The notes under the pieces were generated by a model. The model was given only the letters and a program-made list of their open reading frames with translations, was not told where the DNA came from and did no database searches. From Gammaproteobacteria bacterium (GTDB lineage: Bacteria; Pseudomonadota; Gammaproteobacteria; Poriferisulfidales; Poriferisulfidaceae), in assembly GCA_026713705.1 (NCBI GenBank), contig JAPONY010000029.1, positions 1 to 41,610 on the forward strand: 41,610 nt of DNA. Direction: 5' to 3'. The stretch's first letter is position 1. The number at the start of each line of letters is the position of its first letter. The position numbers and the translations under genes are program-made. Positions 1-41,610 of this stretch are shown here, piece after piece.

Positions 1-1
1 C

Positions 2-253
2 CGGCGCCGGCGCCTCGAGGCGACCCTCGGCTACGGGGTGCTGCACGCCCGCGGGCGGCTGGTCGGCACCCCGCATGCCGCCCTCGCCCTGTCGGACACC
101 GCGCGCGAGATCCGCCTCGGCTGGCGGCTGGACCTCGTGCGCCGGAAGGCCGTGGACTTCGGACTCGAACTGCACGGCGCGCGGCAGGAAACCCTGGACG
201 ACGACCGCCCCCCGGCATACCTCCTGCGGCTTCAGCTGGGGGCGCACTGGTAG
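2..253 (+). CDS. C-terminal end of an autotransporter-type outer-membrane beta-barrel protein (partial)
   Basis: The open frame enters from the left edge, so only about 83 C-terminal residues are visible. They alternate polar and hydrophobic residues as beta-barrel strands do: a strand containing RLGWRLDL, then FGLELHGARQE, a short DDDRPP turn, and a last strand LLRLQLGAHW. The chain ends in an aromatic residue, the usual BAM-recognition signature of outer-membrane barrels. In established families this strand-turn-strand ending with a terminal RLxAxW-like motif occurs in autotransporter-domain proteins. The passenger lies outside the window, so the function is unknown. A short perfect hairpin follows the stop codon directly. 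Confidence 0.55.
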   Translation, partial: RRRRLEATLGYGVLHARGRLVGTPHAALALSDTAREIRLGWRLDLVRRKAVDFGLELHGARQETLDDDRPPAYLLRLQLGAHW

Positions 254-270
254 GGCGGGCAGCGCCCGCC
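254..270 (+). terminator. GC-rich hairpin directly after the stop of the barrel gene
   Basis: A perfect 7-bp stem (GGCGGGC / GCCCGCC) with a 3-nt loop starts at the base after the stop codon. There is no T-run, so it is not a canonical intrinsic terminator. It may still protect or end the transcript between two convergent genes. Confidence 0.35.
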
Positions 271-463
271 ACGGCCGGACCCGGGCGGCGGCCCCCTGCG
301 GGACGGCGAACGCCCGGAGAACCCCCCGGCGAAACGACAATCCAAACATCCCCGACCGCGTCGCGACCCGGTGGCGCGAAGTGAAACGCGGCTGGGAGAG
401 CAGGGGAAAATTTTAACTTTGCGTTGACAGACGGGACGCAGCAGCCAAAAATCCGTTCCAGGC

Positions 464-1198
464 TTATTCCGAAACTGGAGCGGGCTCGTGTCGGAAACAC
501 CAAGCCGTGGGGCTGCGCACCGAATCGCCCGGTGCGGCAATGGCTTGAGGCTCCAGCAACAGCGCATAACTGTAGCTGGGGAAAACGGCCACCACCACGG
601 CATGCAGCCAAGCCGAAGGCTCCGTCTCTTTGCCCGTGGGAACCACCGTCAACGCGGTGCCAATCGACAGAAATTCCAGACTGCCTGCATCTATGCGGAC
701 CACCGGCCGAGGCAGCGTCTCATGACTCGGCCAGAACCTTGTTGCCTCCTGATGGATCGCACGCGCCGGCTCATGAACATCGGCTTCGGTCAGATCGAAA
801 GTGAGGTGCTGCGGCGGATGCAACTGCGCATCCGGAATCCATGTAAACGGTTCGACTCCATCAATGGAGAAGGCCTCCAACGCCCGGGCATGCGGCTGGT
901 CGTCATTGCCGAGTCTGGCACGCTGGATCCAATTGCGTCCGTTGATTTGCACGCGGACCAGAAGATCCCCCGGCCCCACCGGAATCGCGGGTTCGTATCC
1001 AGGCCACGGGCACCACACCTCGGGCCAGTGCTGGATCTTCTTGACGAAGCGCAGCGCCGCATTAGCCTCGGCTTCTCCCTGGCGCACCAGATAGACGTGC
1101 GGGGCATCGGCACGCAACCATTCCCCGGCCGGATCCGCCCCGAAAGAGGCGGACGCTGAACCGAAAACCAGAAAGAGAGCCAACAATGTTAGGCGCAT
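464..1198 (-). CDS. Secreted hypothetical protein, 244 aa
   Basis: I do not recognise a named family. The N-terminus MRLTLLALFLVFGSASASFGA is a clear Sec signal peptide with probable cleavage after SFGA, so the mature protein of about 224 residues should be periplasmic or secreted. No lipobox cysteine is visible. The mature part is rich in Trp and Pro, with segments such as WCPWPGYEP and FTWIPDAQL, and the middle alternates as beta structure does. No catalytic motif is visible. It is divergent from argS, with 54 bp between the two starts, and convergent with the barrel gene on its left. The ATG at 1196-1198 gives a complete signal peptide. It is likely real because the frame is long and the composition matches the neighbours. 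Confidence 0.6.
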   Translation of the reverse strand: MRLTLLALFLVFGSASASFGADPAGEWLRADAPHVYLVRQGEAEANAALRFVKKIQHWPEVWCPWPGYEPAIPVGPGDLLVRVQINGRNWIQRARLGNDDQPHARALEAFSIDGVEPFTWIPDAQLHPPQHLTFDLTEADVHEPARAIHQEATRFWPSHETLPRPVVRIDAGSLEFLSIGTALTVVPTGKETEPSAWLHAVVVAVFPSYSYALLLEPQAIAAPGDSVRSPTAWCFRHEPAPVSE

Positions 1199-1227
1199 TT
1201 ACTAATTTTAAAGCATGGCGGTACACT
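1198..1227 (+). promoter_or_regulatory. Candidate sigma-70 promoter for argS
   Basis: TTTACT at 1198-1203 and TACACT at 1222-1227 are 18 bp apart. They lie in the short AT-rich gap between the divergent hypothetical gene and argS, and would give a leader of about 20 nt. The match to consensus is only moderate. Confidence 0.35.
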
Positions 1228-1252
1228 ACGCCCCTCTCGACCTGTCGATCCC

Positions 1253-3007
1253 GTGAAAGCTACTCTTGTTGCCAACCTGACCCAGGCATGGCAGACCCTG
1301 CACCAGCAGGGCCTGCTGCCCGATGCGAACCCCGACCGCATCGAGGTCGTGTCGACCAAGGATCCCCGGCACGGTGATTACGCCTGCAACCTGGCACTGG
1401 TCCTGGCACGGGAAGCCCAACTCGATGCACGTGAACTGGCCGAACAGATCATCCGGAACCTGCCGGAAAACCCGGGCCTGCTGAAAGCGGACGTAGCCGG
1501 CCCTGGGTTCATCAACTTCCAGTTGCGAGCGGAGGCCAAGGCCGAGATTGTCGACCACATCCTGAACCAAGGCGCGAATTACGGTACCCGACCACCGGGC
1601 AGCGAGCAACGCGTCCTGATCGAATACGTCTCCGCCAACCCGACCGGCCCCCTGCATGTTGGGCATGGTCGTGGCGCCGCGCTTGGCTCCTGCCTCGCCC
1701 GGATTCTTCATGCGGCCGGCCACACGGTTGAGTGCGAATACTTCATCAACGATGCCGGGCGGCAAATGGATATCCTGGCGATCTCCGTCTGGCTGCGTTA
1801 CCTGGAACTGTGCGGCGAACCTGTCACTTTCCCCGAGGCCGGGTACCAGGGAGACTACATCCTGGATATCGCAGCCGACCGCCATCGTGCTCATGGCGAC
1901 GAGTGGCATGCTTCATTCGAGAATGTCCAGGCAGGTGCTCCGGATGACGGCCCAGACGAGGACGGGCACAACACGTACCTGGACTTCCTGATCCTGCGGG
2001 CCCGAGATTTTCTGGATGATTCCACCTGGGTGGAGCTGGTCTCGACCGCAACGGACATTCTGCTTGAGCGCATCCGTCGTGATCTGGACAATTTCGGCGC
2101 AAATTTCGACCACTGGCAATCCGAGCGCGAACTGCTGGACAACGACAGGGTCGAGAAAACCATCGCGCAGTTGCGGGCGGCCGGCCACCTGTACGAACTG
2201 GAAGGCGCCCTGTGGTTCCGCTCAAGCGAATTCGGCGACGAGAAGGACCGCGTCGTCCAGAGAAGCAACGGGCAGTGGACGTACTTTGCAACCGACATCG
2301 CCTACCATGTCGACAAGATGGCGCGCGGCTACGGCACCGCCATCAACATCTGGGGGGCCGATCATCACGGCTACGCGGGGCGGGTGCGCGCCGCCCTCCA
2401 GGCACTGGACATCGACCCGAAACGGCTGGAAATCCTGCTGGTCCAATTCGCCAACCTGTACCGGGGAAAGCAGAAAATCTCGATGTCGACACGTAGCGGG
2501 GAGTTCGTGACCCTGCAATCGCTGCAGCACGAAGTCGGCCGGGATGCGGCACGCTTCTTCTACGTCATGCGCAAATCCGACCAGCACCTGGACTTCGACC
2601 TGCAACTGGCCGCCGAACAGAGCGTGGACAACCCGGTTTATTACGTGCAGTACGCGCATGCACGAATCTGCAGCATCCTGGAACGGGCGGAGGACGAGGG
2701 CACCAGTATTCCCGAGGATCCCTGCGACCTGTCGTCGCTGACCGACGAGGGTGAGCGCGCGTTGCAGAAACAGCTGTCACGCTACCCGGACGCGGTCCTG
2801 CGCTCGGCCCAGGAGCGTGACCCGCATCACCTGACCGTCTATCTGCGCAAGCTGGCCCAGGAATTTCACGCTTACTATAATGCCGTCGCCGTGCTGGTTG
2901 ATGAATCCGCCGTGTGCCAAGCCCGGCTCCGGTTGATCATGGCAGTACGCCAGACGCTTGGAAATGGCTTGAACCTGTTGAACATCGACGCCCCTGAGAG
3001 CATGTAA
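1253..3007 (+). CDS. argS: Arginyl-tRNA synthetase
   Basis: Class I aminoacyl-tRNA synthetase that charges tRNA-Arg with arginine in the cytoplasm. At 584 residues it has the normal family length. The additional N-terminal domain (residues 1-115) is followed by the HIGH-type signature ANPTGPLHVGHGRGA with HVGH at 135-138. The KMSKS loop is represented by KISMSTRSGEF, and the C-terminal DALR anticodon-binding domain includes the YVQYAHARICSI segment. The start is a GTG with no obvious Shine-Dalgarno sequence, and alignment with family N-termini supports it. The TAA stop shares one base with the ATG of the SPOR gene, so the two are translationally coupled. This arrangement is common in gammaproteobacteria. 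Confidence 0.97.
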   Translation: MKATLVANLTQAWQTLHQQGLLPDANPDRIEVVSTKDPRHGDYACNLALVLAREAQLDARELAEQIIRNLPENPGLLKADVAGPGFINFQLRAEAKAEIVDHILNQGANYGTRPPGSEQRVLIEYVSANPTGPLHVGHGRGAALGSCLARILHAAGHTVECEYFINDAGRQMDILAISVWLRYLELCGEPVTFPEAGYQGDYILDIAADRHRAHGDEWHASFENVQAGAPDDGPDEDGHNTYLDFLILRARDFLDDSTWVELVSTATDILLERIRRDLDNFGANFDHWQSERELLDNDRVEKTIAQLRAAGHLYELEGALWFRSSEFGDEKDRVVQRSNGQWTYFATDIAYHVDKMARGYGTAINIWGADHHGYAGRVRAALQALDIDPKRLEILLVQFANLYRGKQKISMSTRSGEFVTLQSLQHEVGRDAARFFYVMRKSDQHLDFDLQLAAEQSVDNPVYYVQYAHARICSILERAEDEGTSIPEDPCDLSSLTDEGERALQKQLSRYPDAVLRSAQERDPHHLTVYLRKLAQEFHAYYNAVAVLVDESAVCQARLRLIMAVRQTLGNGLNLLNIDAPESM

Positions 3008-3591
3008 TGGCGGCCCCCAAAAAACGCACAGCAGCCCCAAAACGACGCCCCGCGACTCCCAAGCGGCGGCCGACCGCCAAAAAACGCAGGCCCCTGCCCC
3101 CGTGGTTCCTGCTCGGTGGCGGTCTGCTGGTCGGCATTGCCAGCGTGCTGGTATTCAACGTGGCGAAAGAAGTGGAGTGGGGCAACTTGTGGGGCGAAAT
3201 CCCGTCACCCAAAACAACTTCGTCGGAGCCGGCGACAACCCCGCGGTTCGACTTCTATACCATCCTGCCCAGCCAGGAGGTCGTGGTGCCCGACCGGGAA
3301 CCACCCGCCAAAAATAAAGAGCAGCCGGACGACAAGAAAACCAAGCCCGTGCCCAAAGGCGTTTATTACCTTCAGGCGGGATCCTTCCGTAAAATCGACG
3401 AGGCCAACAGCATGAGGGCCCGGGTCATCCTGCTCGGGACCGAAGCCTCCATCCAGTCCGTCACCATGGACCGCGACACCTGGCACCGGGTCCGGGTCGG
3501 GCCCTACAAGGACCCCGCTCGGCTGCGCGAGGTCCGCCAGCGGCTACGCGACAACAAGATCGAGACGCTGCTGATCCGCGCCCACAAGTAG
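3007..3591 (+). CDS. SPOR-domain membrane protein (FtsN-like)
   Basis: A bitopic inner-membrane protein of 194 residues. The cytoplasmic N-terminus is strongly basic (repeats of KKR/KRRP, residues 1-30). One transmembrane helix follows (about 32-52, PWFLLGGGLLVGIASVLVFNV), then a proline/lysine-rich periplasmic linker and a C-terminal SPOR domain (about 118-194, starting GVYYLQAGSF). SPOR domains bind glycan strands stripped of stem peptides at the septum, so a role in cell division or wall remodelling is expected. Order and topology match FtsN, but FtsN is usually longer, and I do not see the FtsA/FtsI-activating regions clearly enough to assign the name. It is transcribed with argS. Confidence 0.85.
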   Translation: MAAPKKRTAAPKRRPATPKRRPTAKKRRPLPPWFLLGGGLLVGIASVLVFNVAKEVEWGNLWGEIPSPKTTSSEPATTPRFDFYTILPSQEVVVPDREPPAKNKEQPDDKKTKPVPKGVYYLQAGSFRKIDEANSMRARVILLGTEASIQSVTMDRDTWHRVRVGPYKDPARLREVRQRLRDNKIETLLIRAHK

Positions 3592-3596
3592 CACGG

Positions 3597-3806
3597 CTAC
3601 TGCGCCTGAACTTCCCCTTCGACCACCACGCCCAACGGCGAGGATGGAGACTGATCCCCGTAATCGGTCAGATCCTCCAGCGTACAGCGCAACCGCAGGG
3701 GGACGCCTTCCCCCAGAAGTGCCAAGTGCCGGACGATGGCCTCGTCCGCCTGCACCCCGAATCGTTTCAGCAACATTCGAATATCTTTCCGGTTCTCTTC
3801 GCTCAT
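3597..3806 (-). CDS. Small DUF6494-like protein
   Basis: A protein of 69 residues beginning MSEENRKDIRMLLKRFGV. The pattern is a short amphipathic helix (IRxxLKxFGV), a second helix, then beta strands ending VVVEGEVQ. This fits my memory of DUF6494 proteins (helix FLKKVGI..., terminal VVEGEI). The open frame extends upstream to 3854, but the ATG at 3804-3806 has a good GGGAG Shine-Dalgarno six bases upstream and family-like N-terminal residues, so I chose it. It is convergent with the argS operon, five bases from the SPOR stop, and divergent from fur. The function is unknown. Confidence 0.6.
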   Translation of the reverse strand: MSEENRKDIRMLLKRFGVQADEAIVRHLALLGEGVPLRLRCTLEDLTDYGDQSPSSPLGVVVEGEVQAQ

Positions 3807-3933
3807 CCGTATCTCCCGCGGGGATCTCCCGAATTCAGTCTTCACACAGGTCAATTGTAGACGGCGGGCAATGGCCTCGCCAGGCCTCGCCTATGCTAGA
3901 GTATGAAATTCCCCGATTGGTCAAGATTCTCCC

Positions 3934-4350
3934 ATGTCCAGCGACGACGGATTGCGCAAGGCGGGCCTCAAAAGCACCGTCCCCCGGCTGAAGATACTGG
4001 CCGTGCTGGAGCACAGCGATGTGCGCCACATGTCGGCCGAGGATCTCTATCGCAGGCTGCTGGATGCCAACGAAGACATCGGGCTTGCGACCGTGTACCG
4101 GGTCCTGACCCAGTTCGAGCAGGCGGGCCTGGTGGTCCGGCACAACTTCGATGCGGGCCGGGCCGTCTACGAGCTCAACGACGAATCGCCGCACGAGCAC
4201 CTGATCTGCACGGAGTGCAACGCCGTCATCGAGTTCGAGGACCAGGAACTCGCCGAACACCTCCGGGACGTCACCCGGCAGGAGCAGTTCGACCTGCAGA
4301 GCCACTCTCTGTATCTGTACGGCGTCTGTAGCGCCTGCCAGGAAAAGTAG
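3934..4350 (+). CDS. fur: Ferric uptake regulator Fur
   Basis: Iron-dependent transcriptional repressor of 138 residues, the usual Fur length. The N-terminal winged helix starts LRKAGLKSTVPRLKIL, and its recognition helix region is IGLATVYRVLTQF (residues 49-61). The metal-binding C-terminal domain carries HEHLICTEC (C92, C95) and VCSAC (C132, C135), the structural zinc cysteines, plus the regulatory His/Glu cluster. The TxPR pattern and HEH motif favour Fur over Zur or PerR. A small winged-helix gene lies 20 bp downstream on the same strand, and a TonB-dependent receptor lies beyond it on the opposite strand, both plausible for an iron-handling locus. Confidence 0.95.
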   Translation: MSSDDGLRKAGLKSTVPRLKILAVLEHSDVRHMSAEDLYRRLLDANEDIGLATVYRVLTQFEQAGLVVRHNFDAGRAVYELNDESPHEHLICTECNAVIEFEDQELAEHLRDVTRQEQFDLQSHSLYLYGVCSACQEK

Positions 4351-4370
4351 AGCCCGCCGCCGCAGGGCTC

Positions 4371-4634
4371 ATGTCTAAGGCTGGTGAAGGGGAACGACTG
4401 CTTGAAGAAGCGGTGCTGGAGGTGCTTTTCAAGGCCAGACAGAGCGGCGAGGCAAGTGTCGGGGCAACCGAAATAGCACGACGAGCGGGAATTTCTGAAG
4501 GGTCGTATCCGGCATTTTCCGGTGCCTTCGTCAATGGTGCGCTTGGCAATCTGTATAAGGCCGGTAAGGTCGAACCGGATAGACAAGGCAGAACTAAGTG
4601 GAGACTTGTCAATCCATCCAGATCAATCCCCTAG
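4371..4634 (+). CDS. Small winged-helix protein
   Basis: A protein of 87 residues of unknown function. ASVGATEIARRAGISEG reads as a helix-turn-helix, and the end (LYKAGKVEPDRQGRTKWRLV) resembles the beta-wing of a winged helix. It starts 20 bp after fur, so it may be cotranscribed, and it ends 18 bp before the convergent receptor gene. There is no strong Shine-Dalgarno sequence before the ATG. It could be a regulator or a small DNA-binding accessory protein. The HTH reading comes from pattern only. Confidence 0.5.
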   Translation: MSKAGEGERLLEEAVLEVLFKARQSGEASVGATEIARRAGISEGSYPAFSGAFVNGALGNLYKAGKVEPDRQGRTKWRLVNPSRSIP

Positions 4635-4651
4635 CCGACCCAACGCCGCGT

Positions 4652-6973
4652 TCACCACTCCCAGTTGACCCGGGCGTAGATGTTGCGCCCCGGCCCCGGC
4701 AGGCGCTCGCCGACTGCCAAGTCTCCCCCGCTGACCCGGTTGAAGCCGTTCATGTGATCGACGTACATGCGGTCCGTCAGGTTCTCCACGCCGGCAGACA
4801 GCCTGAAGCCCATGGACGGATGCGTGTACTCGGTGCGCAGGTTGTACAGCGCATACCCGGAAGTCGGCCGGTTGTGATTGTTGCCGCTTTGGGGATCGTC
4901 CAGCAAAAGCTGCGAGATCTTGGACTGGCGCGCCGCCCAATCCACTTCGACCGACACGATCCAGTCGTCCAGGGTGCGCGAGACGGACATCAGGCCCCGT
5001 AGCGGCGGCATACGGTAGATGTTGTCGTCCCGGATCGTCCGGGTTGTCTTGCTTGTCGTCCCATCCTCCAGTTCGATCACCCTTTCCTGGCTCTCGAAGG
5101 ACTCGCGCAGCTTGCCGCGCACGTAACTGACCGTGCCGTCCAACCGCCAATCATCCGTCAGCGGAAATCCGAATACCGCATCGGCCCCGTAGAACTCGGC
5201 GTCGACATTCGCGAACTGGATCGGAGTGGGATCGCCGTTGAGCACGCTGCTGACCCGGATCAGGTGTTCGTCCGTGGCCGGGATCCCGGTGATGTAGTCG
5301 TCGACCCTGCGCGCGAAGACCCGCGGAGAGAATTTCCTGCCGCTGTCTTCCCAGTTCAACCCCAGTTCGATCTGCCAGGAATCCTCGGGTTTTAAGTTGA
5401 TGTCGCCGACGTAGTTGTTGCCGTCGCCCAGGCCTGCATTGATCTCAAGCGGAACCCACAGGTAGCGTTCCATGTAGGCCGGCGCCCGGGTCTTGTGAGC
5501 CAGGCCGAATTCAAGGTCGGTCGATTCGCCCCAGTCGTAGCGCAACACGGCAGTCGCATCGATCTCGGTGTCATCCTGACTGCGATCCGCCCGGTTGAAG
5601 CGACCGCTGAGCATGCCGACCGACATGGCCGGAGGGGGCATCCAGTCCGCCGGCGTCAAAGTGGGGTCGTCGCACCCTCTCATGGCAAGGGATCCGTTCG
5701 AACCGTACTTGGGATGCTCGCCGCTGGCGTTGACCCTGAGCAGCATCTCGCAGGTCGGCCGGAAATGCTGGACGGAATCGGCATCCGTGCGCGTATGGTG
5801 CACCCGTACGCCGAATTTTCCACTCCACGGGCCTGTGAGATCACCGCTCCACTCGATAAACGCCCCGTACTCGTCCGTCGTCGCATCATCGAAATTCTCG
5901 ACGAAGAAAGGGGGCGCATCCGGATCGTAGACCGTTGCCCCGCTTTCGCTCTGCCTGAAATCCAGCCCCATGCGCAAGGTTCCCTCTCCCCAGGGATGGC
6001 TCCCGATCAGTTTTCCTCCGATCGACAGCCCGTCGACCAACACCAGGCGCTTGTCGGTCCCGCGAAACGGCGGCAGGATGTTGGCCTGGCTGAAGTCCGG
6101 CGGGTCGCGCAGGGCGTAGTTGGACATGTCGTGATCGGTTTCCTGGTAGTGGATCTGCACCTCCATGTGCCACTCCCCGACATCGCCGTGGTAGCGCAGA
6201 TTCATCAGGTCCGTGTGGTAGAAGTGGATGTCCATCGGCAGGGCCGGCACGCCGGCATTCCCCGTATTGTTCCGGGCATAGTCGAACATCAGCTCGCCGC
6301 GATCAAACTGCTGGCCCGTGCCAAACCCGAAGAAATCGCGCTTGTAATGGGAAGTCCGGATTTTTATGTCCGCGCTGTTCGTCTCGTCGCCCTGGTCGTG
6401 TGCCCCGTACAGGTGGTACCGGGCGCGATCGTTCGACACCGCCAGGAACACGCTTGCGCTGTTGCCGTCATTGAATGAAAGGTTGTCCGCCGTGACCCGC
6501 CCATGAAATTCGTAATCCTCGGACAAGCTGTAGCGGCTGGTGTACGAAAGCGCGTCGATGTAGCCGCCAATCGCAGAACCTGACCCCACCGGCGCAATGC
6601 CGCGATGCACCTGCACCGAATCCATGAGGGAACTGGGCATGTAATGCAGCGGGCTGTCCATCCAGGCAGGTCCGGCCGTATGCGGCTGGCGGCCATCCAG
6701 ATGGGTCTGAACCCGGTAGGTGTGCAGGCCCCGGTATTGCGGGATACTGGTCAGGGCGCCGTTGCGACTGACCGCGCCGCCGGGTGCCAGGCGGATCAGG
6801 TTGGGGGTGTCCGTCGGAACGCCGGCATGCTGGAATACCGCCCTGGAACCAAAGACCGTGATGATTTCCTGCGCATGGACGGCTGCCGTCGTGAACAGGA
6901 ATGCCGTAACGGCCAGCAGGCCCGAGAGGGAAAAGCCGCATATCTGCATGCAGATCATTCCACAATGCGCCAT
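4652..6973 (-). CDS. TonB-dependent outer-membrane receptor
   Basis: A protein of 773 residues from the chosen start. The signal peptide (MAHCGMICMQICGFSLSGLL... ending VHAQ) is followed by a plug domain, with TFGSRAV-like early strands and VQVHRGIAPVGSGSAIGGYID as the conserved plug signature. A 22-strand barrel ends with the aromatic terminus NIYARVNWEW. The ORF runs to 7003, but ATG 6971-6973 has GGAGAG seven bases upstream, so that start is preferred. It imports a metal complex or other scarce ligand using TonB energy. Segments such as DHDMSNYALRDPP resemble OprC/NosA-type copper receptors, and the signal region is rich in Met and Cys, but siderophore receptors cannot be excluded. No convincing Fur box is visible upstream. 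Confidence 0.88.
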   Translation of the reverse strand: MAHCGMICMQICGFSLSGLLAVTAFLFTTAAVHAQEIITVFGSRAVFQHAGVPTDTPNLIRLAPGGAVSRNGALTSIPQYRGLHTYRVQTHLDGRQPHTAGPAWMDSPLHYMPSSLMDSVQVHRGIAPVGSGSAIGGYIDALSYTSRYSLSEDYEFHGRVTADNLSFNDGNSASVFLAVSNDRARYHLYGAHDQGDETNSADIKIRTSHYKRDFFGFGTGQQFDRGELMFDYARNNTGNAGVPALPMDIHFYHTDLMNLRYHGDVGEWHMEVQIHYQETDHDMSNYALRDPPDFSQANILPPFRGTDKRLVLVDGLSIGGKLIGSHPWGEGTLRMGLDFRQSESGATVYDPDAPPFFVENFDDATTDEYGAFIEWSGDLTGPWSGKFGVRVHHTRTDADSVQHFRPTCEMLLRVNASGEHPKYGSNGSLAMRGCDDPTLTPADWMPPPAMSVGMLSGRFNRADRSQDDTEIDATAVLRYDWGESTDLEFGLAHKTRAPAYMERYLWVPLEINAGLGDGNNYVGDINLKPEDSWQIELGLNWEDSGRKFSPRVFARRVDDYITGIPATDEHLIRVSSVLNGDPTPIQFANVDAEFYGADAVFGFPLTDDWRLDGTVSYVRGKLRESFESQERVIELEDGTTSKTTRTIRDDNIYRMPPLRGLMSVSRTLDDWIVSVEVDWAARQSKISQLLLDDPQSGNNHNRPTSGYALYNLRTEYTHPSMGFRLSAGVENLTDRMYVDHMNGFNRVSGGDLAVGERLPGPGRNIYARVNWEW

Positions 6974-7115
6974 AGGAAACTCTCCTTGCAAGTCCCTGGA
7001 CAATCAAAAGGCCGATCAGAGCCCTAAAGCTCCGGTCAGCCGGATAAAACGGGGTGCCCGAAGGCTTCGACCCCGGACAACCGGCGGCAATCGTACCAAA
7101 TAAGGAAGGCCGGGC

Positions 7116-8825
7116 CTAACGGCCGCCCGCCTCCAGCCACAGGCACTGGTACGGCGCCAGCATCAGCTCCAGGTGGCGGCGGAGAACCCGAATGCGATTT
7201 TTCCCGATCAGGTCGTCCACCGTGCGCGGCTGCCCCAGCGGATGCGTGTCCAGATGTACGCGTTGCGGGTGTGGCGTGATGTTGCAGAGCACCAGAATCT
7301 TCTGCCGGGGCGATTCCCGCACCAGGCCGAGGAATCCCGAGCCGAGAGCCAAGGGCGTCATCGATGCCCGCGGTGCGAACGCGGGCTGCGCAGCACGCAA
7401 ACGGATCAGGCCCAGCAAGGCCTCCAGCACCTCCCGGCGCGGGTGCCCCGGTTCGTCCAGCTGCCGTTCGAGCTCCGCCCGGTCCAACTGCCCGCGGTTG
7501 ATCGAGCGCACGCGCCCGGTCTCGCGCACTTTCTCCTCGTCGTTCGGTGAAGCCAGCAAGCTGTGGATGTAGAAGGCCGGGATTCCCGGCAACGACAGAA
7601 GGATCGTGTGCGCACACAGCATCCGGGCGATCTGGAAATCGTCCTCGCCGAAGCGGGTGCCGCGCAGGGCATCGAACAGCGTGATGTTGATTTCATAGGG
7701 GTGCTCGCGGCCGTCGTCACCCACCCGGGTGCTAATCTGCCCGCCGAAGCGGCGCATCGTCTGCAGGAGATCTTCCAGTTCCTCCGGGGTGACGATCCGC
7801 TCGACCGGACGCACGCCGATGCCGTCGTGGGACGCGATGAAATTCAGGAACGTGCAACCCGGCGGCAACTCCGGCCAATCGCGGAGCCACCGGTTCAGGT
7901 AGACGGAGCTGCCGCGATGCAGGGCCTGCAGCACCAAGGACGGTAGCGCGAACTGGTAGACCAGGTCCGCTTCGTCTCCCGTACCGAAGTAGCTCAGGTT
8001 CTCGTGCTGCGGGACGTTGGTTTCGGTGATCAGCCGGCAGGCCGGCGCATACTCCCCGAGAATCGCATGGAGCAACCGGATGACCCGGTGCGTCTGAGGC
8101 AGATGGATGCAAGTCGTCCCGGGTTCCTTCCACAGATAAGCGACCGCATCCAGCCGCAGCAGGCGTGTGCCAGCGGCCACATACTGCGCCATTACGTCGA
8201 CGATTTCGAGCAAAACCTCCGGGTTGCGGTAGTTGAAGTCCAACTGGTCGTCGCTGAACGTGGTCCAGACCCCGCGGCTCCGCGGGTCGTTCGGCAGCGG
8301 AGTGATTAATGGGGTTGCCCGTGGTCGGACGACCTTGGAAGTGTCCATTGCCGAATCCACCACATGAAACCAGGGTTCCGCGCTGGCATCTCCGGACCAC
8401 AGGCGCTGAGCCAGCGGGTGTTCCCGCGAACAGTGATTAAGCACCAGGTCGGTCATCAGGTCGAATTCCCTGGCGATCCGGGAAACATCCTCCCAGCCTC
8501 CCAGGTCGGGGCGCACCTCCCGGTAGGACGAGATCGCGAAGCCGTCATCCGAGGTAAACGGGAAATAGGGAAGCAGATGCACGGCGCTGAACGCGTCCTG
8601 CAGGTGGGCTTCCAGAAAATCGGCCAGGGTGCGCAGCGGCGCCACCCCGGGTTCGGTCAGGGTATCGGCATAGGTGATCAGCAGCGTGTCTTTCTCCGAC
8701 CACTCCCGGTCCGGGCGGCGCGGTGCATACGCATGCCGCGCAAAGCTCTCGCCGATCCTTTGCTGCAGCGCATCCGCGTCCGCCTCCGGGTACAGCGCCC
8801 GGAGATGCTTGGAAATGACGTTCAT
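7116..8825 (-). CDS. GH13_18 sugar phosphorylase (glucosylglycerate/glucosylglycerol phosphorylase type)
   Basis: A protein of 569 residues with the alpha-amylase-type barrel of the sucrose-phosphorylase subfamily. The nucleophile lies in RLLRLDAVAYLWKEPGTTC (D226), the acid/base in RLITETNVPQHEN (E268) and the transition-state Asp in NFIASHDGIGV (D334). Sucrose phosphorylases have a different sequence after the nucleophile. The YLWKEPGTTCIHLPQTH form is what I recall from the glucosylglycerate phosphorylase branch (YcjM-like), so reversible phosphorolysis of a glucosylated compatible solute is inferred; substrate choice is not proven. The ORF extends upstream inside queG, but the ATG at 8823-8825 overlaps the queG stop by four bases (ATGA), the usual translational coupling. 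Sucrose phosphorylase itself remains possible. Confidence 0.85.
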   Translation of the reverse strand: MNVISKHLRALYPEADADALQQRIGESFARHAYAPRRPDREWSEKDTLLITYADTLTEPGVAPLRTLADFLEAHLQDAFSAVHLLPYFPFTSDDGFAISSYREVRPDLGGWEDVSRIAREFDLMTDLVLNHCSREHPLAQRLWSGDASAEPWFHVVDSAMDTSKVVRPRATPLITPLPNDPRSRGVWTTFSDDQLDFNYRNPEVLLEIVDVMAQYVAAGTRLLRLDAVAYLWKEPGTTCIHLPQTHRVIRLLHAILGEYAPACRLITETNVPQHENLSYFGTGDEADLVYQFALPSLVLQALHRGSSVYLNRWLRDWPELPPGCTFLNFIASHDGIGVRPVERIVTPEELEDLLQTMRRFGGQISTRVGDDGREHPYEINITLFDALRGTRFGEDDFQIARMLCAHTILLSLPGIPAFYIHSLLASPNDEEKVRETGRVRSINRGQLDRAELERQLDEPGHPRREVLEALLGLIRLRAAQPAFAPRASMTPLALGSGFLGLVRESPRQKILVLCNITPHPQRVHLDTHPLGQPRTVDDLIGKNRIRVLRRHLELMLAPYQCLWLEAGGR

Positions 8826-9874
8826 GTGTGGCGCTCCAGCGCCCACGCGACATGCTCGCGCACCAGTTCGCTGGGGTGTCCGGCGCGGGCTCTCAGCGAC
8901 GCGACCACGGCCTCGTTGCGCGGGGCATTGCCCAGCGCCACGGCGACATTGCGCAACCACTGGAGATGGCCGATGCGGCGCATCGCCGTGCCCTCGGTGT
9001 GGCGCAGGAAGTCCTCCTCTTCCCAAGCCATCATCTCCACCAGCGAGGATCCCTCCAGCGCCGCCCGCGGCTGGAAATCCTCCACGGAGGCCAGTTGCGC
9101 GTAGCGGTTCCAAGGACAGACCAACTGGCAATCATCGCAGCCGTAGACCCGGTTCCCGATCAGTGGCCGCAATGGTACGGGTATCGGCCCCTTGAGCTCA
9201 ATCGTCAGGTACGAGATGCAGCGGCGCGCATCCAACTGGTACGGCGCGACAATCGCCTGGGTCGGGCAAACGTCGATGCAGGCCCGGCAGCTCCCGCAGT
9301 GCTCTTCTTCGGTCGGCGGATCGGGCGTCAGCGGCAGGTCCGTATAAATCTCGCCGAGGAAAAACCAGGATCCCGCGTCCTTATCCAACAGGTTGGTGTG
9401 CTTGCCGATCCAGCCCAGCCCGGCCCGCTCGGCCAAGGCTTTCTCGAGCACCGGCGCACTGTCGGTAAACACACGGTAGCCGAATGGGCCCGCCACCTCC
9501 TCCATGCGTTTCACCAAGCGCCGCAGGCGGCTGCGCAGCACCTTGTGGTAGTCCCGTCCCAAGGCGTACCGAGACACATAGCCGCAGGCCGGGTCCGCCA
9601 GTGCCTGTTCTGCGCGATCGATCCCGTGCGGCAGGTAGTTGAGCCGCACCGAAATCACCCGCTGCGTCCCAGGTACCAATTCCCTCGGGCGCGAACGGCG
9701 CACCCCGTGGTGCTGCATGTAGCCCATCTCGCCATGCCAGCCCCGCCCCAGCCAGTCCAGCAGGCGTGCCTCATGCTCCTCCAGGTCCAGGTCGGCAATG
9801 CCCACCCGATCGAAGCCCAGCTCCCGGCCCCACCGGTGGACGGCATGCGAAAGATCCGGCAGTGAATCGGACAT
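8822..9874 (-). CDS. queG: Epoxyqueuosine reductase QueG
   Basis: Cobalamin- and iron-sulfur-dependent enzyme that makes the last step to queuosine in tRNA (anticodon position 34). At 350 residues it matches the family. Conserved features are the catalytic Asp segment FTDSAPVLEKALAERAGLGWIGKH (D138, centred on residues 135-160) and two ferredoxin-like cysteine clusters, CGSCRACIDVCP (C193, C196, C199, C203) and CDDCQLVCPWN (C246, C249, C253). A HEAT-like tail follows (QWLRNVAVALGNA ... HVAWALERH). The gene is divergent from asnO. Its stop overlaps the start of the sugar phosphorylase by four bases, an unusual operon partner for QueG. Confidence 0.95.
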   Translation of the reverse strand: MSDSLPDLSHAVHRWGRELGFDRVGIADLDLEEHEARLLDWLGRGWHGEMGYMQHHGVRRSRPRELVPGTQRVISVRLNYLPHGIDRAEQALADPACGYVSRYALGRDYHKVLRSRLRRLVKRMEEVAGPFGYRVFTDSAPVLEKALAERAGLGWIGKHTNLLDKDAGSWFFLGEIYTDLPLTPDPPTEEEHCGSCRACIDVCPTQAIVAPYQLDARRCISYLTIELKGPIPVPLRPLIGNRVYGCDDCQLVCPWNRYAQLASVEDFQPRAALEGSSLVEMMAWEEEDFLRHTEGTAMRRIGHLQWLRNVAVALGNAPRNEAVVASLRARAGHPSELVREHVAWALERHT

Positions 9875-9905
9875 GGCGGAAAAGGACTCCCTAAAAGGGT
9901 TCTAC

Positions 9906-9921
9906 TATACTGACTACTGTG
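9906..9921 (+). promoter_or_regulatory. Candidate -10 box placed to give a leaderless asnO transcript
   Basis: TATACT at 9906-9911 ends seven bases before the GTG start of asnO. The intergenic gap to queG is only 44 bp and no Shine-Dalgarno sequence lies within 15 bases of the start. A transcript from this box would begin at or next to the start codon. No good -35 is visible. Confidence 0.25.
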
Positions 9922-11700
9922 TGTGGAATCGCGGGAGAAAGGCATTTCAAGGGGCTGGCCGACCCCGCCCGCATCGCCCGCATGCTTGGCCCCCTGGCCC
10001 GGCGCGGGCCTGATCACGAGGGCCAGTGGCATCAAGGCCCGGTCGCCCTGGGGCATCGGCGCCTGTCGGTCATCGACCTGAATCCCCGCGCGCACCAGCC
10101 GCTGCTGGATCCCGATTCCGGGCGGGTCCTGGTGTTCAACGGCTGCATCTACAACTACCCGCAGTTGCGAACGCTGCTCCAGGAGCGCGGCCACCACTTT
10201 CGAACCACGGGGGATAGCGAAGTCATCCTGAAAGCCTATGCCGAATGGGGCGAAGACTGCGTCAGACGCCTGCACGGCATGTTTGCCTTCTCCTTGTGGG
10301 ATCCGGATGCGGAGCAACTGTTCCTGGCCCGGGATCGGCTGGGCATCAAGCCGCTCTACTACCACCAGACCCCCGACACCTTCCGTTTTGCCTCCAACGT
10401 GCAGGCGCTGCTCGCCACCGGAGACGTCGACCTTGCGCTCGACGGAGTCGCCCTGCACCATCACCTGAGCCTGCATGCGGTCGTCCCGGCGCCCCGCACC
10501 CTGCTGCGCTCCATCCGCAAGCTCGCGCCGGGCCACTGCCTGGCGGTTGATGCGCATGGCACGGTGAAAGAGAGCGGTTACTGGCAACTGGATGCGCGCA
10601 ATCCGGATCCCGCGCGCAGTGAGGAGGAATGGTTGGAACAGGTACACATCGAGCTTCGGGAGGCCGTGCGCAAGCGGGTGGAGATCTCCGACATCCCGGT
10701 CGGCGTGCTGCTGTCCGGCGGCCTGGATTCCAGCCTGCTGGTGGCCCTGCTGGCCGAGCATGGTGCCTCGCCTATTCGCACCTACAGCATCGGCTTCGAG
10801 GATGCGGGCGGGGAAGCCGGGAACGAATTCGATTACTCGGATGCGGTCGCCCGGCACTACGCCACCGAACATCACCGCTATTTCATCCGCAACGATCAGC
10901 TACTGGAGCGTCTGGACGAGGCCATCGGCTGCATGAGCGAACCCATGGTGGCGCAGGATGCGGCGGCATTCTTCCTGCTGGCCGAACAGGTCAAGCCGGA
11001 CATCTCGGTCGTACAGAGCGGACAGGGCGCGGACGAGGTCTTCGCCGGTTATTCCTGGTATCCGAAGATGCATGCGAGGCAAGCGGATGGGCTGGATGCC
11101 TTCTGCCGCTATTACCTGGATCGCACCCACGGCGAATTCGGCGAGGCGCTAATGCCCGAATGGGTTGGCGAAGATCATACTCGGGCATTGCTCTGCGAAC
11201 GGCTGGAATGCGGCGAGGATGTCGAATTCCTGAATGCCGTGCTGCGCATGGACGCAACCATGCTGATCACCGACGACCCGGTCAAGCGGGTCGATAACAT
11301 GACCATGGCATGGGGGCTCGAGGCACGCGTGCCGTATCTCGACCATCAATTGGTGGAGTGCGTCGCCGGGATGCCGGCGGAACTGAAACTGCGCGACGGC
11401 GGCAAGTACCCGTTGCGCGCCCTGGCCCGAACGCGACTGCCAGCGGAAGTGATCGACCGGCCGAAAGGATACTTCCCGGTGCCTGCCCTCAAGTATGTAC
11501 AAGGACCTTTCCTGGACTGGGCGCGAGAAACCTTGAGCCGGCCCGAATGCCGGAGTCGCGGGCTGTTTCGGGAGGAATACCTGGACCGGCTGCTTCAGGA
11601 TCCCCTGAGCCACCGGACTGCACTGGACGGTAGCCTCCTATGGCATGCGGCAGCGCTGGAGTGCTGGCTGCAGCAGCACGTGGACGGAATCAATCCCTGA
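9919..11700 (+). CDS. asnO: N-acetylglutaminylglutamine amidotransferase (asparagine-synthase family)
   Basis: A protein of 593 residues. It is expected to amidate N-acetyl-glutaminyl-glutamate-type dipeptide to the osmolyte NAGGN, using glutamine. The N-terminal class II glutaminase needs Cys2 immediately after the initiator; the frame reads M-C-G-I-A-G from a GTG, so this start is fixed by mechanism. The synthetase domain has the PP-loop SGGLDSS (266-272). Segments SEPMVAQDAAAFFLLAEQ and VVQSGQGADEVFAGYSWYP separate the NAGGN branch from ordinary AsnB. In other genomes the gene is normally followed by the NAGGN synthetase gene ngg and an M42 peptidase. Neither is here; a displaced sixA end and the island follow instead. 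Confidence 0.88.
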   Translation: MCGIAGERHFKGLADPARIARMLGPLARRGPDHEGQWHQGPVALGHRRLSVIDLNPRAHQPLLDPDSGRVLVFNGCIYNYPQLRTLLQERGHHFRTTGDSEVILKAYAEWGEDCVRRLHGMFAFSLWDPDAEQLFLARDRLGIKPLYYHQTPDTFRFASNVQALLATGDVDLALDGVALHHHLSLHAVVPAPRTLLRSIRKLAPGHCLAVDAHGTVKESGYWQLDARNPDPARSEEEWLEQVHIELREAVRKRVEISDIPVGVLLSGGLDSSLLVALLAEHGASPIRTYSIGFEDAGGEAGNEFDYSDAVARHYATEHHRYFIRNDQLLERLDEAIGCMSEPMVAQDAAAFFLLAEQVKPDISVVQSGQGADEVFAGYSWYPKMHARQADGLDAFCRYYLDRTHGEFGEALMPEWVGEDHTRALLCERLECGEDVEFLNAVLRMDATMLITDDPVKRVDNMTMAWGLEARVPYLDHQLVECVAGMPAELKLRDGGKYPLRALARTRLPAEVIDRPKGYFPVPALKYVQGPFLDWARETLSRPECRSRGLFREEYLDRLLQDPLSHRTALDGSLLWHAAALECWLQQHVDGINP

Positions 11701-11716
11701 CCAGATCCAGGCTACC

Positions 11717-11859
11717 CGTCAAGCCGGATTTTTCGGGGTGTCCACCTCGCGCAGGGTGCAGACGGCAGGACCCAAGTCCCGCCAGGAGCCGCAGTCCACA
11801 TCCAGACGCACCACCGCACAGGTCGGGAGGTCTCCCAGAATTTCGTTAGCCAGATACGC
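11717..11859. repeat. Left 143-bp direct repeat flanking the DndC-ParB-SNF2 island
   Basis: It matches 19361-19503 over 143 bp without gaps and with seven mismatches that I counted. It begins two bases beyond the sixA stop codon and ends where the sixA reading frame leaves the similarity. Every mismatch falls on a synonymous third codon position of sixA (for example AAA/AAG, AAT/AAC, TGT/TGC). Confidence 0.9.
11719..11859 (-). pseudogene. sixA: Displaced 3' end of sixA
   Basis: This fragment encodes the last 46 residues of the phosphohistidine phosphatase, from AYLANEIL to TPKNPA and the stop. The protein sequence is identical to the intact gene at 19363-19857. The 5' part is missing: the frame runs upstream into island DNA with no sixA similarity. 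It abuts the stop of asnO, 18 bp away, as a native convergent sixA end would. It is best read as the original host 3' end, pushed aside when a circular element carrying its own version of the sixA 3' end recombined into the gene. Confidence 0.85.
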
Positions 11860-11905
11860 GGGATTATGAACAAACTTTCGTCTATAGTGACATTCTGTTG
11901 CTCTT

Positions 11906-12934
11906 CTAATTCCACTCCGGCTCATATAGGTTCGTAGACGGTTCAGCATGCACACCTTGGAGTGAATTATTGATAGCGAGAGCCAATTCCATCCCGTGGT
12001 TTCGTGTATTGTCCGTAATTACTTTCTTGGCACCTGTACCTTCAACATATGCAAGAGTTTCACGAAAATCAGCATGGTTGGATAGCGCGACGCGATAAGA
12101 TCGATCAGACCGGATCATTAGTGGGTGACCAGGATCAACCATGTAGGCACTACATGTAACGGATGTTCCATTAATCTGTTCATTCCCAAATCCGTCGCCT
12201 TTGGAATAAAGTCGGATGTATGAATGCTCTTTCATGGCAGCTTGGCCAACATCTGAGTCAAGTGGCTTTAGTACTCCTGTCGCAAACCCATAGGTCTGGT
12301 AGACCTCCACCTCTTTTATAAGCCGATCACTAGCCAAGATGGGCACTTCTATTCGGCCATCAAGCACCTGCAAAACGCGCTCAACAGTTCCTCGGTAAGC
12401 ACTGACGTGCACGGGACCATATCGTAATCGCTGGCAGACAACTTCTAACAAGCATCTCTCTGCCTCTGCCTGTGTATAACGGCGTATGCTTCTGGGGCTT
12501 CCGTAAGTACTGTCGATAACAAGTACATCTACTTTGATCACATCATCAATGGGCCAGCTGAAATCACCAGAGTATCCGATTCGCAAACCGTCTGGTTGCT
12601 CCAACAGAACTTGGCACGACCCTAGCATATGGCCAGATGGAATAAGAGACAATTTCGAACCGCTGTTAAGCACATATTCATCACCACGACCAATACAATG
12701 AAGGTTATCTCGGTAACTGAGGTCTGCGTTGTGTTCTGCTACCAGCAAATCATATGTTTCGGGACTAAGTATGATATTTTGCGATCCCTTACTTCTATTG
12801 AAGTTTCCCATATGATCATCGTGAATATGCGTTTGGACACGGTAAGGGCGTTCTGCGCTAAAGCCATCGCACACTACTTCTGTGCCAAGACAAACAGCCC
12901 CACTCGCGAGCACGTCAACTTTGAGGTCGGGCAT
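11906..12934 (-). CDS. Beta-CASP metallo-beta-lactamase-fold nuclease
   Basis: A protein of 342 residues, the last gene of the island operon. The zinc motif HxHxDH is present as THIHDDHMG (H36, H38, D40, H41). It is followed by GHMLGS (101-106), GDFS (D124), DSTYG (141-145) and, near the C-terminus, SNHADF (285-290), which corresponds to the SxHAD motif of CPSF73/Artemis/RNase J proteins. This identifies a nucleic-acid phosphodiesterase rather than a lactamase. The middle contains a shortened beta-CASP-like insertion. The ATG at 12932-12934 has a GAGG nine bases upstream and is preferred to the longer frame from 12991; it overlaps the upstream gene by 20 bp. The likely role is end-processing or nicking of DNA in the same system, which is inference. 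Confidence 0.85.
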   Translation of the reverse strand: MPDLKVDVLASGAVCLGTEVVCDGFSAERPYRVQTHIHDDHMGNFNRSKGSQNIILSPETYDLLVAEHNADLSYRDNLHCIGRGDEYVLNSGSKLSLIPSGHMLGSCQVLLEQPDGLRIGYSGDFSWPIDDVIKVDVLVIDSTYGSPRSIRRYTQAEAERCLLEVVCQRLRYGPVHVSAYRGTVERVLQVLDGRIEVPILASDRLIKEVEVYQTYGFATGVLKPLDSDVGQAAMKEHSYIRLYSKGDGFGNEQINGTSVTCSAYMVDPGHPLMIRSDRSYRVALSNHADFRETLAYVEGTGAKKVITDNTRNHGMELALAINNSLQGVHAEPSTNLYEPEWN

Positions 12935-13640
12935 ATTCGACAGCCTCAGCGATATGGGTGCGGAATCGTTCCTCAAAGGGCTCTTTTCCAAAATTTCTTA
13001 GTGATATGTTAAATTCCTCACCCCCAACCAAAGTAAAGAACCGCTCACCCAAGCGACCTGATGTTTTTTGCAAGCCGATATGTTGAATACAAGACTCTAG
13101 CAATGAGTCTCTTTCCGCTTGCGTAAATTCACAGAGCGCATCCATGGCACTTTGATCAACAATTGAACCTATAAAAATGTAATGCTTTTGGTAAGTTGGT
13201 CGCATGTTTAAGACTTCCTGAAGGCATACGTCTATAGGACGCCCTGACCGCTTTCGGAGTTGCGCAACCTGTCTGACTTCTCTACTAGCTAAGCTATCCG
13301 TTAAAACTGATGTTGCAACAGCACGTTGATCATCAGAGTCTTGGAGCTTGGCCATTTCGACAGCCGCTGAAAAGCCTATGAAATCTTTGCCCGTCCCCCA
13401 ACTAATCAGATGTTGCAAATCATCAGGTAGGTCAAGAATGCGTAAAAAACGGCCGATGTGACCCGTCCCATCCAGTTGGATTTCGTGCGCGCAGTCATTC
13501 ATTGAGGCTCCCGCATCACGAGCCCGCTTAAGATGCAAGCCGACTTCAACAGGAGAAAGCGGGCGCCCTTTCCGATGGGTTCTATAACCCACAGACATTC
13601 GTAGGCGGCCAAGGTCTAAAGGGGTCAAACCGGGCAGCAT
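12915..13640 (-). CDS. ParB-HTH-like hypothetical protein
   Basis: A protein of 241 residues with no named family recognised. Residues about 30-110 (HLKRARDAGASMND..., IGRFLRILDLPDDLQHLIS, then FSAAVEMAKLQD) follow the pattern of the central helix-turn-helix domain of ParB/KorB proteins, including the RLLDLP-type helix and the segment before REVRQVAQLRKRSGRP. No ParB catalytic box is present; that box is in the next gene upstream. The two may therefore be a split or duplicated ParB architecture, together binding DNA. The start is the ATG overlapping the stop of that gene as TGATG, and the 3' end overlaps the nuclease gene. The C-terminal half is unassigned. Confidence 0.75.
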   Translation of the reverse strand: MLPGLTPLDLGRLRMSVGYRTHRKGRPLSPVEVGLHLKRARDAGASMNDCAHEIQLDGTGHIGRFLRILDLPDDLQHLISWGTGKDFIGFSAAVEMAKLQDSDDQRAVATSVLTDSLASREVRQVAQLRKRSGRPIDVCLQEVLNMRPTYQKHYIFIGSIVDQSAMDALCEFTQAERDSLLESCIQHIGLQKTSGRLGERFFTLVGGEEFNISLRNFGKEPFEERFRTHIAEAVEYARPQS

Positions 13641-14470
13641 CAATTGTCTCCTTCTAGCAACCCGTGTCCAATAAGTGCCTCTTCGATAAGCGAAGCCCCT
13701 GCCGCGTTTTGATTAATTTTTTCCTCTTTTGCATATTTCTGAATTGCTTCATGGGTTTCCTGAGTTATTGTTACCAATATCTGGGTTACTTGTGCCCCAG
13801 TTATTGCCTGCTCAACCCTATCGCTAATTGAACTTTCAGGATGCTTTTTGCTTTCTTGAGAAAACTTTCTCCGTTGAACATCGCTCATCGGATTCAATGT
13901 CTGTGCTAATTCAACTGCGACCTTAACATCAGGCTCGCCACAATCATCTGTAGCTGCATCTTGCGCTTTAAGAGCTGCATTTATGTCAACTTCCTGGTTA
14001 TCAACTTTTTCCTTTAGCTCTGGAATCAACCGCGGATATTTGACATTGTCTCGTACATCATGATGAGGCAAACCGGTGGCTTCAACTACTGCTTTTATAG
14101 TGCCGTAGTATTTATACAAGTGAAGAATTCCATCCGTTAGATCTTTTCCAGACAATTTGCGCCGCATCAAATTTTCAGTAATTGATATAGCCTTAGCCTC
14201 TCCTTCTTCAACCCGCTCATCAAGGATAGCCGCTGGAATGCTTTTCCTTTTCAGTATCCTATGTGCTAGAAATCGGCGTTGGCCTGCAAGTATCTCCCAT
14301 TTGCCAGCTTTCTGCGCATGGCAGACAATGATTGGCTGTAATAGTCCTTGCACTTTAATGCTCTCAGCCAAATCCTCTATCTCCCTACCTGGCTCTTGGG
14401 TACGCACCTGTGCTGTGCCTATCGTCAAGTCGTCCAGTGGAATCTCTCTGTACTCAGTGATTTTTGCCAT
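13640..14470 (-). CDS. ParB-domain protein with a possible C-terminal ribbon-helix-helix
   Basis: A protein of 276 residues. The ParB/sulfiredoxin-fold N-terminal domain shows DLAESIKVQGLLQPIIV and the nucleotide-binding box EILAGQRRFLAH (GQRR at 63-66), then SITENLMRRKLS (97-107), which is box 2 of the family. A short HTH region follows. The last 50 residues (ILVTITQETHEAIQKYAKEEK...) read as a ribbon-helix-helix-like dimerisation/DNA-binding tail. It has the best Shine-Dalgarno of the operon, AGGAGG nine bases before ATG. In IbrA/IbrB pairs a ParB-like protein is also encoded beside a PAPS-reductase-type PP-loop protein, so a partnership with the DndC-like enzyme is plausible. There is no parA, so plasmid partition is unlikely. 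Confidence 0.88.
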   Translation of the reverse strand: MAKITEYREIPLDDLTIGTAQVRTQEPGREIEDLAESIKVQGLLQPIIVCHAQKAGKWEILAGQRRFLAHRILKRKSIPAAILDERVEEGEAKAISITENLMRRKLSGKDLTDGILHLYKYYGTIKAVVEATGLPHHDVRDNVKYPRLIPELKEKVDNQEVDINAALKAQDAATDDCGEPDVKVAVELAQTLNPMSDVQRRKFSQESKKHPESSISDRVEQAITGAQVTQILVTITQETHEAIQKYAKEEKINQNAAGASLIEEALIGHGLLEGDN

Positions 14471-14483
14471 GGTTCAAATCCTC

Positions 14484-15875
14484 CTACTCTTTTTGGGGAA
14501 AAGACAAAACATCTTTGGGTGTTATATCCAAAATCTGCATAAGCTCACTTTTCGTGAAGCGGTGGGCTGTTGTTTCAACAGACTCTATGATTTCATCAAA
14601 CAACCCTTCTTTTCGATCGAGTATCGTTGCAATTCGCTCTTCTATCGAAGAGGCCACCAAGAAACGAATTACATGTAGTGGTTCATCCCGATCAAAACGG
14701 TGGGCGCGGTAGATAGCTTGTATCTCGACAGCTGGATTCCACCACCTATCGAAAACAACTACGTGTGTTGCCTCCCCTAAATTCAAACCGACGCCTCCAG
14801 CCCGAAGAGACACCAAAAGTAATCGGGGAGTTGATCCATTCCGGAAGCGATCCATAGCGGTTCGCCTCTGTCCATCTGACATTTCCCCGATCAGCAAATC
14901 AAAGGGGAGAGTGATTCTATCTGAAATCCACCGCAGTGTTTCGACAAATTGAGAAAACACGAGAATCCTAGCGGACGATCCCGCCTCCTCAATAATCCCA
15001 TTGAGAGCATCTAGCTTTGACGAAATGCCTGCCTCTCGGCTGAAATTGCAAATCACTTTCAATCGTGTGATTAACCCTAGCAGAGCAGTACTGGTGCCGG
15101 AAGTACTCGCATCAGTACCGATTAAACGATTTCTGGTTTCCCACAATTTTTCATATTCTTCTCTTTGTGATACAGGCAGATCAAGACGAATGTCTTGCAA
15201 AATTACGGGAGGAAGTTCGGCTCGAACCTCCGATTTTCGGCGCCGGAGCATTCTGGATTCTAGCTTTTTAGACAGATGCGTTCTGGAGATGTATTGCTTG
15301 ATGGATGGATCAAGGAAGCTAAGAATTGACGCTATGTCCTCCTCATCATTTTCAAGCGGTGTAGCCGATAAAGCCCAAGCACGTTTGCGTGGGAGAATTC
15401 GACAGGCCAAAGATGTGGCCGAATTTCTGTTCTTGATGCGTTGCGCTTCATCAAGAACAACAAGATCAAAAGAGTCCGAGGGGATGTACTCCAGGCTGTC
15501 ACTTCGAATCTGTTCATAGGAACATACCAAAACGGGAACTGGTAGTAAGTAGAATGCTTTTCTATCATCTACAGAACCCTGCACGTGTCGTACCGCAACC
15601 GATGGTGCCCATACCGAAAGTTCATCCATCCAGTTCATCGTCAAAGACGCAGGAGCAATGATTAAAGCTCGATTGATCTCGCTTTGTCTTCCTAATAGAA
15701 GTGCTAACGCAACTGAAGCTTGAACTGTCTTTCCCAGTCCCATCTCGTCAGCAAGAAGGGCAGATCGTGACCGATATAAAAACGAAATGCCTTCCCACTG
15801 ATAATCATGCAGTGTTGTGGGAACCCTAAGTTGAGCTTCAGCAAAATACCGTAACTGTCGGGTTTCAGATGTCAC
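14484..15875 (-). CDS. Minimal SNF2-family helicase/translocase
   Basis: A protein of 463 residues, little more than the two RecA lobes. Motif I is DEMGLGKT (43-50), motif II DEAQ (142-145), motif III SAT (170-172). The second lobe holds RAGGVGLNL and the motif VI segment YRAHRFDRDEPL, the RxHRxGQ-equivalent of SNF2 enzymes. It probably translocates on double-stranded DNA using ATP. There are no extra nuclease or binding domains, so it must rely on partners. The GTG start overlaps the stop of the DUF262 gene as GTGA, a four-base coupling. Small SNF2 proteins recur in phage-defence operons, which fits the context but is not proof. Confidence 0.93.
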   Translation of the reverse strand: MTSETRQLRYFAEAQLRVPTTLHDYQWEGISFLYRSRSALLADEMGLGKTVQASVALALLLGRQSEINRALIIAPASLTMNWMDELSVWAPSVAVRHVQGSVDDRKAFYLLPVPVLVCSYEQIRSDSLEYIPSDSFDLVVLDEAQRIKNRNSATSLACRILPRKRAWALSATPLENDEEDIASILSFLDPSIKQYISRTHLSKKLESRMLRRRKSEVRAELPPVILQDIRLDLPVSQREEYEKLWETRNRLIGTDASTSGTSTALLGLITRLKVICNFSREAGISSKLDALNGIIEEAGSSARILVFSQFVETLRWISDRITLPFDLLIGEMSDGQRRTAMDRFRNGSTPRLLLVSLRAGGVGLNLGEATHVVVFDRWWNPAVEIQAIYRAHRFDRDEPLHVIRFLVASSIEERIATILDRKEGLFDEIIESVETTAHRFTKSELMQILDITPKDVLSFPQKE

Positions 15876-17665
15876 TCAAATGCCCAAATTTTCACGGCAA
15901 GCGTTGCCATTCGTTTCTGTCTTTTTCTGATATGGTCTGGGCTCCATTCAGCTAGTTTACCTAGATCACGAGTAAGTTTTATCGCGCTTTCTTGATAACT
16001 TGGTCGTTTTTTTTCAAAACTGGAATTGTATTTCACGCCTGGTTTATTATCTGTGGGCCCCATTAGTGTTAGATTTCCAATCCGAGTAACCCAATCGGAA
16101 GCGTTAATACCATCGTCGGAAAAACCATCCCAGCCACTCCAGTGAATTGGAGATTCTGGAAGTACATGCTCAAGGCTACATTGGCGCGGATTTAGTAACC
16201 GAAAATCTTTTTGTTGATAACCATTAATCCCAAGAAGAAATTTTTTGTTTTTTGTAGAACCACTCATGCTAATTTCATTCATGGCATTACGAAACCTTGT
16301 ATCGTTTAGCACCCCAAAGGCCGATTGATCGCAATCCCGAAGAAAGTCAGCAAACTCTGTATCTGGAAGATCCTCGGCACTTGCGATGACATAAGCATAG
16401 TTTGAAAATTTCTCTTCAAAGTTGGATGGTTCAAACTTCGGTGCAACGAATGCCGTTCTGAGGACAAACGTGGCTAGACGAGAGAGGTTTTTGTGAGCAA
16501 TCCTCGCTATCCGTCTTTTTCGACGACCATCTTTCTCTTGAATAAACCAAGTCAATATGGAAAAGATTAATGGAAGGGTAACTTTATAGTCACGTAATTC
16601 GTATAGAAAAACGGCTAAATTCCTACGTGAATTTACTGTGTCAGACGCGACCTCGAATGCCCTAATGAAGTCTGGTTCAGGGTTGGCAGCTGTTATTCTC
16701 AGATAAAGCTCCAGAGATTCTGGTAATGCAAGTTGCCTCGTCAAATCCAGCACATAGTCAGGCAAAGATTCATCCGGAGTAGGCACTTTTCCTTTCTGGC
16801 TGCGAATAGCTTCTCTTGCCTCACGATAAAATTGGTCTTTTCGGAGAAAGCCAAACTTGCATTGCAAGCAACTTCGAATATATTCAGACGCTTTTTTAGT
16901 GTTAGGAATCCGTATGCCTATTCTCTCCAAATCCGCATGCACAGAGTTTTTCTTTTCGGATTCACTATCAGATCCAAAATGGGAATATAGGTAGTTACGA
17001 ATCAAATCCCAATCATCGAGTTTTTTCCCTCTGAAATTAAGTGTCTCGTATACGGCATTGGCATCAATATGTAATGGAACCCATAGACATGCAACTTCGA
17101 GGTTTCTCAGCAGAAATTGAAAATATTGCTCTGCTCGCTTGATATCCATAGAATCAAAAAACCTGTTAATTTCATCCCATGCAGCAGTAAGCAAACCATT
17201 AGTTCCTATCGTGTTTCCTCGAATCATCTGGTGATATTGCATCTTGTCATTTGCTGGCGGAGAAATCCGAGGAACATATTGGTCTGAGTCACTTAAAGTC
17301 CACACACCTTTATCATCTAGATCAAATAGCAGTCGCAATGCATGTCCTTCTCGCTGAGAGCCAGGCTTTTCATGGGAAAATCGATTGCACAGAACAGCGT
17401 TGACTAAAGATATCGTTATCATTCTTTGTTGACCATCATTAATAAGCCATTGCTCAGATCCATTTTCTATGAGCATTATTGCGCCCAAAAAGTACGTCTT
17501 TTGGTCTCTCTCTATCGTGTCATCAATGTCAGAAAGCAATGCTCGAACATCACTTACCGCCCAATCATAATGGCGCTGATGCCATGGCACTTCAAATTGC
17601 CCCATATGGAACAACTCGGAAATCAACATGGCCTCAGCCCGAATGACAGTACTGGGGTTAGCCAT
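15872..17665 (-). CDS. DUF262-DUF1524 protein (GmrSD/SspE-type, putative modification-dependent nuclease)
   Basis: A protein of 597 residues. The N-terminal DUF262 domain has FEVPWHQRHYDW and the NTP-binding signature INDGQQRMITI (DGQQR at 77-81), then LNFRGKKLDDWDLIRNYLYS. The C-terminal DUF1524 HNH-like domain has CSLEHVLPESP (H500) and RIGNLTLMG (529-537). In GmrSD these domains form a type IV enzyme that cuts modified DNA. In SspE the same two-domain protein senses phosphorothioate DNA and restricts phage. Its position next to a DndC-type gene makes an SspE-like role likely. The ATG at 17663-17665 lies 15 bases after the preceding stop, with no Shine-Dalgarno sequence, so translation is probably coupled. 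The substrate is inferred. Confidence 0.88.
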   Translation of the reverse strand: MANPSTVIRAEAMLISELFHMGQFEVPWHQRHYDWAVSDVRALLSDIDDTIERDQKTYFLGAIMLIENGSEQWLINDGQQRMITISLVNAVLCNRFSHEKPGSQREGHALRLLFDLDDKGVWTLSDSDQYVPRISPPANDKMQYHQMIRGNTIGTNGLLTAAWDEINRFFDSMDIKRAEQYFQFLLRNLEVACLWVPLHIDANAVYETLNFRGKKLDDWDLIRNYLYSHFGSDSESEKKNSVHADLERIGIRIPNTKKASEYIRSCLQCKFGFLRKDQFYREAREAIRSQKGKVPTPDESLPDYVLDLTRQLALPESLELYLRITAANPEPDFIRAFEVASDTVNSRRNLAVFLYELRDYKVTLPLIFSILTWFIQEKDGRRKRRIARIAHKNLSRLATFVLRTAFVAPKFEPSNFEEKFSNYAYVIASAEDLPDTEFADFLRDCDQSAFGVLNDTRFRNAMNEISMSGSTKNKKFLLGINGYQQKDFRLLNPRQCSLEHVLPESPIHWSGWDGFSDDGINASDWVTRIGNLTLMGPTDNKPGVKYNSSFEKKRPSYQESAIKLTRDLGKLAEWSPDHIRKRQKRMATLAVKIWAFE

Positions 17666-17680
17666 CAAATTGAAATTATT

Positions 17681-18976
17681 CTAAATGCCAGAAATGGCTG
17701 CATCATGTAAGGCCATACGGCAATCTTCGCTGACTTGATCTCGGCGCCATATGTCGTAAATCACTTCAAGTTCCGACCTAGAAATTAGTTCTTTTCCAGT
17801 TTCGGCCTCCAATACTTGCAATTGAACCAAAATTTGCTTACGCACTTCAAGAGTAAAAGGACCCATGACAGGTGTCCCATCAGCACGAAGTTTTACTTCA
17901 CCATTTCTGCGAACACGTTGCCGGTTTCGATCATCTTCCCGCAATTCAATCAGCCATTCACGAAAGTCGAATAGACATTCAAAAACATCTGCATCCTCAT
18001 GACCGGAATCAATTAATCCTCGAAGGCTCCGATCTTTGTTAACAACAGTGCAAGTCCAGCAACCGAACCTTGGTGAGGTTGTGCCACATGATGGAGCATC
18101 TTCTTTACTCAACACTAGCGGACATTCTCCACCTCCCCCATTGCGATACAGAGTGATTAGATCACGATGTGTGCCCCCCCACGGCGGTTTTCGCTGCATT
18201 AAAACCAACCAAACATCACGGTCTTCGAAGTCAGCCAATGGAGCAAACATGCTACACCCTTCAATAGAACTATGAGGGTTCATATTGCTACCTGAAACTT
18301 CCCTTTTTTCCATGTTGCGCCGACGATTGGCCGACTCACTTTTACGCGTCCCGACCAATAGCACCGCCCGCTTATGGATACGGACAATTGTTTGCAACAG
18401 TTGATTTGTCGGAAGAATTTTCATCCGGTCAGTGCACCACCGAAAATTCCGCGTTGGAGGAATATAGCCACGCCCAATAACATTGACCCAAAAAGTCTGG
18501 TCAACGTGTGGCTTTGTAATATGTGTTTTGACTGGAAGGTTACATGAAATAGCGGCAGTGGCAATTGCCGCCAAAGTTTTTCTAAGGTGCCGAATAACCA
18601 GAGGCGATTCGACAAGCGTATCATTTCCAACTATATGAATCTCACGCTTCCGGTCGACACTGGAGAGGGACGTTAACATTTCCCACGTCATTTGAAGTAG
18701 TAGGGTTGAATCTTTTCCGCCAGAATAAGCCACAACCCATGGGTCACTGTGCTGGCGCAGATACTCCCTACGAATTATCTCCATAACCGACTCATATTTG
18801 TCACGGACTTGCGCAATATCACCATCAACATTTATTTCGGAGGCTTGGGGAGCGCAGACAATCTTTGTGGGATCGTCCGTCACTGTAACGGTAGATGCGA
18901 CCTGAAAACGTGAAGTTTTTTTCAATGAGTCCTGTGCGGAGGGGGCTATTTGCGCAGCATGCCCAGATCTACGCAT
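17681..18976 (-). CDS. DndC/SspD-type PP-loop sulfur-activating protein
   Basis: A protein of 431 residues, the first gene of the island operon. PP-loop ATPase of the PAPS-reductase superfamily, with WVVAYSGGKDSTLLLQ (SGGKDS 85-90). DndC hallmarks are NDTLVESPLV, FWVNVIGRGYIPP, FRWCTDRMKI (C181), LLVGTRKSES, and GECPL...CG...FGCWTCT with C285, C297, C306, C309 as candidate iron-sulfur ligands. In Dnd/Ssp systems this protein activates the DNA backbone for sulfur insertion. DndA, DndD and DndE, or SspA, SspB and SspC, are not encoded here, so sulfur would have to come from a chromosomal IscS-type desulfurase. The ATG at 18974-18976 has GGAGGG seven bases upstream. Assimilatory CysH is excluded by the long DndC-specific C-terminus. 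Confidence 0.92.
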   Translation of the reverse strand: MRRSGHAAQIAPSAQDSLKKTSRFQVASTVTVTDDPTKIVCAPQASEINVDGDIAQVRDKYESVMEIIRREYLRQHSDPWVVAYSGGKDSTLLLQMTWEMLTSLSSVDRKREIHIVGNDTLVESPLVIRHLRKTLAAIATAAISCNLPVKTHITKPHVDQTFWVNVIGRGYIPPTRNFRWCTDRMKILPTNQLLQTIVRIHKRAVLLVGTRKSESANRRRNMEKREVSGSNMNPHSSIEGCSMFAPLADFEDRDVWLVLMQRKPPWGGTHRDLITLYRNGGGGECPLVLSKEDAPSCGTTSPRFGCWTCTVVNKDRSLRGLIDSGHEDADVFECLFDFREWLIELREDDRNRQRVRRNGEVKLRADGTPVMGPFTLEVRKQILVQLQVLEAETGKELISRSELEVIYDIWRRDQVSEDCRMALHDAAISGI

Positions 18977-19360
18977 TGTCAAACCCTCCGATCCGAGAAT
19001 AGGCGGCCTCTACCACCGCTTGTCTCCACGAAAAATCTATAGCGTTGATCATCATATAGAAAAGGCAATTTTGACCACTGCAGGCTCCTTATTTATTGTT
19101 TTTTGCTTGGAGCGAGATGGAGTATAACAAACCATTAGGATTCTCAGAGCGTCCTGTGGAGTGTCCGTGCGAAATCAACTTCATACCGTTTCGACAATGA
19201 ATTAAATGTTTTCTCTCATTTTATAAGTAGTTCAAATATCAATGCTTTTCACCACCCTGAAATTCAAGCAGTGACTGCACACCATCGAGATGTCTTCCGC
19301 TTAGCATAGCTCACTCAAAGAAAAATCATACCGTTTCTTGTTTATGCAGTGGGCTTGTTG
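18977..19360. promoter_or_regulatory. AT-rich 384-bp leader region of the island operon
   Basis: No gene is visible here. It lies between the ATG of the dndC-like gene and the stop of sixA, so it must hold the promoter of the six-gene operon. A 12-bp direct repeat, TCATACCGTTTC, occurs at 19181-19192 and 19326-19337. I see no strong -35/-10 pair. The end near 19360 is the island boundary. Confidence 0.45.
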
Positions 19361-19503
19361 CGTCAGGCCGGGTTCTTCGGGGTGTCCACCTCGCGCAGGG
19401 TGCAGACGGCAGGACCCAAGTCCCGCCAGGAGCCGCAGTCCACATCCAGACGCACCACCGCGCAGGTCGGGAGGTCTCCCAGAATTTCATTGGCTAGATA
19501 CGC
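19361..19503. repeat. Right 143-bp direct repeat (3' end of intact sixA)
   Basis: Partner of 11717-11859, with seven synonymous differences. It lies within the functional sixA, so this version was probably brought by the island and restores the reading frame. Confidence 0.9.
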
Positions 19504-19857
19504 AGCAACCCCGCTGGTCGCAGGGTTGTGGCTGAAGACCGCGGCCCGGTCAGCGGCATCGTCCAGTTCGCGCAATTCGCGTAGCAGGTCGTTAGGCGAG
19601 AAGGTGTAGAAGCCTTTCCGCAGACGGATGCCCTCCGGATCCATCCCTAGGGCTGAAGCGAAATGGCCTGCGGTGTCTAGCGCCCGGCGGGCTACCGAAC
19701 TGTACAGGGCGTCAATGCCTTCTTGGCGATCCGCCAGCCGTCGCCCCATTTCCGGCGCATCCCGCTCCCCTCGCGGGGCGAGCGGGCGTTCGACATCCGG
19801 CACGCTCCAATCGCTGCGATCGGATTTGGCGTGGCGGATGAGAATCAGTTGGCGCAA
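19363..19857 (-). CDS. sixA: Phosphohistidine phosphatase SixA
   Basis: A protein of 164 residues of the histidine-phosphatase superfamily. The catalytic His is in LILIRHAKSD near the N-terminus, with a second active-site region AVFSHNPATSGVAAYL. SixA removes phosphate from histidine in phosphotransfer domains (ArcB in E. coli) or the nitrogen PTS. Length and order match the family. The gene is complete, but its last 46 codons lie in the repeat shared with the displaced copy at 11719-11859. The present 3' end is thus probably foreign while the 5' two-thirds is native. A toxin-antitoxin pair lies upstream on the same strand, 117 bp away. Confidence 0.9.
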   Translation of the reverse strand: MRQLILIRHAKSDRSDWSVPDVERPLAPRGERDAPEMGRRLADRQEGIDALYSSVARRALDTAGHFASALGMDPEGIRLRKGFYTFSPNDLLRELRELDDAADRAAVFSHNPATSGVAAYLANEILGDLPTCAVVRLDVDCGSWRDLGPAVCTLREVDTPKNPA

Positions 19858-19973
19858 GGTAATAAGATCTAGATTAATGACAACTCATCATACAAGCATG
19901 GCGATATCTTTCACGTCCTCTCCGCAGAAACACCCCTGAAGTGGAATAGCGGATAGCCAATCGCTTCACTGCC

Positions 19974-20408
19974 TTAGATTTTGTACGCCTGCATGGTGCT
20001 ACCTCTGGAGAGACCAGCGATGAAGGGGGCTTTCGTTTTCACAACAAAACGAGCGATTCGATGTCTTTCCTTCACCAGCAATTCAGCCATTTGGGGGCCT
20101 GTTGCGTACTTCATCCGAATCACGACGACCCGCGCAGAATGCCTCCTAATAGCGTTGATTTCGGCGGTTCGGTAGCGGATGTTCTTGTCTCGGGTCACCG
20201 CAACCCAGCCCCTTTGCCCGACCAACGCAATCCATTCCTCATCCGGCGCATCAGCAGGGAGGTGATCGTCGTGCACTTCGACCTTGATCCCCTCGGAACG
20301 AAGCCGGGCCGCGATCATATGCTTCCCTAGGTTTCGGTCGAGGAAGAAAATCGGTGTTTCAGGCTGCAACCGGGAGTTCGCACCGGATTGCTTCCTCAAT
20401 TTCCTCAT
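19974..20408 (-). CDS. PIN-like toxin (DUF5615 / VapC45 type)
   Basis: A protein of 144 residues. The PIN-like fold is indicated by the first strand IFFLDRNLGKH (D24), the acidic loop DDHLPADAPDEEWI and the later VAVTRDKNIRYR strand, all typical of the small Mut7-C/DUF5615 PIN-like RNases paired with DUF433 antitoxins. It probably cleaves RNA when released. It overlaps the antitoxin gene by 50 bp, and the upstream order antitoxin-toxin is usual. The start could lie internally at a non-ATG codon, but the family core begins only at about residue 19, so the N-terminus given is plausible though unproven. Confidence 0.75.
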   Translation of the reverse strand: MRKLRKQSGANSRLQPETPIFFLDRNLGKHMIAARLRSEGIKVEVHDDHLPADAPDEEWIALVGQRGWVAVTRDKNIRYRTAEINAIRRHSARVVVIRMKYATGPQMAELLVKERHRIARFVVKTKAPFIAGLSRGSTMQAYKI

Positions 20409-21051
20409 GGCTGCGCTCGTAATCCTGAACTAAATCGTTGATCGATTCACCAGCCTTGTAGCGCTCGGCAACAAGCTGAACAGCCAAGCCAGTGCCAGCG
20501 ATAACAGGGCGTCCTGCAGAAAGATTCGGGTCAATGACAATCATCGCAGGTGCGTCGACCATGTCGTCGGCCCGGGTGAACGGATAGAGTTTGACTGGAA
20601 TGCCATTGGGATCACGCTCGATACGGCTCAAGGCTGCGTCAAGGACTTCCCGCATGGCCGTCTGCCCTGCTTTACTGAGATTGATCAGGCTTTCATACTC
20701 TTGGGCAAACAGGTCCACACCGTCCGTTTCCAAATCGCGGCTAACCAGCGGATGCCGCCTGTCAATCTCGCGTCGAGCCCTTTGCTCTAGATACTGGATC
20801 GCCTTTCGGATGCTTGGCATCTTCACATCGTGTACGCGTCGGATTGAAGCCAGAAGATGAAGCTCCGTAAGATTGAGGAACGAAAGGAGAACCGGAGAAT
20901 GTTCCGGTGTCACGATCAAGGGCGCATAGCTGCCTCGGCCCACCGCCCAGTACCTGACCGTGGCCGGAGGCACAGCAAGGTAGTGCGCCACTTCTAAAAT
21001 TGTGTACGCAGGCAGTTCCCGAGGGTCGGCCCGCCGCATTCCGATGCCCAT
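20359..21051 (-). CDS. DUF433 antitoxin with N-terminal HTH (VapB45 type)
   Basis: A protein of 230 residues. The N-terminus has a MerR-like helix-turn-helix (YTILEVAHYLAVPPATVRYW), suitable for autoregulation. The C-terminal DUF433 domain reads MIVIDPNLSAGRPVIAGTGLAVQLVAERYKAGES...LVQDY, close to the family consensus. It should neutralise the PIN-like toxin encoded just downstream. A good GGGAGG Shine-Dalgarno lies seven bases before the ATG at 21049-21051, and an inverted repeat sits 18 bp upstream of the start. Confidence 0.85.
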   Translation of the reverse strand: MGIGMRRADPRELPAYTILEVAHYLAVPPATVRYWAVGRGSYAPLIVTPEHSPVLLSFLNLTELHLLASIRRVHDVKMPSIRKAIQYLEQRARREIDRRHPLVSRDLETDGVDLFAQEYESLINLSKAGQTAMREVLDAALSRIERDPNGIPVKLYPFTRADDMVDAPAMIVIDPNLSAGRPVIAGTGLAVQLVAERYKAGESINDLVQDYERSHEEIEEAIRCELPVAA

Positions 21052-21068
21052 AGTGTGCCTCCCGAATG

Positions 21069-21084
21069 CAAAAGTAAGCTTTTG
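21069..21084. promoter_or_regulatory. Inverted repeat upstream of the DUF433 antitoxin gene
   Basis: CAAAAG and CTTTTG arms (21069-21074 and 21079-21084) are separated by four bases. They lie between the antitoxin Shine-Dalgarno sequence and AT-rich promoter-like DNA. It is a plausible operator for autoregulation by the HTH of the antitoxin. Confidence 0.35.
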
Positions 21085-21118
21085 AGTTAAAAACTATTCT
21101 AGCATTCTACCCCCTGCC

Positions 21119-21444
21119 TCACGCCAGATCACTGGCCAAAGCCGCCAGCACCTGGTCGCAAGCGACCAGCCCCCACAGATGCCCCACCTTCGGAATGATC
21201 GTCAGATAGGAGCCGGGAAACTGCGCGAGTAAATAAACGCGGCTTTCGGCACGATTACCCTGTCCTCCGCCCCGTGCCAGATCCGCACCGGCGCATCCAG
21301 CGCGATCGGCGCAGGAGGGCCTTCGCGATAAAAGTTCCTCGCCTCACAGGCGGTCGCGCGCCCGCTCCAAAGGACCCCGGCAATGCCCTGGGTGAGACAC
21401 CGGCGGATTTCCCGGTCTTTCATGGTCTGTCGATCGCTGTGATT
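21119..21444 (-). pseudogene. Displaced, frameshifted 3' end of the alpha/beta hydrolase gene
   Basis: This fragment is homologous to the last 109 codons of the hydrolase at 23010-23861, from NHSDRQTMKDREIRR through IALDAPVRIWHGAED to the stop (DLA here, DLH in the intact gene). One base is missing near 21222, so the frame breaks at SRSFPAPI. Divergence from the intact copy is clearly greater than between the two sixA repeats and includes amino-acid changes near the end. The fragment begins exactly where the AbiEii remnant stops. It is best read as the original host 3' end left behind after the second element inserted, now decaying. Confidence 0.8.
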
Positions 21445-21514
21445 ATTGCTCCTCCGCGACGAACGGCAGGATACAGACCAGTTGTACAACCTGCCATCGG
21501 TACCGTTCATCCAC
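21443..21514 (-). pseudogene. Truncated N-terminus of an AbiEii-type nucleotidyltransferase toxin
   Basis: In the frame starting GTG at 21512-21514, which overlaps the end of abiEi by eight bases, the sequence encodes VDERYRWQVVQLVCILPFVA, then EEQ and stop. AbiEii proteins start with just such a segment before FALKGGTAIN. Similarity ends at the junction with the hydrolase fragment (21444), which supplies the stop codon. The toxin is therefore cut after about 23 residues and cannot be active. Identification rests on this short segment plus its position after AbiEi. Confidence 0.65.
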
Positions 21515-22385
21515 CGGCATCAAGATTCTCCGGAACAGTGATGAGATATTTCGAGTCAAGCTTTCCGCCCCTGAACAGCATGCGCTTGCCGCTGCCGAGG
21601 TCGATTCCCTCACGGTCGATCCGTTTGGCCCATGCGTGACCGTGCCGGTCAGCGAACCATAGAAACAGGCGCTTGACCTTGACGCTGCGGCACTCCCGCA
21701 GAAGGCGGTTCATACGCTTTGGGCTGAGATCGACGAAGCCCTCCATCAGCACGTCGGCCTGATGGAATGTCTCCCGGTCCGGAAGCTCGTCGAGCAGTTC
21801 GAGAACCGCCCGTTCCCTCGTCGAGAGTAACAACGGCCAGTCTCCGTCACCGAAACGCATCCATGTCAGGCTGCCGTGAATAGCCGCTAAGTCCAGCAGC
21901 CCATTGTCGGCCATCACGGACTTGAGGGCCTCGAGGCCATCGGAGATCGGTTCGGCGAGAAACAGTTTCCTGGCATTGTGGAACATGAAATGCGTCTCGA
22001 TGGGAATCTTTTCAAGCCAACCTGGCGCAGATTCGTCACCGTACAGGTGAATCTCTCTGGGCCCGGTACTTGATACGTAGTGGGTCAGGCCGTTGAGTTC
22101 CAGCGCCGTACGCCCGCCAACCGCGAGCGGGCGCCCCAAGACCGACTGGAGCGAGACAACAACATGCTGCCAGCGCAACGGAGTCTCCTCACCCTCGAAG
22201 CCCGGCTTGTGCAGCGGCCGTCGGAATACGCCCCGGGTCACCGCTTGCAACCATCCGCTGGCCAGATAGCGGCTCCGTAGCGAGCTCGGATAGCCCGCAG
22301 CCGTAAGCCAGGCTGCATCGGCGAGCAAACCTTCGGGCAGGAGACGGTGCAATTGGTTTAGCTTTGCCCATTTTTGATGCTTCAT
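21507..22385 (-). CDS. AbiEi-family antitoxin/transcriptional regulator
   Basis: A protein of 292 residues. The N-terminal winged helix (LLPEGLLADAAWLTAAGYPSSLRSRYLASGWLQAVTRGVFRR) matches AbiEi type IV antitoxins, which repress their own promoter and oppose the AbiEii nucleotidyltransferase. The central part (GGRTALELNGLTHYVS) and the C-terminal domain with LLSTRERAVLELLDELPD also fit. The ORF runs to 22421, but ATG 22383-22385 gives the family-like start MKHQKWAKLN and was chosen; no Shine-Dalgarno sequence is seen. Its toxin partner is truncated just downstream, leaving a solitary antitoxin. Confidence 0.85.
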   Translation of the reverse strand: MKHQKWAKLNQLHRLLPEGLLADAAWLTAAGYPSSLRSRYLASGWLQAVTRGVFRRPLHKPGFEGEETPLRWQHVVVSLQSVLGRPLAVGGRTALELNGLTHYVSSTGPREIHLYGDESAPGWLEKIPIETHFMFHNARKLFLAEPISDGLEALKSVMADNGLLDLAAIHGSLTWMRFGDGDWPLLLSTRERAVLELLDELPDRETFHQADVLMEGFVDLSPKRMNRLLRECRSVKVKRLFLWFADRHGHAWAKRIDREGIDLGSGKRMLFRGGKLDSKYLITVPENLDAGG

Positions 22386-22614
22386 AATAGTTATAATAAC
22401 AACTTTACAAACCGCGTACAAGTTTGGATTCTTTTTATTTTAGCCACTTTAGGTGTCTAAAATAAGTAATTTTCAAACCTTTCCGCATCCGTGACGGCAT
22501 CAGGCCGATCCCGCCTGCATGAACCGGGCCAGTCAATCAGGACGCCACCCGCTCACTTGCTCAACCGTTATTTCTGGATCAGATCAACAGTTATAGTTCC
22601 ACCTACACAAGCCA

Positions 22615-22644
22615 CTAGAATAATTTCCTGTCGGCCAAAATCAT
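22615..22644 (-). pseudogene. Ten-codon remnant of a PIN-domain toxin
   Basis: The ATG overlaps the stop of the upstream antitoxin as ATGA. It encodes MILADRKLF and then TAG. FitB/VapC toxins start MIL(V/A)DTNV..., so the first five residues fit and the frame then fails. About 170 bp of non-coding, possibly decayed sequence follows. This is weak evidence from a short peptide, supported by the conserved antitoxin-toxin overlap. Confidence 0.45.
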
Positions 22645-22892
22645 TCGAGATCTATCGGATGGTCCGCGGTGGTGTCCCGTTGCGCGAAACCAGCGAATTC
22701 CTCGTCCGTCAACCGGGCCCGCCGACCGATTGCTACCAGCCGCGACCCCAGTGCAACCCGCCCTTTCCGCAGGACCGCCTCCTCCAGGATGGCACGCACT
22801 TCGGCCTCGGTGCTGCGGCCGTACCGGGCGGCCTGAACCCGCAAGGCCCGATGCAGCTCGCCGGGCAGGTTGCGGATCGTCAGAGTAGCCAT
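22641..22892 (-). CDS. Arc/FitA-type ribbon-helix-helix antitoxin (orphan)
   Basis: A protein of 83 residues. The ribbon-helix-helix is ATLTIRNLPGELHRALRVQA followed by RYGRSTEAEVRAILEEAV, the characteristic FitA/VapB pattern with 'NLP', 'LR..A...GRS.EAE.R.IL'. The tail with DEEFAGFAQRD is the usual toxin-wrapping part. It normally blocks a PIN RNase encoded immediately downstream; here only a ten-codon remnant is left. ATG at 22890-22892 is preferred to a TTG two codons earlier. Confidence 0.85.
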   Translation of the reverse strand: MATLTIRNLPGELHRALRVQAARYGRSTEAEVRAILEEAVLRKGRVALGSRLVAIGRRARLTDEEFAGFAQRDTTADHPIDLE

Positions 22893-23009
22893 AGTCAATA
22901 ACTCATAATGCTTTCAATGAATTCATCCTAACATTATGAAAGCTATCAGGCATAGGCTATTTCATGAGAGGATTCCGGGCCGTCAAACTGCCTTTGCTAT
23001 CTTGTCCTT

Positions 23010-23336
23010 TCAATGCAAATCTTCCGCTAAAATCGCCAGCACCTGGTCACAAGCGACTAGCCCCCACAGATGCCCGACCTTCGGAATGATCGTCAGATAG
23101 GAACCGGGAAACATGCGCGAATATATAAATGCGGCTTTCGGCACGATTACCTTGTCCTCCGCCCCGTGCCAGATCCGTACCGGCGCATCCAGCGCGATCG
23201 GCGAAGGAGGGCCTTCGCGATAAAAGTTCCTCGCTTCGAGAGCGGTCGCGCGCCCACTCCAAAGGACCCCGGCAATGCCCTTGGTGAGGCACCGGCGGAT
23301 TTCCCGGTCCTTCATGGTCTGCCGATCGCTGTGATT
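23010..23336. repeat. Intact-gene copy of the duplicated hydrolase 3' end
   Basis: Homologous to 21119-21444 in direct orientation, with one indel and many scattered differences. Similarity stops at the shared GATT at the end of each copy (21444 and 23336). Confidence 0.8.
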
Positions 23337-23861
23337 GAGGCCCGGCCCAATCAGGAGCCGGGAAAAATTCGGTGCAACGACTGCAGGAATCGCGATCGCC
23401 AGAAACATCAATTGAGCTGCCGGAATGCTGGCATTGGCCAGTTTCATCAACGCCCGGTGCCCCGGACCGGGCTGCACACCCTGCACGTGCGCGCTGACCA
23501 GAGTCAAGGCCCGAATGCGATGCGGCACCTGCCTTGCCGCTTCTGCCGTATAGGGACCTCCCCCGGAAAAACCGAATACCGCGAACTTCTCCACCCCGAG
23601 ATAATCCAGCAACGCCATGGCATCCTCGACATGTCCCGCAATGCTGTGATCAGGGCGGTCCTCCGAATCCCCAACACCTGCCCGGTCCGGTACGACCATG
23701 CGGAGCCCATGCTTGCGGGCCGAAGCATCGGCGAGCGAGAAGATATGCCGGGTTCCCGGCGTGCCGTGCACACCTAGGACCGGGATGCCGTCGGGGTCCC
23801 CGTATTCGGCATAGGCCAGCATCCGCCCGTCCGGCAGCCTCATGCTCAAATTTTCATTCAT
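23010..23861 (-). CDS. Alpha/beta hydrolase
   Basis: A protein of 283 residues. Oxyanion loop VHGTPGTRH (32-39), nucleophile elbow FGFSGGGPY (Ser99), late Asp in WHGAEDKVIV and His in PKVGHLWG form the full triad. The substrate is unknown; soluble esterase or epoxide/haloalkane-type hydrolases share this layout. Its start overlaps the stop of the preceding gene by eight bases, so it is the last gene of the trpD2-moxR operon. Its 3' third appears to have been replaced or duplicated by the insertion downstream. Confidence 0.88.
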   Translation of the reverse strand: MNENLSMRLPDGRMLAYAEYGDPDGIPVLGVHGTPGTRHIFSLADASARKHGLRMVVPDRAGVGDSEDRPDHSIAGHVEDAMALLDYLGVEKFAVFGFSGGGPYTAEAARQVPHRIRALTLVSAHVQGVQPGPGHRALMKLANASIPAAQLMFLAIAIPAVVAPNFSRLLIGPGLNHSDRQTMKDREIRRCLTKGIAGVLWSGRATALEARNFYREGPPSPIALDAPVRIWHGAEDKVIVPKAAFIYSRMFPGSYLTIIPKVGHLWGLVACDQVLAILAEDLH

Positions 23862-24954
23862 GGCTGGCCAAACACTCCAGATATTTCTTGATCGGCTGGG
23901 CGACCGGTTCGATCCGTCGGCGCATGACCGACCCTACTGCATCGCTCACGCCGAAAATCGGGTCCAATAACCGCTCCCCGACCCGAGCCAGACACAGCAC
24001 AGAACGGCGGAATTCGGAGAAGTCCGGGTTCTTCTCCCACGAGGCCTGGGCCGGAAAAGCATCAGCGTCTCCTTCGAGTTCGCCCAACGTCCGGAACGAT
24101 GCATCCGCTCCGGGCAGGGAAAACCCCCGCCCGACCGCATTCAGCAAGGCGACCACCACGTCCTGGTTGGGCGGGCGCGCAAGCGCCTTTTGGGCGGCCG
24201 CGAGAAAACCCTGCCCAGATGCATCGAGAACCCATAGCAGGCGTTGCGCAAGGGGGCCTTCCGCGTCTGGGCCGATCCCTGCCCGGACCTCTTCCAGTTT
24301 CGGATGCGGCGGGTATGCTTCCGGCAAGCATTCGGCACCTGCCGACAGAAAACCGACCATGTAGGCAGACTGGCGTTGAGCACGCTGCCACAAGGCAGAC
24401 CGCTGTTCCTCCGTCAACGACGGGTGACGCAGCAGACGCTGCAGCGATGCAATGATGTCGCCGGGGCGCTCCTCGAACGGCAGGAACTCAAGGAGAAACT
24501 CCACCAGCGTCGCGCCCAGCGCACTGTCGGCAACAGCCGGGCTGTCCAGCATTCGGCGGGCATGTTCGGAATTCGGTTCCACCCACCAGGCCCGTCGCGC
24601 GAGCTCCTCCGTCAGCCCCGGCGCATGGACCACCGCCGCCACCGCTTCCGGTTCGCCCAGCAACAACAATCGCTCCAGCGAGCCGTCGTCGCGTGCCTGA
24701 CCCATCCGGGTCCAGCGACGGATGTACAGCGGGTAACCGCCCGGAGAACCTAGGATCCGGGTGGACAGCAAAGCGCGCACTTCGCGCAGGTAGGACTCCG
24801 GGCGCGTATTCGGGTGTAACGCCACCCGCGCCTCGCCTTGCTCGGTCAAGGCCTCCAGACGCATCCGTGATTCATCAATGCGGACCGCCTGCAACGGCTG
24901 GGTCAACAGCACGTTCATACGCAACAGGTCGGGTTCAGCCAGCACTGCGATCAA
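23854..24954 (-). CDS. Uncharacterised protein downstream of the VWA/MoxR pair
   Basis: A protein of 366 residues with no recognised domain. It is mainly helical, with repeated segments that look like HEAT-type helices (LGATLVEFLLEFLPFEERPGDI, LRHPSLTEEQRSALWQRA), and it has no membrane segment or catalytic motif. The open frame extends to 25104 inside the VWA gene. A TTG at 24952-24954 overlapping the VWA stop as TTGA gives MIAVLAEPDLL... and is the likely coupled start; ATG at 24916-24918 is the alternative. Being locked between the VWA protein and the hydrolase suggests a role with the MoxR complex. Confidence 0.7.
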   Translation of the reverse strand: MIAVLAEPDLLRMNVLLTQPLQAVRIDESRMRLEALTEQGEARVALHPNTRPESYLREVRALLSTRILGSPGGYPLYIRRWTRMGQARDDGSLERLLLLGEPEAVAAVVHAPGLTEELARRAWWVEPNSEHARRMLDSPAVADSALGATLVEFLLEFLPFEERPGDIIASLQRLLRHPSLTEEQRSALWQRAQRQSAYMVGFLSAGAECLPEAYPPHPKLEEVRAGIGPDAEGPLAQRLLWVLDASGQGFLAAAQKALARPPNQDVVVALLNAVGRGFSLPGADASFRTLGELEGDADAFPAQASWEKNPDFSEFRRSVLCLARVGERLLDPIFGVSDAVGSVMRRRIEPVAQPIKKYLECLASHE

Positions 24955-26084
24955 TTCAGCTGGATTCTCTCGCCCCACGGCACGGATGCGCGGCCTTTGA
25001 CCAGCCACAGCACCGGGTAAGGCGGCTCGGCATCCGGATACCGGCCTTGGGCATCCGTGAAGTACAGCAACAGGTCCGGCATGCGGTCCTGGCGATTCAC
25101 CCATTCGAAGACCGGGCGAAACGAAGTGCCGCCGCCGCCACTGACCTGGGTCGGCGGCTCCAGTGTCTCCCAGGGCTCAAATACTTTCGGGCCCTCCGAG
25201 GACAGTTCCTGGTCGCATGCCAGCAGCGTGATGCGCGCGCGCAAGGCTCCCTTGATCGCGTTGACCTCGCCGACGAATTCCGCGATCTCGGCATCCGAGA
25301 CCGAACCGCTGACGTCCAGCGCAGCCACAAGGTCGACTTCACGGCCGCGAAGGCTCGGGTAGATCGCGGGTCCTTCCCGGCGCGTGGACGTGCGCTGGTA
25401 ACTGTAGTCGTCTCGTGCCAGTGCGCCGGCATGGCGGGCGAGCAGCTGCCGCCACGGCAGGCGCGGGATCAGTTGGGGAGAGAAATGCCTCTCGAAGCTC
25501 TCGGACAGCCGCCCGGCCTGCCGGGTCGCATCCAGAGCGCGTGAAACCCGGGCCTGCCAGGTAGCCGCCATGGCGTTCTGCTTCGCCGAACTGAGGGGGC
25601 GGGGTCCGGCCGCTGGATCCTCGCGGCCCGACGAATCACCGTACATGTGCAGGTCCTGAGTCCGCTTGTCCTCCATTTCGTCGAGACAGGGGTAGATTTC
25701 CTCCGCGGTGAGGTCCGCAAACTTCGGTTCGTACAGGGCACCCTGAGGGAGCATCATGTCCTCGGCGACCAGCAGGCAATTCACCGCATAGTCACAGGCG
25801 ACATCCCAGCGCCCCCGGACGCGGTGCCCTTTCCGGTGCAGGTGCAGCAGCGCGCAGTGAAGGGCCTCGTGACAGAGCACCGACTGGACTTCCTCACCGG
25901 TCAGGCGGTCGATATAGGCAGGGTTGTAGTAGAAATTCTGCGTGTCGGTCGCCGTGGTCCGGCACCAATCCTCCCCTTCCACCAGCGGCAACTGTAATAC
26001 CAAGGCGCCGAGGAAAGGCCGGTCCAAGACCAACCGGGTGCGGGCCTGAGCCAGTCGGGTCTTCGCGTCGCGCGCCGCCGGCAT
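24951..26084 (-). CDS. VWA-like protein with metallopeptidase-type domain (DUF2201-like)
   Basis: A protein of 377 residues. The N-terminal half carries LCHEALHCALLHLHR, an HExxH zinc motif (72-76) with a downstream acidic region. The C-terminal half is a VWA-like fold with the MIDAS-type DVSGSVS (D257, S259, S261) and a GGGGTSFRPVF loop. Such proteins are coupled to MoxR ATPases and are thought to act in maturation or metal insertion of partner complexes. Whether the HExxH is proteolytic is not known. ATG at 26082-26084 overlaps the moxR stop as TGATG. Confidence 0.9.
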   Translation of the reverse strand: MPAARDAKTRLAQARTRLVLDRPFLGALVLQLPLVEGEDWCRTTATDTQNFYYNPAYIDRLTGEEVQSVLCHEALHCALLHLHRKGHRVRGRWDVACDYAVNCLLVAEDMMLPQGALYEPKFADLTAEEIYPCLDEMEDKRTQDLHMYGDSSGREDPAAGPRPLSSAKQNAMAATWQARVSRALDATRQAGRLSESFERHFSPQLIPRLPWRQLLARHAGALARDDYSYQRTSTRREGPAIYPSLRGREVDLVAALDVSGSVSDAEIAEFVGEVNAIKGALRARITLLACDQELSSEGPKVFEPWETLEPPTQVSGGGGTSFRPVFEWVNRQDRMPDLLLYFTDAQGRYPDAEPPYPVLWLVKGRASVPWGERIQLN

Positions 26085-27130
26085 CAATCGTAAACCAGAA
26101 GCTCCGCGACCTGATCCGCCCAGGGCTTGAATTCCGGCGCGCTGAACACCGGCTCTTCCCCGACCCCGCGCAACAGGTCGCAGACCAGCATGACGCCGAT
26201 CTCGCGTTGCGGAAACCGTCCGGCGTAAGTCAGGACCGGACCCAGCACCCCATCGAGCTTCGACTCCTTCCTGGCGCGCACCGCCCGGCCAACCAATGCG
26301 GCAGCCACGGCGTATTGCAGATCCACCGATTCCGGAATGGTCGTGTCCTTGCCAGCCAACACGTCGTCCAGGTCCGGCAACTCGGCGGCATGCTGAACAA
26401 AGGCATTCAGCTGCATCCCCGCGGCCGGTCCCACACAGGCCTGAAGCGTCTCACCCAGCACCGAGGAGTCGGATTCGAACTTGCGCAGCGCCCGGTGCGC
26501 GAACTCCCAGGATCGCGGGGTGGGAAACGCGCTGGGATTGTGCTCGGCGTCGAAGTCGAACAGAAGTTCCGGGCGCAACCGCAGAAAACCGATCACCCGA
26601 TCGTCGATCTCTTCTCCATAGGCCCATTGCACCCAGTCGTCCAGGTGCACGTCGAGTTCAAAATGCGAGAAGCGGTTGGCAAGCGGCGAAGGCATCACAT
26701 AGGTCACGCCGCGGTCACCCTGCCGATTGCCGGCCGCAAAGATGGCCCAACCGTCCGGCACCTGGTAATGGCCGAGCCGCCGGTCCAGAATCAACTGGTA
26801 GGCGGCCGCGGAAACAGTCGGCGCAGCCGAAGTGATTTCGTCCAGAAACAGGATTCCGTTCGGTCCGTGGCGGTCCACATTCGGCAGCATGGCCGGAATC
26901 GCCCAATCCACCGTGTCGTCCACGCGAAAAGGTATGCCGCGCAAGTCGCTCGGCTCCATCTGCGACAGGCGGATATCAATCATCGGCGCCGTATGACGGT
27001 CGGCGACCTGCGCCACGATCTGCGACTTGCCCACGCCGGGTGGCCCCCAAATCATGGCCGGCGTGTGGTGCCCCTTAGCCGCGCTTCGGAACTCCTCTTC
27101 CAGTACTCGGGCCAGTTGAGACGGACGCAT
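26084..27130 (-). CDS. MoxR-family AAA+ ATPase
   Basis: A protein of 348 residues. Walker A GPPGVGKS (29-36), Walker B ILFLDEI (93-99), sensor-1 region FAAGNRQGD and the helix-2 insert typical of MoxR proteins. It is expected to act as a chaperone or remodelling ATPase together with the VWA protein translated immediately after it, as in MoxR-VWA and RavA-ViaA pairs. The client is unknown; neither methanol dehydrogenase nor other obvious metalloenzyme genes are nearby. Confidence 0.92.
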   Translation of the reverse strand: MRPSQLARVLEEEFRSAAKGHHTPAMIWGPPGVGKSQIVAQVADRHTAPMIDIRLSQMEPSDLRGIPFRVDDTVDWAIPAMLPNVDRHGPNGILFLDEITSAAPTVSAAAYQLILDRRLGHYQVPDGWAIFAAGNRQGDRGVTYVMPSPLANRFSHFELDVHLDDWVQWAYGEEIDDRVIGFLRLRPELLFDFDAEHNPSAFPTPRSWEFAHRALRKFESDSSVLGETLQACVGPAAGMQLNAFVQHAAELPDLDDVLAGKDTTIPESVDLQYAVAAALVGRAVRARKESKLDGVLGPVLTYAGRFPQREIGVMLVCDLLRGVGEEPVFSAPEFKPWADQVAELLVYD

Positions 27131-27136
27131 ATGCGA

Positions 27137-27571
27137 TCAGAACCCGGCTTGCTTGTACAAGGCGCGGGCGCGCTCCATGTCTTGCGGTACCAGCGTCCCT
27201 TCCTCGTACATCATGGCCAGCGTAGTCAGCGAGCCGGCCAAGCCCTGAGCCGCCGCCTTTTCGTACCAGTACACGGCCTTTTCTCCGTCCTGCTCAACGC
27301 ATTCGCCCTCCATGTACATGAACCCCAACCCGTGTTGCGCCAGTGCCAGGCCCGCCTCGGCCGCTGCAGTCATCCAGATGAGGGCTCGTTCGGCATCCAC
27401 CACGCACCCCAATCCATTCTGGTACATGATCGCGCATCGGTACTGAGCCTCCGGGTCTCCCGCCTCGGCCAACGGCGTCAACAACTGCAGGGCGCGCGCA
27501 AACTGCTTGGACGCGAACGCCGAGATGCCGCTTTCCAGGCTCAGTTGAGTCGATTCATCCATGGCCGTCAC
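27137..27571 (-). CDS. Sel1-repeat (TPR-like) protein
   Basis: A protein of 144 residues built of three to four Sel1-like repeats, recognisable as AEAGDPEAQYRCAIMYQNG, AEAGLALAQHGLGFMYMEG and AAQGLAGSLTTLAMMYEEG. There is no signal peptide, so a cytosolic scaffold is likely. GTG at 27571 overlaps the trpD2-like stop by four bases (GTGA) and has AGG six bases upstream; ATG at 27562 is an alternative start. It lies seven bases before moxR, suggesting an adaptor for that complex. Confidence 0.82.
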   Translation of the reverse strand: MTAMDESTQLSLESGISAFASKQFARALQLLTPLAEAGDPEAQYRCAIMYQNGLGCVVDAERALIWMTAAAEAGLALAQHGLGFMYMEGECVEQDGEKAVYWYEKAAAQGLAGSLTTLAMMYEEGTLVPQDMERARALYKQAGF

Positions 27572-28662
27572 GAACCTGCTTCGAAACGCGCCCGCGCCCG
27601 GCCACTATCGATGGCCTCGCAAACGCTTGGGTAATGCCGCCGGATATCCCGGCTTCCGTCAAGATGCGCCAGAATCATCGCTGCCGCGTACTGCAAGCTG
27701 TCTTTCGCCGGCCCGGCCTGTCCGGCCAATGCCTCAAGCCCGGTCTCGGCCGCCGCCTGCGCCACCCGCTCTCCCGGCAAGTCAGTATCCGGCAGGGGCA
27801 CCGCGCGACTGTCATGCGTGAAATCCAGATTGTCGGCGTGGAAGTCCCACTCCGTCTCTTCCTCGTCCCCATGGAACCCGAACGCCTTCCCAGCCTGCTT
27901 GAGCGAGGGGAACACGCCGCCCTCCACGCCGCGCACGATCAGTGCGGAAGAAAACCCTGCGGCACGAGCCAGATGTGCATACACCGGCGGGTAGGGCTTG
28001 TGCACATAGCCGGTGACCAAATGGGTGGCGTCGCGGCCGCGCACCGGCGCGAGCAACACTTCCACCGTCGTCAGCACCGGACGCTTGACGATGCGGGTGC
28101 GGAGTTCCAGTAACTGGTGCAAGGCAGGACAGAACTGCGACTGGTCCACGTAGCTCCAGCCGCACTCGGCATCCCCCACCCGTGCAGCCGCTTCCGCGGT
28201 CGTGCGATCCACGTTCGCGCCGCAGGCACGCAGGATCTGTCGCGGCGTCACCCCGAACTTCGGGCCGACCGCCTCGGCGCCATGGCAAACCGCCGGCGCC
28301 CCGCAGGCGCTCAGCACGGCCGGCAGGAACGCTCCGACCGGCAACCCGCGCACGAAACCGTCATACGGTTCCGCCACATCCACAACCTGCGCAACATCCG
28401 CCACGACCGATTCGGTGTGGTCGCGAAGCGCCTCCAGCGAACCGGTGTTTTCTTCCAGAGTCTCCCGCTTCATGCGCAACGCAATGAAGAAAATCCCCGC
28501 CTGTACCGGGTCCGCCTGACCGTCCAGAATCAGGTTCAATGCCGCTCGCGTCTCTTCTTGCGGGAGATCCTTGCTGTACTCGGGTCCGGTCGCAATACGC
28601 TGCAGAACGCTGCGCATGAAGGCTTGCGGTTCAGTCTGCGCGATGGAGGCCAGATCGTTCAT
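27568..28662 (-). CDS. TrpD2/YbiB-like protein of the anthranilate phosphoribosyltransferase family
   Basis: A protein of 364 residues. It has the helical N-terminal domain and alpha/beta domain of TrpD-like glycosyltransferases (for example ALNLILDGQADPVQAGIFFIALRMKRET, then VGAFLPAVLSACGAPAVCHG and GPKFGVT), but lacks the canonical PRPP-binding glycine-rich motifs of TrpD. The YbiB/TrpD2 group is described as nucleic-acid binding rather than tryptophan biosynthetic, and no other trp genes are here. It is the first gene of the operon and starts 12 bp from the 3' end of tRNA-Gly. Confidence 0.85.
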   Translation of the reverse strand: MNDLASIAQTEPQAFMRSVLQRIATGPEYSKDLPQEETRAALNLILDGQADPVQAGIFFIALRMKRETLEENTGSLEALRDHTESVVADVAQVVDVAEPYDGFVRGLPVGAFLPAVLSACGAPAVCHGAEAVGPKFGVTPRQILRACGANVDRTTAEAAARVGDAECGWSYVDQSQFCPALHQLLELRTRIVKRPVLTTVEVLLAPVRGRDATHLVTGYVHKPYPPVYAHLARAAGFSSALIVRGVEGGVFPSLKQAGKAFGFHGDEEETEWDFHADNLDFTHDSRAVPLPDTDLPGERVAQAAAETGLEALAGQAGPAKDSLQYAAAMILAHLDGSRDIRRHYPSVCEAIDSGRARARFEAGS

Positions 28663-28674
28663 CGGTTCTCAAAA

Positions 28675-28748
28675 TGGAGCGGGTGAAGGGAATCGAACCC
28701 TCGTTATCAGCTTGGGAAGCTGAAGTTCTACCATTGAACTACACCCGC
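28675..28748 (-). tRNA. tRNA-Gly (anticodon CCC)
   Basis: On the minus strand it reads GCGGGTG ... CACCCGC as the acceptor stem, with the D-loop AGTTCAATGGTAGA, an anticodon arm TCAGC-TTCCCAA-GCTGA, a T-arm GAGGGTTCGATTCCCTT and an encoded CCA end. The loop gives anticodon CCC. It closely resembles glyU of E. coli. The 3' end points to the trpD2-like gene; there is no duplicated tRNA 3' end nearby. Confidence 0.97.
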
Positions 28749-28860
28749 TTGGAGTCTTAATTCTACTTGGTGCAGCCTAGGAAGCGTCTTCCTCCATGGA
28801 GAAGCCCGCCAAAACTCTTGCCCTACCGTTGATTCATGTCCGTCGCCACAGATGGTTCCT

Positions 28861-28875
28861 TCCCGACCGTCGGGA
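28861..28875. repeat. Short GC-rich perfect hairpin
   Basis: TCCCGAC and GTCGGGA are 7-bp perfect arms around one base. It lies five bases before the large palindrome and has no T-tract. Confidence 0.5.
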
Positions 28876-28879
28876 GACC

Positions 28880-28912
28880 GTTATTATGACTTAGCGCCTA
28901 AATCATAATAAC
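28880..28912. repeat. 33-nt near-perfect palindrome
   Basis: Outer arms GTTATTATGA and TCATAATAAC are perfect over 10 bp. After one mismatch, TTAG pairs with CTAA around CGC. It is not followed by a T-run, so it is more likely a protein-binding or recombination site than a terminator. Confidence 0.75.
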
Positions 28913-28919
28913 AGATTCT

Positions 28920-28942
28920 CTTATTCTGACTTACGCAATAAG
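28920..28942. repeat. Second, degenerate copy of the palindrome
   Basis: CTTATT and AATAAG arms enclose CTGACTTACGC, which resembles TATGACTTAGCGC of the first palindrome. The two are about 40 bp apart in the same orientation. Confidence 0.45.
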
Positions 28943-29165
28943 CAAAAAGTAAAAAACTGCCCACGCATCTGAGATGCTTTCTTACCTCAAAGCTACCGAA
29001 TGACGGAAAGAAACTCTCTCTTTTTAGTGTCTTACCGATGCCACGGTTTTGGGTCGACTCCTACCCACCGTGGACTCAGTTTCCATTGCAGACACGGATA
29101 TAGTTCACTCGGCGCTGCCGGCCATCCACCATCACTGGCGGATTCTGCTAATCCTGTATTCTCGA

Positions 29166-29921
29166 TTACGCCCTATCCCATTCCGCATGAACAGTGCAGG
29201 CAGAAAGCTGAACTTTCTTGATTGTAATCTTTGCATCGGACCGGTCGATGGCCACCATTGCCGCCACCCGATCTCCAACGGTACATTCGATCACTGGCGC
29301 ATCCCGCTCAAAGACCCCTAGCGGTGCCTGCTGAATTGAATCGAAGATACTGACTGGAACTTCAACAAGTTGATACTTGTGCGGGATTTTGTCAATGTCT
29401 TCCCGGAACGCCCGGAGCATGACTATCTGAGTAACGGCACTCTGGTATTGCCTGAACAGTTCAAGTGTACGGTCTCGTCGATCTCTGGCGGTGCGTACAT
29501 CTTGAATCCAAGCGGCCTCCGTTAATTTGGAAATATGCAACGTTGTCTCGGATAGGTTCTTGGCAGCGGAAGACTTCAGAGACAATCGCAGACAATTACC
29601 CGGTTGAGGACGAACGACCAAATCAACGAATCGTTCGGTTGGGGAGCCCGGAGGATCAATTGACCAGCGAAGTTGTTCACATGCGTTTCTGAACACCGTC
29701 TCAAATGACGTTAGCCCCAACGGCTCAGTAGTGGTTCCATGGTGAACCGACAAAGCAAGTCCGAAGTATTCAATCCAGTCCGGCTCACTCGTGAGCCATG
29801 TTCCTCTAGACCGAATGTTGGCGCTCGGAGGGTTTGCCAATGATTCCATAACTTTTGCCACGAACTCGATCTTGATCGGTGAGAACGAATCGAGAGTCGC
29901 TTTGAGTTCATCGAGTGTCAT
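29166..29921 (-). CDS. Putative type II restriction endonuclease
   Basis: A protein of 251 residues that I cannot place in a named family. It overlaps the methyltransferase stop as ATGA and therefore is its likely cognate nuclease. A candidate PD-(D/E)xK centre is visible: E74, then FVDLVV (D100) and LRLSLKSSAAK (S114-L115-K116), which fits D-x(n)-(S/E)xK spacing. The ORF extends to 29984, but ATG 29919-29921 with the four-base overlap is preferred. The target sequence cannot be read from the protein. Confidence 0.65.
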   Translation of the reverse strand: MTLDELKATLDSFSPIKIEFVAKVMESLANPPSANIRSRGTWLTSEPDWIEYFGLALSVHHGTTTEPLGLTSFETVFRNACEQLRWSIDPPGSPTERFVDLVVRPQPGNCLRLSLKSSAAKNLSETTLHISKLTEAAWIQDVRTARDRRDRTLELFRQYQSAVTQIVMLRAFREDIDKIPHKYQLVEVPVSIFDSIQQAPLGVFERDAPVIECTVGDRVAAMVAIDRSDAKITIKKVQLSACTVHAEWDRA

Positions 29922-30952
29922 GACATGTACAACCGACGCTCGATCAGATCCACGAAAGCAGGCTTGATTTCTACTCCAACCCACCGTCGCCCGAGTTCAC
30001 GTGCTGCGAGAAGCGTTGTACCCGAGCCCGCATACGGGTCAAGTACGACACTGTCATTGCGACTTGTAATGGCTACACAGCATCGAGCAAGCGACAGGGG
30101 CATCATCGCGGGATGATCATCTGCTTTCCCATTCACGCGCTTTACAGGTTCAGTGGGAATCTCCCAGACTGTTCGCAGGCGACGTTCGTGCGGCCCCTTG
30201 ACGACTTCATGGTCATAGTAATAGTCCTGGCCCTTTGACAAGAGGAAAACAGTTTCGTGAGCTTTAGTCGGTCGGTCTCGAACGGACTCTGGATGAGCAT
30301 TCGGCTTGTACCATATGACTTCACTGCGGACCCACCAGCCCGCATCTTGTAGAGCGAGTGCCAATCTCCAAGGAACACCGATCAAGTCCTTTGGCTTGAG
30401 TCCTTCTGGCGTCGGAGGTCGCACTGCCATGGCGCGCGCACGGTTCTTCCGATCTGGTGCCCGATATCTCCGGTTACCGGATGTGTAGGAATCACCAACG
30501 TTTAGCCAAACAGTGCCATCGTCGCGCAAGACACGCCCGATCTGCTCAAAGGTACAAACGATGCTCCTGATATAGCTTCTTAAACTGTCGTCCCGCCCAA
30601 TCTGTTCTTTAACTCCGTAATCACGCAATGACCAATAGGGCGGTGACGTGACAACCGTTTGAATGGACTTTTCAGGGAGAAGCTTCAGAGCCTGCGTGGC
30701 GTCGCCACAAATTACCATTGGGCGGGTAATGGCCTCGAATGGCATTCTGTTCAGGCTGTCAACTCGAAGATGGGATTCTTGCAATTCGTTCCCTTCGTGC
30801 GGGCACGGTTGTGCGGAATGCCCGAAAAGGGCAGTCTGGGTACTCCCAGATGATCTTGCCTGTAGGGCCTTGTCGTGCACATGCCATCCGCTCTTGGAAG
30901 GGTCGAAATCTTCACGAACAGTATTTGTCTTGCCTGTTGCTTGGCTTTTCAT
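29918..30952 (-). CDS. Type II DNA methyltransferase, probably N4-cytosine
   Basis: A protein of 344 residues, class beta amino-methyltransferase. The catalytic motif IV is VTSPPYWSLRDYG, and the AdoMet motif I is near the C-terminus as LDPYAGSGTTLLAARELG. SPPY-type motifs mostly belong to N4-cytosine enzymes, although N6-adenine cannot be excluded. Residues 1-60 look like an unstructured extension. The layout resembles enzymes with CCCGGG-type specificity that I recall, but this is not enough to assign the target. It is coupled to the downstream nuclease gene; no control (C) protein gene is seen. Confidence 0.9.
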   Translation of the reverse strand: MKSQATGKTNTVREDFDPSKSGWHVHDKALQARSSGSTQTALFGHSAQPCPHEGNELQESHLRVDSLNRMPFEAITRPMVICGDATQALKLLPEKSIQTVVTSPPYWSLRDYGVKEQIGRDDSLRSYIRSIVCTFEQIGRVLRDDGTVWLNVGDSYTSGNRRYRAPDRKNRARAMAVRPPTPEGLKPKDLIGVPWRLALALQDAGWWVRSEVIWYKPNAHPESVRDRPTKAHETVFLLSKGQDYYYDHEVVKGPHERRLRTVWEIPTEPVKRVNGKADDHPAMMPLSLARCCVAITSRNDSVVLDPYAGSGTTLLAARELGRRWVGVEIKPAFVDLIERRLYMS

Positions 30953-31511
30953 TATCTCAAGATAACTAGGCTGGTTATGGCATAGTTTACGATGAATCGC
31001 TACTGCGCGCGCTTCGCCGTCTGGCTCGGGATCTCGTCGTCAAGATAAACATAGCGATTGGTCGTTGAGAGTACTCATGTCGGAGTAACCACCTGCGCAG
31101 CAAATGCCGGTAGTTGACTGCTCCGGACCGCCCACAGACCACAAGCCTATCAGACAATGAACCATGGCTTACCCTGAGAGTCTGAGACACTCACGCTTCC
31201 CTTCCTAGGATCAGCTCGTTTCAGTTAGGTCTCATGTCCGTATCTAGTATTTTGAGTATCCCTTGGCGGCACAAGTCTTGTGCAGTTGCAAGCAGATTCT
31301 TTTCCTCACTAGTAGACTTTACTTCCTGCCCATGTTTATTTCACTGGGTTAAATAAGAGGGAGATAAGGAGTATCTTTATAAAACTTTAATAAGAAAATA
31401 ATAATAGAGGTGATCGTTATTATCGTTTAGCCAATTAAATGAAGAATCGTTTCCCTTTATTATTTTTTTCTTGTAAAATGATAATAATGTCTTTCAAAAT
31501 GTCGAAAAACC
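30953..31511. promoter_or_regulatory. 559-bp intergenic region between the divergent methyltransferase and fic genes
   Basis: There is no credible gene. The part near fic (31370-31511) is very AT-rich and contains inverted GATAATAA/TTATTATC elements, for example GTTATTATC near 31416 and GATAATAATG near 31480, so it probably holds the fic promoter and an operator. The part near the methyltransferase has a GAG Shine-Dalgarno-like sequence just before its ATG. Start codon spacing at fic lacks a Shine-Dalgarno sequence. Confidence 0.45.
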
Positions 31512-32681
31512 ATGAAACGCGGACCTAGCGGGCAGACCTGGACGACGTCCTCAGGAGGAGAGGCTGTACCCGCCTTCGTGCCCAACTGCCTGCCGCCCGA
31601 ACCCGCGCTGGATCTGACCACCCTTCAGAGTTCGCTCGAAAAGGCCTTGCTGGCGCTGGGGCACCTCGACAGCCTTTCCGTGCTTCTTCCCGATACGCAC
31701 CTGTTTCTTTATACCTATGTTCGCAAGGAAGCCGTCCTGTCCTCCCAAATCGAGGGAACCCAATCCACCCTGTCGGATCTCCTGCTTTATGAGTTCGAAG
31801 AATCGCCGGGCGTCCCGCTCGACGACGTCACCGAAGTCTCGAATTATGTCGTCGCGCTGGAACATGGGATGTCCCGGTTGGATGACGGGTTCCCGCTTTG
31901 CAACCGTCTCGTCCGGGAAATCCATGAGAAACTGCTCGGTCGGGGCCGGGGCAGCAACAAAATGCCGGGAGAGTTCCGGAGGTCACAGAACTGGATTGGC
32001 GGCACCCGCCCAGGCAATGCACGTTTCGTGCCTCCGCCACCGGAGACCGTCGAAGACTGCATGGCGGACTTGGAGCGGTTCTATCACTCACAGAGCGAGG
32101 ACCTGCCCGCTTTGCTGCGCGCCGGCCTGGCTCACGTCCAGTTCGAGACCATCCACCCGTTCCTGGACGGCAACGGTCGCGTCGGCCGACTGATGATTAC
32201 CCTGGCCCTGTACCAGGCGGGCATCGTTCGCGAGCCTCTCCTGTATCTGAGCCTCTATTTCAAGCAGCACAGAGACCGGTACTACGCGCTGCTCGACGAA
32301 GTGCGCAAAGACGGAGACTGGGAAGCATGGACCCAGTTTTTTTTGGCCGGGGTAGAGCAAACGGCTCAAGGGGCCGTTTCGACCGCGCAACGTCTGTTGC
32401 AGTTATTCCGGCAGGATCGGACAAGGCTACAGCAGGAGGGACGCAAGGCTGGGTCGGCGTTGCGCGTCCATCAAGTGCTGCAAAAGCGCCCGGTCACGTC
32501 TCTCCAGTTCGTGGCCGACAACACGAAACTGTCCTTTCCTGCGGTCTCAAGAGGCATGGGGCTGCTGGAGCAGCTCGGTATCGTTCGTGAGTTGACGGGG
32601 CAAAAACGCAATCGCCTTTTCGGCTATCAGCAGTATATCTCCATCCTCGACCAAGAACCCAATCCACCGACTCAGACCTGA
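31512..32681 (+). CDS. Fic-family adenylyltransferase (class II, with C-terminal winged helix)
   Basis: A protein of 389 residues. The Fic active site is complete: HPFLDGNGRVGR (215-226) with catalytic His. The N-terminal inhibitory helix SSQIEGT (77-83) supplies the (S/T)xxxE(G/N) motif, so autoinhibition of AMPylation is expected. Residues 320-389 (LQFVADNTKLSFPAVSRGMGLLEQLGIV) form a winged-helix DNA-binding domain. It probably AMPylates a host protein; self-modification and transcriptional autoregulation occur in relatives. It is convergent with the DUF4143 ATPase and overlaps its end by 10 bp. Confidence 0.93.
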   Translation: MKRGPSGQTWTTSSGGEAVPAFVPNCLPPEPALDLTTLQSSLEKALLALGHLDSLSVLLPDTHLFLYTYVRKEAVLSSQIEGTQSTLSDLLLYEFEESPGVPLDDVTEVSNYVVALEHGMSRLDDGFPLCNRLVREIHEKLLGRGRGSNKMPGEFRRSQNWIGGTRPGNARFVPPPPETVEDCMADLERFYHSQSEDLPALLRAGLAHVQFETIHPFLDGNGRVGRLMITLALYQAGIVREPLLYLSLYFKQHRDRYYALLDEVRKDGDWEAWTQFFLAGVEQTAQGAVSTAQRLLQLFRQDRTRLQQEGRKAGSALRVHQVLQKRPVTSLQFVADNTKLSFPAVSRGMGLLEQLGIVRELTGQKRNRLFGYQQYISILDQEPNPPTQT

Positions 32682-33829
32682 ATCTCTTCGAGCATCCGGT
32701 CGGCCGAAACAGCCTGAACCCTCCGAGCCAGAGGGAAACTTTCTTCCCCGGCATGGATTACATCAATCCGACTCAACTGGAGATCGTCAAGAGCCGACCG
32801 CATGGAACGGGTGAACTTGGGTGCGGCGGTGCGCTTGATCTCGAACCCCCGCAACCGCCCCCTCTGCTGCACCACCAAATCGATCTCCGCCCCGGTGTGT
32901 GTGGCCCAGAAATAACACTGCCGCTCCTCGGCGCCCAGAATCTGGATCAGGTTCTCGATGATGAATCCTTCCCAGGAAGCCCCGACCTTAGGGTGCCGCT
33001 CCAGTTCCTCGCGGGTCGATACCCCGAGGAAGCAGTGCAGCAGGCCAGTGTCCCTGAAGTAGATTTTCGGGGACTTGACCTGGCGTTTTCGAAGGTTGGC
33101 ATGCCAAGGCTTCAGGCATCGCACCATGAAGGTCGACTCCAACGCCTCCAGATAGCGGCGAGCGGCATGGTGCGACACTCCGAAAGCGCGGCCCAGTTCA
33201 GAACCGTTCCACAACTGTCCGTGGCCGTGGGCCAACATGGCCCAGAAACGGTCCATGGTGCCACTTGGGAACGGGATGCCGAGTTGCCCCAGATCCCTTT
33301 CGAGGAAGCTTCGGATGAAGTTGTTTCTCCAGCGGAGGCTGTCCGCGTGGCTGCGCGCCGTGAACGCGCGTGGGAAGCCGCCCCGAAGCCAGAGACGGTC
33401 CGCCTCGTTCGCCGGGATTTCGGGCAGGGTGAATCCCGGCAGCGAATGGTACGAAATACGTCCCGCCAAGGTCTCGGAACTCTGCCGCAACAGCTCCGGA
33501 GAAGCGCTGCCGAGGACCAGGAAACGGGCGGGACTGCGTGGACGGTCGGCCAGCACCCGAAGGGTCGGAAACACCTCGGGAAGACGTTGGATCTCGTCCA
33601 GCACCACCAGTCCGCGCAAGGGCGACAGGGCCAGGAGCGGATCCGCCGTCAACCGGGCCAGGTCAGCAGAGGATTCAAGGTCGAAAAAATGGACGGCTCC
33701 GCGCCGGCGTTTCGCCAGTTCGCGGGCCAGCGTCGTCTTGCCGACCTGCCGGGCTCCCAGAAGACCGACCACGGGATCAGCCCGGAGATGTTTCTCCAGC
33801 GCATTCAAGTGGATAGGCCGATCTCTCAT
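32672..33829 (-). CDS. AAA+ ATPase with DUF4143 domain
   Basis: A protein of 385 residues. Walker A LGARQVGKTT (24-33), Walker B GLVVLDEIQRL (73-83), sensor-like VLGSASPEL, then the wHTH and DUF4143 nuclease-like domain (LLHCFLGVSTREELERHPKVGASWEGFIIENLI, TGAEIDLVVQQRGRLRGFEIKRT). The D-x-x-V...E-I-K end is a PD-(D/E)xK-like pattern. The family's cellular role is unresolved. A 41-bp region with a perfect 11-bp inverted repeat lies just upstream. A three-codon ORF (ATG AGT GCC TGA, 33829-33840) ends at the gene's ATG as TGATG, possibly aiding initiation. Confidence 0.9.
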   Translation of the reverse strand: MRDRPIHLNALEKHLRADPVVGLLGARQVGKTTLARELAKRRRGAVHFFDLESSADLARLTADPLLALSPLRGLVVLDEIQRLPEVFPTLRVLADRPRSPARFLVLGSASPELLRQSSETLAGRISYHSLPGFTLPEIPANEADRLWLRGGFPRAFTARSHADSLRWRNNFIRSFLERDLGQLGIPFPSGTMDRFWAMLAHGHGQLWNGSELGRAFGVSHHAARRYLEALESTFMVRCLKPWHANLRKRQVKSPKIYFRDTGLLHCFLGVSTREELERHPKVGASWEGFIIENLIQILGAEERQCYFWATHTGAEIDLVVQQRGRLRGFEIKRTAAPKFTRSMRSALDDLQLSRIDVIHAGEESFPLARRVQAVSADRMLEEIQV

Positions 33830-33842
33830 CAGGCACTCATAT

Positions 33843-33883
33843 TACCATGAAAATTGGATGTTATATATCTATTTTTCATGGTA
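33843..33883. promoter_or_regulatory. Perfect 11-bp inverted repeat upstream of the DUF4143 ATPase
   Basis: Arms TACCATGAAAA (33843-33853) and TTTTCATGGTA (33873-33883) flank 19 bases that include a TATATA stretch, a likely -10 region. It lies 14 bp from the ATPase start, so it is a strong candidate operator. Confidence 0.6.
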
Positions 33884-33927
33884 TAGCCCATTGTGGCCAA
33901 GCTTCGGGTGGCCCAGCAAACCCTGGC

Positions 33928-34551
33928 TTACAGCCAATCCTCCTCGCCGCGCAGAAGACGGCGTAGGTTCTCTTGGTGCCGATAGACGACCACCGTGCCC
34001 AAGAGAAGGCCTGCCAACACGAGATCCCAGCCCCGGTGCACCGCCCAGGCATAGAGCGGCAAGGCGGCGGCAACGGCAATGGAAGCGGCCGAGACCCGCC
34101 GGTACAGCGCATAGCCGAGCAGCCAGGTCGCCAACCCCATGGCCAGCAACACCGGATTCAATACCGCCATCATTCCGGCCAACGTCGCCACGCCCTTCCC
34201 GCCCCGAAAGCGGTAATAGACTGGCCACACATGGCCAATCACCACCATGACGCCGGCCACCACGGCCGGCGACGGCCAAGCAGGCGAAAGGGGCTCCCCG
34301 GCAACGTAAAGCGCCAGCGCCACGGCCAGCGCCCCCTTGCTGGCGTCCCCGGCCAAGGTGGCCACGGCCCATCTCTTGTTTTTGCTGACCCGCAGCATGT
34401 TGGTCGCGCCCGGATTGCCGGAACCCTCGGTCCGCGGGTCCGGCAGGCCGCAAGCCCTGCTTATAATCAAGGCGCTGTTGACCGCGCCGATCAGATAGCT
34501 GCCCAGCGCCACACCCAGCAGCATAAGTAGAAAGTGGACTTCAGCGCTCAT
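33928..34551 (-). CDS. plsY: Glycerol-3-phosphate acyltransferase PlsY
   Basis: Integral membrane enzyme of 207 residues that acylates glycerol-3-phosphate from acyl-phosphate, the first step of phospholipid synthesis with PlsX. It has five hydrophobic segments and the family motifs EGSGNPGATNMLR, KGALAV, GHVWPVYYRFRGGKGVAT. ATG 34549-34551 gives MSAEVHFLL; a second Met (MLLGVALGS) eight codons later is possible. The first start codon overlaps that of bioH on the other strand. Confidence 0.93.
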   Translation of the reverse strand: MSAEVHFLLMLLGVALGSYLIGAVNSALIISRACGLPDPRTEGSGNPGATNMLRVSKNKRWAVATLAGDASKGALAVALALYVAGEPLSPAWPSPAVVAGVMVVIGHVWPVYYRFRGGKGVATLAGMMAVLNPVLLAMGLATWLLGYALYRRVSAASIAVAAALPLYAWAVHRGWDLVLAGLLLGTVVVYRHQENLRRLLRGEEDWL

Positions 34552-35284
34552 GGGCAATCCGGATTCCAGAAGCAGACCGTCGGTGATCCTGATTCACGGA
34601 TTCGGGTTTCATTCATTCGTATGGGAGCCCGTAGCCGGGCGGCTTGCTACCAATTATACGGTTCGCCGGCTGACTCTCGCAGGATACGGCGGGGCTCCCG
34701 GCCAACGCAATGGCCGGGATTCCGAGCAGTTGGCGGAACATGAGGATGCTCATTGGGTCGGCTGGTCAATGGGCGGCCTGGTGGCACTTTCCGCACTTGA
34801 GGGCGGGCTTCGCCCACGCTCACTGACCCTTCTCGCCTCGCAGCCCTGCATGGTCGCACGCGACGACTGGCCCCACGCCATCGAATCCTCGGCCTTCCAA
34901 GACTTCCGCCGGCGCATCCGGCTGGATCGAGAAGCCGGCATGCGGCATTTCGCGAACCTGGTCGCCCATGGGGACAGTCAGGCACAACAGATACGCGATC
35001 AACTTCAGGCCGCCCCGGTTCCAGATTGTGCGACCCTCGAGCAGGGACTGGATTTGCTCGAGCACACCGATCTGCGCGGAATATGGGCCCGTAGCCTGGT
35101 CGCGCAGCAGTGCATCCTGGGAGAGCACGACGCGTTGGTTCCGGCAGATGCGGCCCACCCCCTCCGCGCCCTTTGCCCCGAGACCCACTTCGGCCTGGTT
35201 CAGCATTCGGGACACGCGCTCCTGCTGTCGGAACCAGACCAATGCGCGGAACTGATGCACACGTTCTGGCAATCGCTCGAATGA
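34550..35284 (+). CDS. bioH: Pimeloyl-ACP methyl ester carboxylesterase BioH
   Basis: Alpha/beta hydrolase of 244 residues that removes the methyl group introduced by BioC to free pimeloyl-ACP for biotin synthesis. Oxyanion segment VILIHGFGFHSFVW, nucleophile WVGWSMGGLVAL (Ser73), Asp in GEHDALVP and His in HSGHALLL complete the triad. Coupling to bioC by a four-base ATGA overlap supports BioH over other esterases. The ATG overlaps the ATG of plsY (CATG). Confidence 0.93.
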   Translation: MGNPDSRSRPSVILIHGFGFHSFVWEPVAGRLATNYTVRRLTLAGYGGAPGQRNGRDSEQLAEHEDAHWVGWSMGGLVALSALEGGLRPRSLTLLASQPCMVARDDWPHAIESSAFQDFRRRIRLDREAGMRHFANLVAHGDSQAQQIRDQLQAAPVPDCATLEQGLDLLEHTDLRGIWARSLVAQQCILGEHDALVPADAAHPLRALCPETHFGLVQHSGHALLLSEPDQCAELMHTFWQSLE

Positions 35285-36132
35285 ACGAATCCGACCGCGC
35301 CCGACAGGCAAGGCTGCGCCGGAGATTCGACCGCGCTGCGGCCTGCTACGACCAGTTTGCCGGCGTGCAGCGCGAGATCACCCTGCGGCTGCTCGAACGG
35401 CTGGACCTGGTCCAGGTGGATCCCGGATGCGTTGTGGATCTGGGTGCCGGAACCGGGGACGGGGCGACACAGCTGGGTCAGCGCTATCCCCGAGCGCAAA
35501 TCATCGCGGTCGATTTTTCCCACGCCATGCTGAAGCAAGGTCAAAAGGGCGGGTCGGCTGGAACCCCTGTCGTCGCCGATGCGTTCCAACTGCCCTTCGC
35601 GCCAGGCACGGTCGACTTGATCTTCTCAAGTTCCACCCTGCAATGGTGCCTGCCGTTGACCGAAGTTCTGCAGGAAATCAGTCGCGTGCTGCGCCCTGGC
35701 GGGCTGCTGATGTTCTCGACCTACGGCCCGGATACCCTGAATGAACTGCAGGCCGCGCAACGGGCGGCGGGCATGGAGGGTGGAGTCAACGAGTTCAGCG
35801 ACATGCACCCGATCGGCGACCTGCTACTGGAGGAAGGCTACCAGGACCCGGTCCTGGATGTCGAGCGATTGGACGCCTCCTACGCTTCGGTCCGCGATCT
35901 GGTCCGGGAACTCAAGGGCATCGGTTCGAGTCGTATCGAATCACCTGCCGCGCAACCCTGCACCCGGGATCAGTGGCAGGCCCTGGCCGAAGCCTACCCG
36001 GTGGACAACCAGGGCCGGGTGCACGCGACTTATGAAGCGATCTTCGGCCATGCTCTCGCACCTGTTTCGCGCACCCGCGGCGAGACCGCCACGGTGCCGG
36101 TTTCGGCCATCGGGCGGGGGCCCGGCGGATAA
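35281..36132 (+). CDS. bioC: Malonyl-ACP O-methyltransferase BioC
   Basis: A protein of 283 residues. AdoMet-dependent methyltransferase that caps malonyl-ACP so that fatty-acid synthesis can make pimeloyl-ACP. It has the N-terminal FDRAAACYDQFAGVQ segment typical of BioC, AdoMet motif VVDLGAGTGDG (51-61), and LIFSSSTLQWC (substrate side). The frame extends upstream inside bioH, but ATG at 35281 with the bioH TGA as ATGA is the coupled start. No other bio genes follow; moaC begins 75 bp later. Confidence 0.95.
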   Translation: MNESDRARQARLRRRFDRAAACYDQFAGVQREITLRLLERLDLVQVDPGCVVDLGAGTGDGATQLGQRYPRAQIIAVDFSHAMLKQGQKGGSAGTPVVADAFQLPFAPGTVDLIFSSSTLQWCLPLTEVLQEISRVLRPGGLLMFSTYGPDTLNELQAAQRAAGMEGGVNEFSDMHPIGDLLLEEGYQDPVLDVERLDASYASVRDLVRELKGIGSSRIESPAAQPCTRDQWQALAEAYPVDNQGRVHATYEAIFGHALAPVSRTRGETATVPVSAIGRGPGG

Positions 36133-36206
36133 GCCCGACCCTTGTGTGCAAAGAAAAAAGGCTCCCATGAGCATACAATAGGCGGTGCCGCTCAATTTTT
36201 CTGGAA

Positions 36207-36695
36207 ATGGCCGATCTGACCCACTTTAACGCCCAGGGCGAAGCCCATATGGTCGATATTTCGGACAAGGAAGCCACGCATCGCGTGGCGGAGGCGGAAG
36301 GGCGCATCCTGATGCAGGCGGAGACCTTGGAGAAAATCCGGGAAGGGACCCATCGCAAGGGCGATGTGCTCGGCATCGCGCGTACCTCGGGAATCATGGC
36401 GACCAAACGTACCGCCGATCTGATTCCGTTGTGCCACCCCCTGTCCCTGACTCATGTGGCCGTGGAGTTCGAGCTGGAGAACAAACCGCCCGCTGTGCGG
36501 TGCCTCGTCCGCTGTGAAACCCGCGGACCCACCGGAGTCGAGATGGAAGCCCTCACGGCCGTACAGATCTCACTGTTGACCATCTACGACATGTGCAAGG
36601 CCGTCGACCGGGGAATGCGCATTCAAGACATCGGGCTGCTGCGCAAGTCCGGCGGCCGCTCCGGAGACTGGACGCGCGAATTCGCCTCGTCGTAA
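36207..36695 (+). CDS. moaC: Cyclic pyranopterin monophosphate synthase MoaC
   Basis: Molybdenum-cofactor biosynthesis enzyme of 162 residues converting the MoaA product into cPMP. Conserved segments are [42 protein letters not shown] and [10 protein letters not shown], with the catalytic Lys in the last and the normal family length. It is coupled by a one-base TAATG overlap to the AsmA-like gene, which is unrelated in function. Confidence 0.97.
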
Positions 36696-38803
36696 TGTCC
36701 GCATTGTCCAAAACTTTCCGCTATACCGCTTTCGGTGTCCTGACGCTGGTGCTCGCCAGCCTGCTGGCCCTCAGTTACCTGGTATTGACTTTCGAGCCCG
36801 ACGACTACCGGGACGACCTGATCAACCTGGTTGAGGAGCAAACCGGGCGAGCATTCACCATCGACGGAAGCCTGGAACTGCACCTGGATCCCCCGCTGGT
36901 CGGATTCGAGGTCCATGACGTCTCGTTCGACAACCCTCCGGGATTCGGGCAGGAGCCCATGCTGACCGCAAGGCGCGTTGAAGCGTACCTGCAGGTCATC
37001 CCATTGCTGATGGGCGATCTGAAAATCCGCTCCGTTCGCCTGGACGGGCTGCAACTGCGGCTGCGCCGGAAATCGAACGGGCACACCAACTGGGCCGGTC
37101 TGCTTGCCGACAAGGGGTCCTCCCGGCCCGAAGCCGGGTCCGACTCGGGCGGGGCGGCAGGAATCGATCTGGGCGAGATCCGGCTGACCGACAGCACCAT
37201 CGCGATCTGGGACGAACTGCGCAACCGCCGCATGCGGGGGTCGAACCTCAGCCTGAACCTGGAGAACCTGACGTCCGGCGGCAACATGCATGTCGAACTG
37301 GACGGCGAGTTAATGGCCTGGCTTGACACCCGGGCCGAGAACCGGATCAACGCCCAAGTCAAGCTGGCCACCGACCTCACCCTGAAGAAGGGTGGAGAAA
37401 AAATCACCGGCGACGACTTGGACATGACACTGGAGTTGACCGGGCCGGCATTCGCCTTCACGCGCATCAACCCCACGATCCAGGCACGATCTTTTCAATG
37501 GGACCAGGCCAGCGACACCCTGTATCTCGATGGGGCCGAAGCAACGGTCGAGGGGGCGCAGCTGCGATTCGCCCCGCTGGAGGTGAAATCCCTGTCTGAA
37601 AAGCCGGAGCTGATCGGACATGTCGAGGGAGCCGGCGTCGATGTCCTGCACTGGCTGGCACTCTGGAATCACCAGATGCCCACCCTTGAAGATCCGACCG
37701 TGCTACGGTTCCTGAAATGGGAAAGCGACCTCAGGGTCCATCCGCGGGGCGTTCAACTGTCGGGACTGGATGCAACACTGGACTCCACCTCGATCCGGGG
37801 AGAAATCTCCCTGCTCGACTTCGACCGGCCGCGGCTTGCGCTGAACCTGCAAGTGGGCGAAATCGACCTGGACCGGTACCTGCCGCAGGAACAGCAAGCC
37901 GAAGCCGAGGATCAGGCCGAGCCCGGCGACGACCCCGCGCCTCCGGACGGCCTGCCGATCGACTGGTTGCGCCAGCAGAAACTCGTGGCCAAGGTGCAAC
38001 TGGAACAACTGCACTGGCAAGGGCTAGAATTCGCGGAAACGCACGCCCGGCTGACTGCCGACGAAGGGCTCTGGGAAGTCGAGTCACTGAGCGGGAAAGT
38101 CAATGATGGCGTAGTCCAGGCCGGGGCGGAGCTGGATGTTTCCGGCGGCATCCCCCTGTATAAGCTTGACTTGAAACTGGAACAACTGGAGCTCGGCCGC
38201 GTGCTGGCACTGTTCGACGAGGACGGACACACCCCCATCGAAGGCACGACCGACCTGAACCTGGCCCTGAACGCGCGCGGGCATCGCACCGCCACGGTCT
38301 GGCCTTCCCTGACCGGCTTTGTCAGCCTGACCGTGCGCAATGGCGTGCTGCAGGTCGGCGAGGTCGCCAGGGCTGTGGAAGCCGCCATTGCGATGTTGCA
38401 GGAACGTCCCAGCGAAACCACTTCCCAGGGGAAACTGCCATTCGACCTGTTGCTCGTGAGTTGGAATGCCAACGACGGTCGGTTGACCAGTCGCGAACTG
38501 AAGATGGACGCGGGCGCGATTTCCCTGGACGGGCTGGGTTACATTGACCTGCCGCACTCGTCGGTCGACTACCAGTTGAACGTCTGGTCCGGCCAGAGCC
38601 TGAAGATTCCGGTGCGCATCAAGGGGCCATTCGACAACCTGTCGCACTCTCTGGACATGTCGGGACTGGTAGAGGAACAACTGGACAAAGGACTGCACAA
38701 GGGCATGGGGTCCGTCGTCGACAAGGTTGAGGAAAAAGTCGAAGAAAAAGCCGGTAAACCCGCCGGCAAGGTCCTGCGAAAACTACTCGAAGACCTGTTC
38801 TGA
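36695..38803 (+). CDS. AsmA-family envelope protein
   Basis: A protein of 702 residues. It is anchored by an N-terminal transmembrane segment (about 12-34, TAFGVLTLVLASLLALSYLVLTF), followed by a large periplasmic beta-rich AsmA region (DLINLVEEQTGRAFTIDGSLELHLDPPLVGF) and a C-terminal AsmA-like 'GxxxL...DGLGYIDLPHSSVDYQL' part. AsmA-like proteins are envelope proteins linked to phospholipid transport and outer-membrane assembly. ATG at 36695 follows moaC by TAATG. The C-terminus is a lysine/glutamate-rich helix (KVEEKVEEKAGKPAGK). mutY starts five bases later. Confidence 0.92.
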   Translation: MSALSKTFRYTAFGVLTLVLASLLALSYLVLTFEPDDYRDDLINLVEEQTGRAFTIDGSLELHLDPPLVGFEVHDVSFDNPPGFGQEPMLTARRVEAYLQVIPLLMGDLKIRSVRLDGLQLRLRRKSNGHTNWAGLLADKGSSRPEAGSDSGGAAGIDLGEIRLTDSTIAIWDELRNRRMRGSNLSLNLENLTSGGNMHVELDGELMAWLDTRAENRINAQVKLATDLTLKKGGEKITGDDLDMTLELTGPAFAFTRINPTIQARSFQWDQASDTLYLDGAEATVEGAQLRFAPLEVKSLSEKPELIGHVEGAGVDVLHWLALWNHQMPTLEDPTVLRFLKWESDLRVHPRGVQLSGLDATLDSTSIRGEISLLDFDRPRLALNLQVGEIDLDRYLPQEQQAEAEDQAEPGDDPAPPDGLPIDWLRQQKLVAKVQLEQLHWQGLEFAETHARLTADEGLWEVESLSGKVNDGVVQAGAELDVSGGIPLYKLDLKLEQLELGRVLALFDEDGHTPIEGTTDLNLALNARGHRTATVWPSLTGFVSLTVRNGVLQVGEVARAVEAAIAMLQERPSETTSQGKLPFDLLLVSWNANDGRLTSRELKMDAGAISLDGLGYIDLPHSSVDYQLNVWSGQSLKIPVRIKGPFDNLSHSLDMSGLVEEQLDKGLHKGMGSVVDKVEEKVEEKAGKPAGKVLRKLLEDLF

Positions 38804-38807
38804 ACCC

Positions 38808-39824
38808 GTGTCGTCGTTTGCCCGCCGGGTAATCCGCTACCAGCGCAAACACGGCCGTCACGACCTGCCCTGGCAGCGTCAACGCACGCTGTACCGGGTC
38901 TGGGTCTCCGAAATCATGCTGCAGCAGACCCAGGTCGCAACCGTGATCCCCTATTTTCAGCGGTTCATGCGGGCATTCCCGAGCGTCAAGCGACTGGCCG
39001 AAACACCTTTGGATGCCGTGCTGGCGTGCTGGTCCGGGCTGGGCTACTACGCCCGGGCCCGCCACCTGCATCAGGCCGCGCGAATCATTCGAAGTTCGGG
39101 AGGCCAGCTGCCGCGCACCGTCGAGGACTGGGTGCGCTTGCCGGGCGTCGGCCGCAGCACGGCCGGTGCCATTGTTTCACTGACCCTGGATCAACCCGCG
39201 CCGATGCTGGACGGCAATGCGCGGCGCGTCATCGCACGACATCAAGGTCTGCCTGCGGCCCTCAACGCATCCCTATGGCGTGCTGCCGAAGCGTTGCTGC
39301 CGAGGCGGGACGCCGGCCTCTATACCCAAGGCCTGATGGACCTGGGGGCCCAGTGTTGCACGCCACGCACTCCCGACTGCGTGCACTGCCCGCTGAACGA
39401 AGACTGCGACTACACCAGGCATGGATCCATTGAGCAACCTGGCCGCAAGCGGTCGCAATTGCCACACCGAACGGCTTGGGTCGTCATCGTACAGACAGAA
39501 AACGGGGAAGTCCTTTTGAGGCAGAGGCAGGCTCATGGCATCTGGGGCGGGCTGTGGAGCCTGCCGGAATATCCGAGCCGGATTGAGGCACGGCGTTGGA
39601 CACAGGCCTGCGGAGAAAATCTTGAATGGCATGAGGAGCCCTCGCTGACCCATCGCCTGAGCCACCTGGAGCTTTGCCTTCGTCCGCTGCGGGTTCGGAT
39701 CCGGAATTCGGACCGCAAGAAATTCCGGCAAAGCGGGCGTTGGTTTCACCCTTCGCAACTAACCGTCGGCGTGGCGACTCCGATTCTGAAACTGATCCAG
39801 CGCGAGCCACCCCCCGCCGCATAG
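38808..39824 (+). CDS. mutY: Adenine DNA glycosylase MutY
   Basis: Removes adenine mispaired with 8-oxoguanine. A protein of 338 residues from GTG 38808, chosen because MSSFARRVIRYQRKHGRHDLPW is the family N-terminus. Catalytic Glu35 in VSEIMLQQTQV, helix-hairpin-helix LPGVGRSTAG, Asp135 in MLDGNARRV, and the [4Fe-4S] ligands C184, C191, C194 and C200 (C-x6-C-x2-C-x5-C). The C-terminal NUDIX-like domain with GGLWSLPE recognises 8-oxoG. It follows the AsmA gene by four bases. mutY is often found beside asmA-like genes. Confidence 0.96.
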   Translation: MSSFARRVIRYQRKHGRHDLPWQRQRTLYRVWVSEIMLQQTQVATVIPYFQRFMRAFPSVKRLAETPLDAVLACWSGLGYYARARHLHQAARIIRSSGGQLPRTVEDWVRLPGVGRSTAGAIVSLTLDQPAPMLDGNARRVIARHQGLPAALNASLWRAAEALLPRRDAGLYTQGLMDLGAQCCTPRTPDCVHCPLNEDCDYTRHGSIEQPGRKRSQLPHRTAWVVIVQTENGEVLLRQRQAHGIWGGLWSLPEYPSRIEARRWTQACGENLEWHEEPSLTHRLSHLELCLRPLRVRIRNSDRKKFRQSGRWFHPSQLTVGVATPILKLIQREPPPAA

Positions 39825-39894
39825 CCCCACACCCTCCTTAAATAAGACACCGCATGGTACAGTCATCCTGTCGATGTTATATCTGGGGGGCTAG

Positions 39895-40533
39895 GTGATT
39901 ACCGTCAGCGAGGAAGTGCTGCTCCTGATGCTCGACCACGACACCGGCGGGCTGAATGCTGAGTTTTCGCTCCCTTCCCTGCGCCATGCACTCGGCGGCG
40001 CCCTCCTGATGGACCTGTCCCTCGCAAACCGGGTGGACGCCGACCTGGAAAAGCTGTTCGTCGTGAATTCCGAGCCGCTGGGAATGGCCGTTCTCGACGA
40101 GGCCCTGACGAAAATCGCGGCGGAGGATCGGCAGCAATCCACCGGCCATTGGGCCCGCGTCTTCGCCGATGACTACGAGCACATCCAGCCACAACTGCTG
40201 GAACATCTGGTCGACCGCGGCATCCTGCTTCGGGCGTCGCTCGACCGGATGGCTGCGCCTGACGCACAGGATCGTCACACCAAGGAAGACAGGCCCCTAT
40301 GGGATGTCCGGCAAAGAATCATCTATGAGCTGCTGAGCAGCACGATCCTCGATGCGCGGGATGTCGCGATTATCAGCCTGATCGATGCCTGCGCCTTGTG
40401 GAGCGGGCTGCTGGATCCGGACAGCCTGGACGAGCTCCGGCCCAAGATAAAAAAATTCGCAAAAATTGAACTGATCGGCCAGGCCGTGGCGGATGCCATG
40501 GAGGAGCAATCACGGCGACAGGATGCGGTTTGA
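39895..40533 (+). CDS. Bacterial GPP34 (GOLPH3-like) domain protein
   Basis: A protein of 212 residues, mainly helical. LLLMLDHDTGGL near the N-terminus, ALGGALLMDLSLANRV and LGMAVLDEALTKI fit the GPP34 domain, which in eukaryotes (GOLPH3) binds phosphatidylinositol-4-phosphate and Golgi enzymes. Bacterial members are widespread in actinobacteria and have no settled function. The start is GTG 39895 with a G-rich region upstream. No catalytic residues are evident. It lies between mutY and an outer-membrane protein gene, with no clear operon partner. Confidence 0.7.
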   Translation: MITVSEEVLLLMLDHDTGGLNAEFSLPSLRHALGGALLMDLSLANRVDADLEKLFVVNSEPLGMAVLDEALTKIAAEDRQQSTGHWARVFADDYEHIQPQLLEHLVDRGILLRASLDRMAAPDAQDRHTKEDRPLWDVRQRIIYELLSSTILDARDVAIISLIDACALWSGLLDPDSLDELRPKIKKFAKIELIGQAVADAMEEQSRRQDAV

Positions 40534-40585
40534 TGCAGCCGACTATAATTCCCTGAATCCGAGGCCGCCTTCGGTCAGGACAAAT

Positions 40586-41473
40586 ATGGACAAGATGAAT
40601 CAATCCGCCATCCTGTTGCCCGCCCTCCTGGTTTGCACAGTATTTCTGGCCAGTGCCCCGGCTCCGGTTGCCGCAGTGCAGAAAGGCATTTATATCGGGA
40701 TTTCCGCCGCCGCGGAAGATCTGGACGTTTCAGCATTCAAGATCCTCGACAACACACCCGACGGAAACATGGCCTTATCCCAAGGCAAGATCTTCACGGA
40801 GCGGGATTCCGACACCAAGACGGCAAGCGGGTTCGGGCTCGTGTTCGGATACCAGGGCCCTCTCCACTACGGGAGCCTGTACTGGAGCGGCGAGATCAAC
40901 CTGGCCTTTCACAGCGGGAAGGCACGCGGAAGGCTTGAAGGAACCGAGGATGTCGCGGCGCGAAAAACTCACAACGATGCAAACGACCCGGACTTGCCAG
41001 CCTTTTCGACCGGGCCGCAGGTCGGTGAAAACTGGCCGGAGCGCTGGACTTTCGAGAAGGACCACGGCTACGGCGTGACGCTCAGGCTGGGCGGGCGGCC
41101 GGAATTCCTCACCTCCGCGCTTGGTCCGGATGCCGGGCTTTACGTTTTAGCCGGAGCGCACCGGATCGAAGCCGAATACGTCAATACCGCAACTGGCTGC
41201 TTCGAAGTTCCTCCGGCGCTCTGCACAAGCGAGGCGGATTTCGGGGCAAGCACCGTCCGCACCAAAAGAGACTACACCACCTGGACCCTGGGCGTGGGAG
41301 TGCACGCGCCGGTCGCGGAGCAGGTGGGCCTGCAGATCGAAACGTACTACAGGGGCTACGATTCGGAGTCTTTGGTGCAACTGGACGGGACGGAGGATCT
41401 GCGCATCCGGGCCGCGCACGAGCTGGATGCCGAGGAAATCGGCCTGAGAATGAGGCTGTTGCGGTACTTCTAG
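40586..41473 (+). CDS. Hypothetical outer-membrane beta-barrel protein
   Basis: A protein of 295 residues. Signal peptide MDKMNQSAILLPALLVCTVF... with cleavage near APVAA. The mature part has alternating strands (GIYIGISAAAEDLDVS, SGFGLVFGYQGPLHYGSLYWSGEINLAF, DAGLYVLAGAHRIEAEY, VGLQIETYYRGYDS) and ends in an aromatic Phe, like many small outer-membrane porins or adhesins. Two cysteines in TGCFEVPPALC may form an extracellular loop disulfide. The ORF opens earlier (40493), but ATG 40586 begins the signal peptide. The function is unknown. An insertion sequence begins right after it. Confidence 0.7.
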   Translation: MDKMNQSAILLPALLVCTVFLASAPAPVAAVQKGIYIGISAAAEDLDVSAFKILDNTPDGNMALSQGKIFTERDSDTKTASGFGLVFGYQGPLHYGSLYWSGEINLAFHSGKARGRLEGTEDVAARKTHNDANDPDLPAFSTGPQVGENWPERWTFEKDHGYGVTLRLGGRPEFLTSALGPDAGLYVLAGAHRIEAEYVNTATGCFEVPPALCTSEADFGASTVRTKRDYTTWTLGVGVHAPVAEQVGLQIETYYRGYDSESLVQLDGTEDLRIRAAHELDAEEIGLRMRLLRYF

Positions 41474-41485
41474 TGTCATGTCATA

Positions 41486-41508
41486 CATCTAATGTCGTAC
41501 ATTAGATG
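41486..41508. repeat. Inverted repeat at the left flank of an IS630-type element
   Basis: Perfect 9-bp arms CATCTAATG and CATTAGATG with five bases between them. It lies 13 bp after the stop of the barrel gene and 44 bp before the transposase start. It could be the element's terminal region or an operator. Confidence 0.5.
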
Positions 41509-41551
41509 CTAAAATCCCCCGATGTTATTCTGCATGGGAGGATTGGCAGCC

Positions 41552-41610
41552 ATGAAACGATATACGGTGACCCTGGATCAGTCGGAACGAGAAGGCTTGG
41601 GCGCGATGAC
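41552..41610 (+). CDS. IS630-family transposase, N-terminal fragment at the window edge
   Basis: Only about 19 residues are visible, MKRYTVTLDQSEREGLGAM, resembling the start of IS630/Tc1-mariner-type transposases (KRYxVTLxxxER). A GGAGG Shine-Dalgarno sequence lies 11 bases upstream. The rest lies outside the window, so completeness cannot be judged. Confidence 0.6.
   Translation, partial: MKRYTVTLDQSEREGLGAM

Follow-up and report, generated by a model that had tools for sequence, protein, structure and literature searches.

A DndC-GmrSD operon with an SNF2-ParB-beta-CASP module, a candidate DNA phosphorothioation system without DndD and DndE

On balance, we favour the view that a six-gene operon in the window (the whole stretch of 41,610 nucleotides of gammaproteobacterial DNA analysed here) encodes a phosphorothioate (PT) modification-restriction system working without DndD and DndE. 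Directly supported are the gene content and order, the co-inheritance of the genes, their mobility as a unit, their intact motifs, the absence of DndD and DndE from most carrier genomes and the exchange of modules beside DndC-GmrSD. Since most carrier genomes lack DndD and DndE, the operon may represent a third way to make and police sulfur-marked DNA.

A tightly coupled operon on a genomic island

Six open reading frames on the minus strand (11906-18976) are tightly coupled, overlapping or near-contiguous, as the original prediction of a six-gene operon had it. dndC (17681..18976) starts with ATG at 18976 and has its stop at 17681. It is followed by gmrSD (15872..17665; ATG 17665, end 15872), which overlaps the SNF2 gene (14484..15875; GTG 15875) by 4 nt. 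The ParB1 gene (13640..14470; ATG 14470) is joined by a TGATG overlap to the ParB2 gene (12915..13640; ATG 13640), and the latter shares 17 nt with the terminal beta-CASP gene (11906..12931; ATG 12931). A promoter scan of the locus gave no more sites than shuffles, and the terminator site count lay within one standard deviation of shuffles.

The operon occupies an inserted island of ~7.5 kb (11860..19360), delimited by composition, open reading frames and an empty-site alignment, which holds the six operon genes and no others. The GC content is 0.42-0.48 in the island versus ~0.62 in its surroundings. Insertion took place in the 3' end of sixA. As seen from repeat comparison and from the empty site present in four congeners, the sixA 3' end (19361..19503) and a distal copy of it (11717..11859), both on the minus strand, form a 143-nt direct repeat with 95% identity at the boundaries. 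A phage- or plasmid-borne module was considered and rejected: relatives of ParB2 or the beta-CASP protein were found neither in 72,556 plasmids nor in the viral contigs searched. Matches of ParB1 in viral contigs reach ~30% identity, cover the N-terminal part only and resemble ordinary phage ParBs.

The six genes are conserved and inherited together

Operons holding all six families were found elsewhere. The order DndC-GmrSD-SNF2-ParB1-ParB2-beta-CASP is kept in ~18 other loci from eight phyla, which places the cluster beyond chance, and the same genes are rearranged in two further loci. Pairwise distances of the six proteins correlate (r 0.64-0.94; 0/2000 permutations), most strongly for DndC-GmrSD. 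In alignments of the relatives, the catalytic motifs of DndC, GmrSD, SNF2, ParB1 and beta-CASP are invariant or nearly so. Conserved order, co-divergence and a single island, absent from the matching site of congeners, indicate that the six genes are one unit, and the expectation that their products act together is thereby strengthened. In a search for copies of the module lacking DndC, a ParB2 profile run against 398 genomes of the window's phylum and 396 and 400 genomes of two others recovered the known carriers plus one genome, G582 (locus L119), and a ParB1 profile across 93 genomes of the class of G582 matched G582 alone.

The DndC-GmrSD core

The family calls made beforehand for DndC, GmrSD, SNF2 and ParB hold (TIGR03183, GmrSD_N plus GmrSD_C, SNF2 plus Helicase_C and ParB_N, respectively). 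DndC scores 338.8 bits against TIGR03183 (cut-off 290.4) and 1.6e-112 against the PADLOC DndC profile. Since the PP-loop enzyme clears the cut-off for DndC, the parallel with IbrA/IbrB drawn earlier is superfluous. The protein is a DndC-like sulfurtransferase with the PP-loop SGGKDST; Cys183, 287, 299, 308 and 311 are universal among the DndCs compared, and Cys243 is present in all but one.

A cysteine desulfurase gene lies directly 5' of dndC in ~17/20 relatives, so that seven genes are the usual set; the window operon has no linked copy. The host genome carries iscS on contig C22, which was considered as a split-off part of the operon and rejected, being a housekeeping gene beside an iscR-like gene. 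The claim that the canonical partners DndA, DndD and DndE are missing thus stands for DndD and DndE, absent from most carrier genomes, but not for DndA, since a desulfurase precedes dndC in most relatives and the host has IscS.

The gmrSD product combines PF03235 (GmrSD_N, DUF262) with PF07510 (GmrSD_C, DUF1524, HNH-type) and carries the motifs DGQQR and EH(V/I)LP...GNLTL. Its nearest PDB sequences are DndI (9jfl, 1.1e-8) and SspE (6jiv), both PT readers, which bears out the earlier description as an SspE-like nuclease; the protein is predicted to be an NTPase-nickase of the DndI/SspE type. In the alignment, residues matching SspE Gln31 and Arg32 are conserved. The PT-sensor tyrosine (DndI Y25, SspE Y30) is replaced by histidine in a conserved WHQR motif in nearly all members and is kept in loci L003 and L033. 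This replacement counts against a PT function, although the neighbouring glutamine is retained.

The SNF2, ParB and beta-CASP proteins

The SNF2 protein (Pfam SNF2-rel_dom 8e-42, Helicase_C 8e-21) is an SNF2-family ATPase/translocase of minimal length, 463 aa, with invariant GLGKT and DEAQ motifs. It shows similarity to the DpdE and DrmD profiles; a placement in Dpd or DISARM was rejected because the SNF2 domain alone is shared.

The original prediction spoke of two ParB-like proteins, which is fully accurate for the first. ParB1 matches Pfam ParB_N (PF02195, 2.6e-16), and its model (pLDDT 80) matches Noc (7nfu, 4.7e-11) in Foldseek. With a ParB_N domain that includes the CTP-binding motif (GQRR, TENLxRR) and a helix-turn-helix (HTH), it has the features of a ParB CTPase clamp and is predicted to bind CTP; its C-terminal two-helix unit appears to resemble a ribbon-helix-helix. 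ParB2 has a ParB HTH domain only (Pfam HTH_ParB 6e-4, below cut-off), and no ParB_N/CTPase domain was found by Pfam or in the structure model. The model (pLDDT 90) aligns with the Noc DNA-binding domain (6y93, TMt 0.81-0.84), and a conserved C-terminal alpha/beta domain is also present.

The call of the terminal product as beta-CASP has no Pfam basis but gains from a sub-threshold TIGR04122 match (2e-19), PDB matches to aCPSF1/FttA/CPSF73 and metal ligands (HxHxDH, downstream H, D and H) that are invariant in 19 sequences. We predict a metallo-beta-lactamase/beta-CASP nuclease.

DndD and DndE are absent and modules are exchanged beside DndC-GmrSD

Neither DndD nor DndE was found in the window's genome, in the operon or elsewhere. 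Genome-wide, both are absent from 19 of the 21 carriers, which are mostly draft MAGs; DndD scores over its cut-off in two carriers, and DndE is present in the same two. Both proteins are also absent from G156 (locus L023), a near-complete single-chromosome genome, and from six genomes with a DndC-GmrSD-GIY-YIG-DndB arrangement. No match to DndF/G/H or SspF/G/H was seen among the listed PADLOC, Pfam and NCBIfam matches of the six proteins.

In the DndC tree, L014 (GIY-YIG/DndB) is nested among the DndCs of SNF2-module loci (support 100/98), and L032, in which an ABC-ATPase and DndE-HerA lie beside DndC-GmrSD, is sister to L010 (GIY-YIG/DndB; 100/100). These positions indicate that the modules fill one slot: SNF2-ParB1-ParB2-beta-CASP swaps with GIY-YIG plus DndB and with ABC-ATPase plus DndE, always beside DndC-GmrSD.

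A proposed scheme and its alternatives

There is an even chance, in our estimate, that the operon constitutes a third DNA phosphorothioation machinery beside DndCDE and SspBCD, one that relies on a ParB clamp, together with an SNF2 motor and a beta-CASP nuclease, to select and open the bond for DndC, the module being one of several interchangeable targeting modules (with ABC-DndE and GIY-YIG-DndB) around a conserved DndC-GmrSD core. We infer every biochemical step of the scheme. Sulfur would be loaded onto DndC by IscS or, in most relatives, by the desulfurase encoded upstream of dndC, and SNF2-ParB1-ParB2-beta-CASP would substitute for DndD-DndE. The ParB proteins may be loaded onto DNA at a sequence motif and turn into a sliding clamp in the presence of CTP, while the SNF2 motor would translocate on DNA or distort it. 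The beta-CASP nuclease would nick or open the backbone, allowing sulfur insertion by DndC. GmrSD may sense the mark via its N-terminal pocket and NTPase and nick unmarked DNA. In known pathways, the SspB nickase is essential (PMC8092258) and archaeal DndE nicks DNA (PMC9239217).

The main rival, which we regard as a possible but unlikely explanation, makes the four-gene module a restriction arm analogous to DndFGH/SspFGH: ParB clamps and SNF2 would patrol the DNA, beta-CASP would cut it where unmarked, GmrSD would be a second effector, and DndC would do the marking with the help of proteins encoded elsewhere or with a smaller set of proteins than assumed. Locus L119 speaks for it, where a divergent copy of the module lies on the opposite strand to an adjoining GmrSD gene and complete DndC-DndD-DndE locus. 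The module is thus not exclusive to systems lacking DndDE, and a restriction role suits this locus at least equally well. Restriction modules are often divergently encoded, and the divergent orientation of the module relative to DndC-GmrSD in L021 therefore counts against a role in modification. Restriction systems commonly pair a nuclease with an SNF2 motor, and the module proteins co-diverge more among themselves than with GmrSD. One modification set can serve two effectors, as SspE and SspFGH show (PMC8092258). However, a restriction arm leaves 19/21 carrier genomes without a known substitute for DndD/DndE, and the swapping of the module with GIY-YIG plus DndB and ABC plus DndE unexplained.

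It is considerably less probable that DndC makes another mark, or a sulfur- or adenylate-based product other than backbone phosphorothioate, which the module builds or senses. The absence of DndD/DndE, needed for PT in characterised Dnd systems, and the histidine at the PT-sensor position would fit such a product, but DndC scores above the equivalog cut-off with conserved cysteines, members of its clade swap partners with ABC-DndE modules, a desulfurase gene is linked to it and the closest relatives of GmrSD read PT.

The operon could also be a satellite that only extends or reads marks from SspABCD or Dnd elsewhere in the cell, which we judge improbable. The island holds no SspB (DUF4007), SspC or SspD, and to this extent the statement that Ssp partners are missing is right; the host genome, however, has a separate SspABCD locus on contig C4, from which PT marks could originate. 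DndDE is likewise encoded elsewhere in two carriers. DUF4007, however, is present in only 8/21 carriers and absent from 13/21, DndDE is lacking in 19/21, and the operon retains a DndC and, in most loci, a desulfurase of its own. That unrelated defence genes came together by chance, or form a cluster in decay, is hardly credible; the acquired island and the missing linked desulfurase of the window copy might speak for it, but it is refuted by an order kept across eight phyla, intact motifs and co-diverging proteins.

Comparison with known systems

With IscS-DndBCDE-DndI of Salmonella Cerro 87 (PMC11662687) the operon shares DndC, host IscS and a DUF262-DUF1524 effector with DGQQR, DndI being the best PDB match of GmrSD. 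It differs in having SNF2-ParB-ParB-beta-CASP and no DndD, DndE or DndB, and in the histidine in place of DndI Tyr25. Modification plus one DUF262-DUF1524 NTPase-nickase, with PT-pocket Gln31, is common to SspABCD-SspE (PMC9646914, PMC8092258), whose modification set requires the dedicated nuclease SspB (PMC8092258); the operon likewise encodes a nuclease, but its PP-loop protein is of the DndC and not the SspD type, and SspB, SspC and SspD are lacking. Compared with the CxC ABC-ATPase plus DndE/HerA systems (Rakesh et al., PMC10853773), DndC is related whereas the ABC-ATPase-DndE pair is absent; in L032 such a module adjoins a DndC-GmrSD pair that belongs to this clade. DndA-DndC-GmrSD-GIY-YIG-DndB loci (L010, L013, L014, L017 and L033), which came to light in this analysis, have the same DndC-GmrSD pair and no DndDE, their slot being filled by a nuclease and a ParB-superfamily protein instead of SNF2, ParB1, ParB2 and beta-CASP. 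We know of no name for this arrangement. Dpd (7-deazaguanine) and DISARM share SNF2 domain similarity (DpdE, DrmD) and no other component. In line with the original prediction, no description of the exact six-gene set was found in the literature searched, with preprints and most subscription papers outside its reach.

A 2024 survey held the DndD/CxC-DndE pair to be obligate for PT, with its absence in ~250 taxa a likely assembly artefact (PMC10853773). The DndC clade described here, which includes one near-complete chromosome without this pair, has conserved substitutes in its place. Should the operon make PT, the unanswered question of bond choice and activation in the backbone would become open to study, because three unrelated modules could be compared for common features. 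ParB clamps and beta-CASP nucleases would then also gain a role in DNA modification.

Organization of the six-gene operon

Six minus-strand genes, separated by at most ~15 nt or overlapping slightly, occupy window positions 11906-18976; the original prediction placed the first ATG and the last stop exactly to the base. The encoded proteins, in gene order, are a DndC sulfurtransferase, a protein of the GmrSD (DUF262-DUF1524) type, an SNF2 ATPase of 463 aa, ParB1 (ParB_N, an HTH and a C-terminal two-helix unit resembling ribbon-helix-helix), ParB2 (242 aa, with a ParB-type HTH and the CTPase domain absent) and a metallo-beta-lactamase/beta-CASP nuclease (bCASP). PADLOC models cover parts only, namely DndC and, through HEC-06/Orf5, the GmrSD protein. 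In the C-terminal alpha/beta domain of ParB2 (window 12915-13200), GRLG and FTLVG motifs are strongly conserved; the domain had no recognisable match in a fold search.

The gene set is conserved and mobile

The DndC protein was used to scan 84,980 species genomes, and gene order in the 80 loci kept was read by tblastn of the six window proteins. Co-occurrence of the six families, on which the original prediction turned, was borne out: order and strand are as in the window in 18 further loci (L002-L009, L011, L019, L020, L022-L024, L028, L029, L034 and L047). L026 holds all six genes with insertions, and in L021 the four-gene part (SNF2-ParB1-ParB2-bCASP) is divergent from DndC-GmrSD. At L026:14620-21105, several ORFs lie between ParB2 and bCASP and the GmrSD and SNF2 frames are split; this copy is possibly decaying or hit by a mobile-element insertion. 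Eight phyla are represented among the source records: Pseudomonadota, Acidobacteriota, Chloroflexota, Rhodothermota, Bacteroidota, Gemmatimonadota, Binatota and Dadabacteria, the last appearing in the tree under the label Thermodesulfobacteriota. Across 16 loci, the six proteins have strongly correlated pairwise distances (r 0.64-0.94; 0/2000 permutations as high), with peaks for DndC-GmrSD (0.94) and inside the SNF2-ParB1-ParB2 block (0.84-0.88).

GC content of the six-gene block is 0.42-0.48 versus ~0.62 in the flanks. A 143-nt copy of the sixA 3' end lies at each boundary of the island (95% identity between the two), and four congeneric genomes carry the empty site, where asnB adjoins sixA. 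The island has no integrase. It contains the six genes only, which have therefore travelled together; the block is a mobile unit. Also beside sixA, window 19974-21051 encodes a toxin-antitoxin-like pair of DUF433 and PIN_10 proteins; one congener has the pair (L105), and two others lack it at this site (L103, L104). A second low-GC stretch (0.51-0.53, window 29000-32000) directly follows tRNA-Gly (28675-28748) and is possibly another island.

Active-site residues and sulfur supply

Invariant or nearly so among members are SGGKDST and Cys 183, 287, 299, 308 and 311 of DndC (cysteines also found in a canonical DndC), DGQQR of GmrSD, GLGKT and DEAQ of SNF2, GQRR and TENLxRR of ParB1, and HxHxDH, H121, D143 and H306 of bCASP. 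The solved structures nearest to the GmrSD protein by sequence are DndI (9jfl, 1e-8) and SspE, and the equivalent of SspE Q31 is conserved. The phosphorothioate (PT) sensor is a tyrosine in SspE (Y30; PMC9646914) and DndI (Y25; PMC11662687), whereas nearly all GmrSD members have His in a WHQR motif at this position and two have Tyr.

In about 17 of the conserved loci, dndC is preceded by a cysteine desulfurase gene. The window has none; its genome carries iscS beside an iscR-like gene, and IscS takes the place of DndA in known systems (PMC8092258, PMC10853773). Besides the six-gene operon, this small genome encodes a second sulfur-DNA system, a separate SspABCD locus (L107, G000:C4:16000-35000, about 6586-13125) with SspA on the plus strand and SspB/DUF4007, SspC and SspD on the minus strand. 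Large plus-strand ORFs at L107 25-6413 may be the restriction partner of SspABCD.

DndD and DndE are absent from most carriers

DndD (TIGR03185) scored above cut-off in 2 of the 21 genomes carrying the six-gene set, and DndE (PF08870) was found adjoining it in the same two; three genomes with ABC-type loci served as controls (200-284 bits). Neither was found in G156, where the record with the conserved locus (L023) is labelled a chromosome and accounts for 4.09 Mb of a 4.3-Mb genome. Both were likewise missing from six genomes with the sister arrangement DndC-GmrSD-GIY-YIG-DndB (L010, L013, L014, L017, L027 and L033, several with a linked desulfurase), a second DndDE-less arrangement for which we know of no name. 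Rakesh et al. 2024 (PMC10853773) regarded DndD/CxC-DndE as obligate and put missing pairs down to poor assemblies. Against this, we argue that some of the absences are real.

Modules are exchanged beside DndC-GmrSD

In the DndC tree (73 rows), the DndC-GmrSD clade is supported at 99/100. L014, a GIY-YIG/DndB locus, nests among members with the SNF2 module (100/98), and L032, where an ABC-ATPase and a DndE-HerA fusion lie beside DndC-GmrSD, is sister to the GIY-YIG/DndB locus L010 (100/100). Therefore, ABC-DndE, GIY-YIG-DndB and SNF2-ParB-ParB-bCASP modules have been swapped beside the same DndC-GmrSD pair. This exchange is our chief reason for assigning the role of DndD-DndE to the four-gene module.

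Judging from these gene data, we lean slightly towards a PT-type system in which the four-gene module targets and opens DNA, DndC adds sulfur and GmrSD senses the mark. ParB1 and ParB2 would recognise a motif and then form a clamp, SNF2 would drive movement or distortion of the DNA, and bCASP would open or nick the backbone. DndC would then insert sulfur supplied by IscS, and GmrSD would sense the mark and nick unmarked DNA. The proposed bCASP step matches the Ssp pathway, which needs nicking by SspB (PMC8092258), and archaeal DndE, which nicks DNA (PMC9239217).

The main alternative, that the four genes form a restriction arm, we hold to be about half as probable. One region of G582 (L119:172-10565) combines a full DndC-DndD-DndE locus with a GmrSD gene and an SNF2-bCASP-ParB2-ParB1 cluster that is divergent and rearranged; it also holds a 90-aa ORF of no assigned family (6287-6559). 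The module has thus been linked to PT loci twice, but in G582 it coexists with DndDE, an arrangement that can be read as a second targeting module or as a restriction module. It is improbable that the DndC system makes a different mark. Dependence of the operon on another PT machinery, such as the SspABCD on contig C4 of the host, is more doubtful still.

The original prediction knew of no described system with this exact set, and none was found in open papers, the search leaving preprints and most subscription papers outside. What we rate as new is the partner module of a PT-type modification-restriction system.
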